From assembly GCF_022458985.1 (NCBI RefSeq), contig NC_061789.1, positions 20,130,357 through 20,194,356 on the forward strand: DNA of 64,000 nt, written 5' to 3'. The notes below the pieces were generated by a model. That model worked only from the letters and a program-made list of their open reading frames with translations, did no database searches and was not told the origin of the DNA. Positions 1 through 64,000 of the stretch are shown here, one piece after another. The first letter of the stretch is position 1. The number at the start of each line of letters is the position of its first letter. The translations under genes and the position numbers were made by a program. This stretch comes from Mugil cephalus (Eukaryota > Chordata > Actinopteri > Mugiliformes > Mugilidae).

Positions 1-1155
1 CATGTACAGTGGGCACGCAACATACTCCCACATTTGTTTTCAGAGGCCTCAATGTACACTGCATTGATACTCCCACGTACTTGAACATAAAATCATGAGG
101 CAGGCTTCGTGAACTGTGATCTGTGGAGATCGACGGGAACTGTGCGAGGCCATTATGGTGACCATTTTAGTAAAAAAAAAAAAAAAAAAGAAAGCAATTT
201 TTTTTTCTAATCAATCTAGGTTAGATGAAGTGGAAGAACACTTTAAAACTTTAAAAGGTGTTAGAAACTGTGGTGCGACACAAGACAAGTCAGAAAACAT
301 CAGTGAACAGGCAAATGTTGTTCATTTGCTAACTTCCACTGTAGTTTGTTGTCCTGGATCACTCAGAGATCTTTAAAGCTTCAGTGAAATTCTCTGAGTA
401 CAAGCACAGATTTCTAGGTTGTTCTTGTTTGCCCCTAAGCCTGGGATGGGTGGAGGATGTTGTGGGGTTTACTGCATGTCCTTCTTTGTAGGATTTCCTC
501 AGTTGTCATTAAATAAAGACAATAACAATGAATTTGCACGAAATTTCACATTCACGGTTCCCAGATGATACATCTCTAGCACTGCTTTGAAATGTCTCTG
601 CATCCACTGAGTTCCAACAGCCTTAATCAAGGATTTGTTTTGTATCTGAACATGAAACGAACTTGACCAAGTTTGGGCACAACGTTCGATTCACTCGCGT
701 TTTTTTGTGCATGTTGCGTCACTGCACAATAAGAGCACCAATTTGTCATTTTTGTTGTCAATTAGCACTTGCTAACATGCTTGTCTGCAAACAACCAGCT
801 TGTTATAATGAACTTTGGGTAGCTATTCAGATAAATTAAAGACTTTTAAGACATTACCATTACCAAGAGAAGAACATTTAGATTTTCCCTAATTACAGGT
901 CAAATTATTAACTGCTCAAATACACATCAGATTAATCACTCATTAATAAAATGTTATGTGACGCTCTTGTTGTTGCAAATGAGGCATTCAAGTATTTTTT
1001 TTTTACTTTATTGATCTCTGCATTTGGGGATGCAAATTTCTGATCCTGCACATGCTCCATTCGTTCCGGTTTGCTGTGCATGTTGTGGTCACTGTACAAT
1101 AAGAGGGCAATTTACTTTTCTAACTCTCTAACCACTTTGCCTCAACAAAGTTACA

Positions 1156-1206
1156 GTCAGAAGTAGGATTTGAACCCACGCCTCCAGACCGCCCAGGCAT
1201 CCTGAC
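1156..1206 (-). pseudogene. tRNA-Leu fragment (pseudogene or SINE head)
   Basis: Read on the minus strand, the segment starts like a nuclear tRNA-Leu (GTCAGGATGCC) and ends with a B-box/T-arm close to the canonical one (GTGGGTTCAAATCCTAC) followed by the acceptor-stem end TTCTGAC. The D-arm remainder, the anticodon arm and the variable arm are missing, leaving about 51 nt instead of about 83. It cannot be a working tRNA. It is either a deleted tRNA gene or the head of a tRNA-derived SINE. Confidence 0.6.
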
Positions 1207-4200
1207 GTCATGAAGAACCTGACTAGCCCTTCTTCATCACAGACACCACCATTTCTCTTCCCTAACTGTGCTCTTGTCCTATAGCCACTGTGGAGCCTGA
1301 GGGCGGCGCTGTAATGAAGACAAATGCCTCAGATTAGTAGTGCGGTACACCTGCCTGAGAGCGTGGGGTGGACGGGCAGCGGCAGCTTTAACAGAAGTTC
1401 AAAATAGGACGGAGGAACGGCGGTCTCCAGGGACCAATTCATCAGCAACACACATGTTTACCGTGTGCAACGTTCATGCCTCACAAGCTCAATCGCTCTC
1501 TGTCTGCAGCCACATCTGTGTTTGTGGAACCACTGAACTATTAATGTTGCTTCAAGACTTAAAGGCTGAACAGCAGAGAACCAATAAATGTTCCTACCCG
1601 GCATTGAAATATAGAGCTGCCGTCTGGATAAAACCAAATATTATTGCCATCCAACTCTTCACTGCGTAAAACCCCATTTCCATTTGCAAAACCCAGAGAA
1701 GGATAAAAATCTGAAAGGGAACCAACATGGAACAAATACAACGGAAAACTACCACATTAATCGAGGTGGAGTTCTTGAAGAAGGAAAAGGCTGAACCTGG
1801 ATACCTCAGAGCCCACATTTTGTCGTCACTTCCTGAAAATCCTTACATTTTGGATGAAACAATCCGCATTGAATGAGTTGAGAATGAGCAAGTTAATAAA
1901 ATGAATCTATGCATTTACTGTCTAATTGAGTAATTAAATCGTGTCAGCTATGGAAAGTTGAATATATACGATTAAACATCTCAGGTGAGGTGCTGAATTT
2001 CACCAAACTTAAATCACAGAGACCGACCTGCACAGTTTTGTTCCGTAATAAAATACATGGATTTCTCTGACAAGCAGCGAGCAGAGCACAGGTCGAGGTG
2101 TTAAAGCACCCAGTGTGGGTATTCCCATTTTGCTTTTTCACAGGTTCTCCTCTCCAATCGCTGGTTATACAAACACAAACCGTCGCCCACCTGTGTCCAC
2201 TCAGCGAGCAGGATGTGTGGGCCCGCTCTGCCAAACACACAGTCTGTGTTTAATGCTGCGATTAGGAGGCTTCAACCGTTTGCAGCCTCAGTCTTTGCCT
2301 GATCACCAGCAAGACTTAATTTAAGAGGAGCTGGAGGAAAGATGAATACTAGTCATCTTGGCACTTTGAATTAATAGAGCTGAGTGGCAAACTGAAGCCT
2401 AATTAACATCTGAAATGTTAAACTTGATATCACTCCTTCTAACTGTATGTGCAGAAAAAGGCAGTAAGCAGCCTTCTTATCGCTGCCTCTCTCCAGCTGC
2501 ATCCGCTCTGTACTTTCCCGTGTTTCATTTCCCTCAGATTCGTGGTTTAAAATGTTCAAACCAGATATAATTAAATGTACTCGCTTTTTAAGACCCAATT
2601 TCCTGTGCAGGAAGTCATTTCAATTAGAATTTAAATGAATCTGACCCCGGTAAGTAAATGCAGCGACCCCATTTTTCCTCTCCCTTTGCCTTTTGTGGGC
2701 TGTGAAACATTCATGAATCACAAATGACAAATCTGGGTTTATTTCCTGCCATTTTGATCCTGGATTCAAAGGGAAAGGTTCATTGTGCCGATACAAAAGC
2801 GACACACACAGCGAGCCCGGAGTGTGATGTTTTGATCTCATCTTGTGCTGTTTTGTTTGCCAATTAAATAATGGCCTGGCGGGGATAAAGGCCAGTCACT
2901 GTCACAATTACACCCCAGCTGTGATTAATCCTATGTGCTCTAATGTAATCGCTGCAGCACTGCATCAGCATTCAGCATTATTTCTTTTATCCATCCAGGG
3001 AAGGCCGACTGAGTTCTCTTCCCAGAAACACACATCTGGAGTCGACCCTGTGAAACCACAGCTTTGTGTTGCCAACACCTGAGCAGCTTCTCAGGAACAG
3101 CTGAGGCGTTAACGCTGTGATCAGAAGACACCAAATGAAGCGTTTTTTTCAGTTGTTGTACGGATGCCTCATTTTGTTCTCTGCCTGCATCTGACAAAAT
3201 TAGTGTGTAGAGAGAGTGCTTTACTCTGACAGACAAAGCAGCTTTTTCAGTAGAGATGGGATAAATTATTTCTTACCATCCATCAATCTTTATTCTGTAC
3301 TTTCATAGTTCTCCCTGTAAAACGTCAGAAAATTGAAATATAAAATTGGTTTAATTGCATTCTCTTAAATGTACTGTCTTTTATGGCCGAGAAAGGCATT
3401 ACATTTTTGATTTTTTGACTGAAAACAGCAAATGTTGATACTTGGCAGTTGATTTTCTGACAACCAATAATAAATCAACTAACTGCTGCAGCCACTTTGA
3501 ATCATAAACATAGCTTCTGGTTGTGGCCATTTGTCACATTTCTGAGCGTTATGGGCTACACTGTAGCACTTCCACCAAGGAAATATTCCTGGTGACTGAT
3601 TTTATTTAATCAAAAGTATCCAACATCTCGCCTAAGAGAAAAACTATGAGACCCCAACTATTAGAACCTCGAAAAAAAAAAATATAATCAAATATTTTTT
3701 CATCTTCCCTCCCCATTAACCGCCTCACGATAAATCCCATTTATCTTGTGACCTTTGCAGAAGCGCCGACCCCCTGTTTGAGAATCACTGGTCAATAATA
3801 CTGTAGTTAAATGCAGTTCCACTTCAAGCAGCTGCAACAATAAAACAGTGCTTCCATTTTGATGAATCAGTATTAATAATCCATTCTGCCTTTTAAGAAG
3901 AGAGAGTGAGACATATCCATTATTGTCATACAGAATAATTTCTTATTCACAGGGGACAGTTTACTTACTTTACTTGAGTAATGACCCCACAATGCAATAC
4001 TCCGCCTTCTAGATGCCTGACTTCTGTTCTGAAATCTGTTCACTCATGAATTGTGTCTACCGAGTATATTGAAATAGGGAAAGTGGTTGATTTTGGAAAC
4101 AAGAATGTAACCAAATGATCAGGTTCAACTCTTGTTCCTGGACCAACAAGTCCAAACCCTCTGATACAGCCCAACATCAGCATATTGTTGAAATGTGAAT

Positions 4201-6064
4201 AAATAGTAATGGTTGCTCAAGTTTGTACAAAAAAACACTTTTAAAAACTCATAACATAAAAGAAACCCCTAATAAAAGAAGTAAAGTTATCTGTCCTCCA
4301 ACCGCTGTTGAGTTACAAAAGTTGATATAGTGGAAGTTTGGAGTTGTTTTTTGTATCCACCTGAATGCAATTTAAAATTTTGCTCTGCTTTTAGTCTCCT
4401 GTTTGTTTTTATCTGAGCCAGTGGAGATGTTACTGTGTGTATATAATGGGTTTATTTGTGGTTATTTACATTAAACTGCTTGAAAGAGAGGGTGATCTTA
4501 TAACCTAAACTATAATCTGAAACTCACAAAAAACTGTTCAGACATTCAGATTTAGCTGATGTTTCTACGTAGGTTCATTACTGCTCCACAAGTGACCTCT
4601 TTTACATTGTCATTTTACCATGGCTGTGATAAAAATATCGATTTGAGCTGCTCTAAATGTTCTACTTATAGCCAAAGCTTCAAATAGTGCGAGCACTGAG
4701 TGTGACTGCTTATCACAGGAGCCCAAAGGAGCATGAAGTCAGACACCGTGGCCTTTCAGGATCTCACAGCTTAGGAGATGAGCAGATTTGTAACGCTCTG
4801 TGCCCTCACAAGGTTACAACGCCTCGCCTCCAAGTCAGCACCCAATGCCTCCGCTGGGGCATGACAGGAAACACGCCGCCTCCGTCTGACAGGTCAGACT
4901 CTGGAGGTCGTCTAGAAACCTGCGTTTAGGACATGAGGCTGTTTGACATCTCGGAAAGCACAGAGCGCAGACAGGTCAAAGGTTACATGACAAGCCGCTC
5001 TGCCATCATCAAGGTTGTCAGGCGGGTCAGGCCTGCTGACAGACTGCATCTCTACCATGACTTTACTTTTGGGGCATCACACTCTGTCCAAGCTGCTGGC
5101 CCGGTGTCACATCCTCTTTGGAGGTACAGCATGCTTGCAGCATCCGTTAATTAAGGTTAGAGCAGGGCATTGGACTGCAGATATATCAGGATGATAAATG
5201 GTAACAGTTCCTACCCAACCACCACTTCTGAATGTGTTATTATTTTATTATTTAGCCTTCTAATGTCTAAATGTACTGTTGCAGGCTGGTGCAGATGACC
5301 TTTAGCACCCTTATAGTTTTATCTATAAACTTTTTTGTTTTATTTTGCTTAGGTGCCCATAAAATGAAGCCTTGACTATCTTTCACTAGAGCCATGAAGA
5401 AGTACAGAATCTAGAATTTTAAAAGAAAAAAAAAAGTGTTCAGGAAAATGTAACACTACACAGAAACTTTTCGTCTTCTACGTGCTTAATAACCTTGACA
5501 GCCCTCAGATTCAACATGACGAGTGCAATTTTAGTCAGGATCTATGTGCAAAGTTTAGTCTTTATGGTCTACATGGAGTGTGTAACTCTAGTTTGCATTG
5601 TCACAAGAAGCAAATGTCATTTTTCTTTCTTTCTTTTTTTTTTTTTTTTTTTTACCAAGATAGGATTTTTTTTTTTGTGCCGTTCTTTTATAAATAGCAG
5701 GAAAAAAATAAAACAATCCTGTAATTTAGAGAAAGGAAAAACAAGAAACCTCACAGAACCCTGCTTCTCTCTGACACCAGTGAAAACGTTGCTTTGCTGC
5801 AAATTAGTCACATGTTTCATGTTTTCCTTTCTTGGATCATTTCATTTGAGGAATAAAGACATAAAACTTACACCAAAATGCACAGAAGTGTAGAAATTTC
5901 TACGCTTTGCCTCTTGCAAAATAGACACCCGCTCCACCACCCTGTCTGGAGGTGCTGAGCCTTAACACTATCTAACTTAACTTAAAAAGAAGACGGTGCA
6001 ATGTCATGTGTGTCACATGAAAAGTGCTTTTGTTTTGTCAGGTTGTCTCATTGGTTAGTTGAAG

Positions 6065-6125
6065 TTATGTTATGTTATGTTATGTTATGTTATGTTATGT
6101 TATGTTATGTTATGTTATGTTATGT
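6065..6125. repeat. (TTATG)n microsatellite
   Basis: About twelve uninterrupted copies of the pentamer TTATG, directly followed by a GATA tetranucleotide array. It lies in cacng2 intron 1. Confidence 0.97.
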
Positions 6126-6127
6126 TT

Positions 6128-6266
<139 letters not shown>

Positions 6267-6277
6267 GTTGACCTCTA

Positions 6278-8340
<2,063 letters not shown>

Positions 8341-8736
8341 GATTTTTTAATTCCGTTTCTGTGAGTGGTGGAGGGGGCGGAAAGAGGGGGAGTTGTGATG
8401 GTGGACTCTCTCTCTCTCTCTCCTCATATGTCTCACTCTCTCTTCTTAAAAGGTGGAATGACATGTGTGCACACAGCCTGAAATCTACGTATTTATGGTT
8501 TACTATTATCCAATTATTGCAGCAGTCTCTCGTGCGTTCATACCTGGATGCCCTCGCTGTTTTACTCATTCATTTGTGTGAAGGCTACAACTCACAGCTT
8601 TAAGGTCTGATGGCCCTGCTCTGATTACATGATTCTCCATGAATTACAATTAGAGGCGACCGTGGACGAGGCTGGATAGACTCGTCAGTTTAGGCTCAAC
8701 TTAGTTCTGTTGAGGGTTTATAATACTGAACTCAAC

Positions 8737-9486
<750 letters not shown>

Positions 9487-11263
9487 TTGTGATCTGTGCA
9501 GACTTCCGCGGACATGTTGGCGAAGGCAACAGTGGTGATGAGGAAGTAATGGGCACATTTGATTTTCAGGTGAGGAACTCAGAAGGACAGAGGGTGGTAG
9601 ACAGCTGTTGTGAACACTTTGTTCCAGAAGAGGCGGGAAAATAGGGTAACATATAATAGTACCGGCTGGAGCACACAGGTGGACGGTATCTTGTGTAGAA
9701 GGTGTCATCTGAAGGAGATTAGTGATTGTAAAGTAGTCATAATTGAGACTGAATAGACAGCTAGTGTGTCTAGGACAAAGTGGTGGAAGTTGTATGATTG
9801 TGCGAGTGTTGTATGCTTTTAAGGTGACTATAGCTAAAATGATGAGGGAGACAGGTAGGAAGGTATTAGGCAAATCTTGTGGAAGGCGAAAAGACAACAA
9901 GGAGACTTGGTAGTGGAATGAGGAAGTTCAGGAGAGTATTCGGACAAGGAGTTTGGCTAGAAAGAAGTAGGACAGTGAGATGACTAAGAAAAGTAGGCAG
10001 GAGTATAGGGAGATGCAGTGAGAAGTGAAGATAGAGGTGGCAAAGGCCAAACAGAAGGAACATATGAGGACATGTATGAGAGGTTGGACAGTATGGAAGG
10101 TGAGAAGGATATGTACATGGCTTTGTGCAGCAGATTAGAGTGTTTAAAGATAGTGATGGAAACGTGCTGACAGGAAAGTGGAGTTGAAGAGGCAGCTATT
10201 GTTTTGCAGGAGGTAGAAAACATTGGTAAGTGTCTAGGAGAGACGTGCAGAGCTGTAGAACATACAGAGGTATCAACCTGATGAGCCATGCAACGAAGAC
10301 GTAGGAAAGAGCAGTGGGGGCAAGTACAGAGAAGGGTAGAAGCAGTTGCATTGTGTCTTTTGTAGATATAGAGAAATCGTACAACAGGATTCCAAGAGAG
10401 GACACATTAATTGAGAAACTCTCGAGTGGCAGAGAAGTATGTCAGAGCGGTGCAGGACATGCATGAGAGCAGTAAGAGTGGTGTAGGCGTGAGAGGAGTT
10501 CATGACGAAGGTGGGAGCATCAAGAATTGACTCTGAGCCCCTTCCTGTTTGCTGTGGTGATGGACAGGCTGACATGAGGTCAGGCAGGAATCTGTATGGA
10601 CTATGATGTTTGTGGACAACCTTATGATTTGTAGCAAGTGAGAAAATCTAGAAAGATGGAGGACTGCTCTGGAAAAAAAGAGGAATAGAGGTTAATCAAA
10701 GCAAAACTGAATACACGGGTGACCTTAGTGCAATGATAAGGTTACAGGAAACAGTGGTACATGAAGTGCTTTGGGTAAACAGCATAGCAACGGGGAAGGT
10801 GAAAAAAGTGAAGAGGCATGTGCAGGCAAGATGGAATGGGTGGAGAAAGGTATGATAAAAGATTAGCCCCAAGAATGAATGGAAAGGTTTACAGGAGAGT
10901 AGTGAGATGAGCAACGTTAGATGGTTTTAGAGACAGTGGCTCTGAGGGATAGACAGGTTGAGGATTCTTCTGGGCGTGACCAGGATGGATAGTACATTAG
11001 AGGGACAGCTGAGATAAAGTTAGAGAGGTCAGATTGAGATGGTACAGACATGTTCAACGGTGGGATGGTGAATATACTGGTCGATGGATGCTGAGGTTAG
11101 AGCTGTCAGGCAGCAGGTTTAGAAGAAGACCAAATAGGAGGTTTACGGATATAGTGAAGGAGGACATGAAGGTAGATGGTGTAAGAGAAGAGGCTACAGA
11201 GGACATAGTGAGATGTAAGACTATAATTCAACGTCACCATCCCCGAACAGGGAAGAGCTAAAA
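9487..11263 (+). pseudogene. Decayed non-LTR retrotransposon (endonuclease and reverse transcriptase)
   Basis: Reading across frames on the plus strand gives a degraded fish LINE polyprotein. An endonuclease piece reads DFRGHVGEGNSGDEEVMG near 9505, then VDGILCRRCHLKEISDC near 9680. A reverse transcriptase palm piece reads FVDIEKSYNRIPRE near 10360, followed by LSPFLFAVVMDR near 10540 and a catalytic box degraded to FVDNLMICS near 10610 where FADD is expected. The carboxy end (RWYRHVQRWDGEY to EDMKVDGVREEATEDIVR) is still open at 11034-11261. Many stops and frameshifts, and the lost Asp pair, show it is dead. The clade is not assigned. Confidence 0.85.
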
Positions 11264-11919
11264 GGAAAAGAAAAAAAAATGATTGGGCAATTGAGCACTT
11301 TTATGAACATTTTTGGGATGTCCCTTCCTTATTTCTCGCCCAGTGAGCTCATCGACATGAAAGGCCTGGACAGGATGACCACACTAATGGATGATATCAG
11401 GATCCTTCACAGGGTTCACACACTCCCTTCACAGCCTCCAGACAAGTAAAGAGCTCTTGCCAGGTGGTAGGCACACCACTATTCAAGCCTATCATAAAGA
11501 GAGCAATGCACTGAATTCATGAGAAGATGCAAATCATTCATAAACTTAAAGAAAAGAAGGGCCAGATTAAACTTCTTTGGACAGATAAAACTAAGATCAG
11601 CATGTATCTGAATCACAAAGAGAAAAGCATGGAGAAGAAGAACAACTCAATCATACAGAATCATCTGTAAAACATGGTGAAGAAATGACAGAAGACAGAA
11701 GCAGTTGACTGGACGATGACCAGGAACATGCTGTGAAACGCCCCCAGGGCGGTTTTTAATGTTAAAGAAGGCAGAGTCCATCACTCGATAACCTGACCAA
11801 GCTGCATTTCCCTTCCCAAAGACAAAACTAAGTGCAGGAGAAAGCTGCATTAATTATCACAAAGGAGGAAAACCATTCTTTGAAACTTCAGACAATCACC
11901 TTCTACAATGGGTTCTATT
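11264..11919 (+). pseudogene. Tc1-like transposase relic
   Basis: Around 11575-11690 the plus strand reads TDKTKISMYLNHKEKSMEKK, resembling the DETKISMY...KVWRRKG segment of fish Tc1/mariner transposases, followed by a degraded SVKHGGG-like region near 11660-11690. Only about 200 bp are recognisable. No terminal inverted repeats were found. The rest of the stretch shows nothing. Confidence 0.45.
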
Positions 11920-11935
11920 ATAAAAGAAGTATTAT

Positions 11936-13622
11936 CGGTGGCCGACTCTCCCTGGATCTCCTGGTGGGCCTTGGCGGTTTGGGCTAGCAGGCTCCCTGTC
12001 CCCTCCTCTCCCTCCCCTCTGCGGCGCCCTCCTCCCTTCGCCCGGCTCCTCCTCTGGCCCCTCCTCCCTTCCGCTGGTGGCTGGGCCCTCGCTGGTCGTG
12101 GGGGGCCTTCCTGGGGTCCAGAGGGCCCCTGCGGTCTTGGGGTCGGAGCCTGAAGGTGCGGGGGGCTGCCTGAATACCACCCTGGGCGTGTCCGGTCGCT
12201 CTGTCGCGCTGGGGCTGGGGGAGCTGCGGGGGGTGGGGTCTCCATCCGCCTTGGGGGCACCCCTGCCACCCCGGGGGGTGGGATGGGGGGGTAGGCGATG
12301 CCATTGCTCAGCTGGTCGGTGTTGGTTCTTCTGGGTTTCCTGGGGGTCTGTCGCATCCTGGTTGCTGTGCTGGGCTGGGGGCGGGGTCTGGTCGGGGGAC
12401 CCTCGCCCCGTCTGTGAGTCCCATGGGCTGCTGTTGCGCCTTGGCCTTGCTGCCAGGGACTTGGTCCTCACTTGCCTGCCTCCTAAATTGCACTCACCTC
12501 ACACTCCACCATACACTATGTCGCCCATTACAACCAAGGCTAGGTACACTACACACACCCATCCCAAGCTTTTAATGCACCTCACCTTAGGGGTCCACCC
12601 AGGATCGGTCAGGGTCAGGGCAGGCTGCAGGACAGTAGTGTGCTGTAGTCCTCTGACCCACCTGACCCTCCTGTTTGCCCCCTGTCTTAATGCACCACAC
12701 CACATCCAGGGTCACAGGGTCACGGTGTAGGGGCTTGCTTCCTCATCAGGGACTGAGGAAGCACAGTAATAGGGACACTGTCACTTTTCATTATCCCTTG
12801 GCACGGCTTGGGGAGCCTGGTCCTCCGCTAGCAGGGGCATCTTGGGCTGGCGGTCTGTGGCCCCACGGCGGTTGGTAGAGGTACCTACCTAGGTTCTCTG
12901 GTGTCCTCTTGGCCGGGCTTTGTCTCCCGGTGCTGCGTAGCGACGGGTTCGTGGCAGCTCCCTTGGGTACCCGGTTGTTCCAGTATCGACTGGTTCGAGT
13001 GGTGGCTTGGTGCTTCCCCTCTCCCTTCGATGGGGGGCTGGGGTCTCTCCCTGGCGGGTGGGGGTTCCCTCTTCCTGTGGTCTCCCTGGCCTGGGTGCGC
13101 CAGGGGCACGGGGCCAGCACCTTGGCCCCCCTGCTCGGATGGCCCGTCCCTGGTTGGGCGCTGGGCCGGGCCGCTGGGGGAGTCCTCTCAGCTGGAGAGG
13201 TGTCCATGGCTGCCCTGCGGGCAGGGTGTTGTCACCTGCCAGCCCGTGCTGGATCACATCAAGAAGAATTGATGAGTCCCGGCTATTAAGGGCTGGATTA
13301 TTGTTTTCACTCTATCACTACGTGCCCTATGGCAGACTTCTCTCCTTCCATTGGGACACCCTTACCCCCCTGGACTCTCTCATCTCTCCAGAGATGACTG
13401 TACCCAGTAATACTTGAGTGAGGTGACTTGGGAAGCACAGAACCCTACACACCACTAGTTCCTACTAGCACCACCTGCATCTCCTCCACTGTCCATCCTT
13501 CTACATCTTTTCTGTCCTTTGTTCTCCCCCTCTATTCACTGAGGTGTAGCACTGCCCTCCCTGCCACATAAGGTCACTACACTCAATAAAGATCAAAAAA
13601 ATAAAATTAAAAAAATAAATAA
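11936..13622 (+). mobile_element. GC-rich retroposed sequence with 16-bp target-site duplication
   Basis: A block of about 1.69 kb, much richer in GC than its surroundings, is flanked by perfect 16-bp direct repeats (ATAAAAGAAGTATTAT at 11920-11935 and 13623-13638). Its right end has an AATAAA signal at about 13585 and then an A-rich tail made of AAAAT-like units. Duplicated target plus A-rich 3' end is the signature of insertion by a LINE machinery, with the plus strand as sense. Open frames exist on both strands, but they are Pro/Gly/Arg-rich, overlap each other and look like composition effects. I do not recognise the source: it may be the 3' part of a GC-rich LINE, a SINE-like passenger or a processed transcript. 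Confidence 0.8.
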
Positions 13623-13638
13623 ATAAAAGAAGTATTAT

Positions 13639-16600
13639 AAAAGCTGTATGTATGATTATTTTAATTTGTCAACAAATTATTTACATTTACATTTGAACCC
13701 CCAAAAATGTGTACAACAATGTAACTAAAAGTAGTTTCTGTGCATATACTCCAATTTGGATATAAGTACCATAGTTTACATGCCTTTTCTTAGACATTAA
13801 ACATCCTAAGTTTGAGCCTTTGCCGTCGTCTGTATTAACCACGTGATCAAGCCAAGACCTCCATTTCAGTCCCGGTTACGAGCACAGAAACTGTTGTTCA
13901 GTTGCTCATGTGACAAGCACCATCAGAGAAAGAGAGAGTGACCGTGCAGGTTGAACATCTTCTTGTCAGAAAGTAATTATCACGTTCCTCTTGGTCCTCA
14001 GGGCCTCCTGTCAGATATCAGATGTGCTGCAGTCAGACACATGCGGACAGACGAACTTCTGCTGCTCTTAGTTCAGCATTTATCATCCCTGAGCCACCAA
14101 GCCGCTGCACACTGAAGTGTCAAAATGTAAAAATTAAACCAACCAACAAAAAACAAAAAACATGAAACACTTCAGCTAGAATAAGGATAAATTGCTGTTA
14201 CATTAATAAATTAGAAATGAACATTCCACTTCCACTGTGCTGCTGTTCAACGTTAGAATGGAAATGTGTACAGCTAAATCTGACTTTACACTTTTCCCTC
14301 ATTACACATTTTTATTACTCCCACTAATCTTTCACTCACCTTTAAGTTAATCTTAAAAAGAATTTACAAAAGCAAAAGCAGTACTACAACAGTGTATAAA
14401 TACACTATGTTATCCCTGTATACAGTATGTTAAATGGTGTTAAATGTGATGGATTTATGAAATACATGTGTGGAAAACCTTTATTTTGAAAAAGGAACTA
14501 GCAATAAAGGTGTTAATGATCTTTCTGCCTGTGAGCCCATCACTCCCTGGTTCCTGTTCTTTAAATATCCTTATCTTTCTGTTTATCAGTCTTCCAGACC
14601 TCGTACTGCAGGTCCAATGAGTTTCAAAAAAGTTCACACCATCTGTGTGCTGGCTCTACTACTCCCCCACCAGCATCTAGCAGATGCTCACGTATGAAGA
14701 TATGAAGATCCCTCTAATTAACTACGAAACAAAACTTTTTCTACCATTAAATCTCATCTTATTGACATGATATCAAAAATAAAAAGCATTATACTTGTAT
14801 AAACACACTGCATAAAGAAACCAGCATTCACTCTCATCCAGTGAACTCTCCTGCAGATCCTTTTCCCTAAAGAGAGACCTTGAGCTCTGATAAAGACCTC
14901 TCTGATTCTCCCTCTCTGCCAGGATTTGGGACCCTGTTCGCTTTCATTAAACAATTATCCCTGACAGGCCGAGAGGGCGCACACATCATGTCCCGGGACC
15001 GCACCCACACTGGTCCCACGGGGACTCTTTATGCCAATCTGACATTAACTTGCCAAGCTGTAAATCCAGCTCTAATCGGGGGCTTGTTAGAGCATCCCCC
15101 GAGCTTTGGTTCTGGGAGGGCTTCTGGAAAATTGTTCTCTGGAGTAAAAGAAGACGAAAAACAGTGGTGGTTGCACTTTAAACATTTGTTTCTGTCTTCA
15201 GTAATTAGAGGGAAGTTCTGGGTAAGGAAGCACCCTCGGGCCCACTGGTCTCCAGGGTTAAAAACATTTACTCACAAAGAAGATACATTAGACAGAACAG
15301 TGAATAATTAGGGGTAAAAAAAAAAAATGTATAAGTCAAGTGTAGTTGAGTCAAATTTATAAATTGTGCCTCTAAATTGTAGCAGACCATAGCAGATACT
15401 TCAAAGTGTACTTGAGTAAATGCAGCTTGTTACTTTCCACCCCTGCTGCCGTGTGTTCTGCAGCTGTCTCTGTGAGGACACTGCCATGTCAGCAGCATTT
15501 CTGCCTTGATCCCCCAGTGTCTGCGCTGAGTGCAGCTGACTGAGCGTTTTGACATGAGTGTCCCTGCATTGCCAACACGCACGTCCTCCTTCCAGCTCCA
15601 TGCACGCTGCAGCTGATCCACATGGATGACAGCCACTGGGTTCAGCCCCGGTTCAGACTCCCCAGCTGCTTGTCTTGGCATCTCAGTGTTAAACTTAAAG
15701 AGATGCTCACCTGGCTGCAGCCAGAGCTGCCGTTTCCGTTTCTGCTGCACAACCCAGCTAGTGACAAGAATTCTTCACTGCTGTATGTTTGTGTGCATCT
15801 GTAAGAGCATTCCAACTGTCCAACTGTTTTCAGGAAGTAGCTTCATAATTGCATCTGTATTGTAATGCGTATCACCGCCTCTTGGTTGCATGCCATCATC
15901 CACTAACTGCAGTTTAAACCCACGTCTGTCGAGACCATAGACTGTAAATCAAGATGGACAATGAACAGTTCCTCAGAAATTAAGCAAAAACACATAGAGC
16001 ACCCCCCAGTGACCAAAATACTGATTAATACAAAAAGTGTCTAGAAAGTGTCCATTTTTCGTTTGTAGTTGGCTATTGACACTACAGAAACAGGATGTGA
16101 CATCATGATGATTACAATTTGCCATCCCAACCGCTCTGTTAAGCGGTCATTGAATCATGAGACTGGCTGTTCTCATAAAACAAACAGTGGATTTAGTGTA
16201 CAGTTAAACATAAAATTGCCATTACATGGGTCAAAGATCAAACGTTGCTGTCCTCTCACAAAACACATTTTTAGTTTGAGAATTTGACTTATATGTCGAA
16301 GCTCAGCTGCACTGTGACATCCTAATATTCTGGGGAAAAAAATGTTTTATTACATTCTGACGCAGTCTTCACTACATATCTTTGTTACTACACTTCACTA
16401 CAATACTTTGTTTTGTTTTGGTAACAATAAGGTGGAAACGTCAGTCACCGAAGTCTCTTTCAGCTTATTTAAAAATAAACACAATATACAGTATAGTTTT
16501 GTCACTACAAGTGAAGCTGACTCCAGATGGTCCATACACTGGGAAAGTAACATGCCCAAATCAACAGACTGCTACTGCACCTGAGGTGAAGGGTTTTTCA

Positions 16601-18344
16601 TCCTCCACTTGTTTTTCTCCTGATTTGCCTTTGTGATTCAGAACCAGCACGAGGAATTTCACTATAAAAACTGCTGCTATAAAAACCTCAACATTACAGC
16701 TCATGTACCTCCCAAGCACAATGATTCTCTCCAGGGATTTGCACTTACCCAAACAATGTCAGGTCAGTGAGAAGACTCTGCAGCATCACATTATTTTCAT
16801 TAGATCAGGTGTAATGTCTCACAGTGTTACACATGCCACATTGCATTGGAGATGCATTTTTACAGCTCAACTCGGTTGGCAATACGACCACTAACCACAA
16901 GATGGCATCCAACACCTTTTCTTGCAGAGCCGTACATCAGAGAGAGCCTGGCCATCTGAAATCATGGGCGCCATGTTAGATACATCGGAGGGAAGATTCT
17001 ACAGTGTAACCCTATGGGGTGGATGTGCTACATTGAAATGAATGTCTAATTTTCAGCATTAACGGACCTATAAATGTTATTGTCAACGTCTGTCAATATG
17101 TAACAGGCGCTCACTTAAATACCCCAACTCCTACTTACTTTAAATATCTTAACTGAGCCTGTAAAATGCTTTGTAGCCCAATCACCTCAGTCAGTCACAG
17201 AGCTGTGTTTACCTTCTCCCCAGTCTCTGTGTTCATCCATCTCCGTTGAAAGTTTGAAATTACTCAGAAAAATTATACATACTCAGAAATAGTGAAAACT
17301 AAACTAGCCTTACTGTTATTAAGTATCATCATTATAACATTAGCACACTAGCCTTAATAACTTAGCAGTAACCGAGTCAAAGTTATGTGTCAATTAAATT
17401 TGCCCATCTAAATAGACATAAATTACATGCACAGGTGGGTTTCATGTAGTCTATATATGAAGGTAGCTGCTACTTTTCTAAGCCTTTAGCCTAGATAACT
17501 AGCTAGCATAGGGCTAGCATAAAGCTAGGTTAACTTCAAACTTCATTTGCAAAGCAGTGTTGGGCGTTTTTGAGATCAAGGCAGGTGAATATTGGCTAGA
17601 TGTAGCTAATGAAACACACGACCAGCTCAGACCCTAGTTGGCCAGACTCTCTTTAATATACGGCTCTACTTTTTTGGTGATGCAAAGTGAAGAATGTTCA
17701 ATGAATTAAAACATTTACAAGTCCACCACTGCTGAAACAATTCAATAAATGCAATCACGTAATCAACTATTTAAATAACATTACTCACTCATTTTGAAAT
17801 GTTACTCGTCCCTCCATCCAAGCAGCAAAATGATCAATCATCCATCAAAAGAAATTCCATTTAATTCAAACATCTCTGACTAGATGCATTTCACAGGAAT
17901 GTCTTTGTGCTAGATGAAAGAACTAAAAGTGCAAGAACTGGGAAAAACTTTTATTTTAATCTAATCTTATTTTATTTTATCTTTCTTTTTGCTTGTGTTT
18001 TTTAAGAGTGTTTATGTGCAGCTAAGCTACTGTGACCAAGTAATTCCCCTTGTGGATCATTATTGTCTGTCTAAATATGAAAAGACAAGTTATTTCTTCC
18101 TTTCTTCGTGTGAGGTCGTTCACCCAATGTTCCCAAAGAACAAACCTCCCTTACCAATTGTTTGAACTACCCACTTGAATTGTCCTTATCTAAAAAGGAG
18201 GAAAATACAAGGAAGAATAAATAAAACACTATTATTAGTGAAACTGGATAATATAGTAATGTGATTACTATAAAGCACACAAACATCTGTTTGATCTCAT
18301 GTTGATTTGTCAAGTTATCCTGATAACACAGTGAACCTAGATTA
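13639..18344. other. Intergenic, no gene recognised
   Basis: No exon-like open frame with convincing splice sites was seen. The stretch 14880-15250 is of balanced composition, with several ATTA/TAAT cores, and could be a conserved non-coding element. The stretch 15940-16020 (CTGTAAATCAAGATGGAC, then CCCCCCAGTGAC) resembles a fish SINE-like repeat also present behind the ApoL genes. The stretch 17950-18080 resembles a LINE 3' tail (CTACTGTGACCAAGTAATTCC). Confidence 0.4.
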
Positions 18345-20105
18345 GATTAGAGTCTTTATTGTCATTGCACGGTAGCATATAACAATATACATTGCACAAC
18401 GAAATTGAGGTACAGCTCTCCTGTCAGTGTAAAAGATAAATATTCAATAAATAACTAAACTAGACAAGGCATGTACAACAAACAAACTAAAAAGGACACT
18501 ATATACAAATTAGTATGTAAACAGGACTGTGTGATATTGCACTTAAAATGTAAACAGGACTGTATAATATTGCACTAGTTTGGGGAAAAGGAAAAAACTT
18601 ATTGCACAGTAATTATTTCCATGAAAGTGAAACGTTGTGGCTAAAATGACACGATTGTGTCAGCTGTTTTTGTTTAGCAGGGCTATGGCCTTGTTGTAGA
18701 AACTGTCCCTCAGTGTGTTTGTCCTTGTTTTCAGCATCCTGAAATGTCTGCCAGATGGCAGGAGCCGGAACACCCGGTGACCTGGGTGTGAAATGTCTTT
18801 CAGGATACTGCGTGCCTTCCTCAGGCAGCGGGTGCTGTAGAGGACCTGTAGGGAGGGGATAGGGTGTACCCTCTACCCTTTGTAGTGCCTTTCTATGTGC
18901 CATGGTGCAGCTGGAAAACCACATACATAAACGGTATGTCAGCAGACTCTCAATGGAGCAGCAGTAGAAGACAGTCAGCAGCTCCCTCTTTAGGTTGATT
19001 CTCCTGAGGATCCTCAGAAAGTTAAGCTGCTGCTGGGCTTCCTTCACAACCGCTGAGGTGTTGGAGCTCCATCTGAGGTCTGCATCCATGTGCACACCCA
19101 GAACTTGAAGCTGTGCAACCTCTCCACAGACTCCCCGCTAATGCAGATGGGCTGCAGGTCAGTTTTCCTCCTCCCGTAGTCCACAATCATCTCCTTTGTT
19201 TTCAAGGTGTTGAGGACCAAGTTGTTGTCGTCACACCACTCCACCAGCCTCTGGACCCCCTCCCTGTAGGCAGTCTCGTCACCACCAGAGATTAGTCCCA
19301 CTAAGGTGGTGTCGTCTGCAAATTTAACAATGATGTTGTCTGGGTGGTTGCTGACACAGTCATGGGTGTACAGAGTGTAGAGCAGAGGACTGAGTACACA
19401 GCCCTGTGGGGAGCCGATGTTGAGGCTTAAGGCTGTTGAGAGATGGGGCCCGACTCTGACTCTCTGTACACGGTTGGAGAGGAAGTCTGTAATCCAGCAG
19501 CAGGTGGTGGCTGGGAGTCCAATGTCCAGCAGTTTTTCTGTCAGTCTGTCCGGGAGTATGGTGTTAAAGGCAGAGCTAAAGTCAATAAAGAGTCTGGCAT
19601 AGCGTCCCTGTTGTTCCAGATGGGAGATGGTGGTGTGGAGCACTGTGTAGATGGCATCCTCTGTTGATGTGTTCGATCTGTATGCAAATTGGGTCAAATG
19701 TGGGTGGGAGGCAGGACGTGATGTGGCGTCGGACCAGAATCTCGAAGCACATCATGACCAACTGGTCTGTAGTCGTTAAGATTGTTGATGGTGGTCTTTT
19801 TAGGCAGGCGGGTGGTGTATGCAGGAATCAGCAGCATGGACATATGATCTGACAGACCCAGATGTGGTAGTGGTCTTACTCTATAGCCTCTCTGGATGTT
19901 GCTATAGACTTTGTCCAGCGTGTTTAGGCCTCTTGTTTCACATTGGACATGCTGAAAGAGTTACGGTAGTACTGAATTCAATTCAGCATGGTTAAAGTCC
20001 CCTGCTATGATGTACACTGCCTCTGGATGAGAGTGCTGGCTGCTAACTGCTCTATGTAGTTCCCCCAGAGCTATGTTAGCATTAGCCTGCAGCTTGAAAC
20101 AAATC
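18345..20105 (-). pseudogene. Non-LTR retrotransposon remnant with endonuclease end and RT
   Basis: On the minus strand the order is an endonuclease carboxy part (IIAGDFNHAEL near 19990, then NTLDKVYSNIQRGYRV and LPHLGLSDHM), a junction near 19790, then a reverse transcriptase. The RT is open over 19044-19697 and holds FIDFSSAFNTI, GSPQGCVLSPLLYTLYTHDC and an intact VKFADDTTLVG catalytic box. A frameshift near 19070-19095 separates the terminal part (LRRINLKRELLTVFYCCSIES), which continues to about 18870. The left end (18345-18430, GTCTTTATTGTCATTGCAC read on the plus strand) is the usual 3' tail of such fish elements. The region between endonuclease and RT is missing, so it is not autonomous. 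Confidence 0.85.
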
Positions 20106-21260
20106 CCTCAATTGATACTCAAGGACAACCCCATAACAGAGCACCTCCCACCTCCAGCTGATGTGGAGACATAACTTGACATTCAACACAGTGGAGCATT
20201 ACAAACAAACAAACAGGAATGGAGCAGGAATCTAAACACACAATAATGTCACCGAACTAACGCTGGAGTAGTAAATATGTGGCCTCGGGGTCTGATAATC
20301 AGCCGAAAGAAAGACACAAACATCAGCTCCTTCTACGGCTGTTGCTTTCTGAATTAAACTTTCATAAGAGACACAATGGGCTCTTTCTTTGGCCAACACA
20401 GTCAAAGAATAGAGCGTGGTTGAGTCACGTGATTATCGCCTGAGACAGCATGTTAGTTTCAGTTTTTTGAGGAGTGCAGTGCAATGCAGTTACTGCTGCA
20501 CTGCACTGCACTGTGCTCCATTAATATGACGTCTTTGCTGGTCATTTCATGCCAATTGTGAAATTCTCAAAAGTTTTGAGAATCTTGGAGGCCCTCATAG
20601 GCCCAGTCATCCATCAACAGATTTCCTCACCCTTTACATGTCATTTATAAGGAAAAATTAGTTTTGAAGACTTTTAGTTTTTCTTGAGTTCACAAAGCAA
20701 GACCACTGCCTATGTCTCTTTCCCACGCTTACCTATAAGGGATTTTCTTAACCCTCTACCTCACTGTTCATTTCAGTTTGCAACCATCCTCCTCCTCATC
20801 CCCCTTTTCTTTTCAAATCTTACTTACCAATATTTAGTTGGGTCAGAAGTTTAAAGCAGTATGCTTGTAAAGAATAACACTGATAAAATGGTAAGCGAAC
20901 AAACAAAATTTGTAACAGGGCAGTGGTGAACTGCTGTGATTTGAGAAAACAGCATTTTTTATTTTTTTTTAAATTACATTTTCAGAAAACAAAACACGTC
21001 CACCTTTGGCCTTTATAGTTTTATTCCAGTGTTCAATCAATCCTGCATCTAAAATAAATAAAACGTTTGACAAAAGAAAATGTGTTTGGACGTGCGTATT
21101 TCCTACAGCACTTGAAGGCAACACCAGGAAATCCGTTCTGAATAGCTGTGAAGCCATTTACCACCCAGCCGGGACTTTTCCCACTTTGCCAGCTCTGTAA
21201 ACAATATCTGGCCTTGAACTGGTTAACTTCGAAAGTGGGCATGTCTCAACCTACTGAGGA
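20106..21260. other. Intergenic, upstream of ApoL gene A
   Basis: No gene is seen. It contains the hairpin listed at 20473-20512 and AT-rich sequence. From about 21170 the sequence becomes alignable with the regions in front of genes B and C (for example TTAACTTC...GGGCATGTCTCAACCTACTGA), marking the start of the duplicated promoter module. Confidence 0.5.
20473..20512. repeat. Inverted repeat (17-bp arms)
   Basis: The arms AGTGCAGTGCAATGCAG (20473-20489) and CTGCACTGCACTGCACT (20496-20512) pair with one mismatch around a 6-nt loop. The arms are themselves made of a TGCAG/CTGCA-type short repeat, so the structure may simply be a degenerate tandem repeat. Confidence 0.7.
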
Positions 21261-21268
21261 GGACAAAA

Positions 21269-21280
21269 GGAAACGAAACT
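21269..21280 (+). promoter_or_regulatory. IRF/ISRE-like element of ApoL gene A
   Basis: GGAAACGAAACT holds two GAAAC half sites spaced by one base less than a perfect ISRE (GAAANNGAAAC). It occupies the same place, about 140 bp before the start codon, as the better-matching elements in front of genes B and C. Confidence 0.5.
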
Positions 21281-21418
21281 AAAGCTACGTGTGTTCCACC
21301 CAAGCTCTCTAGGTGGGGTTTTAGTTATTTTAAGCGAGTCGGTTTCCAATCAGTTTTCAGTTTATACAGGTGAAGTTGAAACCTCAATAAGGAGTTTAAG
21401 ACTGCACGAGTGGAGGGC

Positions 21419-24400
21419 ATGATGTCTCCAACAAGGTAAAGTTTCAATGTGTATCACTTTCTGCAATAAGAGAAGTAATACGTTCTTATTCGTTGCCTAT
21501 GATGTCTTTGTGCAAGATGTATAACTAGTCTCACTTCACAGCCAGTGAGGTGTAGTTACAGCTGCAAACTTGTAAATTGGAGTTTGCTTTAAAAGCATGT
21601 TATAATATTTATATATATATATATATATATCTATAAGAAATTCTCTTCATAAAAATGTTAGACTGGACGCAAATTCTCACGGGAGCATACCTGTGTTCCC
21701 CGGGTTCCTAACCCTAACCCTTTTTTTTTTTTTTTTTTTTTTTAAAAAGGGTCCTATGTTCCCCGGTCACATACAAAGCAGGGAACATAGGACCCGGGAA
21801 ACATAGGGATGATCCCAGTTCTCACATTTATTTTGCCAAAACTCTCAGGGAGGACAGAGCTGGCAGTGTCAGACAATGGGCCTATGATGTCTAACCTGTT
21901 CAACGGGAAAATCAACAGGAGGGCAACTAAACTAGACTAGATTGGCACATTGTACTACCACCTGCAGCCCACTTAATAGTTGCCACTTATCAGTTGAGCA
22001 ATTTGGGACTTAAAACTAATTCAAATAAAGATAAAGTGACTACTCACAATAAGAGCAGAGTACGATTACAGGGCTGCTGAAATATAATTATCTGACTGGA
22101 AGGGCAAAAGTTCACAGGATCTATGCAAATCTAAAGAGGCTATTACTATGTTTTAGTGTGATCATACTCAAGGCTCAGTTAGATCACATTGTATACAAAA
22201 AAATAAAAAATACAAAAAGAAAGAACCTCATATTACTGTCATATTGAATTAGGTAGAAAAAAACCCAAAACATTTTCTTTTCCCCGCTGGCTGGTTTCCA
22301 CCAAATATCTCCAATGGGTAAATCTTTGATGACCTCTAGTAACTTTACTGTATGTGAACTAAACAGTGAAAATTATTAATCATTTTACAAAAAGCAAACT
22401 TCAGATAAGATAACGTTGTAAGTTGGCGACACCTGCTGGCCAGACCATATAAATGCATTATTTGTTTTTACACCAAACGTGGAGGACATTTATTATGAGG
22501 ACTGTCCTGCAGAGCTGTGCATCCCAAATGTGAAGTCAAGTGAAGCACTTTGTTTTCAAAAACATGTTTCTCTGTAACTTTCCACCAAGAACAAGTATTT
22601 ATTGTCTGTTTATTGTATTGTTTGGAAATCTCTCAGATTTCTCAGAAAGGAACTCCAAGAGGCTTTGTGCCACTACACCACAGATACTCTCACCTACATC
22701 CATACAGTGAGAGGATTCTGTGAAGGGTCCTCCAAATGGATGCTCAGGAGGGGGACAGAGTTAGACATGATGACGGACATCAAAGACAGGGTTGATAAAA
22801 TCAGCCTCACCATCAGTCATGTTACAGAGTCAGAATCCAAAGGTACAGCCTTAAAAGAATATTTGGAGAACAAGTTCACACAGGTGACTGCAGACCGCAG
22901 GCGTGCCGAGCTGGAAAAGGAGCTGGATGAAGTGTTGAAGGACACTCTGGAAGGTCTGGAGAAGCTCGACTGCTTCCTGGATGCAGTGGAGAAGCTGGCT
23001 GTTACCTCACTGCACGTGTTCACGGAGAACCAGGTGTTACGCCTCCCCAAAGAGATCAGCATTGATCTTGTTCAGGTTGTCATCAATGCTGCACGACTAG
23101 TCTGCCCTCTTCTCCTGGACTTTAAAAGAGATGCAAACGTCTTCTTCACTCCCAAACTTCAGAATGTTGACGTGCTGGCATATCAACTGGACAGATACAT
23201 ACAGACCACCACCATAATCTGTGAGAAGTTGGAGAAAAGGTAAATTGACTTTTAGATACTAAAGTCATTTTGCACAGTAAACATCTTACTCTGTAGAAAA
23301 TAAATTATAACTAAAGTTTTTCACAGCTGCTTTAGTGACTTTTGCCTGAAGACGACCTCAGAAACTGTGGTAGACCTCGATGTAGATTTGTCTGAACACG
23401 ACTCACGAACGATGCTTGATCACATCACTCAGCTTAATGAAATCAGGTGAGTTTTAACATAGTATATGTTTGGCCCAAAAATGGTCTACATACTGCAGAG
23501 CCCCGGAGGCAGTTTGGATGCTTACTCAGGGCATCTCAGCCAGGGGATGCAAACATTCTGTCCTAAAGCTGCCTCTACTGCTCCTCCTGCCACCTCTACT
23601 GCCACCATGATATAACATGTATAGTGTAGAGCACCGGTGTCAAACAGAAGGCCCGCGGGCCAAAAGCGGCCCGCCAGAGGGTCTGATCTGGCCTGTGGGA
23701 TGAATTTGCAAAGTGCAAAAATGGCATCGAAGACATTAACTGCAAATTTTCCAAGAAAAGTAACCACTTTTTCAAGGTTTCACACAAGTTTAGCAAGAGC
23801 TGTGGACATACCACAACATTGAGACGTACAGAAATTGCACTTCTTTTTCTCAAGAAACATCTGTTTTTTTAGAAAAGATTTTGTAATGGAGCAATTCATT
23901 AAACGTAAACACTTTCATGATGTACTTGTTTGTGCTAAAACAAAAGGAAACATTTGAAGTTGTCATTATTTCAAGGTCTGGCCCCCCTGAGATCATATTG
24001 CCCCTGAACTAACATGAGTTTGACACCCCTGGTGTAGATCATAGGTGTTCAACAGGGGTTCTGTGACCCCTAGGGGCTCTGCAGAGGTACTGCAGGGGGT
24101 CACAAAGTAATTGCTGGATTAGACATTTTTATGTATTTTTTTAATCTTCTCCCATAAATTTAAAATCTGTTAAATACACATTAACATGAATCCAACATAT
24201 TTTAGTAAAAGCATAAGGGATAGCTTAATATTGAATTCAACATGATAATAATAATGCATATTTATAAATAGCACTAGTCTGAGATTACTATAGAACACAT
24301 ACAGTAGGTAGGAGGTCCCTACTTAATCTTGCAAAATCTTTGGTTGATTAGACATTTATATATATATATATCTTTAATCTTCTCCCACAAATTTAAAGAG

Positions 24401-25749
24401 AGCTTATTCAGTCCCCAGGCGAAGTCCCATGTATCTATGTATGTTTATATGAGGTATGTTTATGTTTATGGCAGTTGCATTGCTGCCCATACACATGTTT
24501 GAAATAAAATAAATGAATATTTGGACTTGTGCAATGTTTGAATAGCTTAATATTGAATGCAAAATGATAATAATAATATATATTTGTAAATAGCACTAGG
24601 CAGAGTTTAATATAGAACACATATAGTAGGTAGGGGGTCCCAACTTAATCTCTTCATCAGTTTGGTCCTTGACCTGAAAAATGTTGAAGATCCCTGGTTT
24701 AGTGTATCTCAACAACCACCAGATGAATTTCATGCCAACACACTTGTCTCTTACGAAATTAATTATAATCACTTTTTTCTTCTGTCAGGGAGGACCAGAA
24801 CTTTCGAATGGTCTTCTTGTTCCAAGAGGAAATGTGTTCTGTCTTCATCAATGAGTTCAACAAGCGGCAGCCCAGGATGCTGCAATTTCTGAACGAGCTG
24901 GAGGAGACAGCTGTTCAGCTAGATAGGATGAATAAGGGGGCAAAGATCTCCAGTGTGGCAGGTAGCTCAGTGGGGGCAGTTGGAGGTGTGCTGTCCATTG
25001 TTGGTTTGGCATTAATTCCTTTCACAGCAGGAGTGTCTTTAGCTTTGACAATGACTGGCGTAGGGCTGGGAATCACCAGTGGAGTCAACAGTTTAGTCAC
25101 CACTGCAACAGAGGTTGGAGTTAATGCTACACAACAAAAGAAAGCCAGTGCAGTCTTTGAGAGCTTCATGGAAGATGTGCAGCGTCTCCAAGATTGTGTG
25201 GAGGAGGTGACCAAGCAAACAATCTCAAGACTAGAAGCAAATATGGTAGATGTGGCTGTGGGAGTAGGCAGGATTGCTGTTAAGGTTGGTAGTATTGGAA
25301 AAGGTATTGATTCCATTGTTGATGCTGCCTCCGCTGTTAAGCTGTTAAAAAGTGAAGAACTCATTTCCAGTGCTGGTAAAGTGGTGGCTCAGGAGGGAAA
25401 GGCCTTACGTAATGTGCCCAGGGTTGCCGCAGATATCCCAGATATTGGTCAGGCTGCAGTCAAAGGGCCACTTGCCCTCACCAGGTCAGCCAGAGCTGGT
25501 TTCATTGCTCTGAATGCTCTCTTCCTTGGCATGGATATATTCTTCATATGTAAAGACAGCATCGGTCTGGCCAAAGGCAGCGAGGCTGAAGTCTCACAGT
25601 TTATCAGAGCCAGAGCTGCACTTTGGAGCTCTGAGATGGACTCATGGGAGAAGATCCACGATTGTCTGAACAAAGGTCTGCTAACATCAGGGAAAAAGAG
25701 TGCTGTCCTAGAGACACGATTTTATCAGGAGCAGAGTTTGGGAGACTAA
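21419..25749 (+). CDS. Apolipoprotein L-like protein, gene A
   Basis: Four coding exons: 21419-21435, 22646-23239, 23327-23446 and 24789-25749. All have GT/AG borders and matching phases, giving 1692 nt (563 residues). The first exon carries only ATGATGTCTCCAACAAG; its AG joins the A of exon 2 to give Arg. Residues 6-243 form a predominantly helical, fish-type N-terminal region with no domain I recognise. Residues 244-563 are the ApoL domain: a glycine-rich hydrophobic hairpin at about 296-353 (SVAGSSVGAVGGVLSIVG, later TMTGVGLGITSGV), a helical linker, and a second hydrophobic segment at about 481-498 (IALNALFLGMDIFFIC). Human ApoL proteins with this core are intracellular or secreted membrane-active, interferon-induced proteins; the function in fish is inferred. 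No signal peptide is seen. Intron 3 holds two hAT-like insertions. This gene has the longest last exon of the array. Confidence 0.85.
21609..21630. repeat. (TA)n microsatellite
   Basis: A short TA array in intron 1 of ApoL gene A. Confidence 0.9.
21680..21825. repeat. Small inverted-repeat element with poly-T centre
   Basis: GGGTCCTATGTTCCC and GGGAACATAGGACCC face each other around a short spacer (about 21749-21793), preceded by an 18-plus poly-T run and a further TGTTCCCCGGG copy. It looks like a small foldback or MITE fragment inserted into intron 1 of gene A; the corresponding part of gene B lacks it. The element borders are approximate. Confidence 0.55.
23632..24031. mobile_element. Non-autonomous hAT-like element 1 in intron 3 of gene A
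   Basis: A 400-bp element with terminal inverted repeats CACCGGTGTCAAAC and GTTTGACACCCCTG. The ends begin CA and finish TG. An 8-bp duplication flanks it: GTGTAGAG at 23624-23631 and GTGTAGAT at 24032-24039, 7 of 8 matching. The GGCCCGCGGGCC stretch just inside is typical of a widespread vertebrate hAT MITE family. No transposase is encoded. Confidence 0.85.
24040..24696. mobile_element. Non-autonomous hAT-like element 2 in intron 3 of gene A
   Basis: It begins directly behind the right duplication of element 1 with CATAGGTGTTCAACAGGGG and ends TTGAAGATCCCTG, followed by GTTTAGTG, a relative of the same 8-bp target. Inside, a segment of roughly 230 bp (TAATCTTCTCCCA through GGTAGG) is present twice, at about 24140-24320 and 24373-24640. 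AT-rich, with no coding capacity. Confidence 0.7.
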
Positions 25750-26581
25750 CTATATCTGATCACAACGAAGCAAAAATTAAAGAAAGCTGATGTCACAGCT
25801 GGTATTGATCATTGACTATATAAAGATGGATGGCAGAGGAGCTCTTCTAAAGTGAAGTCAAAGCAAGTAGAGCTCCCCCTGGTGACTGACAACAGTATAG
25901 GTCATATGCTCCACCCCTTTCATGTTAGTGGATGGAAGTTGGGCCAAACTAATATTCTTCAAGGATGGAGTCAGATAGTTAATATAATGCTGATACATGT
26001 TCAAGTGTCATTTTTCTGAGAATTTTCGTTTTATTTAGTTATTTGATGCTATAGGAACATTTATATATAACTGGTGGCGGTAGAGCAGACCATATTAATT
26101 AAATGAAAATGAAAGTAAGCCTGGAGGAAGAGTAGGTGGGTCATTGATATCATGACTCCACTGTCAGACTGTACTCTGACTCCAAAATTGCAAGAGGAGG
26201 GCCCATAGCACCTGAAAAATAGCCTCATTTCGGTCAATTCAAGGAAGTGGTATAAATATGGACAATGCGTCCACTGTCCATATTTATACAGCTTATGGTA
26301 TTGATCATGCAGCTGTGCCTTTAGCCATCTTTAACTACTCATTTTGTCAAATAAACATGAGCTTTGATAAATGACCAGTTGCACTCATTAAATTGAAATT
26401 GTTCCATTGTAAGTTCTTCATTTCCTTATGTTTATTCATTTCTTTCATATATATATATTTTTTATTTTAGTTTTAATAATGTACATCACAGCGACTTTTT
26501 GGCTCTTTTTGTGTATAAGTGAATTTCGTTGTACAGATCACTTCATTTTGTTAAAAGTACATTGTTGTCACTAATTGAAAG

Positions 26582-26587
26582 AATAAA
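26582..26587 (+). terminator. Probable polyadenylation signal of ApoL gene A
   Basis: AATAAA in the context GAAAGAATAAAGTGTTTGTG. It is kept at the equivalent place behind genes B and C, implying a 3'UTR of about 830 nt. The 3'UTR contains a SINE-like repeat (about 25805-25990, ATAAAGATGGATGGCAGAGG). Confidence 0.6.
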
Positions 26588-26599
26588 GTGTTTGTGAAA

Positions 26600-28500
26600 A
26601 ATACATCTCGTTTTGTCTTCTTAGAATGAATGTCATTTGATGAATGCGCTTTAAAAAAAAAAGCATGGCAGGTTGTTTTTATTATTTATTTTTACTCACA
26701 TTCCATCCTTTCTTTTCAGCAATTGTCTGTGGCATAGAGGCACCATGAAGTTGAATGAATTACTTTAAATGTCCAGGGTTCTGATGGTGACGTCCTTTGA
26801 GAGTTTAATTCACTGGTTCCCCTTCTGAGGTTTGTGGGTTTTAAAGTCTTCGGATGAGATCAGTACATGAAGCATTTATCAATACCAAGTATACGAACTT
26901 CAGAGTGGTATGCTTTGTAGTTTGGACATGACAAGTTTGTTTTGTGAGTACAGAGGACTGTCATCCTCCCCCGTCCATGGCAGGGGTGCCCTAAGCAACC
27001 ACATAACCCCCAGATTGCTCCCCGGGCATAGCTCCCTTGGAGGCTGCAGCCCACTACTCCAACTGTACACACTACTGTGTGAACAAAGGGATGGGTCAAA
27101 TAGCAGGATTGTATTTCTCATGTGGGATCAATACAGCATAATTATAATTATTCTGGATTTGGAACAGCAGCACACTTTAAATGCATCCTGGCTGTCTCAC
27201 GTCTAGATTTCCTTCCGATCATCCATCCTCAGTGTAACAGATAGTTCAAGTACACATCAGAATCAGAATCAGAAAAGACCTTTTTGACAAGTATATTTGT
27301 GTCTTGGTGTTTGTTACATGAAAATATAGAACAAGATAAGATGAAATTAAACGTAGACATACACAAAAAATATACAAAATATAGAAAAATATATTCACTG
27401 TACAATACAACAAAAGGCATGGTGGTGCGTTTCATGTGTTCATGAGGAGCCCTGGCTTTGGACTGCAGCCACCTGTCAGAGGGGAGTCTGGCATACGGCC
27501 ATTTGGACTGTATTTAGCTAAATGCATATTTTGAACTGTAACAGTTATTGGTGATGTTTCAAAGAACACAAATACAAAGACCCTAAAAGTCGAAAAAAAA
27601 AATACCCATAGTTGAACAAAGGAAATGGTGAATGAAAAACAAAAACAGAAAGACAGGAACACATCCTGGGATACCTGGCGGTCCAGTGCCTAAATTACCT
27701 CCTGACCATCCATCCTCATTATAACAGGTAGTTCAAGTACACATACAGGCATTTGAACTGTATTTAGCCAGATGCGTACTTTTAACTGTAACAGTTATAA
27801 ACAATGTTTCAAAAGAACACAATGAAAGTTAAAAACACCCTCAAACACCCTGTAGATTTAAGCTACAAAGGAAGTGGTAAATGAAAAAGAAACACAGGAA
27901 GCATGTGATGAACAAAGCAGCGACGTGGCCTCCTAGTCTGGAGGCTTCCTGTTATGTGTGCTTCATCATGCAGGTGTAATCGGGTGTGGTATCAGTGTGA
28001 TCTCTGTGGGTTTGAACTGATTTTTTAGAAAAACAACTGCTAATGTTCAACACATTGTGTATTGTCTCAAGTGATATATAGAATGTGAATGATCCACAGG
28101 ATCTCACAATTTTCAATTCTAATCACTTAAGTGTGTGACTTTCTATTATCCAGAACAAGGATTAGCCACTTGCTGGTTTAAGGTGGTCACAAGAACAACA
28201 CAAATATATACAGTTCATAACAACAAACCATTAGCTAGGCTAATTGTATCTAATTACTGACATAGTCAGTAGCTGACCACTGGTCTGCTGGTTGGTTGTC
28301 CAGTTGGACCTGGCTTCTAAGGGAGTTTTGCCTTAGATCATGGCACAAGGGATTGTAACATCTCATCCTGTGTATTAATGAATATGAACATAACAACAAA
28401 AATGTCTGGTTATCACTAATAGCTGTAAATGCCAGTGAACACTGTACACAGGACTTTTCCAACTGTGCCAGTTTTGCAAACAATGGCTTTCCGTGAACTA
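26600..28500. other. Intergenic between ApoL A and B: repeat relics
   Basis: No gene is seen. The stretch 26930-27170 carries a SINE-like block (GCAACCACATAACCCCCAG, GCTCCCCGGGCATAG) that recurs behind genes B and C, so it predates the gene duplications. The stretch 27255-27420 is a minus-strand LINE 3' tail (CAGAATCAGAAAAGACC, GTGTCTTGGTG). Confidence 0.55.
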
Positions 28501-28542
28501 GTTAACTTCAGAAATGGGCATGTCTCAACCTACTGATGAGGA

Positions 28543-28553
28543 GAAAGCGAAAC
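28543..28553 (+). promoter_or_regulatory. ISRE of ApoL gene B
   Basis: GAAAGCGAAAC fits the interferon-stimulated response element core GAAANNGAAAC exactly and lies 158 bp before the start codon of gene B. The surrounding 150 bp align with the regions before genes A and C. Confidence 0.65.
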
Positions 28554-28710
28554 AAAGCCTACCTGAGTGCTACCCAAGTTCTCCACTCAGCAGAAGTTTA
28601 GTTATTTCTTTCTAAGCGAGCTGCGTTCCAATCAATTTTCATTTTTATTTTATTAATACAGGTGAAGTTGAAACCTCAATTAGGGGCTAAAGACTGCACA
28701 AGGGGAGGGC

Positions 28711-31700
28711 ATGATGTCTCCAGCAAGGTAAAGTTTCAATGTGTATCACTTTCTGCAATGAGAGAAGTATTAGGTTCTTATTAACAGCGTATGAGGTGTA
28801 ATTACAGCTGCAAACTTGTAAATTGAAGTTGACTTTAAAAGTATGTTACAATATTTTTTTATTAAGAAATTGTCTTGATAAAAATGTTGTCTGGCATTCG
28901 TTGACATTTATTTCCAGTAGTGGTGCACCTGCCAGTGGTCCTCTCAGGGAGGGTGTCGAACTTGTTCAATGTGAAAATCAACAGGAGGGCAACTAGACTA
29001 CACTAGATTGGAACATTACAGTACCCTGCAACCCACTCAATAGTTACCACTTATCAGTTGAGCAGTTTGGACTTAAAACTACTTTAAATAAAAAATAAAC
29101 CAACTACTCACAATCATCTTATTCATTTTAGATTCATTAAGATTAGATTCAGCTTTACTGTCAATGTACAGTACAGAGCTGCTGAAATATAATTATCATC
29201 TACCCGAAAGTGCAAAGCTTTACAGGACTTATGCAAATCCAAAATGAAGAGACACTGTAGCTGGCAATGTGCTATTACAATGTTTTAGTGTGGTCATACT
29301 CATGGCTCAGTCAGATCACACTGCAGAATCTGCACTTTGCCGGAAAAAAAGGAAGCCTCAATATGAAAATCTATCACTGACTGACAGGTAGCCACTGTGT
29401 TGAATGAGGTAATACAGTAATTTTACTGTATATGGCCTAAACAGTGTATGTCATGAGTTGGAACTGAAGCTCTGTCACCTCATCAATAAACAATGGTAAC
29501 ATAATGCCTCTGGCAACAAATTGATCTTTAATATGGTTAAATATAAATATATAAATATAAAATAATTGTACCATCTTTGTAAAAAAAAAAAAATCTTATT
29601 TTACAATATGTCCTATAATACTGCAAAAATGTGTTAAAACAGTATGTAAAACATTGCCTTTGGATGACAAAAAAATACGCTTTAAGATAACATTGTGCGT
29701 TGGCGACATCTGCTGGCCAGACCATATAAATTAAGTTTTTGTATTTAAACCAAACATGGAGGACACAAACTGCAATAATCAACAGAAAATAAATCAATGC
29801 GCAATTAACTCAACAATAATAATTATAATTAAAAATAAATGTAGGAATTAAATAATTGGTAAAAAAAAAAAATACCCAAAAATGTTTATTTCTCTTGTAA
29901 TTTGGATCTGTATTGTTGTTTTAATTCCCCGTTCTTATTTTCCCTAACTTAATTGTCCGTTTAATAAGTTTGATTCACTGTAAGCTTTATTTGTTTACAA
30001 ATGTATCTTTAAAAATCAGTCTGTTTTAACATATGCATTTAATCTGAACTCTCTGAGGGATTCAAATGTGCCCTTTAAAAAAAGAAACATCCAATGTGAG
30101 GACTGTCCTGCAGAGCTGTGCACTCCAAATGTGAAGTCAAGTTAAGCACTTTGTTTTCAAAAACATCACTGCTTTTAATGTTTCTCATTTGTTTGGAAAT
30201 ATCTCTTGCAGAAAGGAACTCCATGAGGCTTTGTGCCACTACACCACAGATACTCTCACCTACATCCATACAGTGAGAGGATTCTGTGAAGGCTTCTCCA
30301 AATGGATGGACAGGAGGGACACAGAGTTAGACATGATGAGGGACATCAAAGACAGGGTTGATAAAGTCAGCCTCACCATCAGTCATGTTTCCCAGTCAGA
30401 ATCCAAAGGTAAAGCTTTAAAAGAATATTTAGAGAACAAGTTCACACAGGTGACTGCAGACCGCAGGCGTGCAGAGCTGGAAAATGAGCTGGATGAAGTG
30501 TTGAAGGACACTCTGGAAGGTCTGGAGAAGCTCGACTGCTTCCTGGATGCAGTGGAGAAGCTGGCTGTCACCTCACTGCACGTGTTCACGGAGAACCAGG
30601 TGTTACGCCTCCCCAAAGAGATCAGCTTTGATCTTGTTCGGGTTGTCATCACTGCTGCACGACTAGTCTGCCCTCTCCTCCTGGACTTTAAAAGAGATGC
30701 AAGAGTCTTCTTCTCTCCCAAACTTCAGAATGTGGATGTGTTGAAATATCAACTGGACAGATACATGAAAACCACCAAGAAGATGTGTGAGAAGTTGGAG
30801 AAAAGGTAAACTGTTCGTTAACCACACATTCTGCTCTTTAATCTAATGTTGCAAAAAAGAAACAGGAACATCTCCCAGAATTGTGTCTTCCACAGCTGTT
30901 TGAGTGACTTTTGCCCGAAGCTGACTGAGAAACCTGTGATAGATGTGAATGTGGAATTACCTGAAGATGAGATGCAGAGGATGCTCCATCACATTAACCA
31001 TCTTCATGAAATCAGGTAAGTTTTCTTTTTTGCACATATTTGTATTTAATGTATTTCTATTCTGCCCCTCAGCCTATTTTATTTTTTTACTTTAATTCAC
31101 ACAGTCAGTGCGTTTACATGCACGTGAAATAAACAAATTATTGCCTTAATCGGACTATAACAGGAGAACTTAAGTGCATATAAACACGTCACTCCAATTA
31201 AAATCAGAGTTCTCATTAGCCGATTAAGACACCCAGATAATGCCATTGGAATTCGATTTTCTCCGGCATGTACACGCTGAACCGGACTTTTTAATCGGAT
31301 AATGCGTGTGTGCATGCTCCACAACCGCTGCATTGGCATGTGACCCCGGAACAAAAACATCCAAGAAAGTCAGTCGCAGAAGAAGGTCAACAGAGCCGGT
31401 AGATGAACTGTCTGACGCTATCTGCACCAGAAGTAGTGCGCACATTACGTACGAGATTTCAAAAATGTACTATTATCATCCATCTGGTTGTTGTTCGAAA
31501 TGCCGGTCTAGGACTCTTGTTTATTATATGACGTAGTTGGTCAACTGGAAAATGGGCCATATTAATGAGGTATTAACCCGCTGAAAAGACACATATCGGA
31601 GGACATGTTTGCATGAGTTATTCGATTTTCTCCGTTGCATGTAAACTGGGACAAGGACTGCAGTCAGAAAGATGAATTTTGAGCATAGCTCGATTAAGCT

Positions 31701-33189
31701 CTGCATGTAAACACACTGACTGTGTCATTGTTGTGCTGAATTTATTCTGTTGTAAGATTTAAAAGTAACAGGGTGGATGGATGGGTCTACAAAACACTGG
31801 ACTTGATGGTTTTGACTATCACGGTTTCATAACTTTACTGACCTTGTTTATTTGAACCCAAACCATGATATAGCCAGTTAAAACTAAAGGTGACAGTAAT
31901 GTACTAAGGCGTAGAACTAAATTCTCCCAAATGGTCTTATCTGTAAAAGGAACACTTTACCATCTGTAAAAGGAACAATTTACCATCACACATCAAAATA
32001 ATAATAATAGCAATAGTAATAATAATAATAATAATAATTGTTATTATCAATTTTTATAGCTAAACCTAACAGTGGCCAATAATCAAAAACCAATCCTCAC
32101 CCAAAAGAAAAGAGCAAACTTTTGAAAGACTCTTGGTAAAGAAAAGAGCCATAACTCCTGATTCATTGCAAAGATCTATAATTCCAATAGCTAAAATCTA
32201 TTTTAATAAATAAATAAAATTATTTAAGCAATCAAACCAGTACAAATATATATATTTTTTTCTTCAACAGGAAAGACCAGAACTTCTGTACAGTCTTCTT
32301 GTTCCAGGACGTGGCTTGTTCTGATTTCATCCGTGAGTTTAACAAGCAACAGCCCAGGATGCTGCACTTTCTAGAGAAGCTGGAGGAAGCTGCTGTTCAG
32401 CTAGACAAAATGAAAAAAGGATCAAAGATCTCTAGTGTGGCAGGCAGCTCAGTGGGCATGCTTGGAGGTGTGCTGTCCATTATTGGTTCGGTGTTAATTC
32501 CTGTAACGGCAGGAGCGTCTTTAGCTTTGACAATGACTGGTGTAGGGTTTTGTGTCACCAGTGCAGTCAACAGTGCTGTCACGACAGCAGCTGAGGTTGG
32601 AGTCAAACGTAAACAACAAAACAAAGCTAAGGAAGCCTTCCAGAGCTTCATGGAAGATGTGCAGCGTCTCCAAGATTGTGTGGAGGAGGTGACCAAGCAA
32701 ACAACCTCAAGACTAGAAGCAAGTAAGTTAGATGTGGCTGTGGGAGTAGGCAAGATTGCTGTTAAGGCTGGTAGTATTGTAAAGGGTGTTGATTTCATTG
32801 TTGATTCTGCCTCTGAACTCATTTCCATTGTTGGTAAAGTGGTGGCTCAGGAGGGAAAGGTATTACGTAATGTGCCCAGGGTTGCCGCAGATATCCCAGA
32901 TATTGGTCAGGCTGCAGTCAAAGGGCCACTTGCCCTCTCCAAGTCAGCCAGAGCTGGTTTCATTGCTCTGAATGCTCTCTTCCTTGGCATGGATATATTC
33001 TTCATATGTAAAAACAGCATCAGTCTGGCCAAAGGCAGCGAGGCCAAAGTCTCACAATTCATTAGAGCCAGAGCTGCACTTTGGAGCTCTGAGATGGACT
33101 CATGGGAGAAGATCCACGATTGTCTGAACAAAGGTCTGCCAGCATCAGAGAAAAAAAGTGCTGTCCTAGAGACACCGTTTTATCAGTAG
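28711..33189 (+). CDS. Apolipoprotein L-like protein, gene B
   Basis: Four coding exons: 28711-28727, 30212-30805, 30896-31015 and 32271-33189. Phases match gene A, total 1650 nt, 549 residues. The start MMSPARKELHEAL is assembled from the 17-nt exon 1 and exon 2. The N-terminal helical region is very close to that of gene A. The ApoL hairpin has small changes (IIGSVLIPVTAG, GVGFCVTSAV). Two differences shorten the last exon: an in-frame loss of eight codons before the GKVVAQEGK segment, and a GAG to TAG change at about 33187 that removes the last six residues present in gene A. Intron 3 carries a 621-bp MITE. The gene appears intact and, given its ISRE, is probably interferon-regulated. Confidence 0.85.
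31102..31722 (+). mobile_element. MITE with ends CAGTCAGTG/CACTGACTG in intron 3 of gene B
   Basis: A 621-bp element whose first and last 21 bp are inverted repeats with one mismatch (CAGTCAGTGCGTTTACATG at the left). The D-group genes have the uninterrupted sequence ATTCACAGAGTCTGTCATTG at this place, a natural empty site. A second copy lies reversed at 41234-41832. No transposase is present and the target duplication could not be fixed, so the superfamily is open. Confidence 0.8.
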
Positions 33190-33349
33190 CAGAGTTTGGG
33201 AAACTAACTGAATCTGATCACAACAAAGCAAAAATTAAAGAAAGCTGATGTCACAGCTGGTATTGATCATTGACTATATAAAGATGGATGGCAGAGGAGC
33301 TCTTCTAAAGTGAAGCCAAAGCAAGTAGAGCTCCCCCTTGTGACTGGCA

Positions 33350-33690
<341 letters not shown>

Positions 33691-33759
33691 TAAGCTCCAC
33701 CCCCTTCATGTTAGTGGATGGAAGTTGGGCTGGTAGAGCAGACCATAAGACCATATTAT

Positions 33760-34195
33760 CTCATGTCATCTTCTTCTACCACTTATCCTCACTGGGGTTG
33801 CGGGGGTTGCTGGAGCCTATCCCAGCGGGGATATTGCAGGGCTAACACAGAGACAAACAACCATTCACACTCACACCTAGGGTCAATTTAGGGTGAGCAT
33901 GTCTTTGGAGGTGGGAGGAAACCGGAGTACCCGGAGAAAACCCACGCAGACACAGGGAGAACATGCAAACTTTACCCAGAAAGACACTAACCTGGACTGA
34001 ACCTGAACCTCACAGTGCCGCCCCAGACCGTATTAATTAAATGACAACTGAAGTAAGTCTGGAGAAAGAGTAGGCAGGTCATTGACCTTGCTCTGGAGGT
34101 TGCAGGCTGGTTTTTGTGAAGCGTCTTGAGACGATTTGTATTGTTATTGGCGCTATATAAATAAAACTGAATTGAATTGAATTGAATTGATATCA
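33760..34195 (+). repeat. Two fish LINE 3'-end fragments
   Basis: The stretch 33760-33985 contains the common fish repeat reading ATTCACACTCACACCTAGGG, GTGGGAGGAAACCGGAG and GAGAACATGCAAAC. The stretch 34085-34195 ends GTCTTGAGACGATTTGTATTG, GGCGCTATATAAATAAAA and a (TTGAA)n tail, typical of an RTE-like 3' end. Both are transposon scraps in the 3' region of gene B. Confidence 0.7.
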
Positions 34196-34490
34196 TGGCC
34201 CCACTCTCGGACTGCACCAATCAGACTCTCGTTGCAAGATGGCAGCGTCCCTATCGCCCAGACAATAGCATCATTTTGGCCAATTCAAGGAAGTGGGGAA
34301 TTATTGTCCATGAGCTTTGATAAATAACCAATCGCACTCAATAAATTGAAATTGTTCCATTCTAAGGTCTTCATTTCTCTATGTTCATTCATATATATAT
34401 ATACTTCATGGCTCATTTTGTGTACAAGTGAAATTCGTTGTACAGATCACTTCCTTTTGTTAAAAGTACATTGTTATCACTAACTGAAAG

Positions 34491-34496
34491 AATAAA
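34491..34496 (+). terminator. Probable polyadenylation signal of ApoL gene B
   Basis: AATAAA in GAAAGAATAAACTGTTTGTG, at the position equivalent to the signals of genes A and C. Confidence 0.55.
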
Positions 34497-35191
34497 CTGT
34501 TTGTGAAAAATATATCTCAATTTTGTCTTCTTGGAATGAATGTCATTTGATGAATGCGCTTAAAAAAGCTTGGCAGGTTGTTTTTATTATTTATTTATAC
34601 TCATGTTTGATCCTTTCTCTTCAGCCATTGTCTGTGGCATAGAGACAGTGAAAGTCTTGGGATGAGTACTGATACTTTATAGTTTGGACATGACAAGTTT
34701 GAATTGTGAGTACAGAGGATGGTCATCCTTCCCCATCCATGGCTGTGTTGCCCTGAGCAACCACATAACCCCCAGATTGCTCCCTGGGTGCGGCCCTCTT
34801 AGAGGCTGCAGCCCACTGTTCCAACTGTACACACTACAAAGTGAATGATTGGATGGGTCAAATACCAGGATTATATTTCCCCAGGGAGGATCAATATATG
34901 AACTTGGAACAGCAGCATACTTTAAATGCGTCCTGGGATACCTGGCTATCCAAAGTCTAAATTACCTCCCCATCATCCATCCTTAATATAATTGGTAGTA
35001 CACATACGGGCATTTGGACTGTATTTAGCTAGAAGCTTATTACGAACTGTAACATTTATTGGTGATGTTTCAAAAGAACACAGCGACAGGTTTAAGCCAT
35101 AAAGGACTTGAGTCATGCCCTCCTAGTCTAAAAGCTTCCTGTTACCTTATGTATCTTCAGATATGGGTGTGTCTCAACCTACTGATGAAGA

Positions 35192-35202
35192 GAAAGGGAA
35201 AC
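35192..35202 (+). promoter_or_regulatory. ISRE of the first gene C promoter copy
   Basis: GAAAGGGAAAC fits GAAANNGAAAC and lies 155 bp before the ATG of the first copy of exon 1. Confidence 0.6.
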
Positions 35203-35356
35203 CAAACCAAACCTACCTAAGTGCCACCCAAGTTCTCTGCTAAGCAGGGTTTTAGTTATTCCTTTTCTAAGCGAGTTCCAGTTTCAGTCAGTTTTCAGTT
35301 TATACAGGTGAAGTTGAAATCTCAGTAAGGACCTAAAGACTGCATAAGGGAAGGGC

Positions 35357-35373
35357 ATGATGTCTTCAGCAAG
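35357..35373 (+). other. Extra copy of ApoL coding exon 1
   Basis: ATGATGTCTTCAGCAAG followed by the donor GTAAAG, identical to the exon 1 at 38094-38110. It could serve as an alternative first exon for gene C (exon 2 at 42310) or be left over from the duplication. Confidence 0.6.
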
Positions 35374-36349
35374 GTAAAGTTTGAATGTGTATCACTTTCT
35401 GCAGTGAGAAAAGTATTAGGTTCTTATTATCAGCTTGTGATGTCTTCATGAAAGGTGTGTCACTATTCACCTTGATAATCATAATCATTCAGGTGCAACA
35501 GGTTACAGCTGAAAACTTGTATGTTGATGTTGACATTAAAAACGTGTTGTAAGATCTTTATAAGAAATTGTCTTCATATAAAATGCGAAAATGAACAGAA
35601 GGCCAATTAGACTACACTAGATTGGCACATTACAGTACCACCTGCAACCCACTAAATAGTTACCACTATCAGTTGAGCAGTTTGGACTTAAAACTACTTA
35701 AAAAAAAAAATAAACTAACTGCTCAAAATCATCTGATTCAGTTTAGATTCATTTAGATTAGACTGAACTTTACTGTCAATGTGTAAAGTCCAAGTAAGGA
35801 GCTGCTAAAATTGAATTATCATCTACCTGGAAGTGCAAAGGTCTACAGGATTTATGTAAATCTAGAATAAAGAGGCACTGTAGCTGGCAATGTGCTATTA
35901 CAATGTGTTGGTGTGATCATACTCATGGCTTAGTCAGATCACATTGTAGAATCTGCAATTTGTGAAAATAAAAAAAATAAATAAATAAATAAAAAAATGA
36001 AAGCCTCAGTATGAGAATCTACTCACTATCATATCACCGTCATATTGAATAAGGTAGAAACTGGCTGGTTTCCACCAAATATGTCCAATGGATAGACCCC
36101 TGTTGACCTCTAGTAACTTTAATGTATGTGGACTAAACAGTGTAAAATTGTTTCTCATTTCGCAAAAACCAAACTTCACAGGACCTTTTTTTACTTAACA
36201 TTTAATCATGTCATGAGTTGAAGCGCATAATTAGAGAGTTTCTTCTGTTACTTCATCAATAAACAGTGTTAATGCCACTGGGAACAAATAGATTTTTAAT
36301 TTGGTTAAATATTAAGTCATTGTACAAATCATTTGGTTCAGTACCTCAC

Positions 36350-37840
36350 AGTTTTTTATGGGAAGCTTTTGATTTTTTTTAGAGTCCCAGGCAGTATCAA
36401 AGGTCTAGTCAAAGCATATTTTGCAGATGTACAGCTCTGCTTTGCCACAGTGGAGTACACTACAGCATAGCAGCAGCTGGAGGTAGACATTATGGAAGGG
36501 TGTACAATCTCGCCACTAGCCTTTACAATGGACGCGATTATTAGGGCCTGAAATGGGTGGTAGATGGAGAAAAGCTGCATGGAGGGCTTTGTCCTCCCCC
36601 CTACATGGATGACATGATGACTGTGACGTCAACTGCTCCATGTACTACCAGACTGCTGCATAAGTTAAACAGCAACTTGCAGTGGGCTAGGACGAAAGTG
36701 AAGCTGAGTAAGTCTAGGAGTATCTCAGTTGTTAAAGAAAAGGTAGTAGATAAGAGATTTATCATAAATGATGAGGTGGTTCCCGCAATACTAGAGAAGC
36801 CAGTGAAGAGTCTGGGAAGGTGGTAAGATGTAAGTCTTAGTGATAAAACGCAGTTCGAAGGATTGAGGCAGGAAATGATTCAAGGTATTTCGAGTATAGA
36901 CCGGTGTCGAAGGAGGATTTTTTCCTCTCCTTCAGCCCAGGATCTTCATACCTTTTGGAAAGGATAGTCCATCTATGCACAAAACATGCGACAATTTCTC
37001 ACTTTTAGGTTATTTATTTGGCACACAGAGAATAGGTATTGATTCGGCGCTGAGACTTCAGCCTATCCATCTTAGAAAAAAACAAAGCCCCTATCTAAGC
37101 ATACACAGTGGTCTTGTTCTAGCTAGACTCCACCCATAGACAAAGGAAGTATTCAGTAGTTTTCCATGTGTAACTGGTATCCAACGTGTGAGATATCAGG
37201 GTGAGGTGTACCCTAATCACTTGAGCAAGCTGCAGCAAACCAATGGACCACTCCTTATATGGTGAGGTAGCGGAAGTAACATACACAGGCTCAAAGCCTT
37301 CTCAAGCCCTTTAAAACCCAACACCAGTCAGGGCACCCAGGAAAGTTATGGTGTTTGCACTTTGGATTATTGCCCTGACTAATGTGGTCACTGACAATGT
37401 ATGAGGTTCCTCTGTCAAAGGTTGAGAAGCTTGAAAGGATGATTAATTCATCAGGAGATGGCTTGGTGTCCCACCCTGCTTAAGCACGCAGCCTTGTATG
37501 GGAAAGGCATAATGGAGCTCCCAGTAACTGGTCTAATAGAGGAGTTTAAGTGTGCTAAGGCTGGACTGGAGATGACTCTCACTCAGTCGAAAGATCTAGT
37601 AGTTAGGTGTACAGCCCCCATGGATAAAACGGGGAGGAAGTGCAGTCCGAGAGATGTGGTTCAGGAAGCACAGGCCGCATTCAGGCTTATGGATATCATA
37701 GGTCATGTACAGTAAGGACATGGAGGCTTGGGGCTGTATGCAGGGAAACCTCTGTGGAGCAAGGCATCAGTAGCAGAAAAAAGGAAGATGGCCATGGAGG
37801 AACTTCATAGATGAACTACGGCAGTGTCACTGGCTAAGCA
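36350..37840 (+). pseudogene. Reverse transcriptase relic (copy 1) in gene C 5' region
   Basis: Plus-strand pieces of a LINE-type reverse transcriptase: PPPYMDDMMTVTSTA near 36600 (YMDD-like box), WARTKVKLSKSRSISVVKEK near 36700, EKPVKSLGRWYDVSL-like near 36800. Further on come EVPLSKVEKLERM near 37410 and MELPVTGLIEEFKCAKAGLEMTL near 37510. Frameshifts and stops separate them. The clade is not assigned. Confidence 0.75.
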
Positions 37841-37929
37841 AGGACTTGAGTCATGCCCTCCTAGTCTGAAAGCTTCCTGTTACTTCATGTAACTTCAGAT
37901 ATGGGTGTGTCTCAACCTACTGATGAAGA

Positions 37930-37940
37930 GAAAGGGAAAC
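37930..37940 (+). promoter_or_regulatory. ISRE of the second gene C promoter copy
   Basis: GAAAGGGAAAC fits GAAANNGAAAC and lies 154 bp before the ATG at 38094. This is the promoter copy nearest to exon 2 of gene C. Confidence 0.6.
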
Positions 37941-38093
37941 CAAACCAAACCTACCTAAGTGCAACCCAAGTTCTCTGCTAAGCAGGGTTTTAGTTATTCC
38001 TTTTCTAAGCGAGTCGAGTTCCAGTTAGTTTTCAGTTTATACAGGTAAAGTTGAAATCTCAGTAAGGAGCTAAAGACTGCATAAGGGGAGGGC

Positions 38094-41000
38094 ATGATGT
38101 CTTCAGCAAGGTAAAGTTTGAATGTGTATCACTTTCTGCAGTGAGAAAAGTATTTGGATTCTTTTTATCGGCTTGTGATTTCTTCATGAAAGTTGTGTCA
38201 CTATTCACTTTGATATTCATAATCATTCAGGTGCAACAGGTTACAGCTGAAAACTTGTATATTGATGTTGACATTAAAAACTTGTTGTAAGATCTTTATG
38301 AGAAATTGTCTTCATATAAAATGCGAAAATGAACAGAAGGGCAACTAGACTACACTAGATTGGCACATTACAGTACCACCTGCAACCCACTAAATAGTTA
38401 CCACTTATCAGTTGAGCAGTTTGGACTTAAAACTACTTTAAATAAAAAAATAAACCAACTGCTCACAATCATCTGATTCAGTTTAGATTCATTAGACTGA
38501 ACTTCACTTTCAATGTGCAAAGCCCGAGTACGGAGCTGCTAAAATTGAATTATCATCTACCTGGAAGTGCAAAGGTCTACAGGATTTATGTAAATCTAGA
38601 ATAAAGAGGCACTGTAGCTGGCAATGTGCTATTACAATGTGTTGGTGTGATCATACCCATGGCTTAGTCAGATCACATTGTAGAATCTGCAATTTGTGAA
38701 AATTAATTTAAAAAAAAAAAAAAAAAAATGAAAGCCTCAGTATGAGAATCTACTCACTATCATATCACTGTCATATTGAATTAGATAAAAAAAAAACATT
38801 CTTTTCCCCACTGGCTGGTTTCCACCAAAATATGTCCAATGGATAGACCCCTGTTGACCTCTAGTAACTTTAATGTATGTGGACTAAACAGTGTAAAATT
38901 GTTTCTCATTTAGCAAAAAACAAACTTCACAGGACCTTTTTTTACTTAACATTTAATCATGTCATGAGTTGCAGCTGAAGCGCATACTTAGAGTTTCTTC
39001 TGTTACTTCATCAATAAACAGTGTTAATGCCACTGGGAACAAATTGATCTTTAATTTGGTTAAATATTAAGTCATTGTACAAATCATTTGGTTCAGTACC
39101 TCACAGTTTTTTATGGGGAGCTTTTGATTTTTTTAGAGTCCCAGGCAGTATCAAAGGTCTAGTCAAAGCATATTTTGCAGATATACAGCTCTGCTTTACC
39201 ACAGCGGAGTACACTACAGCATGGCAGCAGCTGGAGGTAGACATTATGGAAGGGTGTACAATCTCGCCACTAGCCTTTACAATGGACGCGATTATTAGGG
39301 CCTGAAATGGGTGGTAGATGGAGAAAAGCTGCATGGAGGGCTTTGTCCTCCCCCCTACATGGATGACAGTCATCATGACTGTGACGTCAACTGCTCCATG
39401 TACTACATGACTGCGGCATAAGTTAAACAGCAACTTGCAGTGGGCTAGGACGAAAGTGAAGCTGAGTAAGTCTAGGAGTATCTCAGTTGTTAAAGAAAAG
39501 GTAGTAGATAAGAGATTTATCATAAATGATGAGGTGGTTCCCACAATACTAGAGAAGCCAGTGAAGAGTCTGGGAAGGTGGTATGATGCAAGTCTTAGTG
39601 ATAAAACGCAGTTCGAAGGATTGAGGCAGGAAATGATTCAAGGTATTTCGAGCATAGACCAGTGTCGAAGGAGGATTTTTTCCTCTCCTTCAGCCCAGGA
39701 TCTTCATACCTTTTGGAAAGGATAGTCCATCTATGCTCACTTTTAGGTTATTTATTTGGCATACAGAGAATTGGTATTGATTCAGCGCAGAGACTTCAGC
39801 CTATCCATCTTAGAATAGAAAAAAGCCCCTATCTAAGCATACACAGTGGTCTTGTTCTAGCTAGACTCCACCCATAGACAAAGGGAATATTCAGTAGTTT
39901 TCCATGTGTAACTGGGTGAGGTGTACTCTAATCTCTTAAGCAAGCTGCAGCAAACCAATGGACCACTCCTTATATGGTAAGGTAGCGGAAGCACAGGCCA
40001 CCCTGAGGCTTATGGATATCATAGGTCATGTACAGTAAGGGCATGGAGGCTTGGGGCTGTATGCAGGGAAACCTCTGTGGAGCAAGGCATCAGTAGCAGA
40101 AAAAAGGAAGATGGCCTTGGAGGAACTTCATAGATGAACTACGGCAGTGTCACTGGCTAAGCAAGGACAGTGGGTGAACTGGGAGAGTGTAGATAAAAGG
40201 AAAGTTGAAGTGGAGAGAGCTGTGGCTAGGCCAGTTAGCTGGTGTCTTCTAGTGTTTTACTTCCAATTTTGTCAGAGGAGAGAGATGTTGGTTGAAGTGT
40301 AGTTGCATGTCCTATCCCTTCTTACCCAGTACTGTTCACTAGGCTAGTTAGCAGGTGTCTTTTAGTGTTTTACTTCCAATCTTGGCAGAGGGGAGAGGTG
40401 TTGGTTTAAGTGTAGTTGCATGCCCATCACTTCTTACCTGCTGCTGTTGGCTAGGCTTGTTAGCTACTGTCTTCCTGCTGGTTGCTAGTTATTAGCTGAC
40501 TGGTAGCTAGTGTTGGGTCGTTCACGAATGATTTGTTCGAAAGAATGAATCTTTTGAACAAACTGTATCGAATCACTTTATGAAGTGATTCGTTCTTTTC
40601 TCAGTGTAGTTGAACAGAGCTCAGCGCGGCCCGCACGTGCATTCTCTGACTTGTGACTCTTTGTGAAACTTCAGCTATCTGCAGTTAGCCAGCAGATAGC
40701 ACAGGGGGACGGTGCGAGTGTGTGGTGTGAAAGTTATTTCGATATTTGTTTTATATTTTTAAGCTATTTATTTTCTTTTTTATTGCATATTTAAGCCTAT
40801 TTAAGTTTATGTTGACCTCTTATATTTTTAATGCAGGTTCCATCTTTACTTTTTATGTCATTTTCTTGTAATTGATATATTTGTTTTTTTGCACTAAACT
40901 GAACGAGGCCTATTTTTATTTTTGATTGTTAAAATGTGTTAATATGTTAAAATATACAATAGTGTTTGTTTATCCTTTTGCTTTTTATTTATTTTCCACT

Positions 41001-44000
41001 TTCATATTTTTTTGTATTAATTTCAGTGGAATAAAGCATAGACAGTCACAAAGGCTATATTTTGTTTATTTGAAAGGCTGTAAAGCATCTCTTAGTGTTG
41101 GGTCTTAAGCCTATACTGCAGCAAAGGGAGGAATATAGTCAGTGATTGTGGAGAGTGATCCAGTAAGTTAATGCTACTGATCTACTGATTCGCGTTGTGT
41201 CACTGACTCGAGTCAGTTCGCGAACGGATCACTTGCTTAATCGAGCTATGCTTAAAATTCGACTTTCTGGCTAAAGTCCTTGTCCCAGTCTACATGCAGC
41301 GCAAGAAAATCAAATAACTGTTCTCCTCTTCCACGTCAGGTGGCGATACGTGTCTTTTCAGCGGGATAATACCACGTTAATATGGCCCGATTTCCGGTTG
41401 ACCTATTACGTGATATAATAAACAAGAGTCGCTCGTGCAGCGGACCGGCATTTCAAACAACAACCAGATAGATAACACTACATTTTTTGGTCTCGTACGT
41501 AACGTTCGCGCTACCTCTGGTGCAGGTGAGATCCACGTTCTCCCTCAGACAGTTCTTCTAGCGGCTCTGTTTCTCTTCTTCTTCTACAACTGGCTTTCTT
41601 GGACGTTTTTGTTCCCAGGTCACACGCCAACGCAGTGGTTGTGGAGCATGCGCACACGCATTATCCGATTGAAAACTCCGATTCCAATCGTATTATCTCT
41701 GTGTCTCAATCAGATCATGAGAACTCTGATTTTAATCGGAGTAACGTGTTTACATGCTCTTAAATTCTCCTCTTATAGTCCGATTAAGGCAATAATTCAT
41801 TTTTTTTCACGTGCATGTAAACGCACTGACTGATTAGTTCACCAAGTGTACCACCAGTATGCGAACAGATCAGTTAGTGATTCGTTCGAAACATGGAATA
41901 TCAACATAGAATAAAGAAATGAATCAATACTAGTAATTTTTATTATTATTTCTCTTGTAATTTGGTTCTGTGTTGTTGTTGTAAATCCCTGTTTTTGTAT
42001 TTTCTTCCTCCATTTAATTGTCAATTAAATTAGTTTATTTCATTGTAAGCTTTATTTGTTTACAAATGTATCTGTGAATATCTGTCTGTTTTAATTTATG
42101 CTTTTAATCTGAGCTGTGTCTCTGAGGGATTCAAATGTGGCCTTTAAAAAAGAACATTTATTGTGAGGACTGTCCTGCAGAACTGTGCATCCCAAATGTG
42201 AAGTCAAGTGAAACACTTTGTTTTCAAAAACATGTTTCTCTGTAACTTTCCACCAAGAATAAGTATTTACTGTCTGTTTATTGTACTTCTTTGGAAATCT
42301 CTCTTACAGAAAGGAACTCCAAGAGGCTTTGTGCCACTACACCAAAGATACTCTCACCTACATCCATACAGTGAGAGGATTCTGTAAAGGGTCCTCCAAA
42401 TGGATGCTCAGGAGGGGGACAGAGTTAAACATGATGAGGGACATCAGAGACAGGGTTGATAAAGTCAGCCTCAACATCAGTCATGTTTCCCAGTCAGAAT
42501 CCAAAGGTAAAGCTTTAAAAGAATATTTGAAGAACAAGTTCACACAGGTGACTGCAGACCGCAGGCGTGCAGAGCTGGAAAATGAGCTGGATGAAATGTT
42601 GAAGGACACTCTGGAAGGTCTGGAGAAGCTCGACTGCTTCCTGGATGCAGTGGAGAAGCTGGCTGTCACCTCACTGCACGTGTTCACGGAGAACCAGGTG
42701 TTACGCCTCCCCAAAGAGATCAGCCTTGATCTTGTTCAGGTTGTCATCACTGCTGCACGACTAGTCTGCCCTCTCCTCCTGGACTTTAAAAGAGATGCAA
42801 AAGTCTTCTTCACTCCCAAACTTCAGAATGTTGACGTGCTGGCATATCAACTGGACAGATACATACAGACCACCACCATAATCTGTGAGAAGTTGGAGAA
42901 AAGGTAAATTGACTTTTAGATACTAAAATCATTTTGCACAGTAAACACCTTACTCTGTAGAAAATAAATTATAACTAAAGTTTTCACAGCTGCTTTAGTG
43001 ACTTTTGCCTGAAGACGACCTCAGAAACTGTGGTAGACCTCGATGTAGATTTGTCTGAACACGACTCACGAATGATGCTTGATCACATCACTCAGCTTAA
43101 TGAAATCAGGTGAGTTTTAACACAGTATATGTTTGGCCCAAAAATGGTCTACATACTGCAGAGCCCAGGAGGCAGTTTGGATGCTTGCTCAGGGCATCTC
43201 AGCCAGGGGATGCAAACATTCTGTCCTAAAGCTGCTTTTCTAACCTCTATTCCACAGCTCTTCCTACCACCTCTACTGCCACCATGATATGACATAGTTC
43301 AGTGCAGTGCTGTCCAATTCCGGTCCTCGGGGGCCACTGCCTTGCATGTTTTCGATGTTTCCCTCCTGCAACACACCTGATTCTAATGAATGGCTCCTTA
43401 TCAGGCCACTGCAAAGCTTCATGACGAGCTGATCATTTGAATCAGGTGTGTTGGAGGAGGGAAACATCGAAAACATGCAGGGCAGTGGCCCCCGACGACC
43501 GGAATTGGGCAGCACTGGTGTAGTGTATCTCAACAGCCACCTGATGAAATTCATGCCAACATTCTTGTCTCTTTTGGAATGAACTGTAATCACTCTTTTC
43601 TTTTCTCAGGAAGGACCAGAACTTTCAAATGGTCTTCTTGTTCCCAGAGAAATCGAGATCTGTCTTTATCAATGAGTTTAACGAGCTACAGCCCAGGATG
43701 CTGCAGTTTCTGAACGAGCTGGAGGAGACAGCTGTTCAGCTAGATAGGATGAATAAGGGGGCAAAGATCTCCAGTGTGGCAGGTAGCTCAGTGGGGGCAG
43801 TTGGAGGTGTGCTGTCCATTGTTGGTTTGGCATTAATTCCTTTCACAGCAGGAGTGTCTTTAGCTTTGACAATGACTGGTGTAGGGCTGGGAATCACCAG
43901 TGGAGTCAACAGTTTAGTCACCACTGCAACAGAGGTTGGAGTTAATACTACACAACAAAAGAAAGCCAGTGCAGTCTTTCAGACCTTCATGGAAGATATG

Positions 44001-44531
44001 CAGCGTCTCCAAGATTGTGTGGAGGAGGTGACCAAGCAAACAATCTCAAGACTAGAAGCAAGTAAGGCTGGTTGCATTGGAAAGGGTGTTGATTCCATTG
44101 TTGATGCTGCCTCTGCTGTTAAGCTGTTAAAATGTGAAGAACTCATTTTCGGTGCTGGTAAAGTGGTGGCTCAGGAAGCAAAGGCCTTGTGTAATGTGCC
44201 CAGGGTTGCCGCAGATATCCCAGATATTGGTCAGGCTGCAGTCAAAGGGCCACTTGCCCTCGCCAGGCCAGCCAGAGCTGGTTTCATTGCTCTGAATGCT
44301 CTCTTCCTTGGCATGGATATATTCTTCATATGTAAAGACGGCATCGGTCTGGCCAAAGGCAGCGAGGCCAAAGTCTCACAGTTTATCAGAGCCAGAGCTG
44401 CACTTTGGAGTTCCGAGATGGACTCATGGGAGAAGATCCACGATTGTCTGAACAAAGGTCTGCTAACATCAGGGGAAAAGAGTGCTGTCCTAGAGACACC
44501 ATTTTATCAGGAGCAGAGTTTGGGAAACTAA
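38094..44531 (+). CDS. Apolipoprotein L-like protein, gene C
   Basis: Coding exons: 38094-38110 (alternative copy at 35357-35373), 42310-42903, 42990-43109 and 43610-44531, giving 1653 nt and 550 residues with the start MMSSARKELQEAL. Exon sizes for exons 1-3 are identical to genes A and B. Intron 1 is unusually long (about 4.2 kb) because it holds an RT relic and a nested pair of DNA transposon remnants. Sequence is closest to gene A (hairpin GSSVGAVGGVLSIVG identical, same GITSGVNSLV). Relative to A, 13 codons are missing in frame from the linker, so RLEASKAGCIGKG replaces a stretch with VAVGVGRIAVKVGS. The C-terminal hydrophobic segment and ARAALWSSEMDSWEKIHDCL are kept. Intron 3 carries a 213-bp hAT-like element. 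Confidence 0.85.
39090..40165 (+). pseudogene. Reverse transcriptase relic (copy 2) in gene C intron 1
   Basis: Same relic as at 36350-37840. A 4-nt insertion follows the YMDD codons (GATGACAGTCATCATG against GATGACATGATG in copy 1), shifting the frame. The part WARTKVKLSKSRSISVVKEK to DLHTFWKG is open at 39435-39725. Confidence 0.75.
40508..41890. mobile_element. hAT-like element remnant, host of a nested MITE
   Basis: The left side (GTGTTGGGTCGTTCACGAATGATTTGTTCG) and right side (TTAGTGATTCGTTCGAAAC) resemble a fish repeat family with GATTCGTTC-rich ends. A further GTGTTGGGTC at 41095 and GTTCGCGAACGGATCAC at 41216 belong to the same type. The CAGTCAGTG-type MITE has inserted into it at 41234-41832. 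No transposase was found; borders are approximate. Confidence 0.45.
41234..41832 (-). mobile_element. Second copy of the CAGTCAGTG MITE, reversed
   Basis: It aligns in reverse with 31102-31722. Shared blocks include GCGGGATAATACC...TTAATATGGCCC near 41360, GAGTAACGTGTTTACATGCTC near 41740 and the right end CATGTAAACGCACTGACTG at 41814-41832. The opposite terminal repeat is not recognisable, so this copy is truncated. Confidence 0.75.
43305..43517. mobile_element. Non-autonomous hAT-like element in intron 3 of gene C
   Basis: A 213-bp palindromic element with ends CAGTGCTGTCCAATTCCGG and CCGGAATTGGGCAGCACTG. The flanking octamers are GTTCAGTG (43297-43304) and GTGTAGTG (43518-43525), 6 of 8 matching. 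It is unrelated in sequence to the two elements in gene A but sits at the equivalent intron position. Confidence 0.8.
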
Positions 44532-46982
44532 CTGAATCTGATCACATCGAAACGGGATGGTGTCAAACATTTTAGATAGTTAATATAATGCTGGTGCATG
44601 TTGAATTGCCAATATTCTGATCACAATAAAACAAAAATCAAAGAGAGCTGCTGTCAGCGCTGGTATTGATCATTGACTGTAGTATGGATTGCAGAGGAGA
44701 GAACCTGTGGATTGTCAAATCAAATGATCCGTAAGAACTACTATGGATTTGGAAAAGTGGATTAGCCTCACTTTTAGTTACTTTCAGATCATTTCAGTTA
44801 TAAATGTAGCTAAATAAAAGATGCCAAGAGCTTTGCTGAGAAGTAACGTTAACCATACAACACTGTAGCATCCGACTGGACGTTAAAAGGATGACCAGGG
44901 AGTGATCGCAAATACTCCTTTTGTTATTTATTGTTGGAACTGAAATAGTTACTGTCGGCTGTAACTACACAAAAACACCATCCACAAACTTATATGACAG
45001 CCCTCCAGAACATAACTTAAGTTACTAAAGGTATGACTTAATCAAAAAATACAGCATAAATTAATATTACCTGACACTAAATGTGTACCACAACACCAGG
45101 TTTCTAATGTTTCTAATGCAATGATCCATTAACTTCTCTTTTCTTTGGAAGTTGGAGATATAAAAATATATCTCTGACGGCTTTTCAAATCTGTTGCTAC
45201 AGTCAATCACACAACAGCTCTTCATATTATTAATTAATTTTACAATTTAGATACTATTAAAGTCTATGATTCAAACTAATGCTACTGATCTCCATGTTCA
45301 GCTGTCACTATTTGCCACTGGGTTGCTGTAACCATGGAGACTTTGCTTGCTGCGATGCCTCGTGCATACCCTCTATTGCGGCTCCACTCTCAGGCTGCAC
45401 TGATTAGACTCTGGCTCCAAAGTTGCAAGATGGCAGCGCCCATTTTGCCTGAAAAATAGCATCATTTTGGCAAATTCAAGGAAGTGGGGACGCATTGTCC
45501 GTATTTATACAGTCTATGGTATTGATCATGTAGCTGTACCTTTAGCCATCTTTAACCACTCATTTTGTCAAACATGAGCTTTGATAAATGACCAGTCGCA
45601 CTCATTAAATTGAAATGTTCCATTGTAAGGCCTTCATTTCATTGTGTTCATTCATTTCTTTCATTGACTGATGTCTTGATATAGTTTGTTTTATATCTTA
45701 GTTTTAATAATGTACATAACATCATGATCTACATAGTAATCCTCAGCAGAGGGAATGTGTTTCCAAAATCAGCATAAAAATGTAACTCACTTTACAGCAT
45801 ATATTTTGTGTATAAGTGAAATTTGTTGTTCAGATCACTTCATGTGCAATGGGTTCACTAAAAGAATAAAATGTTTGTGAAAAATACATCTTGAATGCGT
45901 CCTTAGAATGAATGTCATTTGATGAATGCGCTTAAAAAGCATGGTAGGTTGCTTTTGTTATATTTTTTACTCACGTTCCATCCTTTCTCTTCAGCCATTG
46001 TCCGTGGCAACTCACTGGTTCTCATGGAGCATTTATCAATATTTAGTATATGAACACGACAAGTTTGATTGTTGAGTATAGAGGATGGTCAACCTCCCCT
46101 GTCCATGACTGAGGCGCCGTGATCAAGCATATAACCCCCTGGGTGTGCCCACTGCTCTGTACACATTACAATGTGAATGACTGGATTGTTCAGAGAACAG
46201 GATTGTATTTCCCATGTTTATCTCATCTCGTCTCATCTTGTGTCGTCTGGTATAACTGGCTCACTATCCTCAATATAACGGGTAGTTCAAGTACACATAC
46301 AGGCATTTGGACTGTATTTAGTCAGATGTGTACTGTGAAGTGTAACAGTCCCTCAAAGTCAAAAACACCTTCAAAGTCGAACTGCAGGTTTAAGCTACAA
46401 AAGAAGTGGTAAATGAAAAAGAAAAACAGAAAAACGGGAAGCCTGTGATGAACAAAGCAGAGTTGTGCCCTCTGCCTCCCAATCTGAAAACTTCCTGTTA
46501 CTTGTGCTTCATGACAGAGGCGTAATCATATGAGGGGCCGTGAGGGACATTATTCAGAATTACCATTCACACACACTATTGAAATGTTATGCTCTCACAC
46601 ACACTAGTGAAATGCTCTCATACACACTACTGAGATTTCAGTGTAAACGGAAGGTGGCTCGGAAGAGGAAGCGTCTTTAGAGCGCACACTTCGTCTCAGG
46701 GGTTTTAACAGAAGCTGCCGCTTTACTAAATAACATGTAATACAAATACACACAGTTCATAACAACAAAAATGTCTGGTTATCTATAATACCTGGAAATA
46801 TCCGTGCACATGGTGCTGCACTTAAGCTTAAGCAGGTTTGGTGAAGCCATCTAATATTACATAAATGTGTGAGAGATACTAGTCACAATTAACGGAATGA
46901 TGAAGGCAGTGGGATTAGGAAATATTGGGGGACAATTTGGATTCATCAACCGGGATATGGCACATGAGATCTAATTGCTGAC
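44532..46982. other. 3' region of gene C and intergenic DNA before the D units
   Basis: No gene is seen. It includes the 3'UTR of gene C and the SINE-like block at 46075-46220. Stretches alignable with the DNA before gene B follow (GATGAACAAAGCAG near 46450, ATGTCTGGTTATC near 46770). The ISRE/exon 1 module expected next is absent; the sequence breaks off into the first D unit. Confidence 0.5.
45865..45870 (+). terminator. Probable polyadenylation signal of ApoL gene C
   Basis: AATAAA in AAAAGAATAAAATGTTTGTG, at the position equivalent to the signals of genes A and B. Confidence 0.55.
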
Positions 46983-46999
46983 TAGCTGCTTCATGCATC

Positions 47000-47310
47000 T
47001 TCATGTAGATGGCCAACAAACCACTAAAGCAGTGTCTCAGAGAAACACACCGTCTCATAAATGACCACATTCATATCACCATGACCTCTATGGTCGTGAA
47101 ATGCTTTGAGAGGCTGCTGTTGACCCAACTGAATCACAGGCCCCTTGCTGGATCCTCTGCTACTGGAAAAACAAGTCAGCAGTGGATGCAGTCAACAAAA
47201 GATTGCACTACATCCTGCAACATCTAGACTATCCAGGGATCCTGTATGTAGACGTCAGCTCCACATACATCCCAGTCATCCCAGAAGGACTCTGTTATAA
47301 CCTTGCGAAG
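47000..47310 (+). pseudogene. Reverse transcriptase relic in unit D1
   Basis: Plus-strand frames read MTSMVVKCFERLLLTQLNHR and, after a frameshift, KSAVDAVNKRLHYILQHLDYPG then YVDVSST. These match the segment before and through the first catalytic motif of jockey-type LINE reverse transcriptases (VVMKCFERL...ALHYILQHLD...FVDFSSAFNT). Copies recur at about 51052-51362 and 55222-55530. Confidence 0.75.
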
Positions 47311-47334
47311 CATTAGATTCAGGATGTCTATAAA

Positions 47335-47455
47335 GTTAAGTCAGCCAGTTAAGTCAGAATGTCTCTTGCCTGGCATGGACTTTTTTTTTTTGTCTATAAA
47401 GACAAGGCATCAGTCTGGTTCTCACAGTTCATCATAGCCAGAGCTGCACTTTAGA
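47335..47455 (+). pseudogene. Relic of an ApoL last exon in unit D1
   Basis: CTCTTGCCTGGCATGGAC, GTCTATAAAGAC and CTCACAGTTCATCATAGCCAGAGCTGCACTTT match, with gaps, the exon 4 region that encodes LFLGMDIFFICK and SQFIRARAAL in the intact genes. It is the trace of an ApoL gene that once ended here. It is repeated at about 51387-51507 and, shorter, at 55561-55640. Confidence 0.75.
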
Positions 47456-47884
47456 AGTTTAGAAAGTTTAGAAATGGGCTTCTGGACACCCTAAAGATGC
47501 AGTTTAAGTAACAAAATAGGTTCCAGCTAACAGTACTGCATTACGTGTGCAGAATGTCACCTGTTCAGTGTTATACCACTACTACGCTGCTCAGTGCTTT
47601 ACAACCTCTACAACCCCTGGGGGCGAGGGCATTCCAGTTATGCAGGTTTTGTGGTCACATGCTTCACATGGACAAGCACGGATTTGAAATAATTTAAACT
47701 GGTTTGGTAAATTCTAGTAAGGAGGAAGAAGTTAAAGCAGACAGATGGAAATTTTCTTGGGACTTCGTACAATGAAAATAAACATTGTTAATTTCCTGGA
47801 TCAGATGAGTTTACACACATGGGAAATGCCAGGTTAAAGATGTCATTGAGTAGATATATTTTTTTTTTCTTTTTAACTACACAG

Positions 47885-49092
47885 GAACAAAAACACCAGA
47901 TGTCAGAAAAAGACGACAACTAAGGATTGCATAAGAAAACACTGGGACAAGAAATCAGTCCCATATTTATCAGCTAAGGAAGATGGAAATGGCAAACAGT
48001 AAGTCCACTGTTCTATTTATTCAGTTGTGTGGTTAAAATGGTTTTGAAGGGTCTGTATACATTTTTGTTAGTTTCCAGCTATGAAAGGCTCACTGGTCTG
48101 AAGCGTAATCATGACGCAAAAACAAGAGGTTAGTTTAAATGTCGATGCTCTGAATTCTAACTCAGTCATGTCACAAGACACACATGTGATACACTTTTAC
48201 ACAAGATCGGCTTAATTCTCACCACGTAGATGAATCCGTGTAAAATTCAGACTTTTGCCGTCCAATAGACTTAACTTTGAAAAGAAAAAGCTTCTCAACT
48301 AGTGAATTGTTTCCTGATGGCAAAAATATTTGCTGCATGAATGTCTGTATGAAAACTAAACCAAGAATCTAGTTATGCAAGTTGAGATAAGTTTTTGTTA
48401 AGTGCTGTTTTTGTTAATGTAACTGGAATGCGCTCAGTTAATGCGGGCTGATAAAGCATTTGAACTTTTCAGTGTTTATTACCCTTTTTGTGATTGTGTG
48501 TGTTTTTATATGGCTCTCACTCCGATCTTCCCAGTATCAAATGTAGATTTTGGCTTTGCTTCAGTTTGTTTTTGAATTGTATTTTATTGAAGTTATTTCG
48601 GCTCATGTAGACTCACTGCATTAAAGATGAAGGCCTTAAAAGCAGTGAGTTTAAAGCTATTTCAGTAATGCTGTTGCTAAATTTGATTTAATTTAATCTA
48701 ATCTCAAACATTTTTATTAATTTATTCGGTCTAATATTTGTTAACAGTAACATTAAAAAAGACTTGGATCGTGAACGACTGTACCTGTAATCTTAAAACT
48801 TTGCATGTTGTACCAACATTTGTTTTCTTGAGGATCTTTCTGTTCACATTCCTCAAGTGGCTTTCATTGTTGCTGAGCCATCTTGTAGCACTTCATTCTC
48901 CCTGAACAGCCTTGGTCGCAGCTGTTAACCCTCTCCTGTCTTTAATCTTCATTATTCATCATGGTTTACAATATAGTTCATTTATAGTGTGTTTGTTTTC
49001 TTCATTTGTCTTAGTGTATTCTTCTGACACACTACAACAAGAACCTTATTTCAGAAGCCTTTGTGTCAGCAGTCACAACTGAGTCTTCTTGG
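47885..49092 (+). other. Two candidate 5'UTR exons of the D1 unit
   Basis: 47885-47998 lies between TTTTTAACTACACAG and GTAAGTCC. 49015-49092 (78 nt) lies between TTCATTTGTCTTAG and GTAAGTCT. Both have strong acceptor and donor consensus, and neither extends the downstream ApoL frame, so they are proposed as non-coding leader exons. Their splice sites are kept in all three units. No promoter element could be identified. Confidence 0.5.
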
Positions 49093-49532
49093 GTAAGTCT
49101 GTACATTCTTTGCAAACTTTAAATCAGGCAGATCCTCGGGCTTGCTTAGACTGGATGGAAGCAAAACTGAACTTCAGTCTATTTGTCTCGAATTCTTGTG
49201 AACTTGTCCTAGTCTCAGGTCTCCACATTCTTGTGTAGGGTGTCTTCATAAATATCTCTGTAATGGGCTGCATTCATCCATCCCTTAGTTGTTAACAGTC
49301 TATGATGCTGTGGCACCACACTGACAATGAGCAGTTCAACAGACGCTTGTACATATCCCCAGAGAGTGTGGTTTGCGTGTAATAAAGGCCTGAATGATAG
49401 AAAAGCTGCCATGATGGCCTTACATCCACCAAGTTCTCCACATATTGAAGCTCTGCTTGAATAGTAATTCAGAGTTGAATGTATTTTAAAAGATGTTTAA
49501 ATCTTGACTTGTTTTTTTCTAGGTAATAGCTA

Positions 49533-50428
49533 ATGCGACCAGGAGACAGTATGTCAAGTGAAGACAACCAGAAGTGGGTGAAAAGGTAAACTGTCTTTTT
49601 TACATCTCAGAATAAAGATCAGAAATATCTACAGTACCAGTGCAGTTATTTTTATTGAGACCTTCTTTCTTCTCTCTGCTGCCCCTGTGTGATTAAAAAT
49701 TGCAATCACAGGCATTTGTTTTGTGTTACAGGACTGAACTACAGGAAGCCTTGTGCTGCTACATGACACACACCCTCATCTACATCAACATAGTGAGAGG
49801 ATTCTGTGAGGGGTTCTCTATATGGATGGTCTGGAGGGACGAGGAAATCAACAGCATGGCGGAAATCAAAGAGAGGGCTGACAAAGTTGACCTGAATCTC
49901 AGTCATGTTGTACACTCTGGGAGGTCTGGAGAAGTTTGACTGTTTCCTGGACGCAGTGGAGAAGCTTGCCGTCACCTCACTGCACATCTTCATGGAGAAC
50001 CAGGTTTTAGACCTACCCAAAGACTTCCACTTCAAACATGTTCAGGCTGTCATCACTGCTGCAAGACAAATCTGCCCTCTCCTGCTAGAGTTTAAGAGAG
50101 ATGCAAGAGTCTTCTTCTCTCCCAAACTTCAGAATGTGGATGTGTTGAAATATCAACTGGACAGATACATGCAAACCACCAAGAAGATCTGTGAGAAGTT
50201 GGAGAAAAGGTAAACTGTTAGTTAACCACACTTTCTGCTCTTGAATGTATTCTTGCAAAAAAAAAAAAAAAAAAAGAAAGAAAGAAAGAAAAAAAGTGTC
50301 TTTCACAGCTGCTCGAGGGACTTTTGCCTGAAGCTGACTGAGAAACCTGTGATAGATGTGAATGTGGATTTGTCTGGAGATGAGATACAGAGGATGCTCC
50401 ATCACATTAAAGATCTTCATGAAATCAG
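49533..50428 (+). pseudogene. ApoL-like gene D1, broken by a 116-bp deletion
   Basis: Exons 49533-49585 (start MRPGDSMSSEDNQKW), 49732-50209 and 50309-50428 correspond to exons 1-3 of D3. Exon 2 is 478 nt instead of 594: 116 bp are missing between CAGTCATGTT and GTACACTCTGG at about 49908. The loss shifts the frame and a stop follows within about ten codons, leaving a peptide of roughly 85 residues. There is also no last exon inside the unit. All splice sites are still present, so the damage is recent. Confidence 0.85.
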
Positions 50429-50802
50429 GTAAGTTTTCGTTTTTGCTCATATTTGAATTTAATGTATTTCTATTCTGCCCCTCAGCCTCTTTTACTTTTT
50501 TTTTTTTTATTCACAGAGTCTGTCATTGTTGTGCTTAGTTGATTCTGTCAGATATACAAGATTTAAAAGTAACAGGGTGGATGGACAGGTCTACAAAACA
50601 CTGGACTTGACGGTTCCATAACCTTACTGACCTTGCTTATTTGAACCCAAGCCATGATATATAACATTTTATAGGTAAACCTAGCACATTTCTGCCGATA
50701 ATCGAAAAGTAATCCTCACCCAAAAGAAAAGAGTGCAATCTTTTGAGAGACTCTCAGTAAGGAACAGAGAAATGACTCCTGATTTATTGAAAAGATCTGA
50801 AA

Positions 50803-51034
50803 TTCAGAATGTGGATGTGTTGAAATATCAACTGGACAGATACATGCAAACCACCAAGAAGATCTGTGAGAAGTTGGAGAAAAGGTAAACTGTTAGTTAA
50901 CCACACTTTCTGCTCTTGAATGTATTCTTGCAAAAAAAAAAAAAAAAGAAAGAAAGAAAGAAAAAAAGTGTCTTTCACAGCTGCTCGAGGGACTTTTGCC
51001 TGAAGCTGACTGAGAAACCTGTGATAGATGTGAA
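50803..51034 (+). pseudogene. Exon 2-exon 3 stub at the D1/D2 junction
   Basis: Intron 3 sequence GATCTGAAATTC runs into a copy of the last 80-odd bp of exon 2 (from TTCAGAATGTGGATG), intron 2 and the first 54 bp of exon 3, which then joins the start of unit D2. The joining point shares TTCAGAATG-like microhomology with the intron. Confidence 0.85.
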
Positions 51035-53585
51035 TAGCTGCTTCATGCATCTTCATGTAGATGGCCAACAAACCACTAAAGCAGTGTCTCAGAGAAACAC
51101 ACCGTCTCATAAATGACCACATTCATATCACCATGACCTCTATGGTCGTGAAATGCTTTGAGAGGCTGCTGTTGACCCAACTGAATCACAGGCCCCTTGC
51201 TGGATCCTCTGCTACTGGAAAAACAAGTCAGCAGTGGATGCAGTCAACAAAAGATTGCACTACATCCTGCAACATCTAGACTATCCAGGGATCCTGTATG
51301 TAGACGTCAGCTCCACATACATCCCAGTCATCCCAGAAGGACTCTGTTATAACCTTGCGAAGCATTAGATTCAGGATGTCTATAAAGTTAAGTCAGCCAG
51401 TTAAGTCAGAATGTCTCTTGCCTGGCATGGACTTTTTTTTTTTGTCTATAAAGACAAGGCATCAGTCTGGTTCTCACAGTTCATCATAGCCAGAGCTGCA
51501 CTTTAGAAGTTTAGAAAGTTTAGAAATGGGCTTCTGGACACCCTAAAGATGCAGTTTAAGTAACAAAATAGGTTCCAGCTAACAGTACTGCATTACGTGT
51601 GCAGAATGTCACCTGTTCAGTGTTATACCACTACTACGCTGCTCAGTGCTTTACAACCTCTACAACCCCTGGGGGCGAGGGCATTCCAGTTATGCAGGTT
51701 TTGTGGTCACATGCTTCACATGGACAAGCACGGATTTGAAATAATTTAAATTGGTTTGGTAAATTCTAGTAAGGAGGAAGAAGTTAAAGCAGACAGATGG
51801 AAATTTTCTTGGGACTTCGTACAATGAAAATAAACATTGTTAATTTCCTGGATCAGATGAGTTTACACACATGGGAAATGCCAGGTTAAAGATGTCATTG
51901 AGTAGATATATTTTTTTTTTTCTTTTTAACTACACAGGAACAAAAACACCAGATGTCAGAAAAAGACGACAACTAAGGATTGCATAAGAAAACACTGGGA
52001 CAAGAAATCAGTCCCATATTTATCAGCTAAGGAAGATGGAAATGGCAAACAGTAAGTCCACTGTTCTATTTATTCAGTTGTGTGGTTAAAATGGTTTTGA
52101 AGGGTCTGTATACATTTTTGTTAGTTTCCAGCTATGAAAGGCTCACTGGTCTGAAGCGTAATCATGACGCAAAAACAAGAGGTTAGTTTAAATGTCGATG
52201 CTCTGAATTCTAACTCAGTCATGTCACAAGACACACATGTGATACACTTTTACACAAGATCGGCTTAATTCTCACCACGTAGATGAATCCGTGTAAAATT
52301 CAGACTTTTGCCGTCCAATAGACTTAACTTTGAAAAGAAAAAGCTTCTCAACTAGTGAATTGTTTCCTGATGGCAAAAATATTTGCTGCATGAATGTCTG
52401 TATGAAAACTAAACCAAGAATCTAGTTATGCAAGTTGAGATAAGTTTTTGTTAAGTGCTGTTTTTGTTAATGTAACTGGAATGCGCTCAGTTAATGCGGG
52501 CTGATAAAGCATTTGAACTTTTCAGTGTTTATTACCCTTTTTGTGATTGTGTGTGTTTTTATATGGCTCTCACTCCGATCTTCCCAGTATCAAATGTAGA
52601 TTTTGGCTTTGCTCCAGTTTGTTTTTGAATTGTATTTTATTGAAGTTATTTCGGCTCATGTAGACTCACTGCATTAAAGATGAAGGCCTTAAAAGCAGTG
52701 AGTTTAAAGCTATTTCAGTAATGCTGTTGCTAAATTTGATTTAATTTAATCTAATCTCAAACATTTTTATTAATTTATTCGGTCTAATATTTGTTAACAG
52801 TAACATTAAAAAAGACTTGGATCGTGAACGACTGTACCTGTAATCTTAAAACTTTGCATGTTGTACCAACATTTGTTTTCTTGAGGATCTTTCTGTTCAC
52901 ATTCCTCAAGTGGCTTTCATTGTTGCTGAGCCATCTTGTAGCACTTCATTCTCCCTGAACAGCCTTGGTCGCAGCTGTTAACCCTCTCCTGTCTTTAATC
53001 TTCATTATTCATCATGGTTTACAATATAGTTCATTTATAGTGTGTTTGTTTTCTTCATTTGTCTTAGTGTATTCTTCTGACACACTACAACAAGAACCTT
53101 ATTTCAGAAGCCTTTGTGTCAGCAGTCACAACTGAGTCTTCTTGGGTAAGTCTGTACATTCTTTGCAAACTTTAAATCAGGCAGATCCTCGGGCTTGCTT
53201 AGACTGGATGGAAGCAAAACTGAACTTCAGTCTATTTGTCTCGAATTCTTGTGAACTTGTCCTAGTCTCAGGTCTCCACATTCTTGTGTAGGGTGTCTTC
53301 ATAAATATCTCTGTAATGGGCTGCATTCATCCATCCCTTAGTTGTTAACAGTCTATGATGCTGTGGCACCACACTGACAATGAGCAGTTCAACAGACGCT
53401 TGTACATATCCCCAGAGAGTGTGGTTTGCGTGTAATAAAGGCCTGAATGATAGAAAAGCTGCCATGATGGCCTTACATCCACCAAGTTCTCCACATATTG
53501 AAGCTCTGCTTGAATAGTAATTCAGAGTTGAATGTATTTTAAAAGATGTTTAAATCTTGACTTGTTTTTTTCTAGGTAATAGCTA

Positions 53586-54597
53586 ATGCGACCAGGAGAC
53601 AGTATGTCAAGTGAAGACAACCAGAAGTGGGTGAAAAGGTAAACTGTCTTTTTTACATCTCAGAATAAAGATCAGAAATATCTACAGTACCAGTGCAGTT
53701 ATTTTTATTGAGACCTTCTTTCTTCTCTCTGCTGCCCCTGTGTGATTAAAAATTGCAATCACAGGCATTTGTTTTGTGTTACAGGACTGAACTACAGGAA
53801 GCCTTGTGCTGCTACATGACACACACCCTCATCTACATCAACATAGTGAGAGGATTCTGTGAGGGGTTCTCTATATGGATGGTCTGGAGGGACGAGGAAA
53901 TCAACAGCATGGCGGAAATCAAAGAGAGGGCTGACAAAGTTGACCTGAATCTCAGTCATGTTAAAAAGTCAGAACACAAAGGCAAGGCCTTTCTGGAATA
54001 TTTCTGGAGCAAGTTGAGCCAGCTGACTGCAGATGGCAGGTTTGGAGAGCTAGAGAACAAGCTGGATGAAGTGTTGGAGTACACTCTGGGAGGTCTGGAG
54101 AAGTTTGACTGTTTCCTGGACGCAGTGGAGAAGCTTGCCGTCACCTCACTGCACATCTTCATGGAGAACCAGGTTTTAGACCTACCCAAAGACTTCCACT
54201 TCAAACATGTTCAGGCTGTCATCACTGCTGCAAGACAAATCTGCCCTCTCCTGCTAGAGTTTAAGAGAGATGCAAGAGTCTTCTTCTCTCCCAAACTTCA
54301 GAATGTGGATGTGTTGAAATATCAACTGGACAGATACATGCAAACCACCAAGAAGATCTGTGAGAAGTTGGAGAAAAGGTAAACTGTTAGTTAACCACAC
54401 TTTCTGCTCTTGAATGTATTCTTGCAAAAAAAAAAAAAAAAAAAGAAAGAAAGAAAGAAAAAAAGTGTCTTTCACAGCTGCTCGAGGGACTTTTGCCTGA
54501 AGCTGACTGAGAAACCTGTGATAGATGTGAATGTGGATTTGTCTGGAGATGAGATACAGAGGATGCTCCATCACATTAAAGATCTTCATGAAATCAG
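53586..54597 (+). CDS. ApoL-like gene D2, exons 1-3 without a last exon
   Basis: Exons 53586-53638, 53785-54378 (594 nt) and 54478-54597 (120 nt) are open and correctly phased, encoding the 255 N-terminal residues in the same form as D3. The start is fixed by a TAG six bases upstream in the same frame; a second in-frame ATG follows at 53604. No ApoL-domain exon lies before unit D3. The exons may be non-functional, may end in a short protein by read-through into intron 3, or may splice over about 4.6 kb to the D3 last exon at 59208, whose phase fits. Confidence 0.6.
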
Positions 54598-54972
54598 GTA
54601 AGTTTTCGTTTTTGCTCATATTTGAATTTAATGTATTTCTATTCTGCCCCTCAGCCTCTTTTACTTTTTTTTTTTTTATTCACAGAGTCTGTCATTGTTG
54701 TGCTTAGTTGATTCTGTCAGATATACAAGATTTAAAAGTAACAGGGTGGATGGACAGGTCTACAAAACACTGGACTTGACGGTTCCATAACCTTACTGAC
54801 CTTGCTTATTTGAACCCAAGCCATGATATATAACATTTTATAGGTAAAACCTAGCACATTTCTGCCGATAATCGAAAAGTAATCCTCACCCAAAAGAAAA
54901 GAGTGCAATCTTTTGAGAGACTCTCAGTAAGGAACAGAGAAATGACTCCTGATTTATTGAAAAGATCTGAAA

Positions 54973-55204
54973 TTCAGAATGTGGATGTGTTGAAATATCA
55001 ACTGGACAGATACATGCAAACCACCAAGAAGATCTGTGAGAAGTTGGAGAAAAGGTAAACTGTTAGTTAACCACACTTTCTGCTCTTGAATGTATTCTTG
55101 CAAAAAAAAAAAAAAAAGAAAGAAAGAAAGAAAAAAAGTGTCTTTCACAGCTGCTCGAGGGACTTTTGCCTGAAGCTGACTGAGAAACCTGTGATAGATG
55201 TGAA
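54973..55204 (+). pseudogene. Exon 2-exon 3 stub at the D2/D3 junction
   Basis: Same composite structure as at 50803-51034, showing that D1 and D2 were copied as a unit that already carried the stub. Confidence 0.85.
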
Positions 55205-58200
55205 TAGCTGCTTCATGCATCTTCATGTAGATGGCCAACAAACCACTAAAGCAGTGTCTCAGAGAAACACACCGTCTCATAAATGACCACATTCCCATCA
55301 CCATGACCTCTATGGTCGTGAAATGCTTTGAGAGGCTGCTGTTGACACAACTGAATCACAGGCCCCTTGCTGGATCCTCTGCTACTGGAAAAACAAGTCA
55401 GCAGTGGATGCAGTCAACAAAAGATTGCACTACATCCTGCAACATCTAGACTATCCAGGGATCCTGTATGTAGACGTCAGCTCCACATATATCCCAGTCA
55501 TCCTAGAAGGACTCTGTTATAACCTTGCGAAGCATTAGATTCAGTATGTCTATAAAGTTAAGTCAGCCAGTTAAGTCAGAATGTCTCTTGCCTGGCATGG
55601 ACTTTTTTTTGTCTATAAAGACAAGGCATCAGTCTGGTTTCTTAGAAATTGGCTTCTGGACACCCTAAAGATGCAGTTTAAGTAACAAAATAGGTTCCAG
55701 CTAACAGTACTGCATTACGTGTTATACTGTTACTGTTATACTGTTCAGTGTTATACCACTACTACGCTGCTCAGTGCTTTACAACCTCTACAACCCCTGG
55801 GGCGAGGGCATTCCAGTTATGCAGGTTTTGTGGTCACATGCTTCACATGGACAAGCACGGATTTGAAATAATTTAAACTGGTTTGGTAAATTCTAGTAAG
55901 GAGGAAGAAGTTAAAGCAGACAGATGGAAATTTTCTTGGGACTTCGTACAATGAATATAAACATTGTTAATTTCCTGGTTCAGATGAGTTTACACACATG
56001 GGAAATGCCAGGTTAAAGATGTCATTGTGTAGATATTTGTTTTTCTTTTTAACTACACAGGAACAAAAACACCGGATGTCAGAAAAAGATGACAACTAAG
56101 GATTGCATAAGAAAACACTGGGACAAGAAATCAGTCCCATATTTATCAGATAAGGAATATACAAATGGCAAACAGTAAGTCCACTGTTCTATTTATTCAG
56201 TTGTGTGGTTAAAATGGTTTTGAAGCATCTGTATACATTTTTGTTAGTTTCCAGCTATGAAAGGCTCAGTGGTCTGAAGCGTAATCATGACGCAAAAACA
56301 AGAGGTTAGTTTAAATGTCGATGCTCTGAATTCTAACTCAGTCATGTCACAAGACACACATGTGATACACTTTTACACAAGATCAGCTTAATTCTCACCA
56401 CGTAGATGAATCCGTGTAAAATCCAGACTTTTGCCGTCCAATAGACTTAACTTTGAAAAGAAAAAGCTTCTCAACTAGTGAATTGTTTCCTGATGGCAAA
56501 AATATTTGCTGCATGAATGTCTGTATGAAAACTAAACCAAGAATCTAGTTATGCAAGTTGAGATAAGTTTTTGTTAAGTGCTGTTTTTGTTAATGTAACT
56601 GGAATGCCCTGAGTTAATGCGGGCTGATAAAGCATTTGAACTTTTCAGTGTTTATTACCCTTTTTGTGATTGTGTGTGTTTTTATATGGCTCTCACTCAG
56701 ATCTTCCCAGTATCAAATGTAGATTTTGGCTTTGCTTCCAGTTTGTTTTTGAATTGTATTTTATTGAAGTTATTTCGGCTCATGTAGACTCACTGCATTA
56801 AAGATGAAGGCCTTAAAAGCAGTGAGTTTAAAGCTATTTCAGTAATGCTGTTGCTAAATTTGATTTAATTTAATCTAATCTCAAACATTTTTATTAATTT
56901 ACTCGGTCTAATATTTGTTAACAGTAACATTAAAAAAGACTTGGATCGTGAACGACTGTACCTGTAATCTTAAAACTTTGCATGTTGTACCAACATTTGT
57001 TTTCTTGAGGATCTTTCTGTTCACATTCCTCAAATGGCTTTCATTGTTGCTGAGCCATCTTGTAGCACTTCATTCTCTCTGCACAGCCTTGGTTGCAGCT
57101 GTTAACCCTCTCCTGTCTTTAATCTTCATTATTCATCATGGTTTACAATATAGTTCATTTATAGTGTGTTTGTTTTCTTCATTTGTCTTAGTGCATTCTT
57201 CTGACACACTACAACAAGAACCTTATTTCAGAAGCCTTTGTGTCAGCAGTCACAACTGAGTCTTCTTGGGTAAGTCTATACATTCTTTGCAAACTTTAAA
57301 TCAGGCAAATCCTCGGGCTTGCTTAGACTGGATGGAAGCATAACTGAACTTCAGTCTATTTGTCTCGAATTCTTGTGAACTTGTCCTAGTCTCAGGTCTC
57401 CACATTATTGTGTAGGGTGTCTTCATAAATATCCCTGTAATGGGCTGCATTCATCCATCCCTTAGTTGTTAACAGTCTATGATGCTGTGGCACCACACTG
57501 ACAATGAGCAGTTCAACAGACGCTTGTACATATCCCCAGAGAGTGTGGTTTGCGTGTAATAAAGGCCTGATTGATAGAAAAGCTGCCATGATGGTCTTAC
57601 ATCCACCAAGTTCTCCACATATTGAAGCTCTGCTTGAATAGTAATTCAGAGTTGAATGTATTTTAAAAGATGTTTAAATCTTGACTTGTTTTTTTCTAGG
57701 TAATAGCTAATGCGACCAGGAGACAGTATGTCAAGTGAAGACAACCAGAAGTGGGTGAAAAGGTAAACTGTCTTTTTTACATCTCAGAATAAAGATCAGA
57801 AATATCTACAGTACCAGTGCAGTTATTTTTATTGAGGCCTTCTTTCTTCTCTCTGCTGCCCCTGTGTGATTAAAAATTGCAATCACAGGCATTTGTTTTG
57901 TGTTACAGGACTGAACTACAGGAAGCCTTGTGCTGCTACATGACACACACCCTCATCTACATCAACATAGTGAGAGGATTCTGTGAGGGGTTCTCTATAT
58001 GGATGGTCTGGAGGGACGAGGAAATCAACAGCATGGCGGAAATCAAAGAGAGGGCTGACAAAGTTGACCTGAATCTCAGTCATGTTAAAAAGTCAGAACA
58101 CAAAGGCAAGGCCTTTCTGGAATATTTCTGGAGCAAGTTGAGCCAGCTGACTGCAGATGGCAGGTTTGGAGAGCTAGAGAACAAGCTGGATGAAGTGTTG

Positions 58201-59090
58201 GAGTACACTCTGGGAGGTCTGGAGAAGTTTGACTGTTTCCTGGACGCAGTGGAGAAGCTTGCCGTCACCTCACTGCACATCTTCATGGAGAACCAGGTTT
58301 TAGACCTACCCAAAGACTTCCACTTCAAACATGTTCAGGCTGTCATCACTGCTGCAAGACAAATCTGCCCTCTCCTGCTAGAGTTTAAGAGAGATGCAAG
58401 AGTCTTCTTCTCTCCCAAACTTCAGAATGTGGATGTGTTGAAATATCAACTGGACAGATACATGCAAACCACCAAGAAGATCTGTGAGAAGTTGGAGAAA
58501 AGGTAAACTGTTAGTTAACCACACTTTCTGCTCTTGAATGTATTCTTGCAAAAAAAAAAAAAAAAAAGAAAGAAAGAAAGAAAAAAAGTGTCTTTCACAG
58601 CTGCTCGAGGGACTTTTGCCTGAAGCTGACTGAGAAACCTGTGATAGATGTGAATGTGGATTTGTCTGGAGATGAGATACAGAGGATGCTCCATCACATT
58701 AAAGATCTTCATGAAATCAGGTAAGTTTTCGTTTTTGCTCATATTTGAATTTAATGTATTTCTATTCTGCCCCTCAGCCTCTTTTACTTTTTATTTTTAT
58801 TCACAGAGTCTGTCATTGTTGTGCTTAGTTGATTCTGTCAGATATACAAGATTTAAAAGTAACAGGGTGGATGGACAGGTCTACAAAACACTGGACTTGA
58901 CGGTTCCATAACCTTACTGACCTTGCTTATTTGAACCCAAGCCATGATATATAACATTTTATAGGTAAACCTAGCACATTTCTGACGATAATCGAAAAGT
59001 AATCCTCACCCAAAAGAAAAGAGTGCAATCTTTTGAGAGACTCTCAGTAAGGAACAGAGAAATGACTCCTGATTTATTGAAAAGATTTGA
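55205..59090 (+). repeat. Tandem unit D3
   Basis: Third copy, more diverged from D1 and D2 (several substitutions, a TTATACTGTTACTG expansion near 55725, a shortened last-exon relic). It lacks the stub: at about 59090 the sequence goes on as normal intron 3 (GAAATTCCAATAGC) towards a genuine last exon. Candidate leader exons are 56061-56174 and 57192-57269. Confidence 0.85.
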
Positions 59091-60129
59091 AATTCCAATA
59101 GCTAAAATCTATTTTAAAAATAAATGAAACAAAAATGATTACAGTTATTATGCCTTATGTCCCAAATCTGTACTAAAACCCCCAAAATATAATTTTTTTC
59201 TTAACAGGAAAGACCAGAACTTCCGTACAGTCTTCTTGTTCCAGGACGTGTCTTGTTCTGATTTCATCCGTGTGTTCAACGATCGACAGCCCAGGATGCT
59301 GCAGTTTCTAGAGGAGCTTGAGGAAGCTGCTGTTCAGCTAGACATAATGAAAAAAGGATCAAAGATCTCCAGCGTGGCAGGCAGCTCAGTGGGCATGCTT
59401 GGAGGTGTGCTGTCCATCGTTGGGTTGGCATTAATTCCTGTAACGGCAGGAGTGTCTTTGACTCTGACAATGGCTGGCGTGGGGTTGGGTGTCACCAGTG
59501 CAGTCAACAGTGCTGTCACCACGGCAGCTGAGGTTGGAGTTAATCACAGACAACAAAAGAAAGCTAGGGAAGCCTTCCAGAGCTTCATGGAGGATGTGCA
59601 CACTCTCCAGAATTGTCTGGAGGAAGTGATCAATCAACCAGATGGTCAAGTAGAGGAAAGTGACGTAGAAGTGGTACTGGGAGTTGGCAAGATTGCTACT
59701 AAACTTGCAACTGTCGGAAAAAGTACTGAGTTCCTTGTTGAGGCTTCCTCTGTTTCTAAGGTGCTAAAAAGTGAAGAGCTCATCTCAAGTGCTGGTAATA
59801 TTCCCAATGTGGCCTCAGAGATCCCAGATATTGGTCAGGCTGCAGTCAAAGGGCCTCTTGCTCTCACCCAGTCAGCCAGGGCTGGCTTCATTGCTCTGAA
59901 TGCTCTCTTCCTTGGCATGGATATATTTTTTGTCTGTAAAGACAGCCTTGATCTGGCCAAAGGCATCGAGAGTGAGCTCTCACAGTTCATCAGGGCCAGA
60001 GCTGTGCTTTGGAGCTCTGAGATGGACTCATGGAAAAAGATTTGTGACTCTTTGTGTGAAAGCCTAAAAACCTCAGAGAAAAACAGAGGAACCCTGGAGA
60101 AATTATTTTATCCAGAGGAACAGATCTAG
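57710..60129 (+). CDS. Apolipoprotein L-like protein, gene D3 (complete)
   Basis: Coding exons 57710-57762, 57909-58502, 58601-58720 and 59208-60129 give 1689 nt and 562 residues. The N-terminus (MRPGDSMSSEDNQKWVKR) replaces the short MMSP/MMSS start of A-C, but the exon 1/2 phase is the same. The helical N-terminal region (about residues 18-255) is clearly diverged from A-C. The ApoL domain follows, with hairpin GSSVGMLGGVLSIVGLALIP and GVGLGVTSAVNSAVTTAAEV at about 307-365 and a C-terminal hydrophobic stretch IALNALFLGMDIFFVC. The linker has diverged most (INQPDGQVEESDVEVV). By analogy with vertebrate ApoL it is probably a membrane-associated, lipid-binding or channel-like intracellular protein. 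No ISRE-like site was found upstream, unlike A-C. Confidence 0.85.
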
Positions 60130-60785
60130 ATCTACTGGGAGACATTTTATCTGACAGAACAGCATTACATGTCAGCTGATGGTTTTGTCACTGTAAGACA
60201 TTAAGCTTGTCTCGGGAGACAGTATATTATATACATTAGCCTATGTCATTTATTTTGATATAATATTATAATAATTTTAGTGAAAATTATATTTTAGCAC
60301 TTCTAATGTGATTTGTGTTTTACCGTGTGACTGTTGATCAAACACGGTTGTATATTCACTCTTAATCCACCTTTTAAATCTTCTTTTAAGATTTACAGTA
60401 AGTTCCTTACATTGATAACAGTGCTCACTGTTGTATTAAACAAGCTGTGTGAATGATGAAAGAGTTAAACCTGAGTCTGTATTAAAGCACTCAGGCTCCT
60501 TTTTTATATATCGTCAAATGCTTTCTGATATTTCATTCATTGTGGTTCTGCTGCTACCTGTGAGCTGCAAAGATGCTTCTGAAGTTTCTTTCAGACCAAC
60601 CACCCTGAGATCAAGCAAAGCCCTCTGAATAATCTGAAATAAATGAATTATAGAATAAAACGGCAACATCTATATAGCATGAGGAAAGTAGAAGTGCAGT
60701 GACTGAAGGCAACGTGAATCACACACAAAGGAGAGCAGCATGAAAGAGAGAGAACAGAAAAGGGATGACATAACTTTTAAATGTC
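60130..60785. other. 3' region of gene D3
   Basis: AT-rich sequence with possible AATAAA signals at 60638-60643 and just downstream. It does not align by eye with the 3' regions of genes A-C. No gene is seen. Confidence 0.4.
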
Positions 60786-61560
60786 CTAGTCCAGTTTAGA
60801 TTTAAGTAGGTCCAACAACTTCTAACTTCAGGCCTATTTCTAATCTTTCACACATTTCCAAAATTTTAGAGAAGGTTGTCTACAATCACCTGTTACCATT
60901 CTTAGAAGATGATGGCATCACTGAGCTGTTCGGTCAGGGTTCAAAGCCCTCAATAGCACAGTCAGCACTTTTGAAGGTTTCAAATGATATACTTCTGTCA
61001 ACAGACTCTAGAAAGTTTGTTGTCCTAGTGCTTTTAGATTTGTCTCCTGCATTTGACACTGTTGACCACAGCATTTTGATCTCTTGTCTCGAGCACTGTG
61101 TGGGCATCAAGGGTGTCACCCATGACTGGTTGCGGTCATACCTAACCGATAGAAGCTTCTGTGTAAAATTTGACAATTTTGTGTCGTCAAGAGCTCCTCT
61201 TCCACATGGGGTCCACCAGGACTCAGTACTCGGCCCTCTTTTATTTGCTCTTTACTTACCTTTGCTTCGTGTTTTTAAATCTCTTCTAAAAACGCACTTT
61301 TACTCCCTTGCCTTTAACCTACCTTAATTTTTGTCTGTCATTCACTAAAAAGCACTTACAGTGAGCTTGTTTGTTCCTTTATTCTGTTTCTTTGCTTTTT
61401 CTTGTTTGTCTGTTTTTTGAAGTGATTTTGTGTTTGTGTCTTTATGCCTTTTATCTTAATCTTAAACCTATTTGATGTCCCAATGTAAAGCACTTTGGCC
61501 TCCCCTGTGGTTTCTAAATGTGCTATATAAATAAAGTTGATTGATTGATTGATTGATTGG
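60786..61560 (+). pseudogene. Internally deleted LINE (RT fused to its own C-terminus)
   Basis: The plus strand reads NFRPISNLSHISKILEKVV, then LVLLDLSPAFDTVDHSIL (first catalytic motif), then a degraded PHGVHQDSVLGPLLFALY where PQGS is expected. It jumps directly into the terminal part SLLKTHFYSLAFNLP, a stop and the element's 3' tail (AAAGCACTTTGGCC, GTGCTATATAAATAAAG, then (GATT)n). The second catalytic box (ADD) is missing. Confidence 0.85.
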
Positions 61561-61733
61561 CTTATCTACTTAACATAGAAATAAAGTTGTGAGTGTGTGA
61601 GGGTTCAGATAAAAGCCTATCAGAGAAGCAGCCAGTAACATGCCCCAATCAAAGTCCACAGTCCAGCTACTACAGTCAGGAGGTCTTTCCACTCTTCTCT
61701 TCATTTTCTTATGATTTCTGTGGAGTGATCATC

Positions 61734-64000
<2,267 letters not shown>

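Follow-up and report, generated by a model that had tools for sequence, protein, structure and literature searches.

ISRE-type elements in a duplicated, probable promoter module before tandem ApoL genes of Mugil cephalus

The window, meaning the whole 64-kb stretch of DNA that was analysed, carries the ApoL genes A, B, C and D. Gene models were built from splice sites, with GT-AG introns and one open frame each, and the ApoL domain PF05461 scored over the curated Pfam cut-off in all four:

21419..25749, + strand, ApoL gene A: exons 21419-21435, 22646-23239, 23327-23446 and 24789-25749; 563 residues; PF05461 7.1e-35
28711..33189, + strand, ApoL gene B: exons 28711-28727, 30212-30805, 30896-31015 and 32271-33189; 549 residues; PF05461 over cut-off
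38094..44531, + strand, ApoL gene C: exons 38094-38110, 42310-42903, 42990-43109 and 43610-44531; 550 residues; PF05461 8.6e-37
35357-35373, + strand, alternative first exon of gene C (C1)
57710..60129, + strand, ApoL gene D, without a listed ISRE form in the 500 bp before its coding start: exons 57710-57762, 57909-58502, 58601-58720 and 59208-60129; 562 residues; PF05461 1.6e-31

Start codons lie at 21419 (A), 28711 (B) and 35357 and 38094 (C), and genes A-C open with a tiny first exon, ATGATGTCT..CA.CAAG. Gene C has two first exons because a promoter-bearing unit of 2.3-2.7 kb was duplicated; the duplicated unit aligns in two pieces, 92.6 and 96.6% identical. Ahead of gene D its 5' exons are repeated twice more, each time without the ApoL-domain exon (47000-60129), with D1 and D2 99.9% identical and D2 and D3 about 98%; copies this close are either a very recent duplication or an assembly artefact. 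The first exon of cacng2 (6278-6604, - strand; best PDB match voltage-dependent calcium channel gamma-2, 7.3e-44) was found beside the array, and human APOL genes likewise lie near CACNG2. Downstream of D, sulfotransferase-like exons were recognised by eye from their translation (61730-63990), the one piece tested giving no Pfam match.

The ISRE consensus takes the form GAAANNGAAAC or GGAAAN(N)GAAACT. The sequence-only reading had placed ISRE-like elements before the A-C first exons at 21269, 28543, 35192 and 37930, and all four were present there on the + strand:

21269..21280, + strand, ISRE of gene A, GGAAACGAAACT, motif start 150 bp from the ATG
28543..28553, + strand, ISRE of gene B, GAAAGCGAAAC, motif start 168 bp from the ATG
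35192..35202, + strand, ISRE of C1 (upstream C first exon), GAAAGGGAAAC, 165 bp from the ATG
37930..37940, + strand, ISRE of C2 (downstream C first exon), GAAAGGGAAAC, 164 bp from the ATG

Exact matches to GAAANNGAAAC were obtained at three of these four window sites (B, C1 and C2), and A carries GGAAACGAAACT. Distances of 139-158 bp to the start codons, as given earlier, hold when counted from the last base of the motif and become 150-168 bp when counted from its start. The conserved module of about 200 bp in which the elements had been said to sit was recovered, the four window modules aligning as homologous copies. Their "fixed place" stands as far as the 150-168 bp go, but it is mostly the product of one module's duplication and is weaker evidence for that; the four elements are not four independent hits because all belong to that duplicated module. 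Further features of the modules are as follows:

21171..21181, + strand, kappaB-like GGGACTTTTCC of A, 248 bp before the ATG
21247..21257, + strand, CAACCTACTGA block 5' of the ISRE of A
21328..21334, + strand, TATA-like TTTTAAG of A, 59 bp past the ISRE start and 31 bp before an Inr-like A (predicted)
28526..28536, + strand, CAACCTACTGA block of B
28611..28616, + strand, TATA-like TCTAAG of B
35109..35115, + strand, AP-1 consensus TGAGTCA of C1
35175..35185, + strand, CAACCTACTGA block of C1
35266..35271, + strand, TATA-like TCTAAG of C1
37847-37853, AP-1 consensus TGAGTCA of C2
37913..37923, + strand, CAACCTACTGA block of C2
38004..38009, + strand, TATA-like TCTAAG of C2

The CAACCTACTGA block lies just 5' of the ISRE and is identical in seven of seven modules or partial modules, counting those of a second cluster on contig C14 (see below). 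Each of the six full modules has a TATA-like box, at a distance of 59-74 bp past the ISRE start and 90-100 bp ahead of the start codon; the boxes of A-C are weak, which counts against the promoter reading, and the two full C14 copies have TATAAG at the position of B's box. An Inr-like TCAGTTT (TCATTTT in B) follows 30-31 bp past the TATA-like box in A, B, C1 and C2, and transcription is predicted to start there. Other short sites, namely GGACTTTTCC (kappaB- or NFAT-like, common to A, B and the C14 gene g26), a GAS-like TTCCGTGAA in B and the TGAGTCA of C1 and C2, were treated as weak evidence.

The conserved stretch could also be read as a small coding exon or upstream ORF with the GAAA repeats as lysine codons, since ATGGG..TCTCAACCTACTGATGAGGAGAAAG.GAAA reads MG-SQPTDEEK-K and conservation begins near an ATG preceded by CAG or TAG in B, C1, C2, g26 and g19. 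By eye, however, 5-bp length differences shift the frame past the motif, A has GTG in place of ATG, no shared GT donor was seen, and the substitutions in the GNG codon are not silent; on these points the coding reading was rejected, and we regard it as very improbable.

Element A had been described as a near match, which undersells it: GGAAACGAAACT is a full classical ISRE, identical to the 12-mer of the human PNPT1 ISRE (PMC9570217). In that source, mutation of the PNPT1 ISRE cut reporter activity by about 60%, and the PNPT1 promoter is noted as earlier reported to be type I interferon-responsive through its ISRE. The same 12-mer is contained in the porcine Mx1 ISRE of a table in PMC3487966. 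How A's form arose depends on an ambiguous alignment of the GAAA repeats: default alignments put a 5-bp gap inside the motif, and an equally simple solution with the C14 copies (partly by eye) has 5 bp duplicated 3' of the motif in C, and GAAAC duplicated in A. On the duplication reading, the leading G of the ancestral motif would have disappeared from A, which would have acquired the Mx1-type form instead.

Genome-wide, 24 ApoL-domain matches were found, and those nearest to the window are five genes on C14. Their exon 4 is 52-65% identical to that of B by tblastn, and 61-72% identical to those of A-C in trimmed alignments (dS 0.30-0.39, dN 0.16-0.23). When module B was searched against the genome as DNA, at least 11 matches came back, four in the window and seven in the C14 ApoL cluster; with these matches all in two ApoL clusters, the module does not look like a dispersed repeat. 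Entire modules precede g26 (L034) and g19 (L037), with GAAAGAGAAAC 162 bp before the ATG, and a second, partial module with GAAAGGGAAAC accompanies g19; g18 (L036), g12 (L033) and g25 (L035) retain only the 3' part of the module, without the ISRE. Exact GAAANNGAAAC is thus present in six of seven modules or partial modules (B, C1, C2, g26, g19 and the g19 partial copy), A being the variant, and when B, C1, C2, g26 and g19 are aligned the motif varies at its second N alone (C, G or A). Counted by gene over both clusters, five of nine (A, B, C, g19 and g26) carry the element at their first exon and four (D, g12, g18 and g25) lack it there. Genes g18 and g19 are 98% identical in exon 4, yet only g19 has the ISRE, which makes the pair a ready natural test; both have an additional GAAANNGAAAC about 2.4 kb past exon 1. 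Within C14, exon 4 (L012, L018, L019, L025 and L026) has dN near or above dS in several pairs (0.06 vs 0.03 for g25-g26; 0.12 vs 0.12 for g12-g19), which points to fast protein evolution of the C14 genes.

A scan of the 24 ApoL loci for GAAANNGAAAC found none, over stretches that reach 1.5 kb past the domain match and so mostly stop short of promoters. When upstream DNA of four distant ApoL genes (L047-L050) was fetched, a reverse ISRE was present in two that are mutual duplicates and in neither of the other two. These two duplicates (L048 and L049, contig C5) belong to a separate tandem set of ApoL-domain genes 3' of kinase-like exons (NEK-like by eye). Their predicted kinase starts lie 686 and 658 bp past the reverse element, GAAAGTGAAACT, and the C5 set may perhaps be kinase-ApoL fusions. 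In a guessed stretch off the exon of the other three C5 copies, one GAAATAGAAAC was found in L051 and none in L052 or L053.

Exact GAAANNGAAAC occurs seven times in the window, against 0.92 in shuffles. Genome-wide, 19,313 sites in 634.8 Mb (both strands) give 1.95 expected per 64 kb, and the Poisson probability of the window's seven is 0.004; the four that are not in modules (9292, 15732, 18623 and 27883) lie away from ApoL first exons. Since the module sites share descent, the fair chance figure is that for one ancestral site, about 0.006 per 200 bp. The 12-mer of A is far rarer, with 58 sites in the 635 Mb genome, one of them in the window, and an expectation of 1.8e-5 per 200 bp. These numbers bear on the possibility that the ancestral module held an ISRE-like string by chance and that duplication copied it without any role. 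All sites being homologous fits such a passenger, and so does the divergence between clusters, where the module differs at 15-19% of sites against 14-20% at fourfold sites (four gene pairs); because the two are equal, there is no excess constraint on the module as a whole. Module-wide purifying selection had been entertained on rough synonymous-site counts (p 0.0009-0.16) and was dropped when the fourfold recount gave no excess conservation. Drift alone would leave the nine fixed positions intact with a rough probability of 0.005-0.105 depending on rate, the 27-bp left flank (tree length 0.25) giving 0.105, the module (0.34) 0.047 and the adjoining intron (about 65 columns, 0.60) 0.0045, in an alignment that was split at the motif and leaves A out, so that the invariance is partly by construction. 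The left flank enters the motif ungapped, and 14 of 318 alignment windows are equally invariant. Against a passenger stand the prior chance of 0.006 for an exact site in 200 bp, the retention of the motif in two clusters on different contigs, and the variant of A, a documented ISRE with so few genomic copies; we consider a passenger unlikely.

On the D side of the window, none of the listed ISRE forms was found within 500 bp before the three D-type coding starts (49533, 53586 and 57710), in agreement with the sequence-only reading that the D genes lack a visible copy, and exact GAAANNGAAAC is absent from the window beyond 37940; a looser GAAAAAGAAA occurs at 46415. Different regulation of D, as had been proposed, fits the absent copy at its first exon. 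The idea that D retains a decayed A-C module was left as unsupported, the best local similarity of its 5' region to the C module being matched by 24 of 1000 shuffles and reached by 19 of 488 window tiles. Remnants upstream of D (46266-46347, 46475-46503 and 46758-46810) might be no more than the tail of the C unit.

For comparison, promoters of other genes were taken from the same genome. A tandem array on contig C8, called ISG15-like on the basis of two ubiquitin-like domains per gene, has eight places, seven of them with both domains. The core GAAACCGAAA is present in seven of seven fetched genes, 289-296 bp before the ATG and 80-81 bp before TATATAAA; the 11-base motif is upstream of none of the seven, the 10-base core being followed by A or G. 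These seven represent one inherited element because the genes are paralogs. The array resembles the ApoL genes in being tandem with an ISRE core upstream of a TATA-type box (spacing in ApoL 59-74 bp); it differs in that the element is in all seven fetched copies as against five of nine ApoL genes, and in that GAAACCGAAA is followed by A or G where the ApoL modules have C. The viperin gene, identified by five exon matches to the viperin model, each under the curated cut-off, has neither the 11-base nor the 10-base form in 1,464 bp before the ATG, and degenerate forms only: CAAACAGAAACTG at -132 (45 bp before TATTTAAG) and, reverse, AAAAACGAAAC at -151. Viperin was discarded as a clean positive control for the strict motif, which was not found there. 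Since the ISG15-like genes and viperin do without it, a gene of this genome need not carry the strict motif to be an ISG.

The 12-mer of A has 57 further copies in the genome; six were fetched, and three of these cluster on contig C15, where the 12-mer lies in reverse 100, 137 and 152 bp before the ATGs of a gene array (G000:C15:24835500-24881500, L054-L056). Two copies encode products of 166 and 169 residues and the third a shorter open frame, with no Pfam or NCBIfam match; the gene, which may resemble fish Gig1, is a candidate ISG. A term search of a fish-ISG review (PMC13030082) did not return Gig1. At the remaining three fetched sites (L057-L059) no ISG was recognised; L059 has a 330-codon reverse open frame.

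The A-C elements are well supported as ISRE-type by their consensus, their rarity, their place before a plausible core promoter, the second cluster and the core shared with the ISG15-like genes. On the same grounds the ISRE part of the earlier interferon-control interpretation stands, and we infer, at one remove, the response of A-C itself. A neighbouring possibility is that the elements are IRF sites and not chiefly an interferon switch, through which IRF1 or IRF8/PU.1 would set basal expression in myeloid or lymphoid cells. The element of A also reads as GGAANNGAAA, the Ets-IRF composite (EICE), which is confined to gene A, being absent in 500 bp before the B, C1, C2 and D starts, and the GGACTTTTCC common to A, B and g26 points the same way. 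B, C1, C2 and the C14 copies, however, have GAAANNGAAAC, the ISGF3-type form, and the spacing from ISRE to TATA-like box resembles that of the ISG15-like array. In favour of basal control, human APOL1, 3 and 6 are mentioned where a review treats the part of IRF1 in constitutive defence (PMC7819612); on balance we consider basal control quite unlikely.

In the preferred account, judging from the sequence, the elements are in all likelihood true ISREs, and genes A-C are most likely inducible by interferon or an IRF. Genes A-C would start from a shared promoter module with a genuine ISRE as its core, where ISGF3 (STAT1/STAT2/IRF9) or an IRF (IRF1, IRF3/7 or IRF8) would bind the GAAA repeats about 90-105 bp upstream of the predicted start. 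The predicted order is then TATA-like box, about 30 bp, Inr-like TCAGTTT, 60-70 bp and ATG. The bound factor would raise transcription of the array, so that several ApoL proteins would be induced together, and these may act on membranes as human APOL1 does. From gene D and three of the five C14 genes, ISRE-less at the first exon, little or no response would be expected. The start of transcription, the factor that binds, the induction and the action of the proteins are predictions here, not direct readings. Fish ApoL genes A-C would in this case probably be part of interferon defence. A wider scenario, in which ApoL interferon control is older than the fish/tetrapod split, the ISRE cassette was gained and lost apart from the gene bodies, and a slipped GAAAC duplication in A restored an ISRE, of Mx1 type, once the ancestral motif had been damaged, is put forward tentatively as a possibility; independence of the cassette is suggested because the sister genes g18 and g19 differ in the ISRE despite their near-identical exon 4.

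In humans, APOL genes have a role in immunity to trypanosomes and in APOL1 kidney disease, which can be promoted by interferon. Should interferon control the fish ApoL arrays, its link with the family would be old and open to study in tandem copies with differing promoters, and because some sister genes have the element and others lack it, the interferon-control reading is easy to test. In stickleback, a region that bears a signature of balancing selection contains two APOL genes, and APOL2 is listed as copy-number variable (PMC2829049, PMC4159527); in catfish, an ApoL1 transcript changed on fasting (PMC3762756). A term search of the main text of the 2026 fish-ISG review (PMC13030082) gave 0 occurrences of apol or apolipoprotein, and no report of fish ApoL interferon induction was among the literature matches listed, which cover subscription journals little. 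Interferon-type control of fish ApoL would be a natural extension of a known kind, not found in print among those matches.

Among known systems, the elements are most like the ISREs of vertebrate ISGs (ISG15, Mx1 and PNPT1), with GAAANNGAAAC or the one-base-spaced GGAAACGAAACT upstream of a TATA-like box, and GAAAGGGAAACCAAAC of C1 and C2 is close to an ISG15-derived probe with GAAAGGGAAACCGAAACT (PMC9907019). They differ in having a kappaB-like (A) or AP-1 (C1, C2) site about 80-100 bp further upstream. Human APOL1, APOL3 and APOL6, compared by domain and gene neighbourhood, share the ApoL domain PF05461 and an array near cacng2; all three are named as targets of IRF1, whose motifs occur in their promoters (PMC7819612), and APOL1 is named a STAT1 target (PMC6156247).
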